The notes under the pieces: model-generated
The model's database searches: none
What the model was told of the DNA's origin: nothing
The model's input: only the letters and a program-made list of their open reading frames with translations
Program-made: the position numbers and the translations under genes
In this document: positions 1 to 64,000 of the stretch, one piece after another
Layout of the letters: each line of letters opens with the position of its first letter
Numbering within the stretch: position 1 is the stretch's first letter
Assembly: GCA_950295325.1 (NCBI GenBank)
Contig: OX485804.1
Coordinates: forward strand, 39,804,001-39,868,000
DNA length: 64,000 nucleotides
Direction: 5' to 3'
Source of the DNA: Polytrichum commune
Lineage: Eukaryota > Streptophyta > Polytrichopsida > Polytrichales > Polytrichaceae

Positions 1-156
1 GGGATGAATGCATAGATTAACCCCTAATGTTCTTTATCAAAGTAAAAATGTTGGAAGGGTGGATGAGGATGCAATCAAATTGCATTATTCTCACCCAAAA
101 TAAATTATGGTAGTGAATGGCATATGGAACTACTTTTGAGAATACATTGTATCAAA

Positions 157-569
157 ACACGGGGAGGTCACTTCATTGTCAAGTTAACACCACGTGCGGA
201 CAAAGTTTGCTACCCCTATATTACATGCCATATATAATTTTAACATTTATGATATTTTTTCTACATATACATAACCATTGATAGTATCTTTTGTATAATT
301 TTTTGAAATTTTTAGTCATCTTTATTTTTTTTAGTAATTGTTTTAGTTCAATTCTATGTCATTCTAGTTAGAAATGGTATGTTTTATGAAAAAAAAACAA
401 ATCATCAAATTTAGTTACCACTTTTGACTATGTCATAGGTACTAGGTATATCTACTCATGAAAAAAATTTGATAAAATTTTGACCCATTTTGGTGGTGCA
501 ACTTACCAAAAGAAGATTTTTTTGGTCGCACGTGGTGTTCAACTTGACAATGGAGTGATCTACCCGTGT
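157..569. repeat. Foldback/MITE-like element with ~43-bp inverted arms
   Basis: The left arm (157-199) and right arm (524-569) are near-perfect reverse complements. Each carries an ACACGGG-type outer end, a TTGTCAAGTT core and a CCACGTGCG inner end. The ~320 bases between them are AT-rich with no open frame. This is the layout of a non-autonomous DNA element, but no target duplication was identified, so the superfamily is unassigned. The first 156 bases of the window hold nothing I recognise. Confidence 0.6.
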
Positions 570-842
570 ATCAAAAATATTGCAAGGGGATAATTTTAGT
601 GTTTATGTAAGGGTTAAGATAACAAATTTTGAGAAAAAATTTAAGTTGATATCAACAAATTCTCTCCACAAAACACTTTCTAGCCTTGCAACATTCCTTT
701 AATAGCAATTGAACAATGCGTGTTACTATATGAAAAAGGGTCAGGTCTTTAGCGGTGAAATTCCATGAATCGAAATGTAAGAAGTAACATGAATACATGG
801 GCTATCTAGGATTATGGACTTTTCACCTAATATATGTTGTGA

Positions 843-1397
843 TCCCTCAACATGGTCCACTTTCATTTTACACTAAGCTAGAGGGCCCATCACTTGTAAA
901 ATTGGAATTTTAATTCATACGGTGTGGCCTTCGGACTAGTTCAATTTCCTACATTGTCAATTCAATTTCAATTTTAGGAAATTCACCAAACCATGCTCCA
1001 TGAAATTGTCTTCTTGAAGCAAACATGCAAGAAATAACCATGGCATTGCAATGAACAACCAATTGATAGTAAGGGTTAGTTTGAACATGAGCCAAGGGTT
1101 GTGACCATGTAATTGTGAGTGTCCCTTTATTCTCATCCAAAGGCCATATACGATGAGCTGCCATGAATTTCCGACTTTTTAAATGACACAGTCTATTGAA
1201 ATGCCCAGATTCTAGCACACCATGAAACATTACTCATAGTCTGCCATGTAGACTATTCACCCATGATATTTTCTCTAGACCCTTTGACCTTCACCTTCAA
1301 GTGTGAAGTGAACTTGGATGGTCTCGACCTTTTCAACCAATGAGAGATCTTAGATTGCAATGGTCATGGGCCTTCAGTCTTGTGTATGAAGTGGCCC
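843..1397. repeat. Degenerate Tourist-like MITE copy
   Basis: The right end (about 1340-1397) carries the family terminus GTATGAAGTGGCCC, preceded by the GGTCATGGGCCTTCAGTCTTG block shared with the copies at 4196, 46458 and 47255. The left end is diverged around 843-895, with an AACATGGTCCACTTTC block and then GAGGGCCCA. No clean TTA duplication remains. Open frames at 949-1230 and 1340-1531 lie inside the repeat and are judged spurious. Confidence 0.5.
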
Positions 1398-1724
1398 TAA
1401 CTAACAAATTAGGAATAGCAGTTGAGTTGATGAGTCATGTAACTTCTCTTTGTTCACCATTTAATTATGCTTCTTTCAAGTGGACAAGGATGTTCTATCT
1501 TTTACCATTTGTAGCGTTGATGATAAGGTAGAAGTGCATGTAAAGGAGAGGCGCCCATAGCCGATAACTTTAGATACTAATTCCGGTGAAGTATAAGGCA
1601 ATGCGTGATTTTCCCATGTAAGAAGATAGAAATTAGGAGGATTGCAATTTTTTTGGTAATGTTATTCCTTAAATTGAATTTATTATGAATTTCAGAAGCC
1701 TGAAATTGGCCCAAACACGTTACC

Positions 1725-1997
1725 AACGTCTAGAGTGTGCCATAACAACTCATTTTGAGGTAAATCCCTCCTCACGTTAGCAATCTAAACTGGGGGCATG
1801 TGTCATGGCATTATCAATTCCATGGTGATACCATAACCAAAGTTGGAGACTCAAGGTTGGTTCATGTAGGCCGTTTCGCCCACCAAACACCAAATTATAG
1901 TGGAAATGTAGATTCCACTTGGTGGCATCTACATTTCCAATAGATTATGGTGGACGAGTGGCCTACATGGCAACTAACCCTTAGAGACCGTGAAACA
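1725..1997. repeat. Hairpin repeat, copy 1 (second copy inverted at 8649-8805)
   Basis: This segment contains a long imperfect palindrome. ATGTAGGCCGTTTCGCCCACCA near 1866 pairs with TGGTGGACGAGTGGCCTACAT near 1950. Inside it, GGAAATGTAGATTCCAC pairs with ATCTACATTTCC. The flanking CTAGAGTGTGCCATAACAACTC and CCCTTAGAGACC blocks recur in reverse orientation at 8649-8805, so this is a dispersed repeat and not a chance palindrome. No coding potential is visible. Confidence 0.55.
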
Positions 1998-3114
1998 CGG
2001 AACCTTATTTTAACCACCCATGAAAATAAATTACCAAAATTAGTCCCAACCTTATCAACATCATGGCATCCTATAAATTCCCGATGGGGTCATACCCAAG
2101 AACAAGTGGTTTTACTTTAACAGACATTCTAATCACTTGGGATCCTCAACATATTTGAGCTATATACTTTCAATTTTAATTGATAATGTCGAAGTGACTT
2201 ACAACATATAAAAAAAACTTAATTTATTAATCAAGTGCACTATTTAAGTATGTTGAATACTACCGAGTAATGTTAAACACACGCTACATATGGGTATGTT
2301 GGAGCCCATAAGAATTCCAATGTCAAATAACTTTGGATCAATGTAAATCGTCTTCATTAGCATTATTCAGATCCATAATAGTGTTATGTCCACCTCCCCC
2401 TCACCCATTCTTTACACTACGTGACTTTTTGTTTTTTACGTTTTATGTTCTAATGTTGGGTATTTACAAGGTTTCCACGTAGACACTCCCAATCACTATC
2501 CCAACATGATAACAATTTGGAAAGGGTGAGCTTCAATCTAGGGTAATTACAAGTTCTACATTGGTTCAAGATAAGCAGGCCTACTTAGTTACTAGTGCAA
2601 ATGGGACACTTTTGATTTTAATGGTGTCCGATTAGGTGTGGACCAAAGAACAAACACCCACTAAAGATGTGTTCGAAAGAGATTGGTCCACGTGGTCAAA
2701 ATTTGTTTAATAACATACTTTTCTTTATCAAATTATAGAACGGAAAAAATGTCGTATGTAATCTAAAAGAAACATAGAACTCAATTTGGACGATAAACAC
2801 AACATTGATACAAGCTCCAAAACATTATGAGGAGAATATCTAACAACTTTGGTTTGGATTTTCTAATCATCTCGCACCAATGGAGCCCCACTTGGCTTGG
2901 ACCCACAACACAATAGTTCCCTACCTGACTCGCGTGTCCATTATGAGGTAGCTTGAAATATCAAGCAAGAGCTTGCCCAAGATGCCATGTTTGATCCGAC
3001 AAGTCTCGCCATTAAAGTGCAATGTCCTCATGCAAGAGCTACTCAACAAGTTTGATACCATTGTTGTGTGCGTATCTAGGTTCAAACTAAAGTATCAATA
3101 AGGGTATGCGTATG
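1998..3114. other. Intergenic DNA, no recognised gene
   Basis: AT-rich sequence without a convincing open frame on either strand. A short piece near 2345-2385 (TTATTCAGATCCATAATAGTG) resembles the end of the small MITE described at 44904 and 63512. Nothing else is recognised. Confidence 0.5.
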
Positions 3115-3592
3115 GTACAAGGGGCACTTTACACAAGAGCTTGAGGGCCCTTGACCCAACAAAGTACAAAATCATGCGATTGGTTGAAAAGCCGGAGACG
3201 GTCCAAGTTTACTTTACACTAGACCTTGAGGGACCGATGACCAAAGACATGGGAATGGATGGAAAACATTACATGATACCTAGTGGATAATGCTTCATAA
3301 TCTACCAGACACTGCATTAGGCCAATAATAAAAGAGGTGGATCTGACGCAAACAAGGGACTGTGGCATGCAATTGAATTATGTTTGGCCTTTGGAAATAT
3401 CTTCATATTGCCATGGGTCCCGGATGACCTTTTATTTTGAATTGTCCATAAAATGTTTTGCAGTATGTCAACATGGTCCACTTTCAATTTACATTAAGAT
3501 TGAGGACCCACCAATTGCAAATTTGTGGATGATTTTCAAGGGCCCTTAGATTTCTATGGTCACGGCTTTTGGTCATGCGTGAAGCAACCCTA
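3115..3592. repeat. Tourist-like MITE, diverged copy
   Basis: The left end reads AAGGGGCACTTTACACAAGAGCTTGAGGGCCC. The right end reads GGTCATGCGTGAAGCAACCC. These match the inverted termini of the family (GGGCCACTTCACACACGAG) with several substitutions. The interior shares the CCGGAGACGGTCCAAG block with the copy at 47255. It is older than the copies with clean TTA duplications. Confidence 0.6.
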
Positions 3593-4195
3593 AGGGTATG
3601 CGTATGGGTATAAGCTAGTTGACATGGATGGTATCACATCCTTCAATACCAATAGCAATATTCACTTGACTTTGTACTTAAATCATTACAAAAGTCCATA
3701 ATATCACTCATATATCTAGGGGTGTTGTATGAATATTTTCAATACCATTAGATGTTGGATATAAAATTCGACGTTGTGTATCAATATCCTTACTCGCTGA
3801 TATACAAAAAAAAAATCAATTAGGTTTCCCCACGCCAATTTATCAACATTCCACACTATTTTGAATATTTGGTATCACAATAACAAAATGCATTATTTTA
3901 TTATTTTAGTTGCCATTTGGATTGATTAACAAAGTTGTATGTTTAATGAGATGATTTTTGACCCAAGGTAATTAGCATGAGTAAAGAGGCAACCCACCTA
4001 CTCACGAAGGCAACCTGATTGCACGTATCAATATAGCTTAAATATGAAGTGGAAATTTTTATTTTTAAATTTTTACATCAAAATTACCACATGTTGTTAC
4101 CATGTTGGGATGTGAAAGTTTGTTCATGGCGTTACATTCCATCCCTAAAGGGGCCCCAAAGGGGGTGATTGTTGATGAACATAACACAAAACTTA
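3593..4195. other. Intergenic DNA, no recognised gene
   Basis: AT-rich spacer between two Tourist-like copies. It ends in the TTA target duplication (4193-4195) of the next element. No open frame of interest was seen. Confidence 0.5.
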
Positions 4196-4654
4196 GGGCC
4201 ACTTCACACACGAGACTGAGGGACCATGACCAATGCACTAAAAGCACTCTCATTGGTGGAAAAGGCAGAGCCGGTCCAACCTCACTTCACACTACACTTG
4301 AGGGACCAACATAGTAAATGAATGCAAGATGGATGTGAAACCTATGCGGATTCCTACATGGCATCGAATGGATCATGTTACATGATCACTTGGATTATTT
4401 TCAAAAATCATCTCTTGGAGGCCTAACACAAAATTGGGAGACCATGGCACTCCGAAAGTTCACAAGCATTGATTTATTATAATTTATCATGTGAGAGGAC
4501 CCCACATGAATAAAATATCATTCAAATAGCATTGGTTGAGGGCCCATGACCACACTGCATGACTTTGGAAGTGTCTTGGGACGGCCTTTGGACACTTCTT
4601 TTGGGCTCTCACAATTTCTTGGTCATGGCTCTTGGCTTGTGTGTGAAGTGGCCC
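4196..4654. repeat. Tourist-like (PIF/Harbinger-type) MITE with TTA target duplication
   Basis: The element begins GGGCCACTTCACACACGAG and ends with the inverted match GTGTGTGAAGTGGCCC. TTA lies directly outside both ends (4193-4195 and 4655-4657). Terminal GGGCC-type repeats plus a 3-bp TTA duplication are the hallmark of Tourist/PIF-Harbinger MITEs. No transposase frame is inside, so it must move in trans. Open frames at 4102-4314 and 4546-4773 are interior noise. Confidence 0.8.
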
Positions 4655-4877
4655 TTACAGGATACAATCAATGTAGGTCATTAGAACCACAAGAATGTGT
4701 TTTAATAGCAATACCACCTAGGTATATTTTTGGACTTAAGTCAGTGTACATGAATCCATGTAGATCTAGATAGAAACAGATAGAAACTTTTAATCGCTGA
4801 AAGAAACCACATTGAATTGAATTGAAATGAAATTCATTTAGAGTCTGAGAAGCCAAAGGCTAACGGGACTGAAAGTA

Positions 4878-5383
4878 CACTCCAAACTCCATAATATCAA
4901 CCTCCTTAATTTAACTCCTTCTTTTATATCCTAAAACCCTAAGGAACAAATGTTCTTAGTTTAAATCTCACTCCTTATTGTCACGTTTCCTTCCCATGTA
5001 TCACAAGTTTTGACATTAAAATAAAACAAACAAAGAATTCAAACCACACGCTCACAAGCATCATGTTGTCGTCAATGTAGTTATTTTCATGACCCCAATG
5101 TTGACTCTCGAAAGGGGGAAGTAGTTCTATACCACTATTCCTCTGCCCAGTGGGCTTAGGTCTAGGGGTGGAACGAATAGACACTTCATTCACGTCGGCC
5201 TCCTAACGGAGACCGAAGTTTCTCTTCTTCTTCTTCATGACCCCAATGTTGACTTTGTTTATTGTATAATGTTACATGCTACATTAATTATATATTATCC
5301 CGCCTCCATGTTAACATTGCATATCTCCTTTATATTTCATGCACTTTGGTTGTCACAAGTGTGATATTACGGAATTTAAAGTG
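4878..5383. repeat. Mariner-type MITE with TA target duplication
   Basis: The left terminus CACTCCAAACTCCATAATATC and the reverse complement of the right terminus (GATATTACGGAATTTAAAGTG) match over about 24 bases, and both are flanked by TA. The right-end block with GCACTTTGGTTGTCACAAGTG recurs at 42286-42417 and, inverted, at 63869-64000. This is a dispersed Tc1/mariner-type (Stowaway-like) family. The interior (4900-5340) has no transposase. Confidence 0.65.
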
Positions 5384-5407
5384 TATATCATGATAATTTC
5401 AAACTAG

Positions 5408-5862
5408 CTAATTCATGAGACAAAGTGCAGTAGCCTCCGTGAGATAGAGACTAATGTCAACTTGATGATCCAATTGAAAGATAGACTTGAGGCTCCCTAA
5501 AACTACGTGCTCAAAGATCGATGGAAACTTATCCCTAAAGGGGTTATATAGGGGACACTCCAACTCAAAGCATGCCTCGTTTTCAACTACATTGTAAGAG
5601 CAAAAGTGGGATAGTCTATTATCTCTAGAGATAGGGATAGTCAATCACCATCCAATTTCAATTTCAAGTATGGTTTCACGGTGTGGTAAGTAGCAATGAT
5701 CTTGCACTGAGGTGGTGTCCATGGTTGCTTCAAGTACAATTCACATTCAAGTACAACTCCATTCATATTTGAGAAAATCCTGGAGGTGGAGGTAATCAAG
5801 TTTCTTCTTTGAGAGATGGAAAGAATTCCACTATTTAGCAAGAAAATCATCCTTGATATCAT
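5408..5862 (-). pseudogene. Fragment of LINE-type reverse transcriptase C-terminus
   Basis: Two overlapping minus-strand frames join through a one-base shift near 5641-5645. The downstream frame reads DNRLSHFCSYNVVENEACF, then ELECPLYNPFRDKFP, then a hydrophobic tail (SIFEHVVLGSLKSIFQLDHQ). The pattern Cys - acidic linker - Cys-Pro-Leu-Tyr - Arg-Asp-Phe is typical of the zinc-binding tail after the RT domain of plant LINEs. The CxxC partner of the first cysteine is degraded. The catalytic RT core, endonuclease and a poly(A) end are missing, so this is a dead fragment. The minus-strand frame at 5863-6186 is probably older upstream sequence but I cannot place it. Confidence 0.5.
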
Positions 5863-7039
5863 CTAATGTGATTTTTGACGTGGTTGGGTTGTTGTGGGTT
5901 TCCCCAACGAGATAGACCCCATGATGCCTTCCACGTGGTTGTTGATTCGTGTCAAGTGGTAAATCCTTGTTCGGCCATGTGTCCAGAAAGTGAGGTTGCT
6001 CGACTGACTAACCAATAGAAGGGAATAATGTACATGCCATTTCATTTGAAGGGAAAAAAAAAACAAAAAAACTTTAAAGTACTTAGCGTGGGTTACATCA
6101 ATTTCCAAATATGTTTTCCTGTCTTCGACAAAGTCAAAGGTACGATGGTACATCTTCAAGTTTGAAATGTAAATATATGAAGACAATCGACGTAGGTCAT
6201 CTATAAGTTTTCCTTTTGGAATTCACAAGAGACTCATGTGAATCCAAAATATAACAAGCTCCCAACAAGCTCGGCGTCATTCCATGTTCCTCATTTGGAA
6301 TTTCATATATGCTTGTCTACTTATTGTTTTATTTTGACTCCCACATATCATGCGCTAGGTACACTCACCTTATGCATAGATGTGAGGGAGAGATCAATCC
6401 TTTTCATTTTATTTCTCCAAGGAAGGGGCACTCTTCATGAGATTACAAAATTATGATGTTGACCATCAACAAAAACAGCTATGACACAATCAATTCCAAA
6501 AGTTGCATCATGAAAGTGGTGAGAGGGAATTCTTGCATGTGAGCATATTGTTCTTTATCTTTATTGAGGCACATTTCGTCACACAAAAAAGTGTTACATT
6601 ATCCGAGTGTCATATTCTTGGTAAGATGACATTTTGGCCTCACATGTCATATTATTGATTTTTTTTCTTCAAGAACATGGTTTATGTTAATGTAAATTTA
6701 TCTTGTATGCGTTTAGAAGACACATTATAATGAGAGAAAATTTGTATTGAAGAAATAAATTCACAACGTTTCCCAATGTTCCCCAATGGTCACATGCATG
6801 CTCCAAGAACTAATCACGTATGGACCTTGACATACATGTGGGTCTTACCAGTTTTGCACGTTGATTACTTCTATTATATGACAAATCATGCTTAAAAAAT
6901 GTCATATTACGAGCGTCGTATTTGTAGTATGGAGGTAAATTAACACTGCAAAGTTCAGGCAATGGGTGAAATACATCATGTAGTCAAGGTGTCCTATAAA
7001 CAAGTGTCGTAATATGAAGAGGAGATTGTTTCTCTCATT
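5863..7039. other. Intergenic DNA, no recognised gene
   Basis: AT-rich sequence. Open frames at 5863-6186 (minus) and 6238-6456 (plus) show no motif I recognise. Confidence 0.4.
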
Positions 7040-8048
7040 CATCCATCATTAAAACCCTAAAATAGTGTGTAGCATGGAGGTTACTTTTCCTAGTTTCTTT
7101 GACACCATAATTAGCTTCAACGACTTTGAATTTGTGAAGTCCACATGCTTTGAGATGATCTATGGGGTCAAGTTATGTTGGATGGATGAGAGGTACGCTC
7201 GTATGCGATAGTTTTCTCTCACCAGTGAAGATACCCATTGACCCTAATAATACTCAATAAGTATCCACTACTATGTAGCCATTTTCCTTGTAATTTAGCC
7301 ACTCTAGTGCTTGATCTTACAAAACCTTCATTTAGAACTAACAGCCAATGTAATTACTTCCATAGAGGGTGCTCTATTTCATCTTTACTAAGTGTTGGAA
7401 TGTAATTTCCTTGTGGGATTCAACCAACGTGGAATCGACAAGTGATAGAACATGAGGCAAAAAACTTTTTTTTTGTCGGAATAGAGAGCCCTCTACGGAC
7501 TACAATAAAACTTATAAAATGGACCATATAGGAACCATATAAGTATTTGAATACGGTACAGCTTGTTTGGCAAACAAGGAACAATTGACACTTAAAAGTT
7601 CTAAACAAAAACAATTGGTAATTTTGCACCATAATAGTAAGAGAAATTGTGAGTTGAAGACAATGGTTTTTGAGAAGATGGCATGATAAAAAAAAATCAG
7701 TCAATAATAAAAAAACATTTAGAGCCACATTGAACCTAGAATCTAGTAGTCACTTGAGAACAAAGTGTGCAACACCTTCCATAGATTATTGTGGATAAGT
7801 GTACGGTTGTACCTAATATATAGAGCCATGACAGCCGTTTCATCCTTTCAACGAGTACAAATTGAAACAATTTTGATGAGCGAGAAAAGGTAGTAAGTAG
7901 TCTTCGTTCCTCATCCATGCTCCGTAAACCCATTTCATGTTTACATTTGAGTTTGCAGCTTTGGTCAAGGATGAAATGTCTCACATTCACGCTAACTTCA
8001 GATTGGCATCATCCCTCTCTTTGACGAGTGAGCTCCGTTTTGAGATTG
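7040..8048. repeat. Old dispersed repeat with coding traces (paralogue of 10285-11170)
   Basis: Two blocks align with the later segment. One contains ATGGATGAGAGGTACGCTCG (near 7181; ATGGATGAGCGTTACACTCG near 10449). The other contains GAGTTTGCAGCTTTGGTCAA (near 7950; GAGTTTGTGGCTTTGACCAA near 11024). On the plus strand they translate to WMDERYARM and EFAALVKDEMSHIHANFR-like peptides. This suggests a decayed coding element duplicated long ago. No family was recognised and stops are frequent. Confidence 0.35.
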
Positions 8049-8198
8049 CTAAGGCCACTTCACACACGAGCCAAGAGCCATGACCAGGACATGTGTGGGG
8101 ATTATGTTCAAAAATATATGTTGGCCCATCATTATTCACACTATTAGGGCCGGAGATGTTAATGTATGGTGCCAAAAGTGGCTGGTGTAATGAGCCTC
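8049..8198. repeat. Tourist-like MITE left-end fragment joined to another repeat
   Basis: The first ~45 bases (GGCCACTTCACACACGAGCC, then AAGAGCCATGACC) are the terminus of the Tourist-like family without a matching right end. From about 8100 the sequence (TTGGCCCATCATTATTCACA, then CCGGAGATG, then AAAGTGGCTGGTGT) matches 24763-24862 in direct orientation. It is a composite of two dispersed repeats. Confidence 0.45.
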
Positions 8199-8648
8199 TC
8201 AACCAAATGATATTCATCAAACATTATTATAATTGAAAGATACTTCTTGGTGAAGAGAAGTTTTTGGACAAGGTCCGTTCAAGAGATGCATTTTCATATG
8301 TCATTGATCTTTTCAAAGTATGTCAAAACGCATGTAGAAGTTAGTATATGTTTGCTTTAAACTTAGCTTGGTGTGTCATTTCATTGCTTGGTATTGTAGT
8401 TGGAACATACAATATTTTCTTGTCTGAGTAGGCACAATTATGACTAAATTCAATTTGAACATCATCCTTTAAGAAATTCCAATCAATCCCAATATCAATG
8501 TTGGGATGCCGACTTCATATGGGCCCACCTCTATAGTAGAATCACTTGTTCCTGACCATGACTCCATCAGGAATCTACAGGGTGCCATAATTTTGATCAG
8601 TATGATATTGGTAATTTCTTTTTGTGAGTGGTTAATAAACTCTCCACG
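8199..8648. other. Intergenic DNA, no recognised gene
   Basis: AT-rich spacer. Short frames at 8469-8715 on both strands have no recognisable motif. Confidence 0.4.
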
Positions 8649-8805
8649 CTTCACGGTCTCTAAGGGTCGCTTTCCATGTAGGCTACTCGTCCACCGGCAT
8701 CTATTGAAAGTGTAGATGCCACCAAGTGGAATCTACATTTTAAGTGCTAAAGTGAGGAGAAATTTGTCTCAAAATGAGTGGTTATGACAAACTCTAGACA
8801 TTAGT
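8649..8805. repeat. Hairpin repeat, copy 2 (inverted relative to 1725-1997)
   Basis: Contains GGTCTCTAAGGGTCG, CATGTAGGCTACTCGTCCACC, GATGCCACCAAGTGGAATCT and CAAAATGAGTGGTTATGACA. These are reverse-complement counterparts of blocks at 1725-1997. It is a shorter copy with no coding potential. Confidence 0.5.
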
Positions 8806-9389
8806 AATTTGTTCTTCGTTTTGTAACCGATCTGTGATCGGAAAATGGATAACTTATATCATGAGTATAGGATGAAGATAATATCTACTAAATTTTTTCA
8901 TAATAATATGGTTACTGCAAAAAATATATACAAATTTAAACTAGTTCTTAGTTCTATTTCTCTCATGACTTTTTATTTTTAATTTTTAATTTAATTTCCT
9001 TCCTAATCATACCTAAACTGAATTTATGCTAACTTGCTTAATTGGTTAGGAATATGTCAACTATCTTAGACCATCTCAAAGTTTGCTACCAAATGCAAAT
9101 TTGGGTCACACGACATAGACGGATTGCCCCCCAAATAAAACTCAGGGTCATATACATAAAAACGTCTTGTATTTGATCCCGATACTAACCTTCTCAATAT
9201 AACACACGACATAATGTTGGTGGTTCATTATCTTAGTTTTCAATCTCAAGCCATTATTTATCGTTATATTTATATTTGGAATAGAGTCCTTGCTTTTAAA
9301 GTTAACCTCTTTTGCAAATATATCGGTAGAATGAAATCGATAGATTCATGACATTTGCATATCCTATATGAGATTGGGGATTAAGGCAA
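8806..9389. other. Intergenic DNA, no recognised gene
   Basis: AT-rich sequence with no open frame or repeat that I can pair with another part of the window. Confidence 0.4.
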
Positions 9390-9718
9390 TTTAAGGCAAG
9401 GTTGAAGGAAGCTGATGAGGCTAGGCAATGTCATGAATCATTAGTGTTGAGGTTGAGGCCGTTTGGGAAAGTTGTTTAATGTTCCCCTTGGATAATTTAA
9501 CTTGGTAAATCCACCACGTACCGTCAATTAACGTCATGAACCATTGCAAACTGTCAATGTTGAGGTTGACGTTGACGTTGTTTGGGAAATGTGTTTAATA
9601 GTCATCTTGGAAAACTTAAGTTGATCAAACCACCATGAACTATTGGGAATTGCCAATGCTAAGGTTGAGGCTGTTTGGGAAAGGTGTCCAATGGTCAAAT
9701 AACTTAACTTGATAGTTG
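9390..9718. repeat. Three tandem ~105-bp repeat units
   Basis: Units contain a CATGAACCATTG-like start, GTTGAGGTTGAGG, GTTTGGGAAAGGTGTTTAATGG-like and CTTGGATAACTTAACTTG-like blocks, each repeated three times with about 15 percent differences. A further partial unit lies near 10160-10250 and an inverted one near 11338-11470. The minus-strand frame at 9534-9866 spans this repeat and is not taken as a gene. Confidence 0.6.
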
Positions 9719-11159
9719 TGAATTTAGGGTTTTGATGTTTTAATATTTTAAAGTCAAGAGCAAAACCAAGAGATGTATATAGGAAAGTTACACAAAAGAT
9801 TTCAACAAGCAAGATGACCATGGCCACTACATGATAGCAACATGTGTAAAGGGAAGTAATCATCATTGAACAATTCTACCATTACACCATGTTGAGAACT
9901 TGACAACATGTGTGGTCCCACATATTTGATTAATATAGACCAAGATTTGCGTAAAGTTACATGCTATAATTTGCAAGAGTCTTGATGGGGGATACAACAA
10001 ACCCTAACATTCACTCAAAATATGCAACACTGGACAAAGGGGGTGAATGAGGCAAGTTGATGAGGCTAGGAAAGTAAAAATATGTAAAAACATGGTAAAA
10101 GTATGTAACAACTTCCAAGTTGCAATGCAATAGGCCACAATGCTTAGTCATATATATTAACCAGGGTGGTTGAGGCAAGGTTGTTTGGGAAAGGCGGTTT
10201 AATGGTCATCTTTGGATAACTTAACTTGAGGTTAAGGTTGTTTGGGAAAAATGTTCATTTGTCATTGCATACAAGAGTACCTCTCATTCATCAAACATAA
10301 AACCCATGAAATAGATTATAACTCAAACTTTCTTTCTTTGAAGTTGGTTTGGCACCGGAATTGGTTTCAAAGACCCCAATTTATTATTGTTGCACACATT
10401 TTAGATGATTCAGCTGCAAACATGTAAAGGTTCAAATTTGACATGGATGGATGAGCGTTACACTCGTATGCTATGATTCCCTCTCAACCTGCAATGTGGT
10501 GAAGATGATGGAAAACGACGCTCTTACCAACTCTAATAGGTCATTTCCAATCGGCTCTCCATTTGTTACATATTAAAGTGATCGTCACCCTTAGTATACT
10601 GGGAGGTGCAATTTATTTATCTATTTTTAGAGACCAACCAATTTTATTTTACCCATGCATTTTCTCACCATGAGTTGCGATGGACAAGTTGCAACAAATG
10701 ATTGTAATGGACAAATTTTCTTCTAGTGTTGTGGGATCTTAAAATGTCACCACAACAATTGTCACATTCAAGGTGAAAACCCTAGTATAGTGATATTTGA
10801 TAAACTACCAATATGTTGGCTTGCATACTTTTCATAGATTCTACACACATAATCAATAAATGATGTTGCGTATAGTTGAACATACTTTGGCCAGTTATCA
10901 ATATGGTTGTCACATGGTTCTTAATTGTAGGCACAAGCAGTCTCAACAATGATATGAGTGACCATTATCAAAAATATGTCACATGGACAACCATGCTCCA
11001 TTGAGTTGCCTTGGTTTACACTTGAGTTTGTGGCTTTGACCAAGGGTGACTTGTCTCGCATTCATACTAATGTAAGGTTTGTGTCATCTCTTCTTTCTCT
11101 CTTTGTCACATGAAGTAATTCATATGAATGTCGAGATTGGTAATCTTTTCATTGTGGAC
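9719..11159. other. Intergenic DNA with an old repeat (10285-11170)
   Basis: Holds the paralogue of 7040-8048 (WMDERYTRM-like and EFVALTKGDLSRIHTN-like plus-strand traces) and a partial unit of the 9390 tandem repeat near 10160-10250. No intact gene was found. Confidence 0.4.
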
Positions 11160-11690
11160 TAGAATTGTGGCTCGTTGCATAGTAACTTGGATTCTTTTAT
11201 GCCATTAGGATGTGAATGATCCATGATATTATTAATACACATTAATTAAATCATATAGTGAAATCAACTATGAGGTGATTCTTAAACCAAATTTGAATAG
11301 CACATATCACGTGTCAATTATATCGATGGGGACCTTAAATGTCATAATTAAGTTAAGTTATCCAACATGACCGTTGAACACCTTTCCCAAACAACCTCAA
11401 CCTCACTACTGACATTTTCCAATGGTTTGCAACGGTTCGTGACAAGCACGACCTTGCCTCACCTCATCAACTTGTAACAACCACCCCCTAGCATTCTGGC
11501 TCATTGTGATGCAACTTGGATTGTATTATGTCATTAGGATGCGAATCCATAATATTTTCAATATATACAGTGGAATCAACTATGAGATAGGTCTTAAACC
11601 AAATTTCAATAGCACATCACGTGCCAATTATATCAATGGGGATATTAAATGTCATAGTTATCAAGTTAAGTTATCTTAAACAATTTTGAG
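11160..11690. repeat. ~200-bp direct duplication flanking an inverted tandem-repeat unit
   Basis: 11160-11372 and 11488-11690 are direct copies (TAGGATGTGAATGATCCAT / TAGGATGCGAATCCAT; CTTAAACCAAATTTGAATAG / CTTAAACCAAATTTCAATAG; ATCACGTGTCAATTATATCG / ATCACGTGCCAATTATATCA). Between them lies an inverted unit of the repeat at 9390-9718. Together, 9390-11690 looks like one rearranged repeat block. Confidence 0.55.
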
Positions 11691-12396
11691 TGAATAGAGT
11701 ACAATGAAAATGGGTTTCATATCCTGGAACGATGACAAAGATAGGAGAACTCTGATACTCCACGAATTGTAGCAATGTGCATTTTTTTTGTCGTGGGATC
11801 AAGAGACAATAGGCCCATAACCCTATTTTACTTCATTCCACAACGATGAGGGAATTTCAAATCAACACACTATCTCTTTCCAGTTTATTTCCTCTGCTCC
11901 TGGTACATTTATATTCAGTCCACAGGTCATGCGAAGAACACAAGGAGCCTGCAGGGTAAACAGAAATGTATCAAAGTTCAACGTCAATTGATTGCAGAAA
12001 CGCAGCAGCGGCAGCAGCAACAAAGAAGAGAATCGGCAAAGAAATCATAATTGGGAAGGTGAAGAGAGTGAGTGTCTGTCTGTCTTCTCTGTCTACACAC
12101 GTAGTGATGGTGGCAGGAACGGAGGAGATCAGGGGAGGAGGGTTACATCGGTCAAATCCGACGGTCGAGAAAGCATAGGCAACCTGGCCTCACCAGAAGC
12201 CAGAAGTTGTTTTCATCACCCATAGACTTCTTCTCGATAATTTTGTCTTGCATTGTTACAACAATCTCATATCTCCATTTAAGATATGCGATGTTATTTG
12301 GTCAATTTTCTTTATCGAATATATGTATTTGATCGGTGCGTGGTTCAGTGATGACCAAATGATAACCACTGTCAAGTCACATGTTTGAAAACGATT
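11691..12396. other. Intergenic DNA, no recognised gene
   Basis: Overlapping short plus-strand frames at 11966-12225 include an alanine run and arginine-rich stretches but no motif. They are judged not to be a gene. Confidence 0.4.
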
Positions 12397-12488
12397 TGTC
12401 GTGTAAACTAAGATCGTTAAACACAACAGATCGAGTGTCGTTGTCAACATCAATTAGCAAAATAAAATGCTAAACAACCACCTCTTCA
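12397..12488. repeat. Direct repeat X1 outside the 3' LTR
   Basis: 92 bp. On the minus strand it starts TGAAGAGGTGG and ends CACGACA. It is nearly identical to 12925-13029, apart from a 13-bp indel and one substitution. The two copies bracket the 12492-12922 LTR. Having TG...CA termini it resembles a small LTR or LTR segment, but its role is unclear. Confidence 0.7.
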
Positions 12489-12491
12489 AGA

Positions 12492-12922
12492 TGAGGGTTT
12501 CTCTCTCCAAGCTTAAGAAACTAAAATGTCTCTTTACAAAGCTTAAGAAACTCTAAAATTCACACACAAGAGTCAAGCTATCTCTCACTCCACGAAGGGA
12601 GAATCCAAGAGTGCAAGTGGTGGAGAAAGAATGCAAAGGCTTTACTCATAATCTACTTCACCATAGCCATGAGAAAGCAACAACAAGCTCTCTCTCTCTC
12701 AAAACACACTCACAAGACTTGACTTGACAACAATGGCAAGTCAAGAGGCCTTCCTCTCCATACAACTCCAATCCTATGTGGAGTTCATCCATGGAGTGGA
12801 TGAACAACTAACTAGGACTCCCAATGGAGTCCGTTACTCATCCCAATACACATGGACTCCTATTGGAGTCCATTTACTCCTAAATTGACGTAACTTAGCC
12901 CCCGATGTCACCTCACGTGACA
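12492..12922 (-). repeat. 3' LTR of the DNMT/PHD retrotransposon
   Basis: 431 bp, TG...CA ends. It matches 22944-23376 with four substitutions and one 2-bp difference in a CT microsatellite. On the minus strand it begins with the self-complementary end TGTCAC-gtgag-GTGACA and includes a CACGTG palindrome. It is a string of short perfect stem-loops: GGACTCC/GGAGTCC twice (12815-12832, 12854-12871), GTTCATCC/GGATGAAC (12783-12805) and CTTGACTTG/CAAGTCAAG (12718-12745). No target duplication is visible outside the pair. Confidence 0.9.
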
Positions 12923-12924
12923 GC

Positions 12925-13029
12925 TGTCGTGTAAACTAAGATCATTAAACACAACAGATCGAGTGTCGTTGTCAACATCAATTAGCAAAATAAAATAGCA
13001 AACTAAAATGCTAAACAACCACCTCTTCA
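12925..13029. repeat. Direct repeat X2 inside the 3' LTR
   Basis: 105 bp, the partner of 12397-12488. On the minus strand it lies between the end of pol and the 3' LTR and is preceded by the purine-rich tract CTAGTGGGGGCACT. It is absent next to the 5' LTR at 22944-23376. Confidence 0.7.
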
Positions 13030-13355
13030 AGTGCCCCCACTAGCAGATAAGGAGCCCCTCCAATCGGTTAGGAACAAACACACTCATCGATAGAGTTGTT
13101 GAACATGATGAAGTTGTTGCTACATCTATACATATTTAATTGGGTAGTAGTAATCGAAGGAATTAAACTCGTGATTGACAAAGTAATCCAAGAACTGTAG
13201 GCTGGGTGCAATGTGAGCCCCATCCTTAATCGCCTTCAACAATTAATGTTGAATTCTTGGATAACTCTTTCAATGTGGTCTTAATTCCATAAAATTTCCA
13301 ACCAACTAAATAACAACTTCACCACTAAAACATGTGGTAAACATCCACAAAATTC
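13030..13355 (-). other. 3' untranslated region of the retrotransposon
   Basis: About 330 bases between the pol stop codon (13356-13358) and repeat X2. No open frame. It ends in the G-rich tract at 13031-13044, which looks like a polypurine tract. Confidence 0.5.
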
Positions 13356-13883
13356 TCAATCATGACCATTAACGGCCACGGAATGAGAGGCCTTCCGACA
13401 ACGAGGACAAACCCAATTGCCAGAAGAAAGAATAAAAAGGGGAGGTGTCAAACATGCCATGTGTCATCCACGTTGACATTGGTCGCACAATAACATTGTT
13501 GCAGCTCCTTTCTTCTCTCCACAAACATAACAAGGCAGACCCTGTGGTACAATCGCCAACTCGGGATGCACAGAGCCGTCGATGGGAAGGTGACATGGAG
13601 CACAATTCTTTGAATGCTCACGACATTCCCGTCCATCCTTGCCTTCAAGCAATAATATACCACTTGGCAAGACACCTTTTACCCGCAAAATCGTGCGCCC
13701 AGCCTTGACATCCAATGTCGTAGGCGCCTCCCGTTGCAAGTAAACATAATCCCCCTTGGAAAATCTACGAACCTGAGGTCGATAAGCTCCACTGCGGATC
13801 CGGGCATACCGTAATGTATCACGATGTTGAGCAATATTTAAGTTCTTCATAGCCATAGGCATGGCCTTTTGGAAGAACGTTGC
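13356..13883 (-). pseudogene. Integrase C-terminal module with PHD finger
   Basis: This is the last part of the polyprotein, after the stop at 13884-13886. It contains the AQHRDTLRYARIRSG block typical of plant gypsy integrases, a small barrel-like segment (GDYVYLQREAP to VLPSGILLLEG) and then a PHD finger at about 13398-13532. The zinc ligands read CYVC, an 11-residue gap, CDQC, four residues, HMAC, 14 residues, CPRC. This is the canonical Cys4-His-Cys3 order, with the CLTPPL and GNWVC blocks seen in histone-reading PHD fingers. The aromatic position before the His ligand is now TGA (13464-13466), one G-to-A change from the usual Trp. A PHD finger here replaces the chromodomain of chromoviruses and could bind a histone tail and steer integration; that role is inferred. 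Confidence 0.85.
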
Positions 13884-14984
13884 TCAGTCATGAAGACATT
13901 GAGCCCAAACATCTGGATCATCCAAATTTACCACGGGAGCCAATTTCTCTCGCACCGAGCTAGGTAAAATTGGTTCCCGTCCATACAATAGTTGGTAAGG
14001 ACTATAGGATGCCAAAGATGCTTGCCTGTTGAAACGATAACCCATTGCTATCCATGGTAACATCAAGTCCCAATCACAATGGTTGCCATGAAGCAATCCA
14101 TACTTTCGCAAACCGCGCTTAACCGTCTGAACAACTCGTTCAGCTAAGCCATCTGCCTCAGGGTGATCTCTGGAAGTTGTCCGATGATCAATCAAAGCCT
14201 TGGTACACAAAGCCTCGAAAGATCCAAGGAATTCTCTCCCTTGATCCGTCAATACCTCTACAGGTGCTCCAAACCGTGCCAAAACTCGATCAAGAAATGC
14301 CATAGCTGCCAATTCTGAGGAATTTTGGGGAAGAGCCACGAGTTCAATCCACTTACTAAAATGCTCCACCATCACAAGCACATACTTGGAACCACGTGGA
14401 GTAATAGTAAGCGGTCCGGCAAAATCCAAAGACCAACGATATTCCAAGCCCATAATAGGTAAAGGATGAAGTTGAGGTGACAAAGTATTAAAACTTGACC
14501 TGTCCTGGTCACATACTTCACACCGAGAAACATAAGTGGCAACCTATTGGTACATACCAGTCCACCAATATTGGTTGCGCAATATAGAGTGTGTCCTTCG
14601 CACTCCAAACTGTCCAAGCTCCTCGTGCACTTGCCGCACCAAAGAAGCTATTTGATCTGGCCTTGGAACGATGCGCCTCGTTCCGTTCGGCCACACACGA
14701 AATAACAAGCCGTTTGTCCAACGAAACCTTGTTATCCGATGACTAACTTTATCTCGCTCCATAGAAGATAGTCCAAGAGGAAATATCCCTTGTTGAAGTT
14801 TGTGCAAGACCGCCTGGTCTTCCCACACATCACTAACAACGAGAGATTTATCAACCTCCTCATCTTGCTCTTCCACAAGGATTTCAGCAGCCAATCCCGA
14901 CATCATTGTGAGATACGTGGCAGCATGCCTGTCGCAACCCTTGCTAGGTCCCTTAACAATCTTGCCAATTTTCGTTTCTAGCAA
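13884..14984 (-). pseudogene. Integrase (HHCC zinc domain and DDE core)
   Basis: It would insert the element's DNA into the genome. The N-terminal zinc domain has the two histidines in VHEELGQFGVRRTH and the two cysteines in SRCEVC, with a TAG stop (14544-14546) between them after the MYQ residues. The catalytic core has D in WSLDFAGP, D in LTDQGREF and E in DGLAERVVQTVK, so all three acidic residues are present. The core frame runs 13884-14483 and ends at TGA (13884-13886), where relatives usually have Arg, suggesting a CGA-to-TGA change. Upstream the frame is cut off by the inserted repeat at 15003-15902. Confidence 0.9.
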
Positions 14985-15002
14985 AGGTTACGAGCGCTAA
15001 CC

Positions 15003-15902
15003 ATTCGCATTCCGCCATGCTAATGGATAGCTCCTCTTACCCCGGACCAATAGTTCATAGGAGGGAACCAACCCTCCTACTTTGCTTTCGGGATTCACCC
15101 CTTAATCGGTAACCCATTTCCCCAATGTGGACTTCCATTCATGGAAGTCCAATCCTATGTTGATCATCGCGTTGCCCGAGCAACACTACAACAACCCGAA
15201 CCATACTAGGCAACTATGGCCTCACAATAGGCCAAAGCCCATGGAGGCCTTGCCGTTCGGCCTCGGGTGGGTGAGGCCACACCACCTCACCCATATAAGC
15301 CTCTAGGACTTCACGCGGGGCCCCTACCCCACCGTCAACCAACCTCTTGTCTCTCTACCAAGAGTTGGGGCCAAGTGGACATTTTCCCTTAGCCGCTGGG
15401 CCTAGAAGCCCCCAGCAGCTTCAGACCATCATAACTTCCTTGTATGATGTCTGATTCCAGCAACCAACCACTCCATCTTCATCTACGCTTCACGTAGATG
15501 CCGATGGACTCCTCACTTGCCCCATTTGGGCAAGTGGTGAGGAAGTTATGCCTGTTTGAACCTTGGCAGTCCCGGGAATCACTCCCAGGCACTGCTGTAG
15601 CAGGGCGCTGTCCCGGGACAGCGCCCCACTCAAATGGCCATAACTCCTAGCTCACACCTCCGATTGAGGTGTTCTTGAGCATTCTAGAATCACCACGCCA
15701 TGAGCTACACATAGCTCATGGCCTTACCCTTGTGCCTCCTAGTCTTCGTGGATGGGAGGCGTTCCCAACGCCCGGGGACCTCACCCATACTAGGATCACT
15801 TGGGCCCTCTCACCAACGGCGCCACAAGTCCCGGGTGTCACTCCGGGGTCCCCCTTGTGCCCATGGTGTTTCGGGCACTCCTCATGGAGAGGTGCGCGAC
15901 AA
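15003..15902. repeat. ~0.9-kb hairpin-rich repeat inserted between RNase H and integrase
   Basis: GC-rich block that interrupts pol: RNase H reading stops making sense at 15902 and integrase resumes near 14987. A diverged second copy lies at 25908-26467 plus 27067-27137. The block is a string of stem-loops: AGGAGGG/CCCTCCT (15059-15078), GGACTTCCAT/ATGGAAGTCC (15129-15150), CATCTACG/CGTAGATG (15480-15500), CACTTGCCC/GGGCAAGTG (15514-15536), a 24-bp perfect palindrome (15603-15626), CACCTC/GAGGTG (15655-15671), GCCATGAGCTA/TAGCTCATGGC (15697-15722) and GGCGTT/AACGCC (15758-15772). On the minus strand one end is TGTCGCGCACC, so a solo LTR is one explanation. No clear target duplication was found. 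Open frames here are spurious. Confidence 0.75.
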
Positions 15903-16393
15903 TGCCAACCCGGCACTGCCTCACGATCACAATCTCCATGCCACCTGGCTCCAGTTAAATCCTCATCTGAAGGACTTGGATTGCGAGACAATCCGTCTGC
16001 ATCCAAGTTGGCAATTCCTGCTCGGTGAACAACTTCAAAATCATATTCTTGAAGTAACAATGCCCACCTAGCAAGTTTTCCGGTGAGCTTATCTGATTCC
16101 ATGAGTCATTTTAAAGGCTGATGATCAGTCACCAAAGTAAACTTCTGCCCATACAAATAAGGTCGAAAATGTGCAATGGCCCAAACGGCCGCCAAGGCCT
16201 CGCCTTCATAAGAAGAATAATTAGATTCAGCACTATTATTACTTCTAGATGCATAAGCCACCACATATTCCTTTCTCTCTTCATCTTGCTGTATCAATAC
16301 CGCTCCCAATTCCACTGCACTCCAATCCGTGTGCAATTGAAAAGCTCTAGACACATCCCGGCGTCGAAGCACTGGCGTTGAACCGAGCCTCTA
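15903..16393 (-). pseudogene. RNase H domain of the polyprotein
   Basis: It would degrade the RNA strand during reverse transcription. It follows RT directly after a TAG stop (16391-16393). Acidic active-site positions are visible as D in FQLHTDWSAVELG, E in SSYEGEALAAVW and D in LVTDHQPLK. A TGA at 16106-16108 follows LK, where related elements usually have Trp (TGG) or Arg (CGA). The frame then gives [20 protein letters not shown] and the conserved tail VVHRAG...NLDADGLSR. The native sequence continues to a Trp codon at 15905-15907 and is then broken by the inserted repeat. Confidence 0.9.
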
Positions 16394-17476
16394 TTTCAAT
16401 GTATCAAATGCCTGTTGTTGTTCTCGACTCCAAATCCATGGTTGGTCTTTCCCCGTGAGAATGGTAAGAGGTTTGGCAATCAAATTAAAGTTTTTGACAA
16501 ACCTCCTATAATAATTTGTCAATCCTAGAAATGCACGAAATTGTGGTACATCACTAGGTGCGGGAATTTTGTGCAAAGCATCCACTTTCGCCTGTTGCAC
16601 ACCAAGACCGCCAGGAACAATCATGTGGCCTAAATAGGCCAATTGATCATGGAAAAACTTACATTTTCCATGATATAAACGGAGTCCCCACCGTTGAAGT
16701 CGTTCAAATACCGCTTGCAAATGTCTCACATGATCCTGTGGACTATTACTAAAAATGATAACATCATCAATGTAACATCTAGCAAACGGCAAACCAGCCA
16801 ATAATTGGTCCATCACCTGCTGAAATTCAACTGGTGCATTCTTGAGACCAAATGGCAGAAATTTCCAATGATAAAGTTGATCCTTGCCATCTTTATCAAT
16901 TCCCCAAAATGCGGTCTTCACCCGATCACCCAACAACAAAGGTAATTGGTGATAACCAGACCTCAAATCCAGAGTGCTGAAGATTCTAGAAAATCCCAGT
17001 GCATCAAACAACTCCTTCGGCATCGGCATTGGATATCAATCCGACTTGGTCTTGCGGTTGACTGGACGATAATCACCACACATCCGTTTTTCCGTCCAGT
17101 TGCCAAAGATATATTTCTTTGACGGCATAACCGTGACACAAGCATACTCTCCATTCGAGAGTTCAATCAATCCCGCTGCCAATAACTCTTGGCATCGAGT
17201 TTGAACACCCAACCTTTCAGAGGTACTAAGTCTGTACGGCCGTCTGAAAATAGGGTGGTCGTCCTCGAGTTGAATACGAACAGATTTACCTTTATATCCT
17301 TCAAGATCATGAAGACTAAAGGCAAAACAATTACGGTAAAAGCGAATAAATGCCTGTACATTTCGTGCTTCGGCACCAGTAAGCTTTGGCCCCACTTCAA
17401 TTGGCCAATCGTCAAACTCCGTGGTTTCCTTCTTCATAGAAGGATTGCCACTTGGTGCCAGCACAGCCTGTGATTG
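16394..17476 (-). pseudogene. Reverse transcriptase domain of the polyprotein
   Basis: Ty3/gypsy RT. Visible blocks are RMCGDYRPVNRKTKSD, STLDLRSGYHQ, FLPFGLKNAPVEFQQVMD, the catalytic box CYIDDVIIFS (YIDD rather than the commoner YLDD), LGHMIVPGGLG and FLGLTNYYRRFVKNF in the connection. One TGA (17036-17038) falls between KSD and YPMPMP, at the Arg of the conserved D-R-Y-P motif, so a CGA-to-TGA change explains it. Another stop, TAG, at 17477-17479 separates it from the methyltransferase. There is no other frame loss in about 1.1 kb, showing recent coding constraint in the lineage that gave rise to this copy. Confidence 0.93.
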
Positions 17477-18949
17477 CTAGTCCGTGGAGAGGGCAACACC
17501 TTTGCCCCCATCATCTGGACTTGAATCCAAATGCGTATCCTCTCCACTACAATCAGTTTGTGTAGCTAAATAGCTACCAACATATGAAGTATCACCAAGA
17601 TATAGAAGTGGAAACATTTTATGGGCCTCCAACTTCCCAAACTCTTGGGCCAAAGCCGAAAAAACACGTTGGGCTTGAAGCTCTTCCGCAACATGAAGCT
17701 TCAAAGGAAATAATCCCTCGGTGTCATTGACCTCAATGTGATCCTTGGATTGCGGCTCCATTGCCCCCTGACCATTGTTCTCTGCCCTCAGAGTAAGCAA
17801 TTGGTCATCCATACGTTGTTGAGCAGCAAAACAAATTCCAATTATCCACACAATGCTATTAAGATCCATAGCTTCCCCCAATAAGAAATGTCTCCGACCT
17901 TCCTGAAGCCCGTGAGCAGCCGTGGTACCTGTAAGAAAACCCATGGCGCATTCCCGCTCAACTGCCGTAGGCTCCTCATAAGTTTGGGATTTTGAATCCC
18001 AAACCATGCCAGGTCCACGAGATCGAAATGCAAAAGACTGTGGATATGTCACAAAAGTAGGTAATGCACCTCTCGGAATGCCCACCTTATTAATTAATGC
18101 AAATGGCAAGGTGTCATCCTTGGTAACTGCCAAGGAAACACGATGATCATCTAAAATGTCATCCACCTTGCGATCCATAAGGCGGGGAATGCGGGCAATC
18201 GCCGCTGAAAACACCCGAGGTGATATCAAGTTGGTCCAAAATCAACGAGGCCGATGAGCAAAAGATCCCAAAGATGCAGCATCCAGAAATGTTGGAGTAC
18301 CCAGAATTTGGTTAATGTACTCACCGTCCTTCACCACTTTGTGCCGGGTATCACCCAATAATGGCACATTTTCGAAAATGTACCCTGGCGGAGTTGATTG
18401 GTGGGTAAACCACCATTGCATCAATTGCATCAAATCCGCAAACAAACTAGACCTATGATCATCCAATCTCTGGCCAGTTCCTGCCCGCGAATGGCCTTGA
18501 CAAGGCCATCCTGCAATAATCAAATCCACGTGGCCCAACCTTCTCAAATCCTCATCACTAATCATAATGACATCTTGAGGAAGTTGACCACAACATCCAT
18601 GAATGGCAGAGGCTCACAATTGTACGGGGTATCTCAACAACAATTGTTGGATGTGGTGTCGGACGGCTCTGTTGGCTGCATACCCATTGTCCACATGAAT
18701 ATATCGCCAAACTGTAATTCCAGCTTCCAACACTGCCGCCAAACCTGTGCCAATGCCTCCAAAGATCTCCACAAGGACAATACCTTCAGGTGACGGTTGC
18801 CAACGAATGGGTTGAACAAAAGAAAATGAGGATGAAGTTGGAGGTGCCTCTCCAAGCTCCAAATCCGCTACAATGTGTTGACAATGTTCGGATAACTCCT
18901 TAGGAGTTCGCCATGGTGGAGGTAGATACTTGAAATGTCGAGCAGGAAT
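17477..18949 (-). pseudogene. C5 cytosine DNA methyltransferase domain inside the retrotransposon polyprotein
   Basis: Would methylate cytosine at carbon 5 using S-adenosylmethionine. Motifs in order: I, VLVEIFGGIGTGLAAVLEAG (about 18720-18778); IV, DLIIAGWPCQGHSRAG with the catalytic Cys at 18500-18502; VI, GYIFENVPLLGD with the Glu near 18373; VIII, AHRPR followed by a stop (18242-18244) then FWTNL; a TAVERECAMGFLTGTT block matching the conserved region before motif X; X, GEAMDLNSIVWIIG. Motif I resembles DNMT3-type enzymes more than bacterial ones. Two TGA codons (18614-18616, 18242-18244) break it, each one C-to-T step from CGA. It sits in frame between protease and RT, with a ~100-residue tail rich in acidic residues before RT. 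There is no separate start codon, so it was presumably made as part of Gag-Pol and released by the protease. Confident for family, not for CG or CHG specificity. Confidence 0.92.
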
Positions 18950-19375
18950 TTAAAAAGATGGTAAAAATTGTTGTTCTGCTGCATTACAAGTGTAGTCCAT
19001 TGTTTCCTCCAATAAAACTGGAGCACAAGGCAAATCTGCGACTGAACCGCTGCAACCAAACATTGCCTCCGCAACCATAGTCATAGCAGTGGCTGCAAAT
19101 GTGACGGGAATAAATACCTTTCTGCCATCTCCAGTGGACCATCCCGGTCTAATCCATGCCTCTTCCGTCCAATTATCCAAACCAAAGCCAAGTGGATAAA
19201 GAGCTTGCTGACCAACAAGTATATCATAGTTGGTAGCATTAGTAACAACACACTTCATTGACAAATGAGTGTAAGTAGGCCCTGCCCCCACATGAAAAAT
19301 CAAACGTAGAGGTGCCTTGGTGTAACCTGTTGCACGTTCAGTGCCCCTACTGAAGTCACAATAGTGAATGGACAA
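18950..19375 (-). pseudogene. Second half of the aspartic protease and linker, shifted frame
   Basis: This frame picks up where the Gag-protease frame ends, offset by one missing base in the GGGG run near 19347-19352. It carries the protease second half (ERATGYTKAPLRLIFHVGAG, then TNATNYDILVGQQALYPLGF). The sequence DILVGQ corresponds to the ILG block that packs under the active site. After that comes a linker with WTEEAWIRPGW and a TAA at 18950-18952, after which the frame continues toward the methyltransferase (IPARHFKYLPPPW). The shift relative to the upstream frame is consistent with a single-base deletion. A programmed -1 shift is less likely because it would split the protease fold. Confidence 0.8.
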
Positions 19376-21576
19376 GGATCCAAGCTTGCTGGCGTCAATC
19401 CAAGACTGTCAGCAAGTCCTTTGCCAATCATAATTGGTTGAGCACCGGAATCCATCATAACTCTCAGTGGTGTAGCACGGATAGTGGGCATATCCGTGCG
19501 TGAAACGACAAACAAAGATTTGTCGTTCATCAGCCGTACAACTCCAGGTTGCAAATTATGGCGTTCGCGAGCAGGCCTTGCAGAAATGTCTGCAAGATAT
19601 GCCGCTCCTGAAGCATAATTCGAAAATGACGTATCCACTGCTGAAATTGATGCTGGAGGAATATCAGTTTGCTTACCAAAAGCAATGATCGCCGCATCCG
19701 CAAGACTCGCTCGCAAATTGGCTAAGTCCTCCACCTCCTCAGCCACAGGTACGTCAACCACAACTTGGGATACTTGAAGGAATGGCAAATCCGCCTTACC
19801 TTCTAACATTCTCCCAGCTAAATGAAAAACTACAGCAGGCTTGAAATCCGAAGCCATAAACTCCGAACCCGAGAAAATTGGCATATGGAGAATTTTATAT
19901 GCCAATGCCTGCGTAACATCCTTCGAGATGGAATCCCCATCTCTCAAAGGTACAGGGTTTTTAGCCCCAACAACAGTGGTGTCTACCAATCCAAATGAAA
20001 GAAGTAACCGTGTTTGACCAATTTGATCAGCTGGTCCGGCATGGCGAGGATGTAGCACCTCGTTGCTACCACCACTCGTGGAAGCCACCGCATCTGCCAA
20101 TGTTTGTGAGCGAATAGAAGCCGCCGCCGCCACCACCTCTCCCGCTGCTCCAAACATATACATGTCCGAACCCGAGGTGCCACCACCCACATGCGGCTCA
20201 GAAATTTGAGCAAAAGATGCAGAAGATTTGAGCTTTTGCTCAAGCTCTGCCACCTTAGCCTCAAGACTCTGCTCCCTTGGAGACTTTTTAGTGACATAAC
20301 TAGCAGGCCGCATCTCAGGATGAAGTTGGAAACAATGATCCACATCGTGATTAGTGCCACCACAATGGCTACATTTCAATTGTCTCTTCTTAGAATTGTC
20401 CCCTGCCCTTACTGGTTCCATCTTTTGTTTTAATTTTCCCAAAGGCTGAGTTTTCTTCTTCTTAGGACAATTGGGATCATTCTTCGAATGACCAGCTTCT
20501 CCACAACCCCAACAATGCAAAATCTTTTGCTCCTTGACGGGTTGAATCTCAGCTAAACTACTAGTAGCTGTGACAATTCTTTTTGGTTTCGGACTCTCTG
20601 TCATCCAAGATACCATATCCGTGGCATCATGTTGGCAAAGAGTCCGATCACATCTTTCAACCACGGCAAACGCTTGTGCAAGCGTAGCTCGGCCCTCGTA
20701 GTCGAGGATAATCCGAGGTGATGCCAACTCAAGTAGCCGCTTGTCAATCTTAGACAAAAAGATTTTAACAAGCTGACTCTCAGCAAAAACACCTCCCGAC
20801 TCCACCGCAAATCGCGCGAGTCGCGTATACATGGTCCGTGGAGTATCATCCTTCTCTCGGCGGAAATCCTGGATGCGCTGCATCTGGTCTCGCCGAAACC
20901 CACCATACTCCACTTCCAAATGTGCGACAAATTCAGTAAGGGGATTAAACGGAGGTGGTGGACCAACAGCCGTCAATGCTGCCTGTGTAGCACGTGCCAC
21001 CCGTGAAAGGGTTGCCGTGCTACTGCTAGCCACCATTGGCCCAAGTGCCAGTTCCGTGTCCTTAGACTCCGCCGGCGATTCCTCCTCCTTTAAGGTGGGT
21101 GGAGCTAAGGTAGCAACCGCCCCATCCTTAAGGGCTGAAATGAGCTCAACCCGAGCCTCCCAATACTGCTCCACCTCCCGAAGTTGTCGCTGATGACCCT
21201 CTGTCCAGCGTTCATAAGTTTGGAGTGCCTCATACTCCAAATGTTGAGGCAGAAGTTCAAAGGCATACCAATCATTGAAATTGGAAGACCTTTGGCGTTT
21301 CTCCTTAATCCAGGTACGAAACCGGAGTTTCCAATCGGGCAAGGAAATGCCCCCAGCTCGACCTGAAAACCGATCACGCACTGAATTGTGGCGATCGTCC
21401 TCCATTTCGTCGAACGTGCCGACACTCCAAATCTGAAGCCTACTAGTAGTGTCCAACGCCGAAATAGGCTCAAAAGCCTCGTTGGTATCTACCTCTGGCT
21501 CAAGATTTGTGGTATGCACGTCCTCCAAGTAATCTGGTGATGGAGATCGATAATATCGGCTCCTAGTTTGCACCAT
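19300..21576 (-). CDS. Gag and first half of protease (758 residues)
   Basis: The longest intact frame in the window. It starts at ATG 21576 (MVQTRSRYY) and is the first domain after the leader. Residues ~205-310 form the retrotransposon Gag core (FNPLTEFVAHLEVEYGGF, then PRTMYTRLARFAVESGG). Two CCHC zinc knuckles follow at residues 355-370 (CWGCGEAGHSKNDPNC) and 402-415 (CSHCGGTNHDVDHC), which would bind the RNA genome. A coiled-coil-like segment (SLEAKVAELEQKLK, ~437-450) and an Ala/Ser-rich linker lead to the protease with the catalytic triplet DSG at 709-711 (RVMMDSGAQPIMIG). The last ~14 residues are out of frame because of the one-base loss near 19350. About 700 residues before the protease is long for a plant gypsy Gag. 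Confidence 0.9.
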   Translation of the reverse strand: MVQTRSRYYRSPSPDYLEDVHTTNLEPEVDTNEAFEPISALDTTSRLQIWSVGTFDEMEDDRHNSVRDRFSGRAGGISLPDWKLRFRTWIKEKRQRSSNFNDWYAFELLPQHLEYEALQTYERWTEGHQRQLREVEQYWEARVELISALKDGAVATLAPPTLKEEESPAESKDTELALGPMVASSSTATLSRVARATQAALTAVGPPPPFNPLTEFVAHLEVEYGGFRRDQMQRIQDFRREKDDTPRTMYTRLARFAVESGGVFAESQLVKIFLSKIDKRLLELASPRIILDYEGRATLAQAFAVVERCDRTLCQHDATDMVSWMTESPKPKRIVTATSSLAEIQPVKEQKILHCWGCGEAGHSKNDPNCPKKKKTQPLGKLKQKMEPVRAGDNSKKRQLKCSHCGGTNHDVDHCFQLHPEMRPASYVTKKSPREQSLEAKVAELEQKLKSSASFAQISEPHVGGGTSGSDMYMFGAAGEVVAAAASIRSQTLADAVASTSGGSNEVLHPRHAGPADQIGQTRLLLSFGLVDTTVVGAKNPVPLRDGDSISKDVTQALAYKILHMPIFSGSEFMASDFKPAVVFHLAGRMLEGKADLPFLQVSQVVVDVPVAEEVEDLANLRASLADAAIIAFGKQTDIPPASISAVDTSFSNYASGAAYLADISARPARERHNLQPGVVRLMNDKSLFVVSRTDMPTIRATPLRVMMDSGAQPIMIGKGLADSLGLTPASLDPCPFTIVTSVGALNVQQVTPRHLYV

Positions 21577-21730
21577 AAAATAATCACTTGAATACCTGCA
21601 ACTATCTACAAGGTAATGGCAACCTGCACCTGTTGCGGGCTATCTAAATGGCAATCCCTTGCCAAATGCCAAGTGTTTATGCCCCCAGAATTCCAAAATT
21701 GTGCAAAGGTTTGAGATTGGTAATTAAAAT

Positions 21731-22022
21731 GAAAAATCAGCGTTGAAAAGGCTCATTTCCAAGGTGATTATGGACTCCAATCAACAAACTAAATGCACCA
21801 ATGGACTCCTAGGAAGATTTCACACAAATTAGGCTCAACTTTCACTCTGTTCGGAGTTAATTTGCTCCCAAAAACAAAAATCAGCGTTGAAATTAATAAT
21901 TTCAGCAATGATTTTGAATTCCAATCAACAATCCAATTACACCATTGGATTCCTTGGCAAATTTCACACAAGATAGGCTCAAATTTCACTCCAATCGGAG
22001 CTAGTATGCCCCCAAATTTGAA
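21731..22022. repeat. Tandem 146-bp duplication in the retrotransposon leader
   Basis: Two copies start with AAAAATCAGCGTTGAAA (near 21731 and 21877). They share CCAATCAACAA, a CACCA(A/T)TGGA(C/T)TCCT block, ATTTCACACAA, TAGGCTCAA and TTTCACTC(TG/CA)T(T/A)CGGAG. They lie in the untranslated leader just upstream of gag. The frame across them on the minus strand is repetitive and not a gene. Confidence 0.65.
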
Positions 22023-22025
22023 CCT

Positions 22026-22943
22026 CAAAATTTGTGAGAATTGGATGCCAAGTTTGAAAGGTGAAAATAAAAATATGAAAAATAAAAATAAAATAAAATA
22101 AAATAAAAATATTTGTGTTAATTAAACAAAACAAAAACCAAAAACCAAAAACAAAAAATAAAATAAAAAATAAACTTAATTAGCTTAAATGAATTAACTT
22201 AATTAATTTAATTTAACTCAACCTAATTTAATTAACTTAAAATAATGAACCTAATTAATTAAGCTAATTTAAGTTAATTAACTAACCTAATTAACTAACC
22301 TAATTAACTAAGTTAATTAACTAACCTAATTAACTAATTAAGCTAACTAACTTAATTAATCAACTTAATCAACTTAGTCAAACTTACCTTGAAAAGGGGG
22401 GGGGGGGGCCAGGCTGGCGCCGCCCGCCACCTCGGCCAGGCTGTCGCCCGCCCGCCCCCGGCCCCGGCCCGCTGCCACCTCGCCGCAAGGCCCGGTTGGC
22501 GCCGCCCGCCCGCCCCCGGCCCGGGATTTTGCCGCCCCTGGGTGCAGAATTGGAGCTCCATGAGCTCCAAGAGTGTCCGTGGAGCTCCGGAGCTCAAAAA
22601 AAAATTATAAAAAAATTCGGATTGTAAGTTTGGTTTGTGTTTGTTTGTAAATTTAAAAAAAAATTAAACTTTGCTTTTACAAATTGCAAGCAAGAATGAT
22701 GTGACTTGAGAATCTTGAGACCAAATAGAATCTCAAGATTCAACCATCAACACTTGAAGAAAACACAAAGAGACAACAAAAGAAAAATGGGAAGATTTCT
22801 CTCAAAATCTTCTTGAGGGTTGCAAGAAATAACAAACTAAGCTTTCAAACACTTGTATCACTCATTTGCTCTCAATACTGGGCCATTCTAGCTCAGGAAT
22901 ACAACCAAAAATTGAAAAATTTGAGCCATATTGTTGTCAAGTA
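22026..22943 (-). other. Retrotransposon leader: AT-rich blocks and a GC-rich, G4-prone segment
   Basis: From 22075 to 22185 the sequence is A-rich (AAATAAAAT repeats). From 22180 to 22380 it is a TTAATTAA/CTAACCTAATT repeat. A run of 14 G follows near 22396, then ~150 bp of very high GC (22410-22560). On the RNA-sense strand the GC block contains GGGCCGGGGGCGGGCGGG twice, which fits the G-quadruplex pattern. The rest to 22943 is AT-rich. I could not identify a convincing tRNA primer site next to the LTR. Confidence 0.55.
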
Positions 22944-23376
22944 TGAGGGTTTCTCTCTCCAAGCTTAAGAAACTAAAATGTCTCCTTACAAAGCTTAAGA
23001 AACTCTAAAATTCACACACAAGAGTCAAGCTATCTCTCACTCCACGAAGGGAGAATCCAAGAGTGCAAGTGGTGGAGAAAGAATGCAAAGGCTTTACTCA
23101 TAATCTACTTCACCATAGCCATGAGAAAGCAACAACAAGCTCTCTCTCTCTCTCAAAACACACTCACAAGACTTGACTTGACAACAATGGCAAGTCAAGA
23201 GGCCTTCCTCTCCATACAACCCCAATCCTATGTGGAGTTCATCCATGGAGTGGATGAACAACTAACTAGGACTCCCAATGGAGTCCGTTACTCATCCCAA
23301 CACACATGGACTCCTAATGGAGTCCATTTACTCCTAAATTGACGTAACTTAGCCCCCGATGTCACCTCACGTGACA
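22944..23376 (-). repeat. 5' LTR of the DNMT/PHD retrotransposon
   Basis: 433 bp, TG...CA ends, matching 12492-12922 with four substitutions and a 2-bp microsatellite difference. It carries the same stem-loop string as the 3' LTR. The flank at 23377 (AATTGG) does not match the flank at 12491 (TCAAGA), so no target duplication is visible. The X repeat that brackets the 3' LTR is missing here. The plus-strand frame at 23121-23342 lies within the LTR and is spurious. Confidence 0.9.
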
Positions 23377-23870
23377 AATTGGACTACAACCTCAAACTTT
23401 ATTAACTACTCCACAATCATTTATCGTCTATATATTATGAACAACTATTGGGAGGATCTATGTACTATGCAAAGAATCAACAAACATGCAATTATAATAA
23501 TATTAAATAAGGGGAAGTCCAAATTGCAATCCAATTTTGCCGATGCTTAATCATTGATTTGCTAATACAACACAAGTTTTGTTGTGTAAATCTAACTAGG
23601 GGATACTGGGAAGAAAAGAAAAAAAGGTGTTGCACCGCATGACCGGGAATTTTGTGACATAATGCCCCTTTTATGTTGGGCCACATGTACAAAATGTACA
23701 ATACTCATCTTGAGTATTCTTTATCTTGCAAGGGTGAACTAACAGTTGTTGTATCAATATGGGTTGGCAAACTGTGAATTAGTGTTGAATAGTGTCAAAT
23801 AAAGTAAACAATTCAAAAGTGATTGTTGCATGCGACCCACATGGTTGACAAACCTTTCAAACAACTCAAG
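23377..23870. other. Intergenic DNA, no recognised gene
   Basis: AT-rich flank of the retrotransposon. Short frames on both strands (23359-23701) have no motif. Confidence 0.4.
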
Positions 23871-24563
23871 TGGAGGCCACACGCATTCGAAAACCCCGGT
23901 TTCGAAATGGAGTTTGGTAAGCCAAGGTAAAAGAATGTTGGCCTTGACATATGCCTAGCTTTGAGGAGCCGGGTTTTGAGGTTGGTCCCTCTTTTAATGG
24001 GTAGAATCGTCTTTTTTCAACTCCAATCTAAGACGGCGGTTTTGCAAGTCTTAAAACCTCCATTTTTTTAATTGGAGTTACTAATAAAAGACTATGCTAA
24101 AAAGAACCACAACCAAAATCGGTTGTGGTTCTTTTGACTAGCCTGATCCGCAGTTGCTAAACGACTGCAAATTTGTTTTTTTGGTTTAGAAACCGAAGTT
24201 TTAGGAATTTGGGGGCGTGTAATATACCGTTGGAAAGATCTTGAAAATACCTTTCCAATGGTATATTACACACCACAAAAAGAAAAAAATTCAGTCACAA
24301 AAAGAAAAAAGAAAAATATGTAGTTGTTTAGCGACTGCATATGAGGCTGGTCAAAAGAATCATAACAAATTTCATGTGCGGTTGTTTTGGGCATAGTTTT
24401 CTACTACTGAGTTGAAGATGGATGGTTTAAATCAATGAAAGAGGTGTCAACCTTGGAACCCAACTCCTCCAAGTTAGGCACATGTCAAGGCCAACATTGT
24501 TTTTACCTTGGCTTACAAAACTTTGTTTTGAAACCATCGTATTTGAATGTGTGTGGCCTCCCC
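23871..24563. repeat. ~0.7-kb foldback element
   Basis: The two halves are inverted copies. GGAGGCCACACGCATTCGAA at the left end pairs with GAATGTGTGTGGCCTCC at the right. GTAAGCCAAGGTAAAAGAAT pairs with TTTTTACCTTGGCTTAC, and GTTGGCCTTGACATATGCC pairs with GGCACATGTCAAGGCCAAC. GGTTCTTTTGACTAGCCTGA pairs with GAGGCTGGTCAAAAGAATC. A second small hairpin (GTGTAATATACC / GGTATATTACAC) sits at the centre. No coding frame. Confidence 0.7.
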
Positions 24564-25066
24564 TTCAACGCTGAGAGAATTGGTAGGTTGACACAAAGTT
24601 GAGAATGAACTATGAAATAAAGGTTAGTTAACTAGACAACTACATGCTAGCTTGAGCGTTATGCCATTCAATACATGTTTTACTTACCTTATGCAATAAT
24701 TCTCTCTCTCATGCCTTGATCACACCATAATTTCCGTAAGGTTTTAGCCGTGTAATTGTTGGGGATTATATTAGAAATGGATGCTAGCCCACCACTTTCC
24801 ACACTATTATAGCCGGAGATGCTGACGGATGGTGCCTAAAGTGGCTAGTGTGATCTGCTAACAACTTACTCGGTACCCATCTCCCCTAAAAACAAAAACT
24901 TAATTTGGTTAATTGCATGCACAAGTTATATTGGAGTGATGATTAATCAATTCTCGCCTGCAACCACTTCAGCTTCCCATGTCCCTAACCTAATAGAAAA
25001 ACCCCTCAAGCCACATGTATTGAAAGAACCTCCGTCAAACTGAAATATTAGCATTAGTCTACATAA
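24564..25066. other. Intergenic DNA with one dispersed repeat
   Basis: 24763-24862 (TAGCCCACCACTTTCCACAC, then CCGGAGATGCTGACGGATGG) matches 8100-8198. No gene seen. Confidence 0.4.
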
Positions 25067-25190
25067 GGGTCACTTTACACACAAGGGCGGATGCTGAATT
25101 CCCCTGAATCTTTTTTTTTCTAATTTTTTTTCTTTGTTATTATTATTATTTATGATTTTTTTTTTTTTTTTTTTTTTTGGGGGGGGGGTT
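25067..25190. repeat. Tourist-like end fragment and homopolymer tract
   Basis: AGGGTCACTTTACACACAAGG near 25067 is a left-end fragment of the Tourist-like family. It is followed by a T-rich stretch with TTATTATTATT and then about 24 T and 10 G in a row (near 25157-25190). The homopolymer could be a poly(A) tail of a retroposed sequence on the minus strand, or an assembly-sensitive region. Confidence 0.45.
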
Positions 25191-25907
25191 GACAACGTCA
25201 GAAGTTGCTTGAGGGCTCTAAACACAAAAATGTCATCGTAACCATGCAACATATAACGCTTATGTCCACAATATTGCGTCATCCACACATGTCCACTAGA
25301 TGACGTTTTCCAGGCCCACGTCATGTAAGAACTCTCATTTAATATCCTTTAGCTTGGTATTAAGTTCTAGTTGTACTTGCTATGTGTTGCATAGCATGTT
25401 CTTCGCATCATGTTCTTTAGGTACTGCATATTTTGTTCTTCAGATACATTTTTTCGAGATTTTTGGAAATGGATATTTTCCATATTCAATCTCAACGGGC
25501 TTCATTGTCATTTTTTCATTGTTTTGTGTGCTCTACGGAGTTGTGTTGTTTCTACACCGTTCTTTGCTTCCCATGTTCTATGGTCTTCGATTCATATGAA
25601 ATGTTCAAATGAGAGATGCATTCTTTGATGGGATGTTGTGGCAATTAACAGAGAGTTCAACACATCTCATGTGGGTTTAGGTTTAGTTTTCTTCTCTCCT
25701 TGCTTCCCTCTATGGACATGGAGTTATTTGAGCATCATATCGCAAGCGCCCATCATCCACGTTCTATATCCCATGCAAGATTTCAATCCTTGTCTATTTC
25801 ATATGATGATCTTGCCCAAAATAACCATGCAAAATTTCAAGCAAATCAAGCTCATGGCTTGGTCACCAAACCCTCCTACACATGCATTCGGAACTATCCT
25901 CTTCGTA
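25191..25907. other. Intergenic DNA, no recognised gene
   Basis: Overlapping plus-strand frames at 25300-25628 and 25638-25919 are rich in Phe/Leu/Cys as expected from T-rich DNA. No domain was recognised. Confidence 0.35.
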
Positions 25908-27137
25908 GGTAGCCAATGATTAGATGTGGACTTTCATCCATGAAAGTTCACTCTTGAGTTGATCATTGTGTTGCCAAAGCAACACTACAACAACCCGAAG
26001 CATAGTTGTCAAGTAAGCTCCGGGTGGGTCGGTTCGGCAAAGTAGACATTTTCTCTTAGCCAATAGGGCCCTAGCAACTTCAGACTTCCATAACTTTGTT
26101 ACATGATCTTTGCTCCTATCAAGCAATCACTCTATCGACATCTACTCTTTGCGTAGATGCCAATAGACTCTTCACTTGCTCCATTCAGGGAACTCTTGAG
26201 GAAGTTATGGTTGTTCTAACCTAGGCAGTCCCAGGCGCCACTCCCAGGTCATTGTTGTCCCAAGGCGCTGTCCTTAGGCAACGCCCCATTCAAATTCCCA
26301 TATCTCATAGCTCACACCTCCAATTAGGGAATTCTTGAGCATTCTAGAATTTGGACGCCATAAGCTACTCATAGCTCATGGCCTTACCCTCGTGACTCCT
26401 AGTCTCCGTGGGTGGGAGGCGTTCTCAACGCCCAGGGCCCTCTCACCTATGGCGCCACAAGTCCCGGTATCGGGTAGAGAGGGTTCCGCCTTGGGAAAGC
26501 ACTGGGCTTCTGGCTACAACTAGATTTTATCGGACCCGTCGAATCTTCTGGTCTTCAATCGAGTCTTCTGGTCTTCTAGTCTTCAATTTCTTCAATTTCT
26601 TCTAATCTTCAACCTCTTTCCCGTCGACTCACACCGTGAGCTTCGAATCCACTTCTCTCTCTCCACAACTTTTCTCCCACAATAATCACATAACATCTTT
26701 CCTTCACCACCTCTCTCTATCCATGCGAGAGACAAAGTTCTATCTTATCCTCATCACATGGCTTCTAATCACCCATTGGTCCAAAGTAACTCAAGATAAC
26801 TAAAAGACAAAAATAAACTATGAGTAAATAAGAAGGTAATCTATTTCTATCATTTGGTAAAGGTAACTAAGAGTAACTATGAGTAAACATAAAGGTAAGC
26901 AACTTCTATCCACTTCTATCCTTAGGTAATGATAACTAAAATAAACTATGAGTAAATAAAAAAAGTAATCTACTTCTATTCTTTATTATTTTTCTCCAAG
27001 ACCAAGAATCACAATGCAATATTAAATACATACACATCTATATAGTGTACGTATTTACATCACGACACCGGGTGTCACTTTGGGGTCCCCCTTGTGCCCA
27101 TGGTGTTGCGGGCACTCCTCATGGAGAGGTGCACGAC
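25908..27137. repeat. Second copy of the hairpin-rich repeat, split by a 0.6-kb insertion
   Basis: 25908-26467 and 27067-27137 together align with 15100-15902. The split lies at GTCCCGG / CCGGGTGTCAC. Stem pairs such as GGACTTTCAT/ATGAAAGTTC, GTTGC/GCAAC and GGCGTT/AACGCC are retained with changes, while others (the 24-bp palindrome) have decayed. The inserted 26468-27066 segment is unrelated and pyrimidine-rich (TCTTCTGGTCTTCAATC, CTCTCTCTCC). On the minus strand it begins TGTCGTGATG, so it may be a solo LTR of another family. Confidence 0.65.
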
Positions 27138-28059
27138 ATTCACATGGCTTTGAGGTTGATTTCCTTGCAAACCTTGATAGAGTAATGTCGTCTATGCTTA
27201 GTTTCTGTCATGGGGAAATTCTTGTCTTGGAACTTGGAGGTGTAAAGACAAGCATGTGTGAGGGTGTCTTGGTGAACCACGGTCATGGTCCCAACCCTGT
27301 ATAAAGAGGCCTAGGAGTGCATAAATGTTTGGAGTGCATGCTACACATAAGTTCATATGGGGACAAAGATGTAGGATTTGTCACGAACCTTATTGGGGAG
27401 CCCTACAACTCATTGTTCAATTGTATAAGGGACAAATTTTACATGTTGATATGCTTGATCCATCGATTTTGCGTTGGAAAGGCGATTGTATTGCATCAAG
27501 GTTGTCCAAACACATGGACTCTTTGACATCTGCAACAAAGCCTCTCGATGTTGGTGTTGTCATCTTTGGCGCGATCACTAGGATTTCATGCAGAACTGCT
27601 CTGACATAGTCTAAGTCAGTTGCAATGTTATGTGATGCGTCTTCTAATTCCATTCCAATATACATAAGATGCAATTGCGTTGACCCCGGGGCTTTGAGAT
27701 TCTACACAATCTCTTAAATTTATGCAAATTTATGCACCTTTTTTTTTTTTCAAGTCACCCAATGCTACGGGCCCTACATCCATGTCTTCATGGAAAACCA
27801 ATAAGGAACATAAAACATGTGTGACAATGGAAAATAACATAAGGACAACTAAAGGATTTGCATAGTTGGAGGACTACATAGTTGATGGCCATATCATAAA
27901 GATGCAAGAAGAACACAACACACAAGTTGAAGGACATAAGGACATAAATGTACGGCATATTGTAAGGATGCATAAATAACACAACACACAATTTGAAGGA
28001 CATAGTTGGACGACTTACTTGTAGAACCTTGCCCTGTCAACCACCTTGAAAGTTCGGAG
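27138..28059. other. Intergenic DNA with a short tandem repeat, no recognised gene
   Basis: Frames at 27080-27609 (plus) and 27417-27674 (minus) show no motif. 27850-28015 holds two ~75-bp copies (ATAACACAACACACAA, then TTGAAGGACATA). The minus-strand frame there is a repeat product (MSFKLCVVLFMHPYN / MSFNLCVVFFLHLYD). Confidence 0.4.
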
Positions 28060-28485
28060 CCAATCCAAGTTTGTTTCACACTATGCATGAAGGACCAATG
28101 GAGTAATTGAATGCGAGATGGATGTTAAGTCTATATGGATTGCTACATGGCATCAACTGGATCATGTTTCATGTTCATTTGGACTATTTTCAAAAACTAC
28201 CACTTGAAAGTAGGCCTAAATACAAAACTAAGAGACCATTACACTCTAAAATTTGACAACTATTTATTTATAGTATTTTGTCGTGTGTGAGGAGCCCACA
28301 TGAATAAAAATTCAATGAAATTGCATTTGGATAAGGGCCCGGTCATATATGACTTCACAGTATGCTTGAGGGCCCAAGACTACACTACATTATTTTATAA
28401 GTGTCTTGGGGACGGCCTTAGGACACTTCTTACGGGCTCTTACATTTTCATGGTCATGGCTCTTGACTCGTGTGTGAAGTGGCCA
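28060..28485. repeat. Tourist-like MITE, diverged copy
   Basis: The right terminus is GTGTGTGAAGTGGCCAC. The interior shares GCGAGATGGATG, CTACATGGCATC, GTGTCTTGGGGACGGCCT and GGTCATGGCTCTTG with the copies at 4196 and 46458. The left end is eroded around 28060. The interior frame at 28300-28542 is not a gene. Confidence 0.6.
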
Positions 28486-28682
28486 CTAAATTTTGTGAAG
28501 AAAAGGGAGGTGGCTTTTGTGCTGACATGTTGTAGAGGTTGACCTTGATTTGTAGGACACGAATTCAACGTACACACCGTCATAACAATCTGCAATGTCA
28601 GAGCTCCGATCACTGATCTTGATGGCATACAACTTGACTTAACTTTTATAACATAACTTACTCTTTACTACACACTTTTGTC

Positions 28683-28880
28683 TAATTAGTGTGGGTTATC
28701 ATTTGGAGTTACTTGTTGCTATAATTTTTAACCAACATTTTTTTATGAACTAAGTTATATTATATTTTTCAATGTGCATACTAACTACTCATTTTATTTG
28801 TGTAAAAAAATTATACCTTTGGTTAAAAGTTATAGTAGCATGTAATTCCAAATGGTAACCCACACTAATTAGGCAAAACA
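28683..28880. repeat. ~200-bp MITE with ~60-bp inverted termini
   Basis: The left end CTAATTAGTGTGGGTTATCA, then TTTGGAGTTAC, is the near reverse complement of the right end, GTAATTCCAAATGG then TAACCCACACTAATTAGG. A second copy lies at 51482-51678. No coding capacity. Confidence 0.65.
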
Positions 28881-29839
28881 ATGTAGTTGGCAACGTCCCT
28901 CCATTTGTATCATGTAATAACCTATTCTATTTTCGAGGAAGTGATGGTGGTCGTCATCATCATTCCCCATCCTTTCAAGCTTGACTACCCAATGTGCACT
29001 CACATTGTTAGCTAATTCTCCTAGGTAGGTGGTGTAAGCATGCTTTTACTTAGCTAGAATTTGGTTAGCTAATCCTCGCTAACTCGTAAGTTAGCTAATT
29101 CTCTTAACTAGGTGGTGTAGCTGGACCCTAACTTAGGGTGGGTTTGCATTAGGGTCCACTTTCAAGAAAATTAGAATTTGAGTCACCCCGTCATGGACCT
29201 TACACTCACGAAGTTACTAGAAAACGTGGTCCTAGAACACACATCCCATATGACACGGGCGGTCATTATGACATGACCCCACTTACATGCCTTGAATCCA
29301 AATAAATCTTAGGAGGAATATGTTAGAAAGCATTTAGAGTTAACATAGGGTTCCTTATTGATTAAAAAAATTGGCCATGTAGGGATGTACTTAACACCTA
29401 TTATTATGTGCACATTAGAGGAGAGAGGAAAATATAGCGTATTAAGAAAGGGGTCAAGTGTACTCTCTAGAACCTAGGTAAGCCATAAATACCAAGATTT
29501 GAGGTTATCATGAAATGAGTTGTTTCATGTGGAATAGATAGATGGATAGATAGATAGAAGGATGTTGATAAACCCTTGGGAAGTATATACAACATTTGAT
29601 TGGAATAGTTTTACCACGTTAATCATATATGTTCTAGTGGAGTAGGGTTGCAAGTATATTTGATTTAGGCAAACCTATTTTATGCACCTAGAAATCACAA
29701 TAAAGCCATATACCCAATGTCGTGTAAATACACATCATTATACATAACACATTGTGTGAAAAACATAGTCATAAAAACACGTGATAAAAAAATATATAAG
29801 TGTGTCACTAACACACTCTCAACGAAAGAGTAATGAATT
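28881..29839. other. Intergenic DNA, no recognised gene
   Basis: AT-rich. 29000-29130 has local repeats (GTTAGCTAATTCTC, TAGGTGGTGTA). No open frame of interest. Confidence 0.4.
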
Positions 29840-30330
29840 CAAGATAAGATAATGAAGGAGGTGTGACATCTCTTATATTCATACACAACTCCATAGTCAT
29901 TCATATCAGACATCTATCTCTCATTCCACACAAGGAGAATCTAAGAATGCAGAGTGACGTGAAAAAACATTCATGAATTTTATTCAGATGGCAATCAGCC
30001 GTGCTTGAATCAAATCCTATACCATAAGTTATCTTTCTCACATAACTACAAGACTCAACTTAGCAAAAACGCCAAGCCGAGGGAGTTTCCATACCTTAAC
30101 TTGAGAATCGATCCCGGACTCCATTTCCTCCTAGTTGCATGTAGTTGAGAATTGGGCTACCTGAGCAGTTTCCAACGTCGAAATAGGTTGAAAAACCTTG
30201 TTGAAGTCCACCAAACGCTCCTCGTCCTCAACTTCCTCGCAATCGGAGTCAACTGGTGAGGGGGAGCAATAGTATTGTCTCATGGCCTCACCATAAAGTA
30301 AATCAATCACATGCCCCTGCAACTACTGAC
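29840..30330 (-). mobile_element. Relic of a related Gag-bearing LTR element (LTR-like tail and gag start)
   Basis: 30131-30322 on the minus strand encodes a Gag N-terminus. The peptide QYYCSPSP, an acidic stretch and VFQPISTLET parallel RYYRSPSP, an acidic stretch and AFEPISALDT of the complete Gag at 21576. The DNA matches too (CCAACGTCGAAATAGGTTGA against CCAACGCCGAAATAGGCTCA). Next to it, 29840-30130 contains diverged LTR-like blocks (CATCTATCTCTCATTCCACA, then GGAGAATCTAAGA; GGACTCCATTTCCTCC). Gag start and LTR now lie side by side, so nearly the whole interior was lost. Confidence 0.6.
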
Positions 30331-30389
30331 CTCAAAAAAAAAATGACAACATGTAAGATAACCTGCAAACAAAAAACTGTTATCGTCTA

Positions 30390-31415
30390 CAGTCTAACCT
30401 TGATAATGTCACCCTTGTTAATAGAACACCTTGATATTGTCACCTAAAAGTTTGAAACCGATTTTCATAGTGTAAAACTCCCTCGTTATTATCCCTATCA
30501 CCCTTGATAATGTCACTATTTTTTTTCAAAATCCGTAGTGTAAATGTGATAATATCAAGTATGGATGGATTGTATGGGTGGGCATGGGTTCGATATTATT
30601 GTTCATGGGTGAGCATGGGCTAAAGCAAAGCATATTGGGGGTCATTGAATGAGCTCTCATTCAATGCTTTCGGCATAGTGGGATGCCTTGTGTAATTTCA
30701 AATTTGGTACGTGTTTCGGAGTCCAAATGCTCAATTCTACATACTCGCAATTGTCTGTAAGTTGAGGCCAAAGGTGGAAGTTCACAAACACACAAATCTT
30801 TGCCATGGCCAATGCAACTCCAACTCCATCTGCATCTCCACTTTCTCCATGCAGATAATAACACTTTATTCCATGTCGAGTTTTGAAATTTTGCAACCAC
30901 CCATGAGAAAGCTTGAACTCGGTATCAGATATGCCAAATGAATCCCTCAATTCCTTAGCCTTTTGCATAATGACATCATCAGTTACTACTCCCCTCCGTG
31001 CTCTGACCTGTCCAAACCATAAAACCAAAGCTTTTTCAAGCTGAGGCCATTTTCCAACTCGAGCGCGTCGTACATTGCCTTCACGCACACATGTATCCAT
31101 GTTCATCCACTTCTCTTTTGAACGAAGAATCTTGGAAATAGTGGTTCGATCCACAAGCCTGAATTTATGTTGATCCACCATATACTGTGCAAGGTCTTGT
31201 TGTTATTCACAATTTTGAATTAGATTTTACATTCAAAAACATTGAAGTCTCGTATTTGTTATTTTAAAAAAAATTGTAATTATATTTTGATTTTCTACAT
31301 ATTTTTTGATAATATCACATTATGCACAAAATGTGACATTATCAAGTATGTCACACCTTGTTTATATCACACTTTTTGGTGAAACGGAGGGTGTGACATT
31401 ATCAAGGCTAGGGTG
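30390..31415. mobile_element. pogo/Tigger-like DNA transposon, rearranged copy A
   Basis: Inverted termini CAGTCTAACCTTGATAATGTC and the reverse complement of CATTATCAAGGCTAGGGTG are flanked by TA on both sides (30388-30389, 31416-31417). This is typical of Tc1/mariner-pogo elements. The outer ~170 bp on the left and ~220 bp on the right match copy B (35224-36489). The interior instead carries the transposase N-terminus on the minus strand. Confidence 0.8.
30657..31200 (-). pseudogene. Transposase N-terminal DNA-binding part (Tigger/CENP-B type)
   Basis: The reading starts in the element near 31200 (DLAQYMVDQHKFRLVDRTT) with a first helix-turn-helix ending SKILRSKEKW. A linker leads to the second, CENP-B-type helix-turn-helix: KWPQLEKALVLWFGQVRARR, then VMIQ-like VIMQKAKELRDSFGI, then LSHGWLQNFKTRHGI. 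This pair of domains binds the transposon ends in pogo/Tigger transposases. The DDE catalytic domain is absent. After ~residue 125 the sequence loses similarity to the family, so the product would be a DNA-binding-only fragment. Confidence 0.75.
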
Positions 31416-31417
31416 TA

Positions 31418-33189
31418 CTGACCATCAACCCAGTCTCACCATAAGGTTAAACAACTGCCAAAAGAAGTACGAATGACTTTCGCCTTCAAAAATCTCCTAC
31501 AAGGCGCCACAGAAAGTGATTTCACTAGTTATCACTCCGGCCTCATCACCACAAACAACTAGGAAGCAATAATAAGACATAGTACAAACACAAAATGGAG
31601 TGCTAGCCACATAAATGGGAGGGTACCGAACGAAAATCCACATGAAAATAGATCCCTATTCCAACTGAGTTGCAACTTTGCAAAAGCCGAGTTACAACTT
31701 CAACAAACTTACGTATATTGACCTGGACGCAATTAGTGGCAAAAATCACTACAAACAAATCCGCACATGTTGATATAGGTGCATCTGGTGCCTATTATTA
31801 AGCCAAAATCAACTACTCATGCAGACAAAGAGTAGTGATATAATGAGTAGAAGGGTTAAGGCAAGGAACCCTAATCCTTTGAAAAAATTAGTATGGAAAA
31901 TAAAAAGAGAGAGGCTAGTTACATTCCCTATGCTCATACAAATATGAAATAACGTTAAACACCTCAACCGAAGTCGTGAGGTAAAGTCTTACACGATGTA
32001 ACAAAAAACATGTGGTATTGTTATTTTGATTTGTTTTCATTGACTTTCGTAAAAAAAAGAAAGTAATAGAGAAGGTTAGGAGACGGTTGTGATTAAAATC
32101 ATGACTTCTAAGAGTGTCTATTATCTATTTTGTTGAATTTGAAGATTTAATCTTACTAGAGTAAGTTTTGATTTAATTACAATTTAGTAGTTGTTAAAAA
32201 GAAATGTGAAGATTGTCTCACTGTTATGACCCGTGTGGTTTTATGATTAAAAAATACGAATGGATAGAGACAAGGGGGGTGATGTGGATCACCCAATTGT
32301 TTAAGGGTGCCCATTAGGCAAAGGACGGGCTCGTGATGTGTTCCTCCTTGTGGATGGATAAGGGGGCCTCTTCATCTCCCGAGGTCATCATCTCTCCCAT
32401 TTTGTTTCGTATCTTTGTGGAAAAACCACTTATTTTGTATAGTTGGGATTTTAATAAAACTTTGTGAGCTTCTTCCTTTTACTTTTGTGATTCCAATGAT
32501 TTATAGATTTCAATGAAACTTTGTGAGTTTCTTCCTTTTGCTTCATTCTATTTGGAGTTGTTATGAGAAAATCATGCATCTTAGAGCAAAGACAACTTTA
32601 TTGCCGTCGGAATCCAAGAGCAGGTGCTTTGAATGCTTGTGCAAATATGGAAAATTATTGGTTTGTTTTCATATTTTAGGAGTACATGAATTATGTTTAT
32701 GACTTCCTAAAAAACCATCAAATTTTTAGTTTGGATATAGGATGTAAAAATTATGGATATGGAAGTGTGAGGTGTAAAATTGCCATTGGATTTAGGAATT
32801 GCTTTTTAAAAGAGCTTTAGAAAGTAGACAAAATGAATTTTTAGCTAGGTTTGTCTAGAGAGCAAAGAAAATAGAATTGGGCTTCCAAACTTCATGGCGC
32901 ATTTCATTTAGGGTTTTAATGATTTATTATGGCTTCTGGAGCGAAGGGGTACATAGCTATCATTGAATTTTGAAGCCTCAACTTCAACACATCATATGTA
33001 TTGAATGTTTAATTATTTTCATTTTAATATTTAATATTTAATGTATCTTTGTGTTGGCTTTCTAAAAATATATAGTACACATTATTTGGAGTAGTTATAC
33101 ACCTATGGCGTTCAATTGAGTGATGACAATATTTTTAAGGATATAGGTCTCTACACATATTGGTTTTTTAATGGTATAACCAATTATTT
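31418..33189. other. Intergenic DNA, no recognised gene
   Basis: AT-rich with no frame above about 60 codons worth noting and no repeat pairing recognised. Confidence 0.4.
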
Positions 33190-34659
33190 GCACTATGATT
33201 TTTTCCATACCTTGGGCTTACACTAGTTTCAGCTGGTGTTTCGTTTGTTTGTGCACGCCCTCCTTGCTCTGCGATTCTAACTCTCGTTTCTACTGTCAAC
33301 GGAATTCCCTCCAGTGTTGTTTTTACGCTATCTAGAGTTGCCACGCTTCTCTGTTGTCCGACATCCGCCTCACCTATGTCGATTGTAGGGTCCCCCTCAG
33401 CTGCCTTATCAGCCTACCGTATTCTGATTCGGCCTATTCTTGTTCTTCGTGCTCGTGGTGACCCCTGGCATTGCTTCGTTAATTCCTACAGATTCTCTTG
33501 GTTTACCTATGCCTTGTTGGCTTCCCAACCCAAGCCCTACTGCTTCACTCACTAGTGTATCTTCTGGTTGCACTTGATTGGTATACTTCCTAGCATTGAT
33601 CCTTTGGTCAAATTCATGTTGTCTCAATTCATCTTCTACATCTTCAAAAATGTTCCTTCTGATGCCCCTCTGACTTTGAACTTGTTGAAAGCCATCTTGG
33701 TCCATCACATCTCCCTTCCCTCTTACTTGTTGATGTGTGTATTCCACCAGTGGTGGCCTCCTAGCCCCCCTCCATGGTTTTTTTGGTATTTCCATGCAAT
33801 CTTTAACTTTGTGCTTCCAATTGTGACAAACTTTACATCTTATGGATAGATTATCATAATTCACTAGCACTCTTTGAGGTGGTGAGATTCCTCCCTCCGA
33901 TTCTAGATCTATGATGGTCGCCCACCCTTTGTTAACCATAAGATTAATGCAAAACCTTGGATCTTGTGTTGTTTCATTTGTTGTATCAATACCAATAGCC
34001 TCATATAGGGTTTTAGCTATTGCTAGGGCTTGGTCGTGATGTTTGAAGGGTAACTTCTTGAGTGCAACCCATGTTGGGAATGCTAGGTTACTGGGATTAT
34101 CAGGGTTGAATCCCAGTACGCAGCTTTGGAACATGCATGCACCCCATTTAGTTTTGAAAGGTGGCAACATAAGAGCGTTATTCAACACATCCTTATCATC
34201 TCCAGTAAGGAAGAAGAAGCCTTTTCCGATGTTTCTACATAGCGATAACATGTTGCCTCTCAATTCTTGATTTATGGTATGTAGCCACCTCTTCAGATCT
34301 TGTGGAGGGGGCTTAGGCCCTAGGAACTTGGCGATCAATATTTGATCTTTCAGTTAGGCAATGCGTGCTAACAATTTTGGTGTATCAACTTTGAACTTTA
34401 AGGCATCTTTCCTGTCAAGAAACCCACTAAAACTCCTCTCCAAGTTAGCTGGGAGGATCTCACCACTCTGTATTTTGAACGGATTAAGGTCTGCTTTTGG
34501 GATTTGTTTGCCGGCCTCCTCCATCACCTCCATTACTGCCTCGATCATCTCCACGTCTTGTTGTGGTGCCTCCCCCAAGATCCATCCCCCTTTCTCCTCC
34601 ATGAGCGGATCAAACCTTGGTCCATTTCCATATCGCACCTTCTCAGCACACGTCTCCAT
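33190..34659 (-). pseudogene. LINE ORF1-like protein with DUF4283-type domain and zinc knuckle
   Basis: Starts at 34659 (METCAEKVRYGNG). The N-terminal part ends at a TAA (34354-34356) and continues in frame as LKDQILIAKFLGPKPPP. The DUF4283-like region (RWLHTINQELRG, LCRNIGKGFFFLTGDDKD, FPTWVALKKLP) is followed by a CCHC knuckle CKVCHNWKHKVKDC. This is the layout of plant LINE ORF1 and related nucleic-acid-binding proteins. At 33409 the frame is lost, but a second frame (ADKAAEGDPTIDIGEADVG onward) stays open to about 33200, indicating a frameshift near the C-terminus. No ORF2 (endonuclease/RT) follows downstream. Confidence 0.7.
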
Positions 34660-35221
34660 CTTAGATCTACTGCTCTCCTCGCTTCCATATCTAAAGCTTC
34701 AATCCCCACTTTGCTCCACCAGTATGGCTTCTTGATTCAAACATCTCCTAACCTATTCAGATCTAAATCTAAAGCTTGATTTCCGTTTGATATGTTCTAA
34801 TGTCAAGATCACAGATACCCTCACATCCCATCCCTAGGATATGCATATTGGATATATCAAGGCACAAATTTTGATGCATCAGATGCATCAGATGCTCCAC
34901 CTCTTTTTCTTCCTTTCAGCGTTCCATTGCTCTCGCCCATTATTTGATGCACTTTGAAATTCCCCTTTACCACGGTCCGGTATCGAGTTGTTGTAAAGTC
35001 TATGTAAACTTGTTTTGGATTCACATATGAACATGCGACTAATATGAAGATTCTTTATCTCTTTATATGATCAAATAGGCCATTTCCAAATTTACTTAAA
35101 CATCAAACCTACATTCTTTAAAAATTTGGTTATACTCTAGTAGACTCTGAGAAAGCTAAGGTACCAAACTTGTTGAGCTAGCCTCATGTTTTAAATTTCT
35201 ATATTCTGGATGCAGTCCATC
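34660..35221. other. Intergenic DNA, no recognised gene
   Basis: May include the 5' UTR of the LINE-like ORF on the minus strand. There is a small local repeat GATGCATCAGATGCATCAG near 34873. Confidence 0.35.
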
Positions 35222-35223
35222 TA

Positions 35224-36489
35224 CACCCTAACCTTGATAATATCACACTTGTTAATAGAACACCTTGATATTGTCACCTAAAAGTTTGAAACCGATTTCC
35301 ATAGTGTAAAAGTCCCTCGTTATTATCACTATCACCCTTGATAATGTCACATTTTTGTTTCAAAATTTGTAGTGTAAGTGTGATAATAACAAGTAACATG
35401 GATGAAAAAAGGCCGGATGGACAACAAATTCTATGGATGACGTCGGCATCTTCACCTGCTTCCGCTTGAATCTTGGGTTCTTGAATCTTGAATCTCATGT
35501 GCCGAAGAAGCAACGGTTTCTCTCGCAGATCAACTTCTTGCAGCTCCGCCTGCATCGTATGCTCTCTCCTCTCGCCGCTCCACACACCACTCTGCCCCTC
35601 ATCTTCTTGCCGCTCTCCTCAACAAATTGCTGCATCCACAAGGTTTCTTCCTAAATGGTACTTTTGAAGCTTTGAGGCTTGTTGAATGAGTTCGGTGTTG
35701 AAGACCATTAGAAATTGTTGGAGAAAGTCCGCCATATTGCCTGCAGAGTGGAATGCAGATATAAACAATCTTGATGAACGTATGAAGTCCAAAATGGAGG
35801 AAGCAACTTTGGAATTGGGTAGACTCATCGCCGCATTAAATTTGGGTTTGGATGTTGAAGGCAAGCCTGTAGAAAAGCTTTGTCCTTTGGAGTACATAAA
35901 CATGGAAGGTGAAGATGATTTTGAGGTGGAATTTTCTATTGAGGAGCTTGTGCAATTAGTGCAAGATGGCGAACATGTTCTTGATTCCATGGAGGTGGAC
36001 CCATTGATTGTTGATAGCAGTGATGATGAATCTAAAGTAGTGAAGCTAAGCGATGCACAAAAATATGCTAAAGATGTTTTGAATTTTATGGCTAGCCAAG
36101 GTTCTCAGATTTTTAGCACTCATGAGTTGTTAGAAATGGAAAAAATCCATGACAAACTCATTAGAATTGGTGTTGCACATTTAACATCAACAAAACAATG
36201 TGACATTAGAAGCTTCTTTGTCTCTAGTGAGAGGTCTTTACCTGATCTCAATGACACATTATGATGTGCTCTTGTTGTTATTCACAATTTTGAATTAGAT
36301 TTTACATTCAAAAACATTGAAGTCTCGTATTTGTTATTTAAAAAAAATTGTAATTATATTTTGATTTTCTACATATTTTTTGATAATATCACATTATGCA
36401 CAAAATGTGACATTATCAAGTATGTCACACCTTGTTTATATCACACTTTTTGGTGAAACGGAGGGTGTGACATTATCAAGGTTAGGGTG
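35224..36489 (+). mobile_element. pogo/Tigger-like DNA transposon, copy B
   Basis: Termini CACCCTAACCTTGATAATAT and the inverted ATTATCAAGGTTAGGGTG are flanked by TA (35222-35223, 36490-36491). It carries only the 3' half of a transposase gene on the plus strand, so it is an internally deleted, non-autonomous copy. The termini match copy A (30390-31415). Confidence 0.85.
35686..36264 (+). pseudogene. Transposase C-terminal part (Tigger type)
   Basis: 192 residues. TIRNCWRKSAIL matches the block that follows the DDE domain in Tigger/jerky-like proteins. It is followed by an acidic tail (MEGEDDFEVEFSIEELVQL, VDSSDDESKVVKLSDAQK) and the end motif CDIRSFF. The same tail is seen in the minus-strand protein at 48465-48887 (VVMEGEDIIEAEY, VKLTDAQQHAQL, RTIDSFF), confirming a shared transposase family. 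The catalytic domain and the DNA-binding domain are missing here, so it cannot transpose itself. Confidence 0.75.
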
Positions 36490-36491
36490 TA

Positions 36492-37385
36492 CTCATGGGA
36501 ATGAAATCCGACCCATTAGCCTCGAGGTTCGAAAGTTTTCAATTCTCTATACTATGCACGCATCCAGAGGGTAGCTCAAATTCAAGGGAGCCTCGAGTTT
36601 TGAAATCCTGATTGAATTAGGGTAAACGGAGTTCGAGTGAGCCACAACCTTCGATTTTAAACCCATACGTTATAGAAGTATTCGATAATTTGATTATTTT
36701 CAAAAGTCCTCATTTTGGATATCGTGCATTGGTCCATAGCTAAATTGAACTTGACTTAGAGCATGATCACATGTTGTATACTAAATGCTAACACAAAGAG
36801 GTGTTAAATAGGGTAACATTCTTTTAGAGGGGAGTAGTCTCATCACGTGTCCCACATGTTCACTCTATATGAGCTTCATAAATTGAGGGTGCCATGATCA
36901 AAACTAATATCTTACAATACATAGGACTTTACATAGAAATAATTGAAGCTCAGATTGTATTTGATGAGTATTGTGCAGTATTGATAGTTGATTCTCTTAT
37001 AGAGGTGTGGAAAGTTGGGTTGTAATATACCCAAGCTATTTGACCTAGGAGGGCTTTCCGGGCCCCACCAACAATTCAGTAGCGGTTAAGCAGGATGCAT
37101 GGGTCCATCTCATGGACTAAACTCTGTATTGTCCCGTTGTGTGACCTTGTATGTGATAACATATGAACATGCTCTTCACCTATGGTTCGGTGGAGGAAGG
37201 TAATAATATATGATTGGGATAGAATAAATTGAATCTCAACACATTCAAAAAAATTACATGAAAGGGACAGCAACACTACACAACACTTTGTTCGCATAGC
37301 AAATGAAGAACAATTTTTTCGGGTAATTTTTTTTGGAATGAAAGACTTCAAAGATGTCTGGAAGAAGTGAAATGTTTGCTATACT
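36492..37385. other. Intergenic DNA, no recognised gene
   Basis: AT-rich. The minus-strand frame 37076-37351 has no recognised motif. Confidence 0.4.
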
Positions 37386-37607
37386 ACACTGATTATCCCA
37401 TTTAATGTGTTATTGATTGGAGTTATGGAGTGCTATAACTATTTAATGGGAATATAATATTTTACCAACCAAAGTCATTTATGTTCTATAATGTCCAAAC
37501 AACTTATTGAGCTTTTGTTAGTAAAAATTGAACACTTGAGTAAGACATTATTGCATTGCGTAAGTCCAAATAATAACAAAACACTAAGTGGGATAATCAA
37601 TGTAGTG
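37386..37607. repeat. ~220-bp MITE with ~28-bp inverted termini
   Basis: ACTACACTGATTATCCCATT at the left is the inverted match of AAGTGGGATAATCAATGTAGT at the right. The sequence to ~37860 contains TTCTATAATGTCCAAACAAC-like blocks also present in the tandem units at 39758-41030, so the families are related. Confidence 0.55.
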
Positions 37608-38439
37608 ATAATGGATTCTTCACCTTTTATTTCTTTATCTTTCTTCCTTAATCATTGTTCCACTTTAAAATATTTTTTTAATAGTTTTAATGAAGACAAC
37701 TGCAACATTTATGATATTTAGTGTCACTTACTATTCAAAGTTACGCAATGCTTTAATTATTTATTAATAATGTAATTTTTTCCCACGCAATGTCATTAAT
37801 GCTCTATAATGTCCAAACAACGTATTCATCTTGTTGAAGGTAGACCATTAGATTGTTCGTAGTCAATAGAAATGTAATGGAAGAGGCATGAGAAACAATA
37901 AGGTTAGAATAAGGTCACAACGTTGGTCCGAGAGGGATAAGAGTTATCCCATATTATTTGTATGAACCAAGGAAAAGAAGAAAAGTAATGAAAGGTAAAA
38001 CAAGGAGAGCATGAGACAATCTCACTTCAAGCATTGTTCATATGCCTTTGTCTTTGTGTTCTTGCTTATGCTTTCTCATCTCTAGTCCTATTGACTTCCA
38101 ATAAGTTATGGGACCACACATGCAAGTGAAGTTTCTAGAGATTTGATACCTTTGAGATTAATGTGACTTTGACGAGGGAATCTTTGTTGGTTTCTTCACA
38201 ACTTGTTAAGGACATGAAGCTGATAATCGTTTAATTGAAGAGCTCATGGCCATTACTAAGGTAGATTTGGCTTGTGGCTCTTTATGGTCTAGTGTTGATG
38301 TTGTCCAGGTGAGTTTGAATTTGTAGGTTCTATGCATATCCTCCTATTATAATTTAATCTCCCTTCTAAGTCTAAATTGGAATAAATGGGTGCTAGTGTG
38401 GTGTATTTGTGCTCATCATACATTACACAACAGTTGAAC
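37608..38439. other. Intergenic DNA, no recognised gene
   Basis: AT-rich spacer before the minisatellite. No convincing frame. Confidence 0.4.
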
Positions 38440-39035
38440 TAGCAGTTGAACTTCATCCAGTTCTTTCTCAAACTCAACCGGCTCATCTCTAATCAGCGGT
38501 CGAACTTCAACCGGTTCACCTCTACCTAGCAGTCGAACTTCATCCGGTTCTTTCTCAAACTCAACCAGTTAATCAAAACTTAGCGGTGAAACCACAACCG
38601 GTTATTTCTCAAACTCCACCGGTTCATCTCTACCTAGCGGTCGAACTTCAACCGGTTCTTCCTCAAACTCAACCGGTTCATCTCTACTTAGCGGTCAAAC
38701 TTCAACCGGTTATTTCTCAAACTCCACCAGTTCATCTCTACCTAGCGGTCAAACTTCAACCGGTTATTTCGTAAACTCCACTGGTTCATCTCTACCTAGT
38801 GGTCGAACTTCAACCGGTTCTTCCTCAACTACCTAGCGGTCGAACTTCAACCGGTTCTTTCTCAAACTCCACCGGTTCATCTCTACCTAGCGGTCGAACT
38901 TCAACCGGTTCTTCCTCACATTCAACCGGTTCACCTCTAACTAGCAGGCCGGTTCTTTCTCAAACTCCACCGGTTCATCTCTACCTAGCGGTCGAACTCC
39001 AACCAGTTATTGCTCAAACTCCACCGGTTCATCTG
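38440..39035. repeat. Minisatellite with 54-bp unit, about 11 copies
   Basis: The unit contains CTAGCGGTCGAACTTCAACC, then GGTTCTTTCTCAAACTCCAC, then CGGTTCATCTCTAC. Each unit has an AACCGGTT palindrome and a second ACCGGTT. The 54-bp period is a multiple of three, and two plus-strand frames stay open across many units. One gives an 18-residue Pro/Val/Gln-rich repeat, the other a Ser/Thr/Gly-rich repeat (SGRTSTGSSSNSTGS). Truncated units occur near 38826 and 38940. No start codon or other domain is attached, so coding is not claimed. Confidence 0.8.
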
Positions 39036-39369
39036 TAACTAGCACGGTCAGGTCCTCCCTTTCATTGCTCTGAATCGATTTCCCAGCCTGACACGAGCAG
39101 TTAGTTTCCTTACCACTAAATCCCATGGAAAAGCAGAGTCAGCTATTGATTTCCTCGACCTTCTCATCAGTATCAGTTGATTTAAAACCCCAAGTACGTA
39201 AATGATTTAAAAATGACCACATGTCCCAGTAAACTATATAATAACCATTATAAAATAATGAAGGAAAATGGTATGGAGTAATTAGAATGTTAGGTGGACA
39301 GAGAACGACAAAACCCGAATTTGTCCTTTTCCCAGACCACATATATAAATATATAGACTAAAATAGTCC

Positions 39370-39757
39370 CCAACCCTCCACCTGGCACCCGCGACACGAC
39401 CTAGGGTCACGAGCCCACCGACAGCTGCTGCACGGACGACGAGCCCCCTCCGTCCACCTCCGTCCAACACATTCGTTCGTGGAACGGACGGGAAGCGGGG
39501 AACTGCGCATGTGAACGGCGCGCTGTCGATGGACCGCAGCTCACTGGGCGAGCCGTTCGAGGACAGAATCGTCCACGTCAGCAGGTAGCCCACCCCCCAC
39601 CCCACCCCCTCTTCACGTGGCTCCATGCCTATGTTTGTTCGTTTTGAACTTAGATTATGGATCTGACTGTACCTGCCTGCCGCTGCCGTCCAGGATCGCC
39701 CGCGTCAGCAACGCCGTCACCGCCGCTGACGCCATCGCTGCATCTCCCCAGGACTAA
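39370..39757 (+). other. GC-rich segment, possible captured gene fragment
   Basis: About 60 percent GC within AT-rich DNA. A plus-strand frame is open from about 39370 to 39586 (ending DRSSLGEPFEDRIVHVSR) and meets a GT donor (AGCAG/GTAGCC). A CCGTCCAG acceptor near 39692 continues in phase as IARVSNAVTAADAIAASPQD followed by a stop. There is no start codon and no recognised family. It may be the last two exons of a gene caught by a transposon. The minus-strand frame 39282-39626 is considered a shadow. Confidence 0.3.
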
Positions 39758-41030
39758 ATGCATTAAACCAGACCAAGTTTGCAGGAGAGGGCCACACTGC
39801 ATGCGGGCTACACTATATATAATATTTAGTGACTCTCTTACACAGTGCTCTATATATATATTAGTTTAAACCAAGGGAAAATTGTCAATGTTCTATAATG
39901 TCCAAACTAGCTACCGATGTCACATGTGTTGATAGAATATGAGATATGCTTTAAATAGATATACAGTAGCATTGCGTAGTTCCAAATAGTTAGTGACACT
40001 CCTCAGTGTCATGTTTAGTGTAGCTAGGTTGTCCTTGGGTCTGGGCCCTATGAATGTCAAGCTAGTAGTGTACACTAATTACGTCGACCCACACTAACTC
40101 ATCGGCAGCATACCACTATTTCGCTTACTGTTATCATTATGATTGCTGCTGTAATTCTTTTTATTTGGTTTTGGTCTGGCATGCAGTAAACCAGACCAAG
40201 TTTGCAGGAGGGCCACACTGCATGCGGGGCTGAAGCGACACTAAATACAATATTTAGTGTCTCTTACTATTTGGATTTACACAGTGCTATATATATTATT
40301 TCACACCAAGTAAAATTGTCAATGTCACATGTGTTGATAGAATATGAGATATGCTGTAAATAGATATACAGTTGCATTGCGTAATTCCAAATAGTTCGTG
40401 ACACTCCTCAGTGTCATATTTAGTGTAGCTAGGTTGTTCTTGGGTCTGGGCCCTATAAATGTCAAGCTAGTGTACACTAATTTAGTCGACCCACACTAAC
40501 GTATTGGCAGCATACGCCTCTTTGGATTATTGTTATCATTATGATTGCTATATGGATGTGAATGCTGTAATTCTTTTTATTTGGTTTTGGTCTGGTATGC
40601 ATTAAACCAGACCAATTTTGCAGGAGGGCCACTGCATGCGGGGCTGGAGCTACACTAAATACAATATTTAGTGTCTCTTACTATTTGGATTTACACAGTG
40701 CTATATATTAATTTACACCAAGGAAAATTGTTAATGTTCTATAATGTCCAAACTAGCTACCAATGTCACATGTGTTGGTAGAACATGAGATATGCTATAC
40801 ATAGATGTAGTATTGCGTAATTCCAAATAGTAAGTGACCCTCAGTGTCATGTTTAGTGTAGCTAGGTTGTTCTTGGGTCTGGGCCCTATGAATGTCAAGC
40901 TAGTGTACACTAGTTAAGTTGACCCACACTAACTCATCAGCAGCAGCATACCACTCTTTGGATTATTGTTATCAACATGATTGCTATACGGATGTGAATG
41001 CTATGATTCTTTTTTTTTGGTTTTGGCCCA
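39758..41030. repeat. Three tandem copies of a ~420-bp unit
   Basis: Units start at 39758, 40181 and 40597, each with ATGCA(T/G)TAAACCAGACCAA. Each junction carries the inverted pair GGTCTGG/CCAGACC. Inside each unit ACACTAAATACAATATTTAG, then TACTATTTGGATTTAC, is inverted against GTAATTCCAAATAGT, then ATTTAGTGTAGCT, so each unit contains a MITE-like hairpin. Similarity between units is high (about 90 percent), so the duplication is fairly recent. No coding frame. Confidence 0.8.
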
Positions 41031-42285
41031 CAGTAATTTGCATTAGAGTAGAGGCAACCTATTCGCAAAGGTGATCCAATTGGACATATTAGTGTAGAGC
41101 ATGCCAGAAGCCATTACCCCACTCCGAAATTCATATCTTATAGGCTTAATCTTGCATAATAAGGTACCTGGGTGTGAGGTGTTCGGTTAGTCTATCGTAA
41201 CACTTCATCTTGTGGTATTCAACATTGTGAAACATGTCACACATTCATTGCTTTATTACTTGTGTGCACAACACAAAGATTCACAAATGGTTGTTCTAAA
41301 TTATCAAGCATCCATTTTATCGCAATTTCCAGCGACATCTTCTCTGTAGACACATGGAAAACCGCATATTCCACTTGATTGAGTTGAGACCAAAAAAATG
41401 TTTCAAATTTACATAATTGTGCACAATTTCACACAAATTCAGCTAAAATCAGCAACAATGTAAAGATCGGTACACAGAATTTTAGATTGGCAAACTACCT
41501 TCACAAGAGTGTTTGGTATTTTTGGATGTAATTTAGTAGCTCAATCTCGTGAAACAAGCAGATGTGCAAACTCAAGTGTCCAGTTCTTGATAAGAACTAG
41601 ATTTTGGAGCTCCATATATATATTTAGGCACTATGGAAAGTTACTTAGCTAATGATATCAACATAATCCACCTTCAAACACACCATAAGAAATTAGGTTG
41701 GAAAAATGGCTTTGTGTGGCTTGACACTTCACAATAACCAACTTGAGAGATTCACTTGGTTGAGTTTGTCTTGGAGATGTTTACAAGTCAACAAGTAACA
41801 ACTACGGTAGTTGTTTAGGCTTATGATCGTTGATCTTGAAAATTCAAAGAAAACATTATGAGTTGAATTGCTTAGTAAATTATGCAAAGTTCTCAAATTG
41901 GAGCTCTATATGCCATAAAAATAACCAACATTGAGCAATCCGACGTGAATTTGAGCATGTTGGCCTTACCCTGCTCAAGAATCTTCTTGGTGCATGGTGG
42001 GGTTTACTACTTACCTTGCGGTGGGTGGGCTCTTGGCTTCCTACCCACCTGGCTAGTTTTTTTTCCGTCAAATAGAGAGAAGATTTCATAACGGGAATCA
42101 AATCGCCAACCACTCCAATCGGAAATGGGTACCTCTCCACTATCACCGGGTAGTTTAGGGTCATCTTGGACCATTCTATCTGCCACTTTCTTGTCTAGAA
42201 TGAAGGCCCGGATCGTGAAGACCTATTCTCAATCTGCAGTCACAAAACAAAATCCACAACAAAATTCAAATTGTCCTCACATCTC
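41031..42285. other. Intergenic DNA, no recognised gene
   Basis: AT-rich with no motif found. The frames at 41880-42164 (both strands) show nothing recognisable. Confidence 0.4.
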
Positions 42286-42417
42286 CTTTGTGTTATTCCA
42301 GAATGGCACATGCTACACTAATTCTATAGTATCACGCATCCATGTTAACACTACAAAACTCCGCAATATCACGTGCACTTTGGTTGCCACAGGTGTGATA
42401 TTACGGAGTTTAGAGTG
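42286..42417. repeat. Mariner-type MITE end
   Basis: Matches the right end of the element at 4878-5383 and, inverted, 63869-64000. It ends GATATTACGGAGTTTAGAGTG followed by TA. The other end was not found, so this is a partial copy. Confidence 0.55.
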
Positions 42418-42419
42418 TA

Positions 42420-44903
42420 CCAAGTAAAAGATTTGTTGATACCTATTGTGCGCTCTACTAACATACTTTGTGGTAGTCTTGGGGAGCATGGGCACATGTG
42501 AGGACCTCTTCTACAAGCACTACATGGTTTCCGAAGAATTTTTCTACCTCCATCAATATCCCTTGAAGAAATTCTAAGAGAACACATTGTTGTCATTCTA
42601 TCATTTTGTATGTTCAACATTAAACATTAGGATCTATTGATGCTTAATCTCCAATAAAGGCTGATGTTAGCCTATGCTTGGTGGAATTGTATGTTCACTG
42701 ATCAATAACACTGAGTCTACTAAGTCATGAGGCTCCAGTGAGAAAGCCATAATGAACTCTCTCAACAATGAATTTTTAGCCTCGTTTCTGTGCTAATAAA
42801 CTTGCAGAGGGTAAGTGTTGAAGCACAAACTCAATTCATAGAAGCCCTCCAATATTAAACTCATGGTAGGAGCTATCAACTGACATAACTGTCGTCCAAA
42901 TTTTCTGGTTTTCCATAGTCAATTCAGATTTAAGTGTGAATAGGGTAGGACAATAGCCTGATAATATCAAACTAGAATGCAAATGTTAGGCTATTATCTC
43001 GAGATATCAGAAACTCTTGATATGTAGGGCTATGGTCTTATTTGAGGGAGTGCAATCCCTGGATTCTCGTAGTAAAAGTATATAGCCTGAACCTCACTTG
43101 AGAGAACTACCACTCTCTTCTTTGGCGATTTTGATATGCTATTGTCTTTGATGAATATAATTCTATTCGACCATTGAGCCATCATCTATTATCTTGAGTG
43201 AGGATTGTGTCCAGAGATAATTGGATTTGTTTTGCAATGTCCATGATCTGATTCTTGAGTGATCAAAATCTTTTAAGGTTTCTTTGAATTTGTATTACAT
43301 GGTCAATTGTCTGATGTGAGATCAGTGATTGGTTAAGAAGTGTGAGATCTTCGTCGTTGTCTCTGGTAGAGGATTTCAATGGTCTGATATACTTTATAAT
43401 ACCTAAAAGTGGTCTTATTGGAGTTCTCTAATCTGTATGTGGTGGAATATGTGATTGTCGTATGCCGAGGATTGTGAAGTAAATTTGGAGTGATTCCTGA
43501 TTTAATTAGTTTGAGAAATCTCCTTGCCTATTGACTGGCAAGGTAATCGAACTGTTGGTCATCATCGATCGGAAAGAGAAGTAATAAGTCTAATTGCAGT
43601 GTCAATGTTTATCTCTCTCATAAGTTGTACTGACGTCTGACTGGCCGAAGCAAGTTCAATTCACTAACTACTCTACCGGGAATGTGAGAAGCCATCGTCT
43701 TTTACACCATAATTTACATTGGGTGAATGAAGCAAAAAGTTGATGAGTGAACTTTAATTGGAATCAACCCTACCAGAGTGTTTGTGCTGGTCATGGAAGT
43801 TACCTTTACCTCTTCTCACCAGGAATAACGTGTGTTTGCTTCCTGGAAATTTCATCATCTGTGGTAACAAATGTCTTTCCATTCTATCACCTGAAGAAGT
43901 CAACTTCATGTTGTGTAATCTGTCTTTGTGAAGTAATTGAATCTAATGCATGTCAAAGTGTTTGTACGTAATTCTGGAGTGGCTTCAGTCCATTGACAAG
44001 AGAAGAAGCCAAGTATGTAAGAGAGAGAAAAGGCTATGGACTTGCGGATTGGTTACAGGTCCGAGGCCAGCCGAACAGAGTAGCCACTTGGTGTCTTTTG
44101 GCTGACTGCAGTGGAGCCGAAAGGACAGAAGAACCAGTCCATTGCCTGTGAAGACTTCTGGAGCCGGGAGGGACCCAGTCGAATATCCATAGACCTGACA
44201 TTCGCAGTACGGTAACTTATGTGTTGAATTAATTGACAAGTAAAATAATATTAATCATTTAATTCTTATAAGGATAATTAAGTGATTAATTCTTGAATTC
44301 TATTATGAAACATCTACTTGAGGCTAAGAGTGACATCAAGGAGTGATGTTGCAAGCAACAGGGCAATGAGCTTATTTGTAGCGGTGGCAAGGTATGCATC
44401 GAAAAGACAATTGTCGGACGGCTTCATTAAAGGAATGATTTAATTAAGGAATACTGGAAAACCTTGTAAGGATTACTGACGGACATTTCAATTTACATTA
44501 AAAGGATTAATAAAGGAAAAGGCCATGGGTTTCTCCAGAGGGCCCTCGCCTCTGGAATTAGACAACAAATTGGTACTTCAAATAAATGACAATTGACTAT
44601 GGTTGTGCCTATGCCTGTGCACCGCACTAATGTTTACATTAAACCCACTTCCAGACTATCGTTTGGGGAATTAGAGTGAGGTGAGTGACTGTTGTCATTG
44701 CATGTACTGCTATTGAGAGATACATTAACTTTTATTACACTTTTCTCATCTAAATGTTAATTCCAAATCCGAAATGAAGTGTAATAAACCAATCATTTAC
44801 CTAATCAATCCTATTTGAGACACCTAGATATCATTACAATCACCTTTTAAGTCTTCCCTGAGTGATTCCCTGGGTTTTATTTGTAGCCAGAAAACTAACT
44901 ACA
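42420..44903. other. Intergenic DNA, no recognised gene
   Basis: Mixed AT-rich sequence. The short frames at 43747-43971 and 43985-44239 carry no motif I recognise. Confidence 0.4.
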
Positions 44904-45046
44904 ATAACATTATTTAAATCCATAACAATGTTATGTAAGATTGACAATATTCCATGGAATATTCCCAACATTCAGATTGACTTGGGAGGATATTCGGGAA
45001 TATTGTTAGTTCCATATAACATTGTTATGAATCCGAATAATGTTAT
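44904..45046. repeat. Small MITE, 143 bp, ~48-bp inverted termini
   Basis: ATAACATTATTTAAATCCAT, then AACAATGTTATGT, pairs with the inverted right end (ATAACATTGTTATGAATCCG, then AATAATGTTAT). The core has ATATTCC/GGAATAT. A second copy lies at 63512-63646. Confidence 0.65.
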
Positions 45047-45279
45047 GAATGGTCCCAAAATACCAGAAAGTAAACTCCACCATCCACAATAAAGCTTCAT
45101 TATTGATTGTTGTAAAATCTATTAGAACATTAGCCAATTGTATAGTTGATATACATACTTGATTTCTTGCTTGATGATTTCTTGATGTATATCGGAAGCT
45201 AAATGGAAAATTTGTTGACCAATTACGTGATTAACCGGACCCTTCTTATAGGGGATGTATGTTGTCTTTTACCTAACCT

Positions 45280-45471
45280 AACATGCCCCGGGCTAGATCA
45301 CAACTGCCCATGGATGGGCCCCGCCCCCGGCACGCCTCCTTCATTGCCCGGATGAAGCCCATGTTCCTTGCCTGCTCTACCTAACTTCGAAAAATAAAAC
45401 CGCCCTTGCATTCTTGAAGACCACTTGTTCATATAACCCATATTGAGTGCACCTTGTCTTCAAGGTCCAAA

Positions 45472-45511
<40 letters not shown>

Positions 45512-46343
45512 CCCTTCCATTGAGTAAATAGGCAATTGATTGGGATTTCATTTTCGAGGTGAAATCATCAATAAGGCATGTAAGTACACAAGAGAACCCA
45601 AGGAAAAGGGATCATGACATTTACAAGAGGATGGTAACCTCAAGGTCACAAAAAACAAAGATGGCACGAGGTCTTCAATTGGATGGAAGACTTAGAAGTC
45701 AAAAATATTATAAAACCCTCATTGGAACTAATGTTATAATTTTTGTAACTTACCATTGAAAGGGTTTTTGTCATTCTAAACAAGTTTAAGGAAGCACATC
45801 ATTCCTCATGTTTTAATTAAATCATGATTAATTATAGTATGTGCATTTAATAATTAATTAGGCTTAATTTATTTGGTAAGCATACTTTTTAATTTAATTG
45901 GGCTTAATTAAGATGAATTAGACTTAGTTACATTTCAATCACACTTAATTAGAATGACAAAGACCCTTTCAATGGTAAGTCACAAGAATTATAACCTCAG
46001 CGCTAGTGATGGTTTTGTAATATTTTTGACTTCCAAGTTAATTACATGCTTTATTGACGGTTTCACTTCAAAAAATGAAATCCCAATCAATTGCTTATTT
46101 ACTCAACAAAAGTGAACATATATATATATATTGGATTTTGGACCTTGAAGATGAAGCACACTCAATATTAGTTATATGGACAAGAGGCCTTAAAAAATGT
46201 AAGGGCAATTTTATTTTTTGAAGTTGGGCGGAGCGGATAGGGAGCATGGGCTTCATCCAAGCAGTGAAGGAGGCATGCCCAAGAAGTTGTGCCCCGGGGC
46301 GGGACGGGGGCCATCCCCGGGCAGATGTGATCTAGCCTGGGAC
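45280..46343. repeat. Large foldback element, arms ~500 and ~395 bp
   Basis: The left arm (45280-45779) is the inverted copy of the right arm (45949-46343). Paired blocks include CGGGCTAGATCACAACTGCC / inverted GGGCAGATGTGATCTAGCC, GCACGCCTCCTTCATTGCCC / inverted equivalents near 46262, CAATTGATTGGGATTTCATT near 45534 and its inverse near 46075, and TACCATTGAAAGGG / CCCTTTCAATGGTA. An (AT)n run of about 30 bases (45477-45508) lies in the left arm and is shorter in the right. The loop of ~170 bases is AT-rich. Transcribed, it would form a long double-stranded hairpin. The plus frame 45559-45759 lies in the arm. Confidence 0.75.
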
Positions 46344-46457
46344 ACCTAACATGACTCTATGATAGTGATGACTTATCAGCTAGGGCAAACCAACTTGTAC
46401 ACTAGTTCCTTGGAGGCAAGGGTTTAGGCATCCAACAAGGAACGAGTGAACGAGTTA

Positions 46458-46957
46458 GGGCCACTTCACACACGAGCCAAGAGCTATGACCATGAAATTG
46501 TGAGAGCCAAGAAGAAAGTGTCCAAAGGCCGTCCCAACACACCTCCAAAATCATGTAGTGTGGTTACCGATCCTCAAGTGTAGTGTGAAGTCATATGTGA
46601 CCAGGCCCTCAACCAAATGCTATTTCAATGAGTTTCTATTCATGCGGGTCCTCACACATGATAAAATAGAAGTAAACCAATGGTTGTGAGTGTTGGGAGT
46701 GCCACGGTCTCCTGGTTTTGTGTTAGGCCTACCTCCAAGAGATGATTTTTGAAAATAGTCCAAATGACCATGAAACATGATCCAATCGATGCCATGTAGG
46801 AATCCATGTAGACTTGACACCCATCTTGCATTCACATACTCCGTTGGTCCCTCAAGCATAGTGTGAAGTGAACTTGGACCGGCTCCGCCTTTTCCACCAA
46901 TGAGAGTGCTTGAAGTGGAATGGTCACGGGTTCTCAGTCTCATGTGTGAAGCGGCCC
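46458..46957. repeat. Tourist-like MITE with TTA target duplication
   Basis: Ends GGGCCACTTCACACACGAGC and the inverted CATGTGTGAAGCGGCCC, flanked by TTA (46455-46457, 46958-46960). 500 bp, no transposase. The minus-strand frame 46620-46970 lies inside it and is spurious. Confidence 0.8.
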
Positions 46958-47254
46958 TTAGTTCGCCCAAATCTGGCTTATCGTATCAAGTCATGTGCAT
47001 AATCAACACAAGATTAATCATCTCTCTCTCACACACACATTCTAATTTCCATTTCACTTTGCTGCTCAGAGATCTTAGTGAGGTTTGATTGCAAGTGCCC
47101 GAATTCGAGGACCGATCTTTGGAAATCGCTAGTGCCTAAATTCAGTGTCTTTCACCACAAATTCATCTTTGACCAAAACTACAAGTTGATCAGCACCAAG
47201 TGCATGCAACCCTCTTCGTTTACCCTTCAGTGCCTCGACTCGGGCATTAACTTA

Positions 47255-47837
47255 GGGCCACTTCACACACAAGGCTGAAGGCCCTTGACCATGGCAATGT
47301 AAGAGCTCTCATTGGTCGAAAAGACGGAGACCGTCCAAGTTCACTTCACACTAGGAGGTGAAGGCTTAAAGGTTCAAAGAAAAGTTCGTGGATGAAAAGT
47401 CTACATGGAGTCCTACATGGCTGGTTGTGGATAAGGGTGCATGGTCTACCGGAATTTGCGTTAGACCCACCTCCAAGAGGTGGGCTTGACGCAAATTCTG
47501 GGAGACCGTGACTTTTTTAATATTTTATCCAACAGGACATATTTCAGGACAGACTGCATGGCAGATTAGATTCCAGGACAGACAAACACCACCAAGTAAT
47601 TATCTTAAATTAATAAACTTGGAGACATATTATATTAAACCAAATCCTCCCCTCTCTTTCCGCCAACAAAATATGCAATGGTCCCGCAACATGGTTCATT
47701 CTCACTTCACAGTATGCTTGAGGGCCCAAGACTACATAAAATGGCTTTCCCAACACCCATGGTACGGCCTTTGGATGAGAGTCAAGGGTCCTCACCATTA
47801 CAAGGTCACGGCTCTTGTCTCATGTGTGAAGTGGCCC
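47255..47837. repeat. Tourist-like MITE with TTA target duplication
   Basis: Ends GGGCCACTTCACACACAAGG and the inverted CATGTGTGAAGTGGCCC, flanked by TTA (47252-47254, 47838-47840). 583 bp. The interior has a palindromic CCACCTCCAAGAGG / TGGGCTTGACGC segment. It lies only ~300 bp from the copy at 46458. Confidence 0.8.
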
Positions 47838-48258
47838 TTAGTCTTTGGCTAAACACCCTTACTAAAGACCAAAAACAGAAGGACCTCAATGCCGAGCAAA
47901 TGACTGTTGGCTGTCCACGGGAAGAGGAAAAAAACGCTCTCAGACACACGAGCTGGGTTTTGGGTACATTGTATTTAAATACTAAACCATGGATCTGGAG
48001 GTGAGGTTGGCTGCATGAGCATGTGTTAAAAAACGGCAGGGTGCAAGCACCGAATAATTTTGGAAAGGGGGTGTCTTTGGCAGTTTTTCATGTACATAGC
48101 TCATGAGGAGCTAGAGATTTTTTTAGAAAGGCTGAGAACGGGTCTTTCAAGTGTTCAAGGGTTAAGATCTATGTTACGTTCATCTTTTGCACAAAAGTAA
48201 TACAAGCATAAATGTATAGGAGACATTAGTATTGCGAATTTTCAAACTTTGTACTGTA

Positions 48259-49249
48259 CAGTCCTACCTCTTTAATATGACACGTTTGGGAAACGAGAAA
48301 AAGGTCGTATTATCGAGGTGTCACATATTCAATAATATGACAAATTGGACCTGGTTGTCACAATAACGAGGTACTTCATAAAAACACACTTGAGATATTT
48401 TCCATATGTAAAAATGAGTATTCTTTCAAAAGTATTACAAATATGCAAATTCTCCTCACTAAACCTATGTGGACTTGAAGAAGGAATCAATAGTCCGCTG
48501 ATGTTGCCACTTCAAGTTAGCAACATATATCTTATTGAGCTTCTCTATTATGCCCTGCAATTTCATCAGATTTGCGGGAGTGAAGTCTAATGAATTGTCC
48601 ATAAAAAATGTAGCTAATAGCTGAGCATGTTGTTGAGCATCCGTCAGTTTCACAATAGGTGGAGGTCTCTCATCAACATCTAAAGGGTTTACGGTCTCAG
48701 CAGTAAGGTCCAAACTAACTGGCTCTATTCTCTGTCCTAAGGCCATATCAACCAGCTCTGACATGCAATATTCAGCCTCAATGATGTCTTCACCTTCCAT
48801 TACCACATACTCTTCAAATGGCATCTCATCTGATCCAAGCTGCAGTTTTGATATAAGAAGGGCCAGGTCTTCGGACTCCTTGATCAATCTCGATTTTTCT
48901 CTTTGGTCCTCATGAGTAGGGTTTTAGAAAGAGAACCTAGTTCCCATGGTTCTCATGTTTATTTCATCATTTTACATTTAAACTTCCTTAATCCAAACTT
49001 CATATGTATAAGATTTATGAATTTAAAATAAATTATGTATTTATGTATATATAAGTGTGTGGGACACACCATATAAATGCATTTATTACCTCTATAATAT
49101 GACATTTGGGGGGTCTAGGAGTGTCGTATTAACATTGTCATAGTCGTAGTATAGAGGTAGATTTGAACTAGGAAGTTTGGTTTACGAAATTTGTGTCATA
49201 ATATTGAGGTTGTCGTATTATCGAGTGTCGTATTAAAGAGGTAGGACTG
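48259..49249 (-). mobile_element. pogo/Tigger-like DNA transposon, second family
   Basis: Termini CAGTCCTACCTCTTTAATAT and the inverted ATTAAAGAGGTAGGACTG are flanked by TA (48257-48258, 49250-49251). Subterminal GTCGTATTATCGAG-like blocks occur at both ends. 991 bp, with only the C-terminal end of a transposase on the minus strand. Confidence 0.85.
48465..48887 (-). pseudogene. Transposase C-terminal tail (Tigger type, second family)
   Basis: 140 residues. The acidic tail (YVVMEGEDIIEAEYCMSEL), PPIVKLTDAQQHAQLLATFF and the terminal RTIDSFFKST parallel the tail of the transposase fragment at 35686-36264 (INMEGEDDFEVEF, VVKLSDAQKYAKD, DIRSFF). It lacks the DNA-binding and DDE domains. The frame upstream of 48887 is open without its first Met, so the reading probably began in a deleted part. 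Confidence 0.7.
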
Positions 49250-49509
49250 TACAATAGAAATGTTGCACAACTTAACAACAATATTGTAATTGCCTATGAG
49301 CTCAAATCACCTGACCATAAGAGAGAGATAAAAGATGCCGTTTTTACCATCCCGAGTTTCCTTTTGAGCCAAACACACCACTTTTACTTTCTAGTTCAAG
49401 TTATAGGAAAAAAAATATTCATAGTATTTTATTTGGTTTTATTATGAGTCTTCTATCTTTGGTTTTTCTAGAACTATATTGTATCTTCTAGCTCAATCAT
49501 AATCATCTA
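49250..49509. other. Spacer between Tigger element and stem-loop array
   Basis: AT-rich with no feature recognised. Confidence 0.4.
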
Positions 49510-49850
49510 GTTGGAACTATCTAATTCGAACTTGATTGATTGATTCTTTCTTTTAATTGGAAACGTCTAACTCCAATGAATAACATCCACCGAATATTCT
49601 TCTAGTTGGAGTTGTCTAACTCCAACGCAAAGAATCTTCCAAAGGGAGGTGTCCAACTCCCCGTTGAAGCTCTCTAACTCCAATGCAAAGATCTTGCATC
49701 AGGAGTTGTCTAACTCCTATGCACAATTTCTTCAAGGGTTGTCTAACCCTTGTGCATCATTATTTCTTTGGTTGTCTAGCCCACATGCACAATTGATTCT
49801 TGAGCTACTTGACCCACTTCTTCCTTTGGAGTTGTCTCACTCCATACACC
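49510..49850. repeat. Array of short stem-loops with a common GTCT loop
   Basis: Units of about 45-50 bp each centre on a stem with loop GTCT. GTTGGAGTT/AACTCCAAC (49605-49626) is perfect over 9 bp. AGGAGTT/AACTCCT (49701-49718) and CAAGGGTT/AACCCTTG (49733-49752) are also perfect. Weaker members are near 49510, 49556, 49644, 49770 and 49828. Stems differ but both arms change together (GGAGTT/AACTCC to GGGTT/AACCC). The plus-strand frame 49649-49867 reads repeating LSNSxA-type peptides, so a decayed coding repeat is an alternative. Confidence 0.6.
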
Positions 49851-49867
49851 ATCTACTCACATGCTAA

Positions 49868-51481
49868 GTACAACAAAGTATAATTAGTCATCATTCTTTG
49901 CATATCAATCAATAAATCTTTTACTCGAGGTATATCATTGTCTAGGAAGCCAAAAGGCATGTGGGACTACAAGTACATCAAGATGGTGTCAAAAAAAAAA
50001 TTGACTAGAGTATCGGAGTGCAATGGTCTCAATAAGATATTGAGCCATGCACATTACAAAACAAAAATATTTGGAAGAATAAATTAGAAGAAGAGGATGG
50101 AACCCCTAATATTACATACCTTGAGTAGCAATGTGGTCCAATAATCGCTTTAAGTGTGTGATTCCATAAATAACACAAATTGACCATGCAACAAAAGACG
50201 TTCACAACAAGAGTTAAACTCCACATCTAAGACTACTTTTTCTCAAAATTCTATCATAAGGTTTGCCAATTGAAGTGCATGTACACACTTTCATTATGTC
50301 CAAAATTCAAGCATTAATTTATACACTTACAATAAGGTTTTAAGTGCCTTGTAAGAGTGACTTCCATCACCTTCAATGGAAGTTAACCACCTCCTTGCCA
50401 CCATTCACAATGACTCCATTTTCCATTACACACGTGCATGTGAAATATTGTCATGCACCATCCTTACTTTATCCACTCAACATGTCATTGTCAATGGTTG
50501 TTTGTTTGGAACTTTGAAATGACAATTCCATCAACCCTTAATGTTGAAGGTGATGGAAGTTTACAATTACACTCAATGCATTTCAATCAATGTTGGTTGT
50601 GGAATTATCATGGACAAGTATTGAGATTAAAATGGAATTTGTCTCTAGGATCTTGAAACATGGGAGGTGCACTATAAATAAGGGGAAATGGGCATTAACA
50701 ACCCTTGAGGATTTTTAGATTATAACAATGGAAGGAAGTGATGCACAAAGAAATGCCATGTTTTATCCCTCAAAAAAACCTTTGACCAATGGAATTCACC
50801 TAGAAAATGAGCGTAATACTTGTACAATCCACTAGACAGGAACAACTCAATAGTTGAGCATCTTCACAAATTCTTAGGTCAAAATGTGCAAATCAAAATA
50901 GGCTAGTCACCTTGCATTTAGAGTATGTAATATATCCCTTACTTCTAACCACATATATGAATAGAATTTTCTAAAAATTTGAAAGTGTTCAAATTTTAAA
51001 TTGAATTGTCAATGTGAACACAAAGGACATTTTTACATGAACATAAGGAAAAAAAAACTACCAAAAAATACATATTTGATGTTCATGCATAGTTTACATT
51101 AAAGTGGCAAATTATGAATGGAGTCAACACCTCACATGAGCTCCCAACACACAAAAAACCTGATCACATCCCACTTTAACATAATTTGACATAGTCTAAT
51201 CATCTACAAATTGCACGGCTCATGTGTCTATGGGTAGATATCAATGTTGGCTTAATGTTTACTGTTATTTTGATTTTGGATGAGTTAGTTAGGTGGGGGA
51301 AAATGTAGGGAAACAACCATTCATCAACCATAAACATGTTGCTTGGAAAGTTAGGGGTTAATGCCCATGCTTCCTCACCATTTACCTTTTTTTAAATATA
51401 CCCTTAGCACCCGTGTGCAAGAATTTTCAACCCAAAAAGTGCCTTTAACATTCTTACTTACATGGCTGACCATCTACATTT
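49868..51481. other. Intergenic DNA with a small inverted repeat
   Basis: 50361-50562 has ends TGACTTCCATCACCTTCAA and TTGAAGGTGATGGAAGTTTA in inverted orientation, possibly a ~200-bp MITE. No gene recognised elsewhere. Confidence 0.4.
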
Positions 51482-51678
51482 TTTGTCTTATCAGTGTGGG
51501 TTACCATTTGGAGTTCACATTGCTACAACATCTTACAAAGAGTGTTATTTTTTACCCAAATTACATATATAGTTACTATGCACATAATAGCTTACTTGGT
51601 TTAAAAAGCTCAATGTCGGCAAAATGTTATAGCAATACATAACTCCAAGTGGAAACCCCACACTAATCATACAATTTG
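51482..51678. repeat. ~200-bp MITE, second copy
   Basis: Same family as 28683-28880. TTATCAGTGTGGGTTACCAT, then TTGGAGTTCAC, is the inverted match of ATAACTCCAAGTGG, then AACCCCACACTAATCATA. Confidence 0.65.
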
Positions 51679-54600
51679 CTGTACCTAGCTAACTACCTAC
51701 ATACTTAGCAACCTAATTAACTTAACCAACTAAACGAATATAACTAACCTAAGCTACTAACCTAAGCCAAGCAACCTTAATTGTTTTATATTAAGCTAAC
51801 TGAAACCAAAATAACCTTAAGCCAACTTATAACATCCTTTGACCCTATAGCCACTCACACTCCCCCAAAAACGCCCGGGCCATGGGCCATGGCACATTGG
51901 CTATGCCATGTGCTTTGTTGCCCATCCACATGCCCCCTCCCTAGAACCCCCTCGAAAGTCTTAGTAAGAACTCACCCTTACCATGAGCTAGTTGAGATAC
52001 AAGAATCATTTGAATCAATATAGTTCTTGGATATAAGTAAAGATACCTCCGGTTTTGAGAAAGTAAGATGTTTGTTTAACATATGGTGTGAAAGCTATGC
52101 CTCAAGGACAATGCATAGTTCATGACTGTCAAATTAGGACCTAGGGCTCGACGAGGCCTTAATTATGGTAAAAGTTGTATCTCTAGATGAATCAAAATTT
52201 GAGCCATTCGTGAGGCACGATTTAGAGCATGACGAGTTAGGACTAGACCCGGTAATCAAGTGCAGTCACCATACCACCCCAAGGGAAGAAACATGAAACA
52301 AGTAGACTTAGAGGACATATACAAAGCAATAGGGGGGAGGTGTACTAAGTTCCGTATCATATACACATGCCAACCAAAATATCCTAGAGGACTTTATGCA
52401 TAGGACACGATGTCAACATGGATGTCAACCAGGGTGTACCCTAGTTGGTAAGAAAAGAAAGAATGTACCACGTACAAGATGGAAAGATGAGTTCTCAGTA
52501 GAATGCTTATTCCATCTTGAGTGATTTTGTCATGTCTTTGGGAACACTCTATCACTCTAATGTCTTGACGTAATTCAGATGTGAAGCTCAAAAGCTTGGC
52601 AAATATTCAGTAGCTCATAGTGAAGACAACACGTCCAGGGTATCGTCTTTTGAGTATCCACATCGTCTTTAATTTTGGTGAATTATGCTTGCGGTAATCT
52701 AAAATTAAATTCTTTTAATTAACTTACAACCATCATGCAAGTCTTTGGAAATTGTAGCCACCACCTTCGTCTTCCGATACATTTGGCCACTCATCTCAAA
52801 GATCATCCACATCTTTAACTTGCATATAGGCTATCACCTTTTCTAAGGTTTTCAATCATCTTCTCTCTCCTCCTCTATTTTGCTTGGTTATTTGCCCTTT
52901 ATTTCCCATGCGGAATTTACTTGTGTCTTGACATTCCATGGTCACGTACCTAAACAATTTGCATCAGATTATTGCCTTCATGTCAACAATTAATCTTCAC
53001 TCCCTCTCACATGGTAAGTGAATTAGCTTACCAATTTATGGCCTAAAGGATCTCTCTCTCTCTCACACACACACACACATTTAGTCACTCTATTCGTTGG
53101 CCTCTCGCCAACGACTTAAACTCTCATAGTATGTGACGACTTGCTTGCTTAACCTGCTCATTTAACAACTTCACAACTTATTGCTCTCAAAACATTTGCC
53201 TCGACGGACAATACTCTCTGAGTCTCACACTCAAACTTCCTCTTACTCGGCCTATCGCTGGACTGTACTTTCTTGCACTCGACTTGGCCTCTCAGTAACC
53301 ATGCTCACACTCTTGACAAAGACTTGCTCAAGCAAACTCTTCCGGACATTATTTAAGACTTAAATATACTCCAGTTATTTCACTCTGAATCATCCAACCA
53401 CAATGACAATCTAGGGTTCACTGCACAAATATCAAGATCATTGCACATCAAAGTCATGTATTCCTCATATCAAAGTTTGAAGTCACAAGAATCCGAATCA
53501 CTTGGTTTTCATGGGCCTATCACTATCCCCCCCTCAAATATCTCACTTGGAGAATGCCTATTAACCACTCAACCTCAATCACTGAGTGTTGATGCTTATA
53601 CCAGGCTATTCCTTTTGTCTAAGACTATGCCTAATTTCTATGACGGAAAATAGCCTGATTAAGACTCTGATTGCCTCCTCCTTATTGAGTTGAGGGAGAA
53701 GAAGAGTCGGTTAGAGTCTATAACCGACTCATTACAGCAATTGCATCTTCCTTCCACTCTGGATGACTTCCGAACGCCAATGGCCGGATGAAAGATGTCA
53801 AAACTTGAAAATTGCCTAATTCGGCTAGGCTTTGGCCCAAAAAGTGGTTTTACACATGGGATAACATATGAATTCTTATTTTTATTTTTAAAAAACACAT
53901 TTTGGTATTTAAAGAACAAGAACATGAATATCACGTTTTTTTCTCTCAATATTAAGCCACTAGCTTCTTTAATCTTGCCCTTAGGCCAGTTTGCACACAC
54001 CACCAACCCTTGGAATAGGTCAAACCACCCTATACAAAGCTTAAATCAACCAATAAATCAACCTAAGTTTAACCAACCATTGAACAAGCCTAAACCTTTC
54101 AATAGGTGGCCTTGATTTCCTCTTGATTGTGTGCCCCTTGTGGACTTTGATTGCATGGTCGGCTCCCTTACCTGCCGTTTGGCCCACCTTATGCCAATGG
54201 CGTATGCCAATAGCTCAATGCCCCCTTCAATGCTTGTAATTGTGCCACGACAAGCCCACCATGGTTAGTTAGAAGCCTAAACCAAAACTTTCAACATGTA
54301 TTCGCTGCTCAAACCAAACCAACATTTCTTGACATGCCATGAATTATGGTTTAGAGATATCGCTCATTTTAGCACAACACCTCCTTCTACACGCCATATT
54401 ACTATATTGTTTACACATATTAACTTAAGCCAAAAGTTAAAGTGGTTAGAAATACCGTGGCCCACTTTATTCTTATATGTGGGCTGAAATCTAGGTGGTT
54501 TATGATTCAATCAATTGTCAATATTCAATGGTGAAATGATAAAATGATATCAATGTTCTTGGTATAATATCGATATTATGTTTTCTAGCTCACATTGTTT

Positions 54601-55205
54601 CATGTTTGTGTAGAAAAACATTGATTCCATATTTCTAGTTTTTGAGCATATGATTTTATGGGCTCAAAGTTGGTGTGGGTCAAGAAACCTTACATTGACC
54701 AGAATTATCGTGGTATGCAAGAAAGATAGTGGGCCACAATATGAGGTGTAAAAGATGCAATGCACACCATGTCCTTGTAGAAAACGTGGTAGAAATTTGT
54801 AACACTAGTTGGTGAATCGTGTTGTTGATTATGCCCGCAACCTATTTACGTTTGGTTCCACAAAACATCCAATGTGCAGGGTGAGCTTACCAAGTTTAGG
54901 TTCGCAATAAATCCTTTCATTGTTATGGTGTGCAATTTTTCATTGCTTAGTGTCGTGGCCCACCTTTTCTTAAAACCTTAAGAAACCTTGTTTTAAGATT
55001 AAGGAATAGATTTGAGCGAGGAAAACATAGTAAGTAGAGTACTTTATTGGTAGATAGTTAGGTAGGCTAGTTAGAATTGAGGAGAAAAACTAAAATCATT
55101 AAAGTAGTTAAAAATACCGAATTGAGTTAGTGTTAGGAATTCCGTTTCGACTCGGAAACCTTAGAACGGAGCGGACCGCACCGGCGACGGCGGGCCGCAA
55201 CCACT
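51679..55205. other. Intergenic DNA, no recognised gene
   Basis: AT-rich with a CTAACCTAAG-type simple repeat (51700-51770) and a (TC)n(AC)n microsatellite (53051-53080). Frames such as 53659-54006 and 53795-54115 carry no motif. Confidence 0.4.
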
Positions 55206-57085
55206 ATGGCCACCCAAACACGGAAGCGGATCGCGGACAAGCCGCTAGCCCTCCGCAAGATGCACGTGGTCACCCCCACTGGTAAAGAGGAGAACGATGA
55301 GTTGGAGGCGGACTTGAGGCGCATGGGTTGCCTCGGGTTATGGGAAAAATCGTGGAGAATACGCTCTGAGGGGATGGTGAGGGAGTTAGTCACGGGAGAT
55401 GTGGACCACGTTTACGCTTCCACCATCCGGGGCCGACCGGATAGGTGGAATGCGGAATTGTGGAGTCGGGTTTACGGCTTCGAGCAAGGAGGGGAAGGTA
55501 TGGCTACTAAGAGAGAGGATTGTACGAGGGACAAATTCTCCCAGAGGCTAGACCCCAAGTATGGATATTTTGTGAAAGATTATAAAGATGAGAGGGAAAG
55601 GAGGATGTTAGTTTTTTTAGTGCCTATCTTTAGCCCGGAAAAACCTTATAACATCACTCTTACACTTGTCACCACCTTACTTCTTGCATCCTCCGAGAAA
55701 AAGGTGGTGGATTGGGGGAGCCTCATTGGAGAGTTGGTGCACAAGTTGGCAACCAACACTAAGCGCGGCCTACCTTCCTACATAGGGTCTTTCCTCTTCC
55801 ACCTTTACGCACACGAAAACATACTCACGGACGAAGATGACACCCTATGGACATCGCATCAGTTTATGCGGGAGCTCCAGACTACCGACTCGGAGCCGGA
55901 GATGGGCCATGAGGATTCGAAGGAGAAAGACATGGTGCACATGAGCGACTAAAAGCGGCCCGTGACCAAGAAGCGAAAACTAATGTTGGGGAATCGTGCG
56001 ACGCGGACCAGGTCCGCCACCAAGCCGGTAGGAGGTGGAACCTCCACCTGTCCTTAGAGGACAATCCGGTGGACTCCATTATCCGCGAGTTGGAGGAGGT
56101 ACGGTCCCGGATTGTGGACTATGAGCTACAAATGCACCAAGTAGGGGAATTGGTAGGCAACCCGCCGCGGGAGGGTTTGGTTGCCGCAATAAAGGAGGCC
56201 ATCCAAGATCCGCGTCGGCTGCGGGAGCTGGAGCGGAAAGTGGACCACCTTACTGCGGAAAAACGGAAGACCGCGGAGTGAGTGCGGAAGTTGGAGGTGG
56301 AGCGAGAGAAGCTCCTTAAGCAGGTAAAGGATACCACTCTCACGGTACAAAAATTGAGTGATATGTTGGAAATCCCGGGGAACGTGTGGTGGAAAGTTAA
56401 GATGTTCGACGCGGAATTGAAGAACGCGGGCCACGTTTCCAGGTCGAAGATGGTTACCTTCATTATGAATCAAGGGAGTAAGATGGACGCGTCCTTGAAA
56501 GCAATGAAGGCCCTCATTGCTAGTTGCACGGAGTTGTTTCCCGTGGTAGTTGAGTCATCGGAGGAGAGGGAGTCTTCATCCGACTACTCCGACTTGACCC
56601 CTCATGACATGGTGGAAATTCAAGGTGCTGCGGTGGAAGGTGGAAACCAACATGCGGAAGAGGTGGACCAGGTGGAGGACATCACGGCGATCACGGCCCT
56701 CCCGGTTTCCACCACTGAGGTGTTAGTTCCCAAGGCCACCCCAGTTTCCACCGCGGTTGGTGAGCAAACCTTGGGTGATTGCCACGTGGCCGAGGTCTCA
56801 ACTCCAACCCTTGTCACGGACTTCCAAGTGGTTGTCCGGGATCCGCCGCCACTTGTCATTCTTGCTCCGGAATTTCCGCCGGACAACCAACTATCCGCCC
56901 CACTGGCACCGAACGTTGCGGAAACGGTGGACCGCGTGGGAGTGAGTTCCGCGCCGAAAGCTCACGGTGTGCAAGTGGCGCCACCACGTGTTCCATTTTT
57001 TGCAACGGACAGCGCGGACCGCCGCGAGGAGCGGAAGCAGAATAAGAAGGAAGCCAAATTGAAGAAGCGGAAGGATAAGGAGTAG
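55206..57085 (+). pseudogene. Broken ORF: gag-like or unknown protein with coiled coil
   Basis: Starts at ATG 55206 (MATQTRKRIADKPLALRK) and runs to a stop at 55950-55952. A one-base shift near 55945 restores the reading (ARDQEAKTNVGES, then SLEDNPVDSIIRELEEV) into the frame that runs 56069-57085. That frame is interrupted only by TGA at 56279-56281, one C-to-T step from CGA. Domain order: a globular N-terminus (LWSRVYGFEQGGEG, DPKYGYFVKDYKDERER, ITLTLVTTLLLASSEKK), a long coiled coil (EREKLLKQVKDTTLTVQKL), an acidic Ser-rich stretch, a Pro/Val/Ala-rich region and a very basic C-terminus (EERKQNKKEAKLKKRKDKE). DNA here is clearly richer in GC than its surroundings. It may be a retroelement Gag-type protein; no zinc knuckle, protease or RT follows. 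I cannot assign a family. Confidence 0.45.
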
Positions 57086-59750
57086 GTTTTAGTTAGGATT
57101 CCATTTTGGTTTGTTTTGGGCAAGTAGTTAGGTGGCCCCGGTTTGTGCGCCTCGTCATTTTCCTTTGTTTAGGTTTTGACCTCTCCATGAGGTGGATTGT
57201 CGCCACGTGGCCCGCGATTTCCGGCATGGAAACCATGGTATATGGGTGTTAGTTTGGTTTTTAAAGGGAGAACACTTCGGTGTTTCTCTCATCATTTTGC
57301 AATACAAGTGTTCTTTTGTTCAATTCGGACCTTATGCTTTACTCTACCTTCGGTTTGAGTTGAGTCTTGAGTACATGTGTAATGCAAGTGATCCCTCTTT
57401 TCCGTACTTGAGGTTTCCGAGTTTTCCGCCATTCCCTATCATTGTGTAGGTTAGTTAGGTTAGTATTCCGTGATAGGACAGGGGGTCAGTAATACCCCGA
57501 GGTGCGTGTGGTTAAAACGCCCCTATGTGAGCAGGTGATGGGCGGAGGAATCTTAAGGGGGGAAGGAGGAAAAAATTGGCCGAGCAAGGGGAAAGAACCC
57601 CACCGTGGGGTTGTTGGGCAAGGGAAGTTTCACGCACACGGTAGGTTCTTCCCCACTTACTCCGTCCAACTAGGGACCGACAATGAGCAGCAGTGGATAG
57701 ACCTGTCCAATAGTAGGGGGAGAGTTCTGGTTTACGCCTTCCGCTTGCCATGACCTGGAGGTGGATCACACCGATCAGCAGTAACGGAATGGTCTAGAAC
57801 ACTCATGCACCTGCCGCGACTGGCGCTTGGTTCCCACCGCGGATGGTAGGCGTGGTAGCCCCATCCCTATGTTAGCCCCGCCGTCACGGAAATCAACAAA
57901 TCTTAGGTCCTATCTTGTGTGACCTCTAGAAAAGCACAAGCTACCCATTGTGAGGATAGGAGCGAAGATGTTGTGTTTCCACCTTTCTCGATGGAGGATT
58001 CGGTTTCCGCGTGTGGTATAGTGGAAACTGTGCCATCACGGAAAGCGGATCAGGCTGGTTTTGTAGACCCAAAACTTCCTCCACCTTTCCCCCCGTCAAA
58101 GGGGGGTGTCACGCGTCGGATACTTGAGCGGGACACCTTCTCGAGGGAGGGCTGCCCCCATCGAAGCACTAGTCTAAGGGAGTAGTAGTTAGAAAGAGGA
58201 AGTGGAGATAGGGAGACAACCCTAAGAAATCAACCCAAAGGGTGAAATCTTGATGAACAACTACCAAGTCTCTCTGAGCATTCTAGCCTAAAACACTAGA
58301 ATTATGGTCCTTGTGACACGGTAAAAAATCTAGCGGATAGTGGAAATACAGGTCAAATCCGCTATCTCTATCGCGGAAACCTTATCCCGGAAGTCATGAC
58401 CCGTAATAATGAATCTTAGAATGGAGTGTATATAGTTGTTATACTATGGATTCGGGACGCTGAGTCTATTGTTGTTACTACTCTAGGGTAGGAGCTTGTC
58501 CATACTTTGTGTTGTGTTCCCTACCTCGGTCCACTACCGGGAAGGCGGAAATTTCCGTGCTATAATTTCCGTAATATTCCGGATTTCTTAATCCGATTCG
58601 TGTTAACTTAGTTTCTGGTGTTTCTTGTGTGTGTGTGTGTGTGAGTGAAAGTTTTTCCCCCCTCTGTGTTGTGAACGACCGCAGGTTCTTCGTGGGAACG
58701 AACTCGGCGCGGTTTTGACGTTTTACGCGTTAATTAGGTTAATTAACTGAATACGTTACCACCATGCTACGACACTTAGTACTTCAACTTCCTCCTTTGT
58801 TACCAACACCTCCTTGGTGCACTAGCGTAGTTACCCTAGGGGGCTCTTGCAATAGACACACATGATATGGGTATGGTATTTTGCAACATTTTCCTCATTT
58901 GCAACCTCCTCCATTGTGTAAGTTGTTAATTCAACTTGCACAGTGGGTGTATAGCACTTCAACAGGGTGCCCTATGAGGCTCCTTGCCCCCCTTCGGACA
59001 AGGTTCATGTGACCTAATTGCATTGTGCAACTTCTTCCCATCCATGGGCACCTCTTCACAATCCACATAGCATCATGTTTCTCTATGATGTTGCAACAAT
59101 TATACTTTCAGAACCCTTGCATGTGTTTTTTTTTTCATGGCTTTGAATTACATTGTGTTTGCCTCTTTTCCTACTCATTTTCTTCCCATCTACAATATTC
59201 TTTAGAAATGTAAGCGAAATGAAATACACCCTAGTTGCAATCCTTAGAGGAGCACCCTTGTGCACAACCTTTATGGCGACAACCGGTTGGTCATATTACT
59301 AATTGCCATTCTTCCATGATTTCTTTTCCCTCTTTTGCTAGAAGAACATTTGCCTCATTCATGTTAGATATTGGTGTGCCATTATCCTCTGCAATGGGGT
59401 ATGACCTCATGGATTGCCTACTAATGCAATAACCAAGAGATATGTCTAACGCATGTTTAAATTCAAGGATACATCATGCACATCCCTAGATGCTTTCGCA
59501 TTTGTGAGCTCTACTGTGAATGCCTTGGTTTTTGAAGACATCCTTGAACCCATCCCCATTATCCTTATGATCACGTCTAGATGAAGTTGGATCCTCCCAC
59601 CTCTAATAGAGTTATTCAATCCTTGAAGTAGAGTAGTAGCAAATGGTGTTGCATCTGGGAGTTTTGCAAAGTCATCCTCCAAATTGTCATTGTTGGTATC
59701 ACATGTAGCCTCAAGGTCTGGCTCATATGGCAATTGGGGGTCAAGAATGT
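57086..59750. other. Non-coding DNA downstream of the broken ORF, possible element remnant
   Basis: To about 58760 the GC content stays higher than average and CCGCGGA/TTTCCG-type words recur, suggesting it belongs to the same element as 55206-57085. A plus-strand frame at 57919-58185 (Pro/Ser/Arg-rich) has no recognised motif. A (TG)n run lies at 58629-58641. From 58760 the DNA becomes AT-rich. A minus-strand frame at 59446-59787 crosses the CACTA end and is unassigned. Confidence 0.4.
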
Positions 59751-60132
59751 CACTACAACAAAACACGTCTTTTATTCCCGCACCCACTTCACTGCATGTC
59801 TTTTATTACCATAAACAGTAAACGGTTGAAATTGTTGAAATCCACCTTTACTGTCCTTATGTCTGAGTTTACTTCAGGGTGTCATGGTAGTCATGTGGGA
59901 CAAGAATGTGCTTGGGAACGAACTTGAGAACGTGTTCGGGAACGTCAGAGAGCATTCATTACTACGGATAGTAAAGTGGTCGATTTGACCGTGTCACTTC
60001 AAAATGTAATGTGTTTTTGGGTTTTCCATAGAATGCTCACAAAAGAACGGCCCATTTATTTTTGCTAACATATAATGAAATATACATATTCGACCACAAT
60101 ATGAGATTACCCCATACTCAAGATATTATAAT

Positions 60133-62290
60133 TTAATCTAGAGGAGCATGACCATCTTCTTCAAGTGCAGCTTCATCCTCGTCTTCAGAAGACGGTTCAT
60201 GGTCGTTTGTGTTCAAAGCTGCGAGCACCTCATCACTGCTTAGAGCCACAACCTCATCTAATATTGGGTCAGTTGGGATTGCATCATTCTCTAATGATGC
60301 TGGTTTCAATCCACAATGGTCTCCCATATTGCCTAAAGATAGGCATCATATGTCTGGTATAGAATCTTTTGTAGAAATGACTCTTGCTCCCCTTGGCTCT
60401 TTTCGTAGAACCACCTTCCATCCATGATTGTTCAAATCGTCCGCAAAGAATACATGCTCGACGTGTAGTGGAAATGCAAAAGATTCAGCTGATAGTGGCA
60501 CTAATCTATCAAAATTCACTAGGCTAAAGCCATAATCGTCTCGCTTCATGGTAGCATTATGCCCAACCATGTTTGCCATCACCCAATTGCAATACAACAC
60601 AACCAGTTCATACCTACCATAGTCCATGGCCAATATTTCCTCCACCCATCCCACATACTCCAAGTTTGCCGCCTTCAAGTCCCTGTCATGTACACTGGAC
60701 CGGCAATGTTGGGAGAATGTGGCGGCCACGCCAGAATCAACCGTGGTCAAAGTTCCTTCCGCACTACGCACGCGGATATGATTTCCGAAGGCATACATGG
60801 AGCGGTACGATGTTGCTTGGCTGGAGGGTGGAAGAGACAATACCAACACATCTTCTTCAATCGCCTCTCCCGCCTCTTTGGCGCGAGAAACAGCCGATTT
60901 GAACCACTTGGGGAACCCTTCATCTCGAATGTCTTCAGGATAAACAATCCAGCCATTTCGTTTTCTCCTCCGATATTCTGCACGTTCCAGTTTGCGTTGT
61001 GCCATACTTGCAGTGTAACGCCTGTACAATAAAACATTTATGTGATGCCTTACATGTTTGCGAAAAACACTAACTCAGTGCGTACATAAGGGGTTTGTAC
61101 AGTTACTACGTAAAGTTATGATTCTCATTCGTTATTGCCAGAGAATACTAGAGGCAGTAATGTTTTGTAATATGACTTTGTCATGTTACTGCATAGAGTT
61201 TAAAATTTAACTATTGTGATATGACCTGTACAGTTACTACGTACAGTTATGGATATACTGAGTTTTTAATCGAGATTACTAGAGGCAGTGATCTTCTTGT
61301 AAGTTGACTTTGTGTAGTGAGGTGCAAATGTTTGTAAGTGCAAGAATTTCACAATTGCATACTGATGCCTGTAAAATAAAATAATTTGTTCATGTCTTAC
61401 TCTCTCCACGGCTCTAAGGGAGCCATATTATTGACCACAAATTTGTGTATCCAATCGCGTATCTTTGGTGTTAGTATCCTTGGTCGCCCAACACCTTCGA
61501 GGATTTCGTCGTTCATTGTAGGGTCCTCCTTATCGTCCCATACCCTGCGACTTGTAACGGTATATGATTGCATGTACTCTGTGCAAAAGCCAAGCGTTTC
61601 ATCTATGGCGTATCCTTCAGCCATACTAGCTTCGGGTCTTGCGCGATTCCGAACGTAGCCCTTCAATGTTTTCAGGTACCTCTCCATAGGATACATCCAA
61701 CGGACATGTACTGGCCCACAAATATCTAGTTCCTCCACCAAGTGCACTAAAAGGTGCGTCATGACGTCGGAAAATACTGGTGGAAACTCTTTTTCGATCA
61801 TGCACAATGTGATGGCCGTATCCTCTCGCAGATCGCTCATTTCTGATGGGTTGATGGTTTTGGCGCACAATCGTTTGAATATCCGGCTCAATCTTATTAT
61901 ACATATACGAACCTCCTTTCTCATGATCGTGCGTACACAGAGAGGCAAGACTTGCTGCATAAGGACATGATAATCATGCAATTTCGATCCTTTCAGACTC
62001 CCATCCACGTGGACTTTTTTTCTCAATTGGCCAACATAGTGAGTAGGAGTTTTCAGTTGCCGCACAACATCCACAAACACCTCCTTTTCTTTCTTTGTGA
62101 GCACATACGGGGCTTGCGGCAATGTCAAGCTTCCTTGTTTTTCCCCGGTATGGGCCACAAATGCGGCCTTATGTTGGCTTCTTTCAAGTCCATGCGAACC
62201 TTTAGTGTATCCTTCTCTCCAAATAGAAATTTCATGAGACTCTCCGTTATGTTTTTCTCACAATGCATTACATGTGGTCTCACCCTTCAT
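60133..62290 (-). pseudogene. CACTA transposase, C-terminal part with DUF4218 and DUF4216 domains
   Basis: Reads from about 62290 with the C-terminal TNP2-type block VRPHVMHCEKNITESLMKFL and MDLKEANIRPHLWP. A one-base shift near 62158 leads into the frame of 61397-62158: KLHDYHVLMQQVLP, then FPPVFSDVMTHLLVHLVEEL, then WMYPMERYLKTLKGYVRNRA, a DUF4218 region. A 379-bp intron (61022-61400, donor GTAAGA, acceptor TACAG) joins in phase to RYTASMAQRKLERAEYRRRK and the DUF4216 region (ELVVLYCNWV, PFALQVEH-like FAFPLHVEHVFFADD, GWKVVLRKEPRG). An acidic tail (SSEDEDEAALEEDGHAPLD) ends at 60133. It lacks the main transposase domain and is non-functional. Confidence 0.75.
61022..61400 (-). other. Intron of the CACTA transposase with an internal duplication
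   Basis: The boundaries GT (61399-61400) and AG (61022-61023) keep the reading frame (GA+G completes a Glu codon). About 61094-61310 holds two ~110-bp copies (CAGTTACTACGTAAAGTTAT / CAGTTACTACGTACAGTTAT; ACTAGAGGCAGT in both). Confidence 0.65.
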
Positions 62291-63511
62291 TGGAATCCTC
62301 ATATAGGTTAGTATTCCTCATAATGAAATCTAGCTCGACACATTTTATAAATGCATGATTGTTCACGTGTATAAAACTTATGCATCCACAAAAGAGTTGG
62401 TTTGTTGCTCCCAAGACCTAGGTTGAAATCATGAACTCAAACGTGGGCCAAGAGCTTACCTTGCTGATCTGGACCAATCGTCGTCTTAATTGCCCTAATT
62501 GGTGCCAATACACAATCTTCATAGTGACCAAACCCAAACTTCTCCTCAAGATGACACGTTTCATCCAAGTTTGCTAGTCCATATATGTATGTACATGAAC
62601 TAATCCTTAAAATTTGGCCATGTACAAACACATGGTTGGGATTCGCAATATGTATGCTATAGAATAACATGTGGGTGTAGGGGGTTGCTTCCAAAAGGGG
62701 GGGGGGTTGCATTGACACCTTCTACCTTATAAGTGGGAGCTCGGCAAAACTCAAGTGTTCAATTACATCAAATGTTTATTCTGGCTCAACAAAGTTATTT
62801 GCAATTACAATGTGTGAAATAAATTCTCAAAACTAAAATCCAAGCATGATGTTCCAATGGTACAACTTTGGTGTCACAATGTCCCATGTTCACACTCGCT
62901 TGTTAATTAGTGATAGGGGGTTGAGGGTCTAGGATAAGGAAGGTTAGGGGGGGGGGTATGAATTTCATTGTTGATTGTGTTTAAGCATCCCCACAAGACT
63001 AGGCAAATTGTCTCGCTACCACCGGTTTTCGAGGATTTTAAAGGCAGGTTATCATGCGTGTCCCTCCATGTATGTCCAAATTTATTCATTGTTCATGTAT
63101 TGTGTTATAGAATAACCTTGCTTTGGAGGCCTTCTCCAAGTTCATGTTTTCTTATTTACTTGGCCAAGGCTTCCAAATAGAAGCCTTCCAAAACATAACC
63201 AGTTGACGATGAGCAATTTTTTTTGTTATATGTAGGGACAAAAATGACATCATGTGCCTTAAAACAAATGCATTCTTAGACATAAGATTACTCAACCACA
63301 TACATGCATTCTCATTCTATAAATATTGCATGCATAGTGTTCCACGCACGTGACAAACTTTCGTGGGCAAGAAATACCATGTTCAACATTGAATCTATGA
63401 TACCCTTCCCCCGACATATACTCCATTATATGCAAGCACAATGCCCTACATATTCTTGGTCCCACAAAGACGTGAAAACATGTTGAGTAACGTCATGGAG
63501 GGTAAGCCTAA
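62291..63511. other. Intergenic DNA, no recognised gene
   Basis: AT-rich. A minus-strand frame at 62437-62718 shows no known motif. G runs occur near 62698 and 62950. Confidence 0.35.
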
Positions 63512-63646
63512 CATTATTCATATCCATAACAATATTATGTGGGATTGATAATATTCCACAGAATATTCCCACACTCTTTCCGAATGTAGGAATATTCATT
63601 AGAATATTGTTAGTCCCACATAGCAATGTTATGGATCTAAATAATG
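63512..63646. repeat. Small MITE, second copy
   Basis: Partner of 44904-45046. CATTATTCATATCCATAACA pairs with the inverted ATGGATCTAAATAATG, and GGGATTGATAATATTCC pairs with AATATTGTTAGTCCCAC. 135 bp. Confidence 0.65.
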
Positions 63647-63868
63647 CACTGAGTATTCGAACCTTATAAACAAATGTTTGATAATATCCACTAACCTACT
63701 AAAAAAAATCAAACTAGCAGACTGACCACCAATACCTCGTAATCCAAGTCCTTGTGAATTAGCATATTTGGTACATAAGATCCAATGTACATAGTCACAC
63801 TTCCCTGGACACAATTGGGGTAACATAAAAATTTATAAATTCCCATGTTGAAATGACATGGGCCAATA

Positions 63869-64000
63869 CACTCTAAACTCCGTAGTATCACACTTGTGGC
63901 AACCAAAGTGCACGTGATATTACGCAGTTTTGTAGTGCTAAAATGGATGCGTGATACTATAGAATGAGTGTAGAATGTGACACTATGGAATAACACAAAG
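63869..64000. repeat. Mariner-type MITE, cut by the window end
   Basis: Starts after TA (63867-63868) with CACTCTAAACTCCGTAGTATC and is the inverted counterpart of 42286-42417. It runs off the window. Confidence 0.6.

Follow-up and report, generated by a model that had tools for sequence, protein, structure and literature searches.

A degenerate copy of a recently mobile moss Ty3/gypsy family whose Gag-protease frame ends in a DNMT3-class methyltransferase, with a proposed cycle of readthrough, self-priming and cDNA permutation

The window, i.e. the whole 64,000-nucleotide stretch of Polytrichum commune DNA that was analysed, contains a Ty3/gypsy retrotransposon at positions 12397–23376 of the minus strand (Table 1). 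The succession of reverse transcriptase (RT), RNase H (RH) and rve integrase (INT), found with Pfam, in the alignment of homologues and in the fetched copies, is that of Ty3/gypsy elements; the assignment made in the preliminary description therefore stands, except that the element is not of the ordinary long terminal repeat (LTR) type, its repeats being split. In the window copy, the end of the protease (PR), the methyltransferase (DNMT), RT and RNase H lie in frame 0, Gag with the N-terminal part of the protease in frame 1, and the integrase in frame 2. The Asp_protease_2 match in the Gag/protease piece is weak and, like the Pfam match to the PHD finger (E = 0.021 for 13464–13883), falls under the cut-off. 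Stops interrupt the window copy at 18950, 18614, 18242, 17036, 16391, 16106, 14544, 13884 and 13464, where fetched relatives stay open, and frame shifts are also present. Parts of the extra sequence of about 1 kb, which is absent from ten fetched copies, resemble 25924–26442 in a self-match of the window. The window copy is evidently dead. Scans of the 64-kb window for tRNAs and Rfam families gave none. A prokaryotic or phage contaminant was rejected, as 16 IMG/VR loci match short stretches only and the window is embedded in a contig of 70 Mb. The LEAFY genes mark the host as a moss and support a land-plant setting for the element.

Table 1. Features of the element in the window, in the 5' to 3' direction of the element
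Feature	Position	Strand	Basis
Repeat A1, element 5' end, begins TGTCACG	22943..23376	-	98.4% identical to A2
A segment complementary to the primer-binding site (PBS), inferred RNA 5' end	23176..23188	-	exact 13-nt reverse complement
Candidate PBS directly after A1	22930..22942	-	complementarity to A segment
Gag with N-terminal part of protease, frame 1, first Met ~21576	19300..21639	-	tBLASTn 94.5–96.7% to nine subfamily-1 copies
Protease end and linker, frame 0, frame-shifted relative to Gag in window copy	18950..19408	-	homologue/copy alignment
DNMT3-class C5 cytosine methyltransferase core	17819..18805	-	PF00145, PDB profile, domain envelope; two in-frame stops
Motif I EIFGGIGTG (SAM binding)	18743..18769	-	translation, comparison with DNMT3A
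Motif IV GWPCQ (catalytic Cys)	18497..18511	-	translation, comparison with DNMT3A
Motif VI ENV	18365..18373	-	translation, comparison with DNMT3A
Motif VIII HRPR-stop-FWTN	18230..18259	-	translation, comparison with DNMT3A
Motif X LGEAMDLN	17858..17881	-	translation, profile vs PDB
ORF1 end, TMV-type readthrough context TAG CAA TCA	17471..17479	-	context in 47/54 places
Reverse transcriptase, frame 0, broken	16391..17476	-	RVT_1 E = 2.1e-28 for piece 16391–17035
RNase H, broken	15887..16390	-	piece RH1 50–60% identical to related polyproteins (best eight)
Extra ~1 kb interrupting ORF2	14937..15886	.	ten copies lack it between RH and INT
Integrase (rve), frame 2, broken	13884..14987	-	rve E = 3.1e-14
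C-terminal PHD finger region	13464..13883	-	44–50% identical to PF00628-bearing polyproteins (best eight)
Polypurine tract GTGGGGGCA immediately 5' of B1	13032..13040	-	repeat comparison
Repeat B1	12925..13031	-	repeat comparison
Palindrome GACA-GC-TGTC at B1/A2 joint, proposed integrase site	12919..12928	-	joint comparison
Repeat A2	12491..12922	-	self-match, repeat comparison
Repeat B2, element 3' end, ends ACACGACA	12397..12490	-	repeat comparison
3' target-site duplicate	12393..12396	.	minus strand AATC vs AATT at 23377–23380, one mismatch

The preliminary description had recognized in 17477–18949 a C5 cytosine methyltransferase with its motifs in the proper order. Indeed, motifs I, IV (PC), VI (ENV), VIII (RxR) and X are all present in canonical order in the minus-strand translation of this interval, which holds the domain but represents the whole stop-to-stop stretch (18950 to 17477) around a core at ~17819–18805. 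PF00145 matches the piece 18242–18613 (minus strand) with E = 6.8e-11 (42.6 bits, cut-off 22) and the whole domain, with X at its two stops, with E = 7e-10. The Pfam alignment spans 75 residues only, and the two outer pieces gave no Pfam match when searched singly; the remainder of the domain is supported by 68 homologues and human DNMT3A, which ranked first in the PDB for the window domain (E = 2.3e-6). With a profile, the PDB matches were DNMT3A (4.3e-28), DNMT3B (3.8e-25), 4onj (2.8e-13), which we take to be a DRM, DRM2 (2.2e-10), HhaI (1.8e-9) and DNMT2 (3.5e-9 to 6.3e-9), and DNMT1 was absent from the matches at 0.01. The matches are thus C5 methyltransferases with DNMT3 first, and not the unrelated Rossmann proteins that the preliminary description had named as the contrary outcome. 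As judged by sequence, the domain resembles DNMT3 more closely than it does DNMT1, DNMT2, DRM or bacterial enzymes. A DRM-type enzyme was rejected, since the motif order is not rearranged and DRM chains align over motifs I to IV only.

In the 408-Mb genome, 123 of 353 candidate PF00145 matches and 150 of 1904 candidate RT matches were scored, the scored RT matches all being at least 86% identical. RT of the element lies downstream in 20/20 randomly fetched PF00145 matches. A 1386-codon frame is open in nine of the 123 PF00145 matches and a 1047-codon frame in 19 of the 150 RT matches; both frames (ORF1 and ORF2) are open in at least six copies. A pattern scan of genome contigs gave 16 matches, none of them confirmed. 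The first ten full copies, most of them with long open frames, were our own choice among plus-strand matches; both sets of twenty loci were drawn at random. A1 and A2 are identical in three of seven dated subfamily-1 copies and in the subfamily-2 copy. We regard the family as multicopy and recently mobile. ORF1 (Gag-PR-DNMT) closes after the DNMT, and ORF2, encoding RT, RNase H, rve integrase and the PHD finger, shares its frame in open copies. Thus, the earlier placement of the DNMT inside Gag-Pol holds insofar as the domain belongs to the element, being present in other copies, but it is the C-terminal part of ORF1 and not a segment of an uninterrupted Gag-Pol.

Overall, we consider it likely that the window holds a dead copy of a recently mobile Ty3/gypsy moss family with a Gag-PR-DNMT3 ORF1 and the following cycle. 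Ribosomes would mostly halt after the DNMT, so that the enzyme would be produced in amounts like those of Gag and packaged in the particle, with some ribosomes continuing to make the polymerase. The RNA would fold its 5' end onto the PBS and prime itself in the manner of Tf1, yielding an ordinary LTR cDNA (LTR = B-GC-A). The integrase would then open the two-LTR circle at its internal palindrome and insert it as A-coding-B-A-B, i.e. as a circular permutation of the cDNA. Within the particle, the DNMT3 domain may methylate the new cDNA, so that the insert would carry the mark from the moment of integration and be harder to recognise as foreign.

This pre-marking is the least certain step, a serious possibility rather than the probable outcome. 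Retrotransposons are normally silenced by their hosts through DNA methylation, and here a methylation-silenced parasite retains its own tool for writing that mark; why it does so could be tested in organisms with established genetics (the moss, Marchantia). The DNMT could instead act on the host, methylating host chromatin or competing elements, or restrain the spread of the element for mutual benefit. Such restraint is offered as a possibility in the available part of the paper on the charophyte element KnitGypsy-Dnmt3 (de Mendoza et al. 2018, PMC5890265), and the PHD finger, going by the domain name, could read histone marks. Production within the Gag polyprotein, however, would place the enzyme with packaged RNA and cDNA, and we find a host-directed role unlikely. 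More improbable still is that the domain is kept because it binds nucleic acid or helps the Gag polyprotein to fold, catalysis being dispensable. Within subfamilies, dN/dS of the DNMT (0.40, 173 pairs) equals the level of Gag-PR (0.41), as expected under such a role, and its constraint is weaker than that of RT (0.20). Yet among the 26 open domains of the genome, pattern counts found ENV and HRxRxxWTN in 26/26, PCQ in 25/26, motif I in 24/26 and motif X in 23/26. Between subfamilies, DNMT dN is ~0.27 and dN/dS ~0.11 with dS saturated (47 pairs), and the corresponding ratio for RT is 0.035. These estimates used open domains only (26 DNMT, with two doubly fetched places removed, 32 RT and 8 Gag-PR) and excluded pairs with dS <0.02, 0.25–0.4 or undefined.

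The stop at 17477 was rejected as damage: it is the natural end of ORF1, at which proteins end and where the context is kept. Among the 21 proteins with an alignment reaching at least residue 200 of the DNMT piece D3, 20 end 0–54 residues past the match, seven at the same residue, and the intact Gag-PR-DNMT proteins P0168–P0171 are 1330–1376 aa long. The readthrough motif CAR YYA after UAG is known from tobacco mosaic virus (TMV), according to the available part of the source (PMC2754532). TAG CAR YYA is exact at the ORF1 end in 47/54 places (four doubly fetched loci removed; the other seven lack the exact context) and at 1/113 other in-frame stops on the same walk, a control that includes already-shifted frames of dead copies and may count one stop more than once. 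Furthermore, subfamilies only ~52% identical in D3 keep the context as TAG CAA TCA and TAG CAA TTA. The stop is thus apparently leaky. Like the TMV replicase stop, as far as it is described in the accessible text (PMC2754532), it joins UAG CAR YYA to an in-phase polymerase frame further downstream; what the two share is the signal alone. If the stop were an ordinary terminator, translation of ORF2 would need reinitiation or a separate RNA, and a Met does occur 14 codons into ORF2. Against this, the four spellings of the conserved context differ only at R and Y, ORF2 is in frame, and P0036, P0074 and Closterium P0135 each combine DNMT and RT in a single protein, so that we give ordinary termination little credence, slightly less than a dispensable catalysis. 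A DNMT closing ORF1 before a TMV-type leaky-stop context appears to be new.

The terminal repeats are arranged as A-coding-B-GC-A-B, bounded outside A1 and B2 by 4-bp target duplications. The complete set was found in eight of the ten copies examined, with exact duplications in 7/8; one of the others lacks A2/B2 in the fetched stretch, and in another extra sequence moves the 3' end beyond it. The A1 start is identical in seven fetched pairs with 4-bp duplications, one duplication having a mismatch. The same 16 nt, ACACGACAGCTGTCAC, stand at the B1/A2 joint in 8/8 fetched pairs showing it, in both subfamilies, and the A2/B2 joint differs in one of eight pairs (L043/L044). The element thus lacks the pair of direct LTRs that encloses an ordinary Ty3/gypsy insertion, and it is not a DIRS either, since it has an rve integrase instead of a tyrosine recombinase, as well as the target duplications. 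The 13-nt complementarity between the A segment and the PBS is reached by 0/500 letter shuffles of A, and the same 13 nt pair in the window and six copies. In one subfamily-2 copy, 15 different, covarying nucleotides pair (0/500 shuffles). With self-priming, the RNA would begin at position 189 of A in subfamily 1 and at position 124 in subfamily 2. Tf1 of fission yeast uses self-primed reverse transcription, in which the RNA 5' end pairs with the PBS, and has ordinary LTRs, a single ORF and no DNMT. The moss element may resemble it in self-priming, and differs in its split repeats, two ORFs and DNMT. Split repeats together with 4-bp target duplications, and a covarying self-priming site, also appear to be new, and split repeats alongside a DDE integrase provide a concrete hypothesis on the origin of such repeats. 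Chance rearrangement of an ordinary LTR element, favoured by only ten copies having been seen in full, author-chosen and nine of them close relatives, is very improbable given the same order in two subfamilies with A repeats alignable only in patches, the duplications at the outer ends, and the DIRS-like repeats reported, in the available text, for KnitGypsy-Dnmt3 (PMC5890265).

Capture of a host DNMT gene fragment by one copy, with no role in the element, the least credible reading of all, would agree with the stops in the window domain but is rejected by the other copies: a DNMT match at the right distance is listed for 63 of the 150 scored RT matches, and among 20 drawn at random from the remaining 87, D2+D3 lie upstream in 18 (the window itself included), a D3 fragment in one and none in one; the 1386-codon open frames, the low dN/dS between subfamilies and proteins of Sphagnum, Marchantia, Calypogeia and Closterium in which a homologue adjoins protease or RT point the same way. 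The private insertion that the preliminary description had set out as a possible refutation is therefore dismissed.

These homologues were found in protein searches; literature searches on moss relatives gave nothing relevant among the papers listed. Since relatives occur in other bryophytes and a desmid, carrying a DNMT may be an old trait in streptophytes. More tentatively, and with considerable doubt, the element could belong to an old Ty3/gypsy lineage, from desmids to mosses, with a Gag-borne packaged DNMT3, a tobamovirus-like leaky stop setting the proportion of Gag-DNMT to polymerase, self-priming, permuted cDNA that is pre-methylated and inserted by a DDE integrase at a palindrome within the LTR, and split repeats convergent with DIRS. 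The published precedent is KnitGypsy-Dnmt3 of Klebsormidium nitens, for which the available text reports an unrearranged DNMT3 domain in a gypsy polyprotein, DIRS-like repeats, purifying selection on the DNMT (Ka/Ks <0.2 between copies) and a yeast assay that detected no methylation and was called inconclusive by its authors (PMC5890265). Matched by that partial description, the two elements share Ty3/gypsy coding content, a polyprotein whose DNMT3-class domain is unrearranged, and DIRS-like repeats; they differ in that the moss host is a land plant and that the DNMT is placed in the Pol ORF there and here shares ORF1 with Gag, ahead of the apparently leaky stop, and target duplications, a self-priming site and the palindrome are described for the moss element. 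To our knowledge, the yeast assay is the sole published one of such a gypsy DNMT. No protein named as from K. nitens was among the matches of the homologue searches. SymbioDIRS-Dnmt3 of Symbiodinium, in the accessible account, likewise has DNMT3 in a retrotransposon polyprotein, A-coding-B-A-B repeats and two coexisting domain orders, comparable to the two layouts around the moss family, but a tyrosine recombinase in place of rve integrase with 4-bp target duplications (PMC5890265). Homologous DNMT, RT, RH, INT and PHD also occur in polyproteins of the order RT-RH-DNMT-INT-PHD (many of P0140–P0166), which come from metagenomes and, in one case, from a EukProt transcript, and whose DNMT sits between the RNase H and the integrase; among the best eight per piece, window pieces are 34–46% (RTc), 50–60% (RH1), 45–50% (INTc) and 44–50% (PHD) identical to them. 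At least 75% of the domain model was covered by 102 of 178 proteins plus the window domain. A first tree comprised 98 of those 102 and DNMT3A; the four that dropped out were short, Closterium P0134 and Sphagnum P0043 probably among them. In a second tree of 51 chosen rows, the DNMT3A branch is very long (3.6 changes per column), and the tree therefore gives no support for capture from a plant DNMT3. In this 51-row tree, the domain layout switches once, as counted without rows with unreadable neighbours and with the window and genome copies set to PR-DNMT.

The preliminary description placed a C5 cytosine methyltransferase (DNMT) inside a Ty3/gypsy polyprotein, and all of the motifs it listed are present in the minus-strand translation of 17477-18949. 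The DNA_methylase family matches the middle piece of the domain (PF00145, E=6.8e-11), while the two outer pieces alone have no Pfam match. When X was put in place of its two stops, the domain gave human DNMT3A and DNMT3B as best PDB matches (E from 2.3e-6). A family profile built from 52 relatives matched DNMT3A in the PDB at 4.3e-28, aligning motifs I, IV, VI and VIII, with motif X in a weak third stretch. Other matches of the profile were far lower, namely, 4onj (2.8e-13), which we take to be a DRM, DRM2 (2.2e-10), HhaI (1.8e-9) and DNMT2 (3.5e-9), and DNMT1 was absent from its PDB matches at 0.01. The window domain is not a DRM, because its motif order is canonical. RT, RNase H, rve integrase (INT) and a PHD finger were also identified among the pieces flanking the DNMT.

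The finding is real and represents not a one-copy curiosity but a family with recent insertions. In the assembly that contains the window (408 Mb, 64 contigs, with the large contigs C1-C7 of 42 to 78 Mb each), PF00145 gave at least 123 scored matches (353 candidates), nine with a 1386-codon open frame, and the window RT piece at least 150 (1904 candidates), 19 with a 1047-codon open frame; these counts are lower bounds, as only the best candidates receive scores. Comparison of the places of DNMT and RT matches revealed at least six copies with both frames at full length. The element's RT start lies downstream in all 20 places drawn at random from the 113 PF00145 places not yet fetched in full. 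A DNMT match at the right distance is listed for 63 of the 150 RT matches, and among a random 20 of the other 87 (the window included) the window DNMT pieces D2 and D3 were found in 18, a fragment in one and none in one. Thus, the earlier claim that the domain is part of the element holds across other genomic copies, which rule out a DNMT private to the window copy.

As open relatives show, the DNMT forms the C-terminal part of ORF1 (Gag-PR-DNMT, PR being the protease). Four homologues (P0168-P0171) are Gag-PR-DNMT proteins of 1330-1376 aa. Twenty-one proteins align as far as residue 200 of the last DNMT piece or beyond; the C terminus of 20 of these lies 0-54 residues past the match, in seven exactly at the window's last DNMT residue; the remaining one is a protein of a second layout (see below). 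The stop following the DNMT in the window reads TAG CAA TCA, and TAG CAR YYA occurs exactly at the ORF1 end in 47 of 54 distinct genome places with an RT start (TAG CAA TCA in 34, TAG CAA TTA in 11, TAG CAG TTA and TAG CAA CCA in one each); the other seven have single spellings each, some one base off. As a control, in-frame stops at other places from the DNMT to the ORF1 end were compared, and 1 of 113 fits this pattern. The last DNMT piece is only about 52% identical between subfamily 1, which is close to the window's element, and the diverged subfamily 2; the codons flanking the stop differ. In plants, readthrough of the tobacco mosaic virus stop was found to require UAG to be followed by CAR YYA (PMC2754532); the moss ORF1 stop carries the same signal and is a candidate readthrough site. 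One RT copy (L049) keeps the leaky stop context and has no PR or DNMT piece in 2.7 kb upstream; it is a possible DNMT-less derivative.

The DNMT appears to be constrained, about like Gag and less than RT, as judged from dN/dS ratios. Between subfamilies, DNMT dN is about 0.27 and dS is saturated (2.2-3.1), giving a ratio of about 0.11 (47 pairs), compared with 0.035 for RT (148 pairs, dS 0.4 or more) and 0.113 for Gag-PR at that divergence (one pair). For pairs with dS of 0.02-0.25, the median ratios are 0.40 (DNMT, 173 pairs), 0.20 (RT, 279) and 0.41 (Gag-PR, 17). Of 26 open domains, all fit the patterns of motifs VI and VIII, 25 have PCQ, 24 fit the pattern of motif I, 23 that of motif X and 21 that of motif IX.

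The window element does not end in ordinary LTRs; its split repeats A and B are arranged, along the coding strand, as A1-coding-B1-GC-A2-B2. The same order, with the window's A and B, is found in 7 of 10 fetched copies, and an eighth (subfamily 2) has this order too, with repeats that can be aligned to A of the window only patchily. L025/L026 has A1 and B1, with A2/B2 not found in the following 2.1 kb; L035/L036 has extra sequence, as a result of which its 3' end falls outside the fetched stretch. KnitGypsy-Dnmt3 has been stated to have a DIRS-like repeat structure, meaning A-coding-B-A-B (PMC5890265); the moss element shares this order. The outer ends are TGTCACG and ACACGACA. Exact 4-bp target duplications flank seven of eight copies (GAAG, TTAT, TAGC, CATC, GAAG, ATTG, GATG); those of the eighth (TGGC/CGGC) and of the window (AATT/AATC) have one mismatch each. 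A1 and A2 are identical in three of seven subfamily-1 pairs (K2P 0.002 to 0.021 in the rest) and also in the subfamily-2 pair.

The 13 nt that follow A1 match the reverse complement of A positions 189-201 without mismatch, both in the window and in six copies, and the one subfamily-2 copy examined has a different 15-nt pair (position 124), changed on both sides; none of 500 letter shuffles of A reached either pair. This pairing points to putative self-priming as in Tf1, which self-primes reverse transcription. A polypurine tract lies immediately 5' of B1 in 8 of 8 pairs, so that reverse transcription would be expected to yield ordinary LTR cDNA with B-GC-A as the LTR. The integrated order would then be a circular permutation, produced when a two-LTR circle is opened at an internal palindrome, GACA-GC-TGTC. 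Both subfamilies have this palindrome within an identical 16-nt stretch (ACACGACAGCTGTCAC). Since six of the seven subfamily-1 pairs share one and the same A2|B2 joint, circles would need precise joining; in L043/L044 the joint differs and A contains a local duplication. Self-priming and circle opening, as a whole, are a model that we infer. If it is right, the DNMT would be made at Gag level, packed with RNA and thus best placed to methylate new cDNA. For the published DNMT elements, too, it has been suggested that they methylate their own cDNA (PMC5890265).

The window copy itself is dead: besides frame shifts, stops interrupt its DNMT and the linker between PR and DNMT, as well as RT, RNase H, INT and PHD. 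Its ORF2 (RT-RNase H-INT-PHD) holds roughly 1 kb of extra sequence, and parts of 15125-15782 within it recur outside the element at 25924-26442 (80-84% identity). Its A1 and A2 show 4 differences over 437 aligned positions (K2P 0.009). Since the many stops and shifts in 12397-23376 exceed the damage expected for an A1/A2 divergence below 1%, its source may have been a parent that was already broken and was copied in trans.

The genome has four SAM_LFY matches. In the best-covered LEAFY gene (L087), the DNA-binding domain is 88.5-92.5% identical to PDB 4bhk (LEAFY homolog 1), presumably a Physcomitrella protein, the figures for Arabidopsis 2vy1 and for 9g19 being 75-79% and 79-83%. It reads KMRDYVH, the Arabidopsis counterpart being KMRHYVH, and we take D at this position to be the moss type. 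Being closest to 4bhk and reading KMRDYVH, this gene indicates that the host is very probably a moss, a land plant, which supports the land-plant copy envisaged in the preliminary description. Elsewhere in the genome (G000:C2:4703600-4703962, minus strand), a 196-codon frame matches the DNMT3A query over residues 4-113 (37%) and PF00145 over positions 1-100; it may be an exon of a DNMT3 gene belonging to the host itself.

Protein searches collected 178 proteins, three of which (P0176-P0178) were judged by weak scores and content not to belong to this family. Named sources of homologues are Sphagnum troendelagicum, Marchantia polymorpha, Calypogeia fissa and the desmid Closterium sp. NIES-53; no sequence named K. 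nitens is among the 178. A second layout, RT-RH-DNMT-INT-PHD, was read in 35 proteins; these and six rows whose layout was not read make up a single clade of 41 (first tree, 99 rows; SH-aLRT 99); the layout changes once on the 51-row tree. Because window ORF2 pieces match second-layout proteins (RTc 34-46%, RH1 50-60%, INTc 45-50% and PHD 44-50% among the best eight listed for each), both layouts belong to one gypsy lineage within which the DNMT changed place. DNMT3 members inside retrotransposons of streptophytes and dinoflagellates have been noted, citing 2018 work (PMC12344493, 2025). The moss family belongs to this already known kind, DNMT3-carrying gypsy elements; the literature searched, most subscription journals lying outside its coverage, gave no example from a moss or any other land plant.

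Features of the window copy and of the surrounding sequence
Feature	Position	Strand	Basis
Whole element copy	23376 to 12397	-	ends of window copy
Gag + protease	19300-21639	-	window copy
Protease end	18950-19408	-	window copy
Tc5-type transposase DNA-binding domain	30660-31202	-	domain match
Diverged tandem repeat blocks	38439-39044, 39758-41026		self-comparison
Long open frames	55137-57082	+	
DUF4216 (just below cut-off) + DUF4218 remnants	60349-61074, 61400-62257	-	domain matches

Outside the element, the two open frames scanned (55137-55949 and 56282-57082) have no Pfam match, and the DUF4216/DUF4218 remnants are presumably of CACTA/En-Spm type transposons. Direct repeats near the Tc5-type domain (31195-31419 and 36270-36493 at 99%; 30386-30561 and 35220-35395 at 93%) may frame another element.
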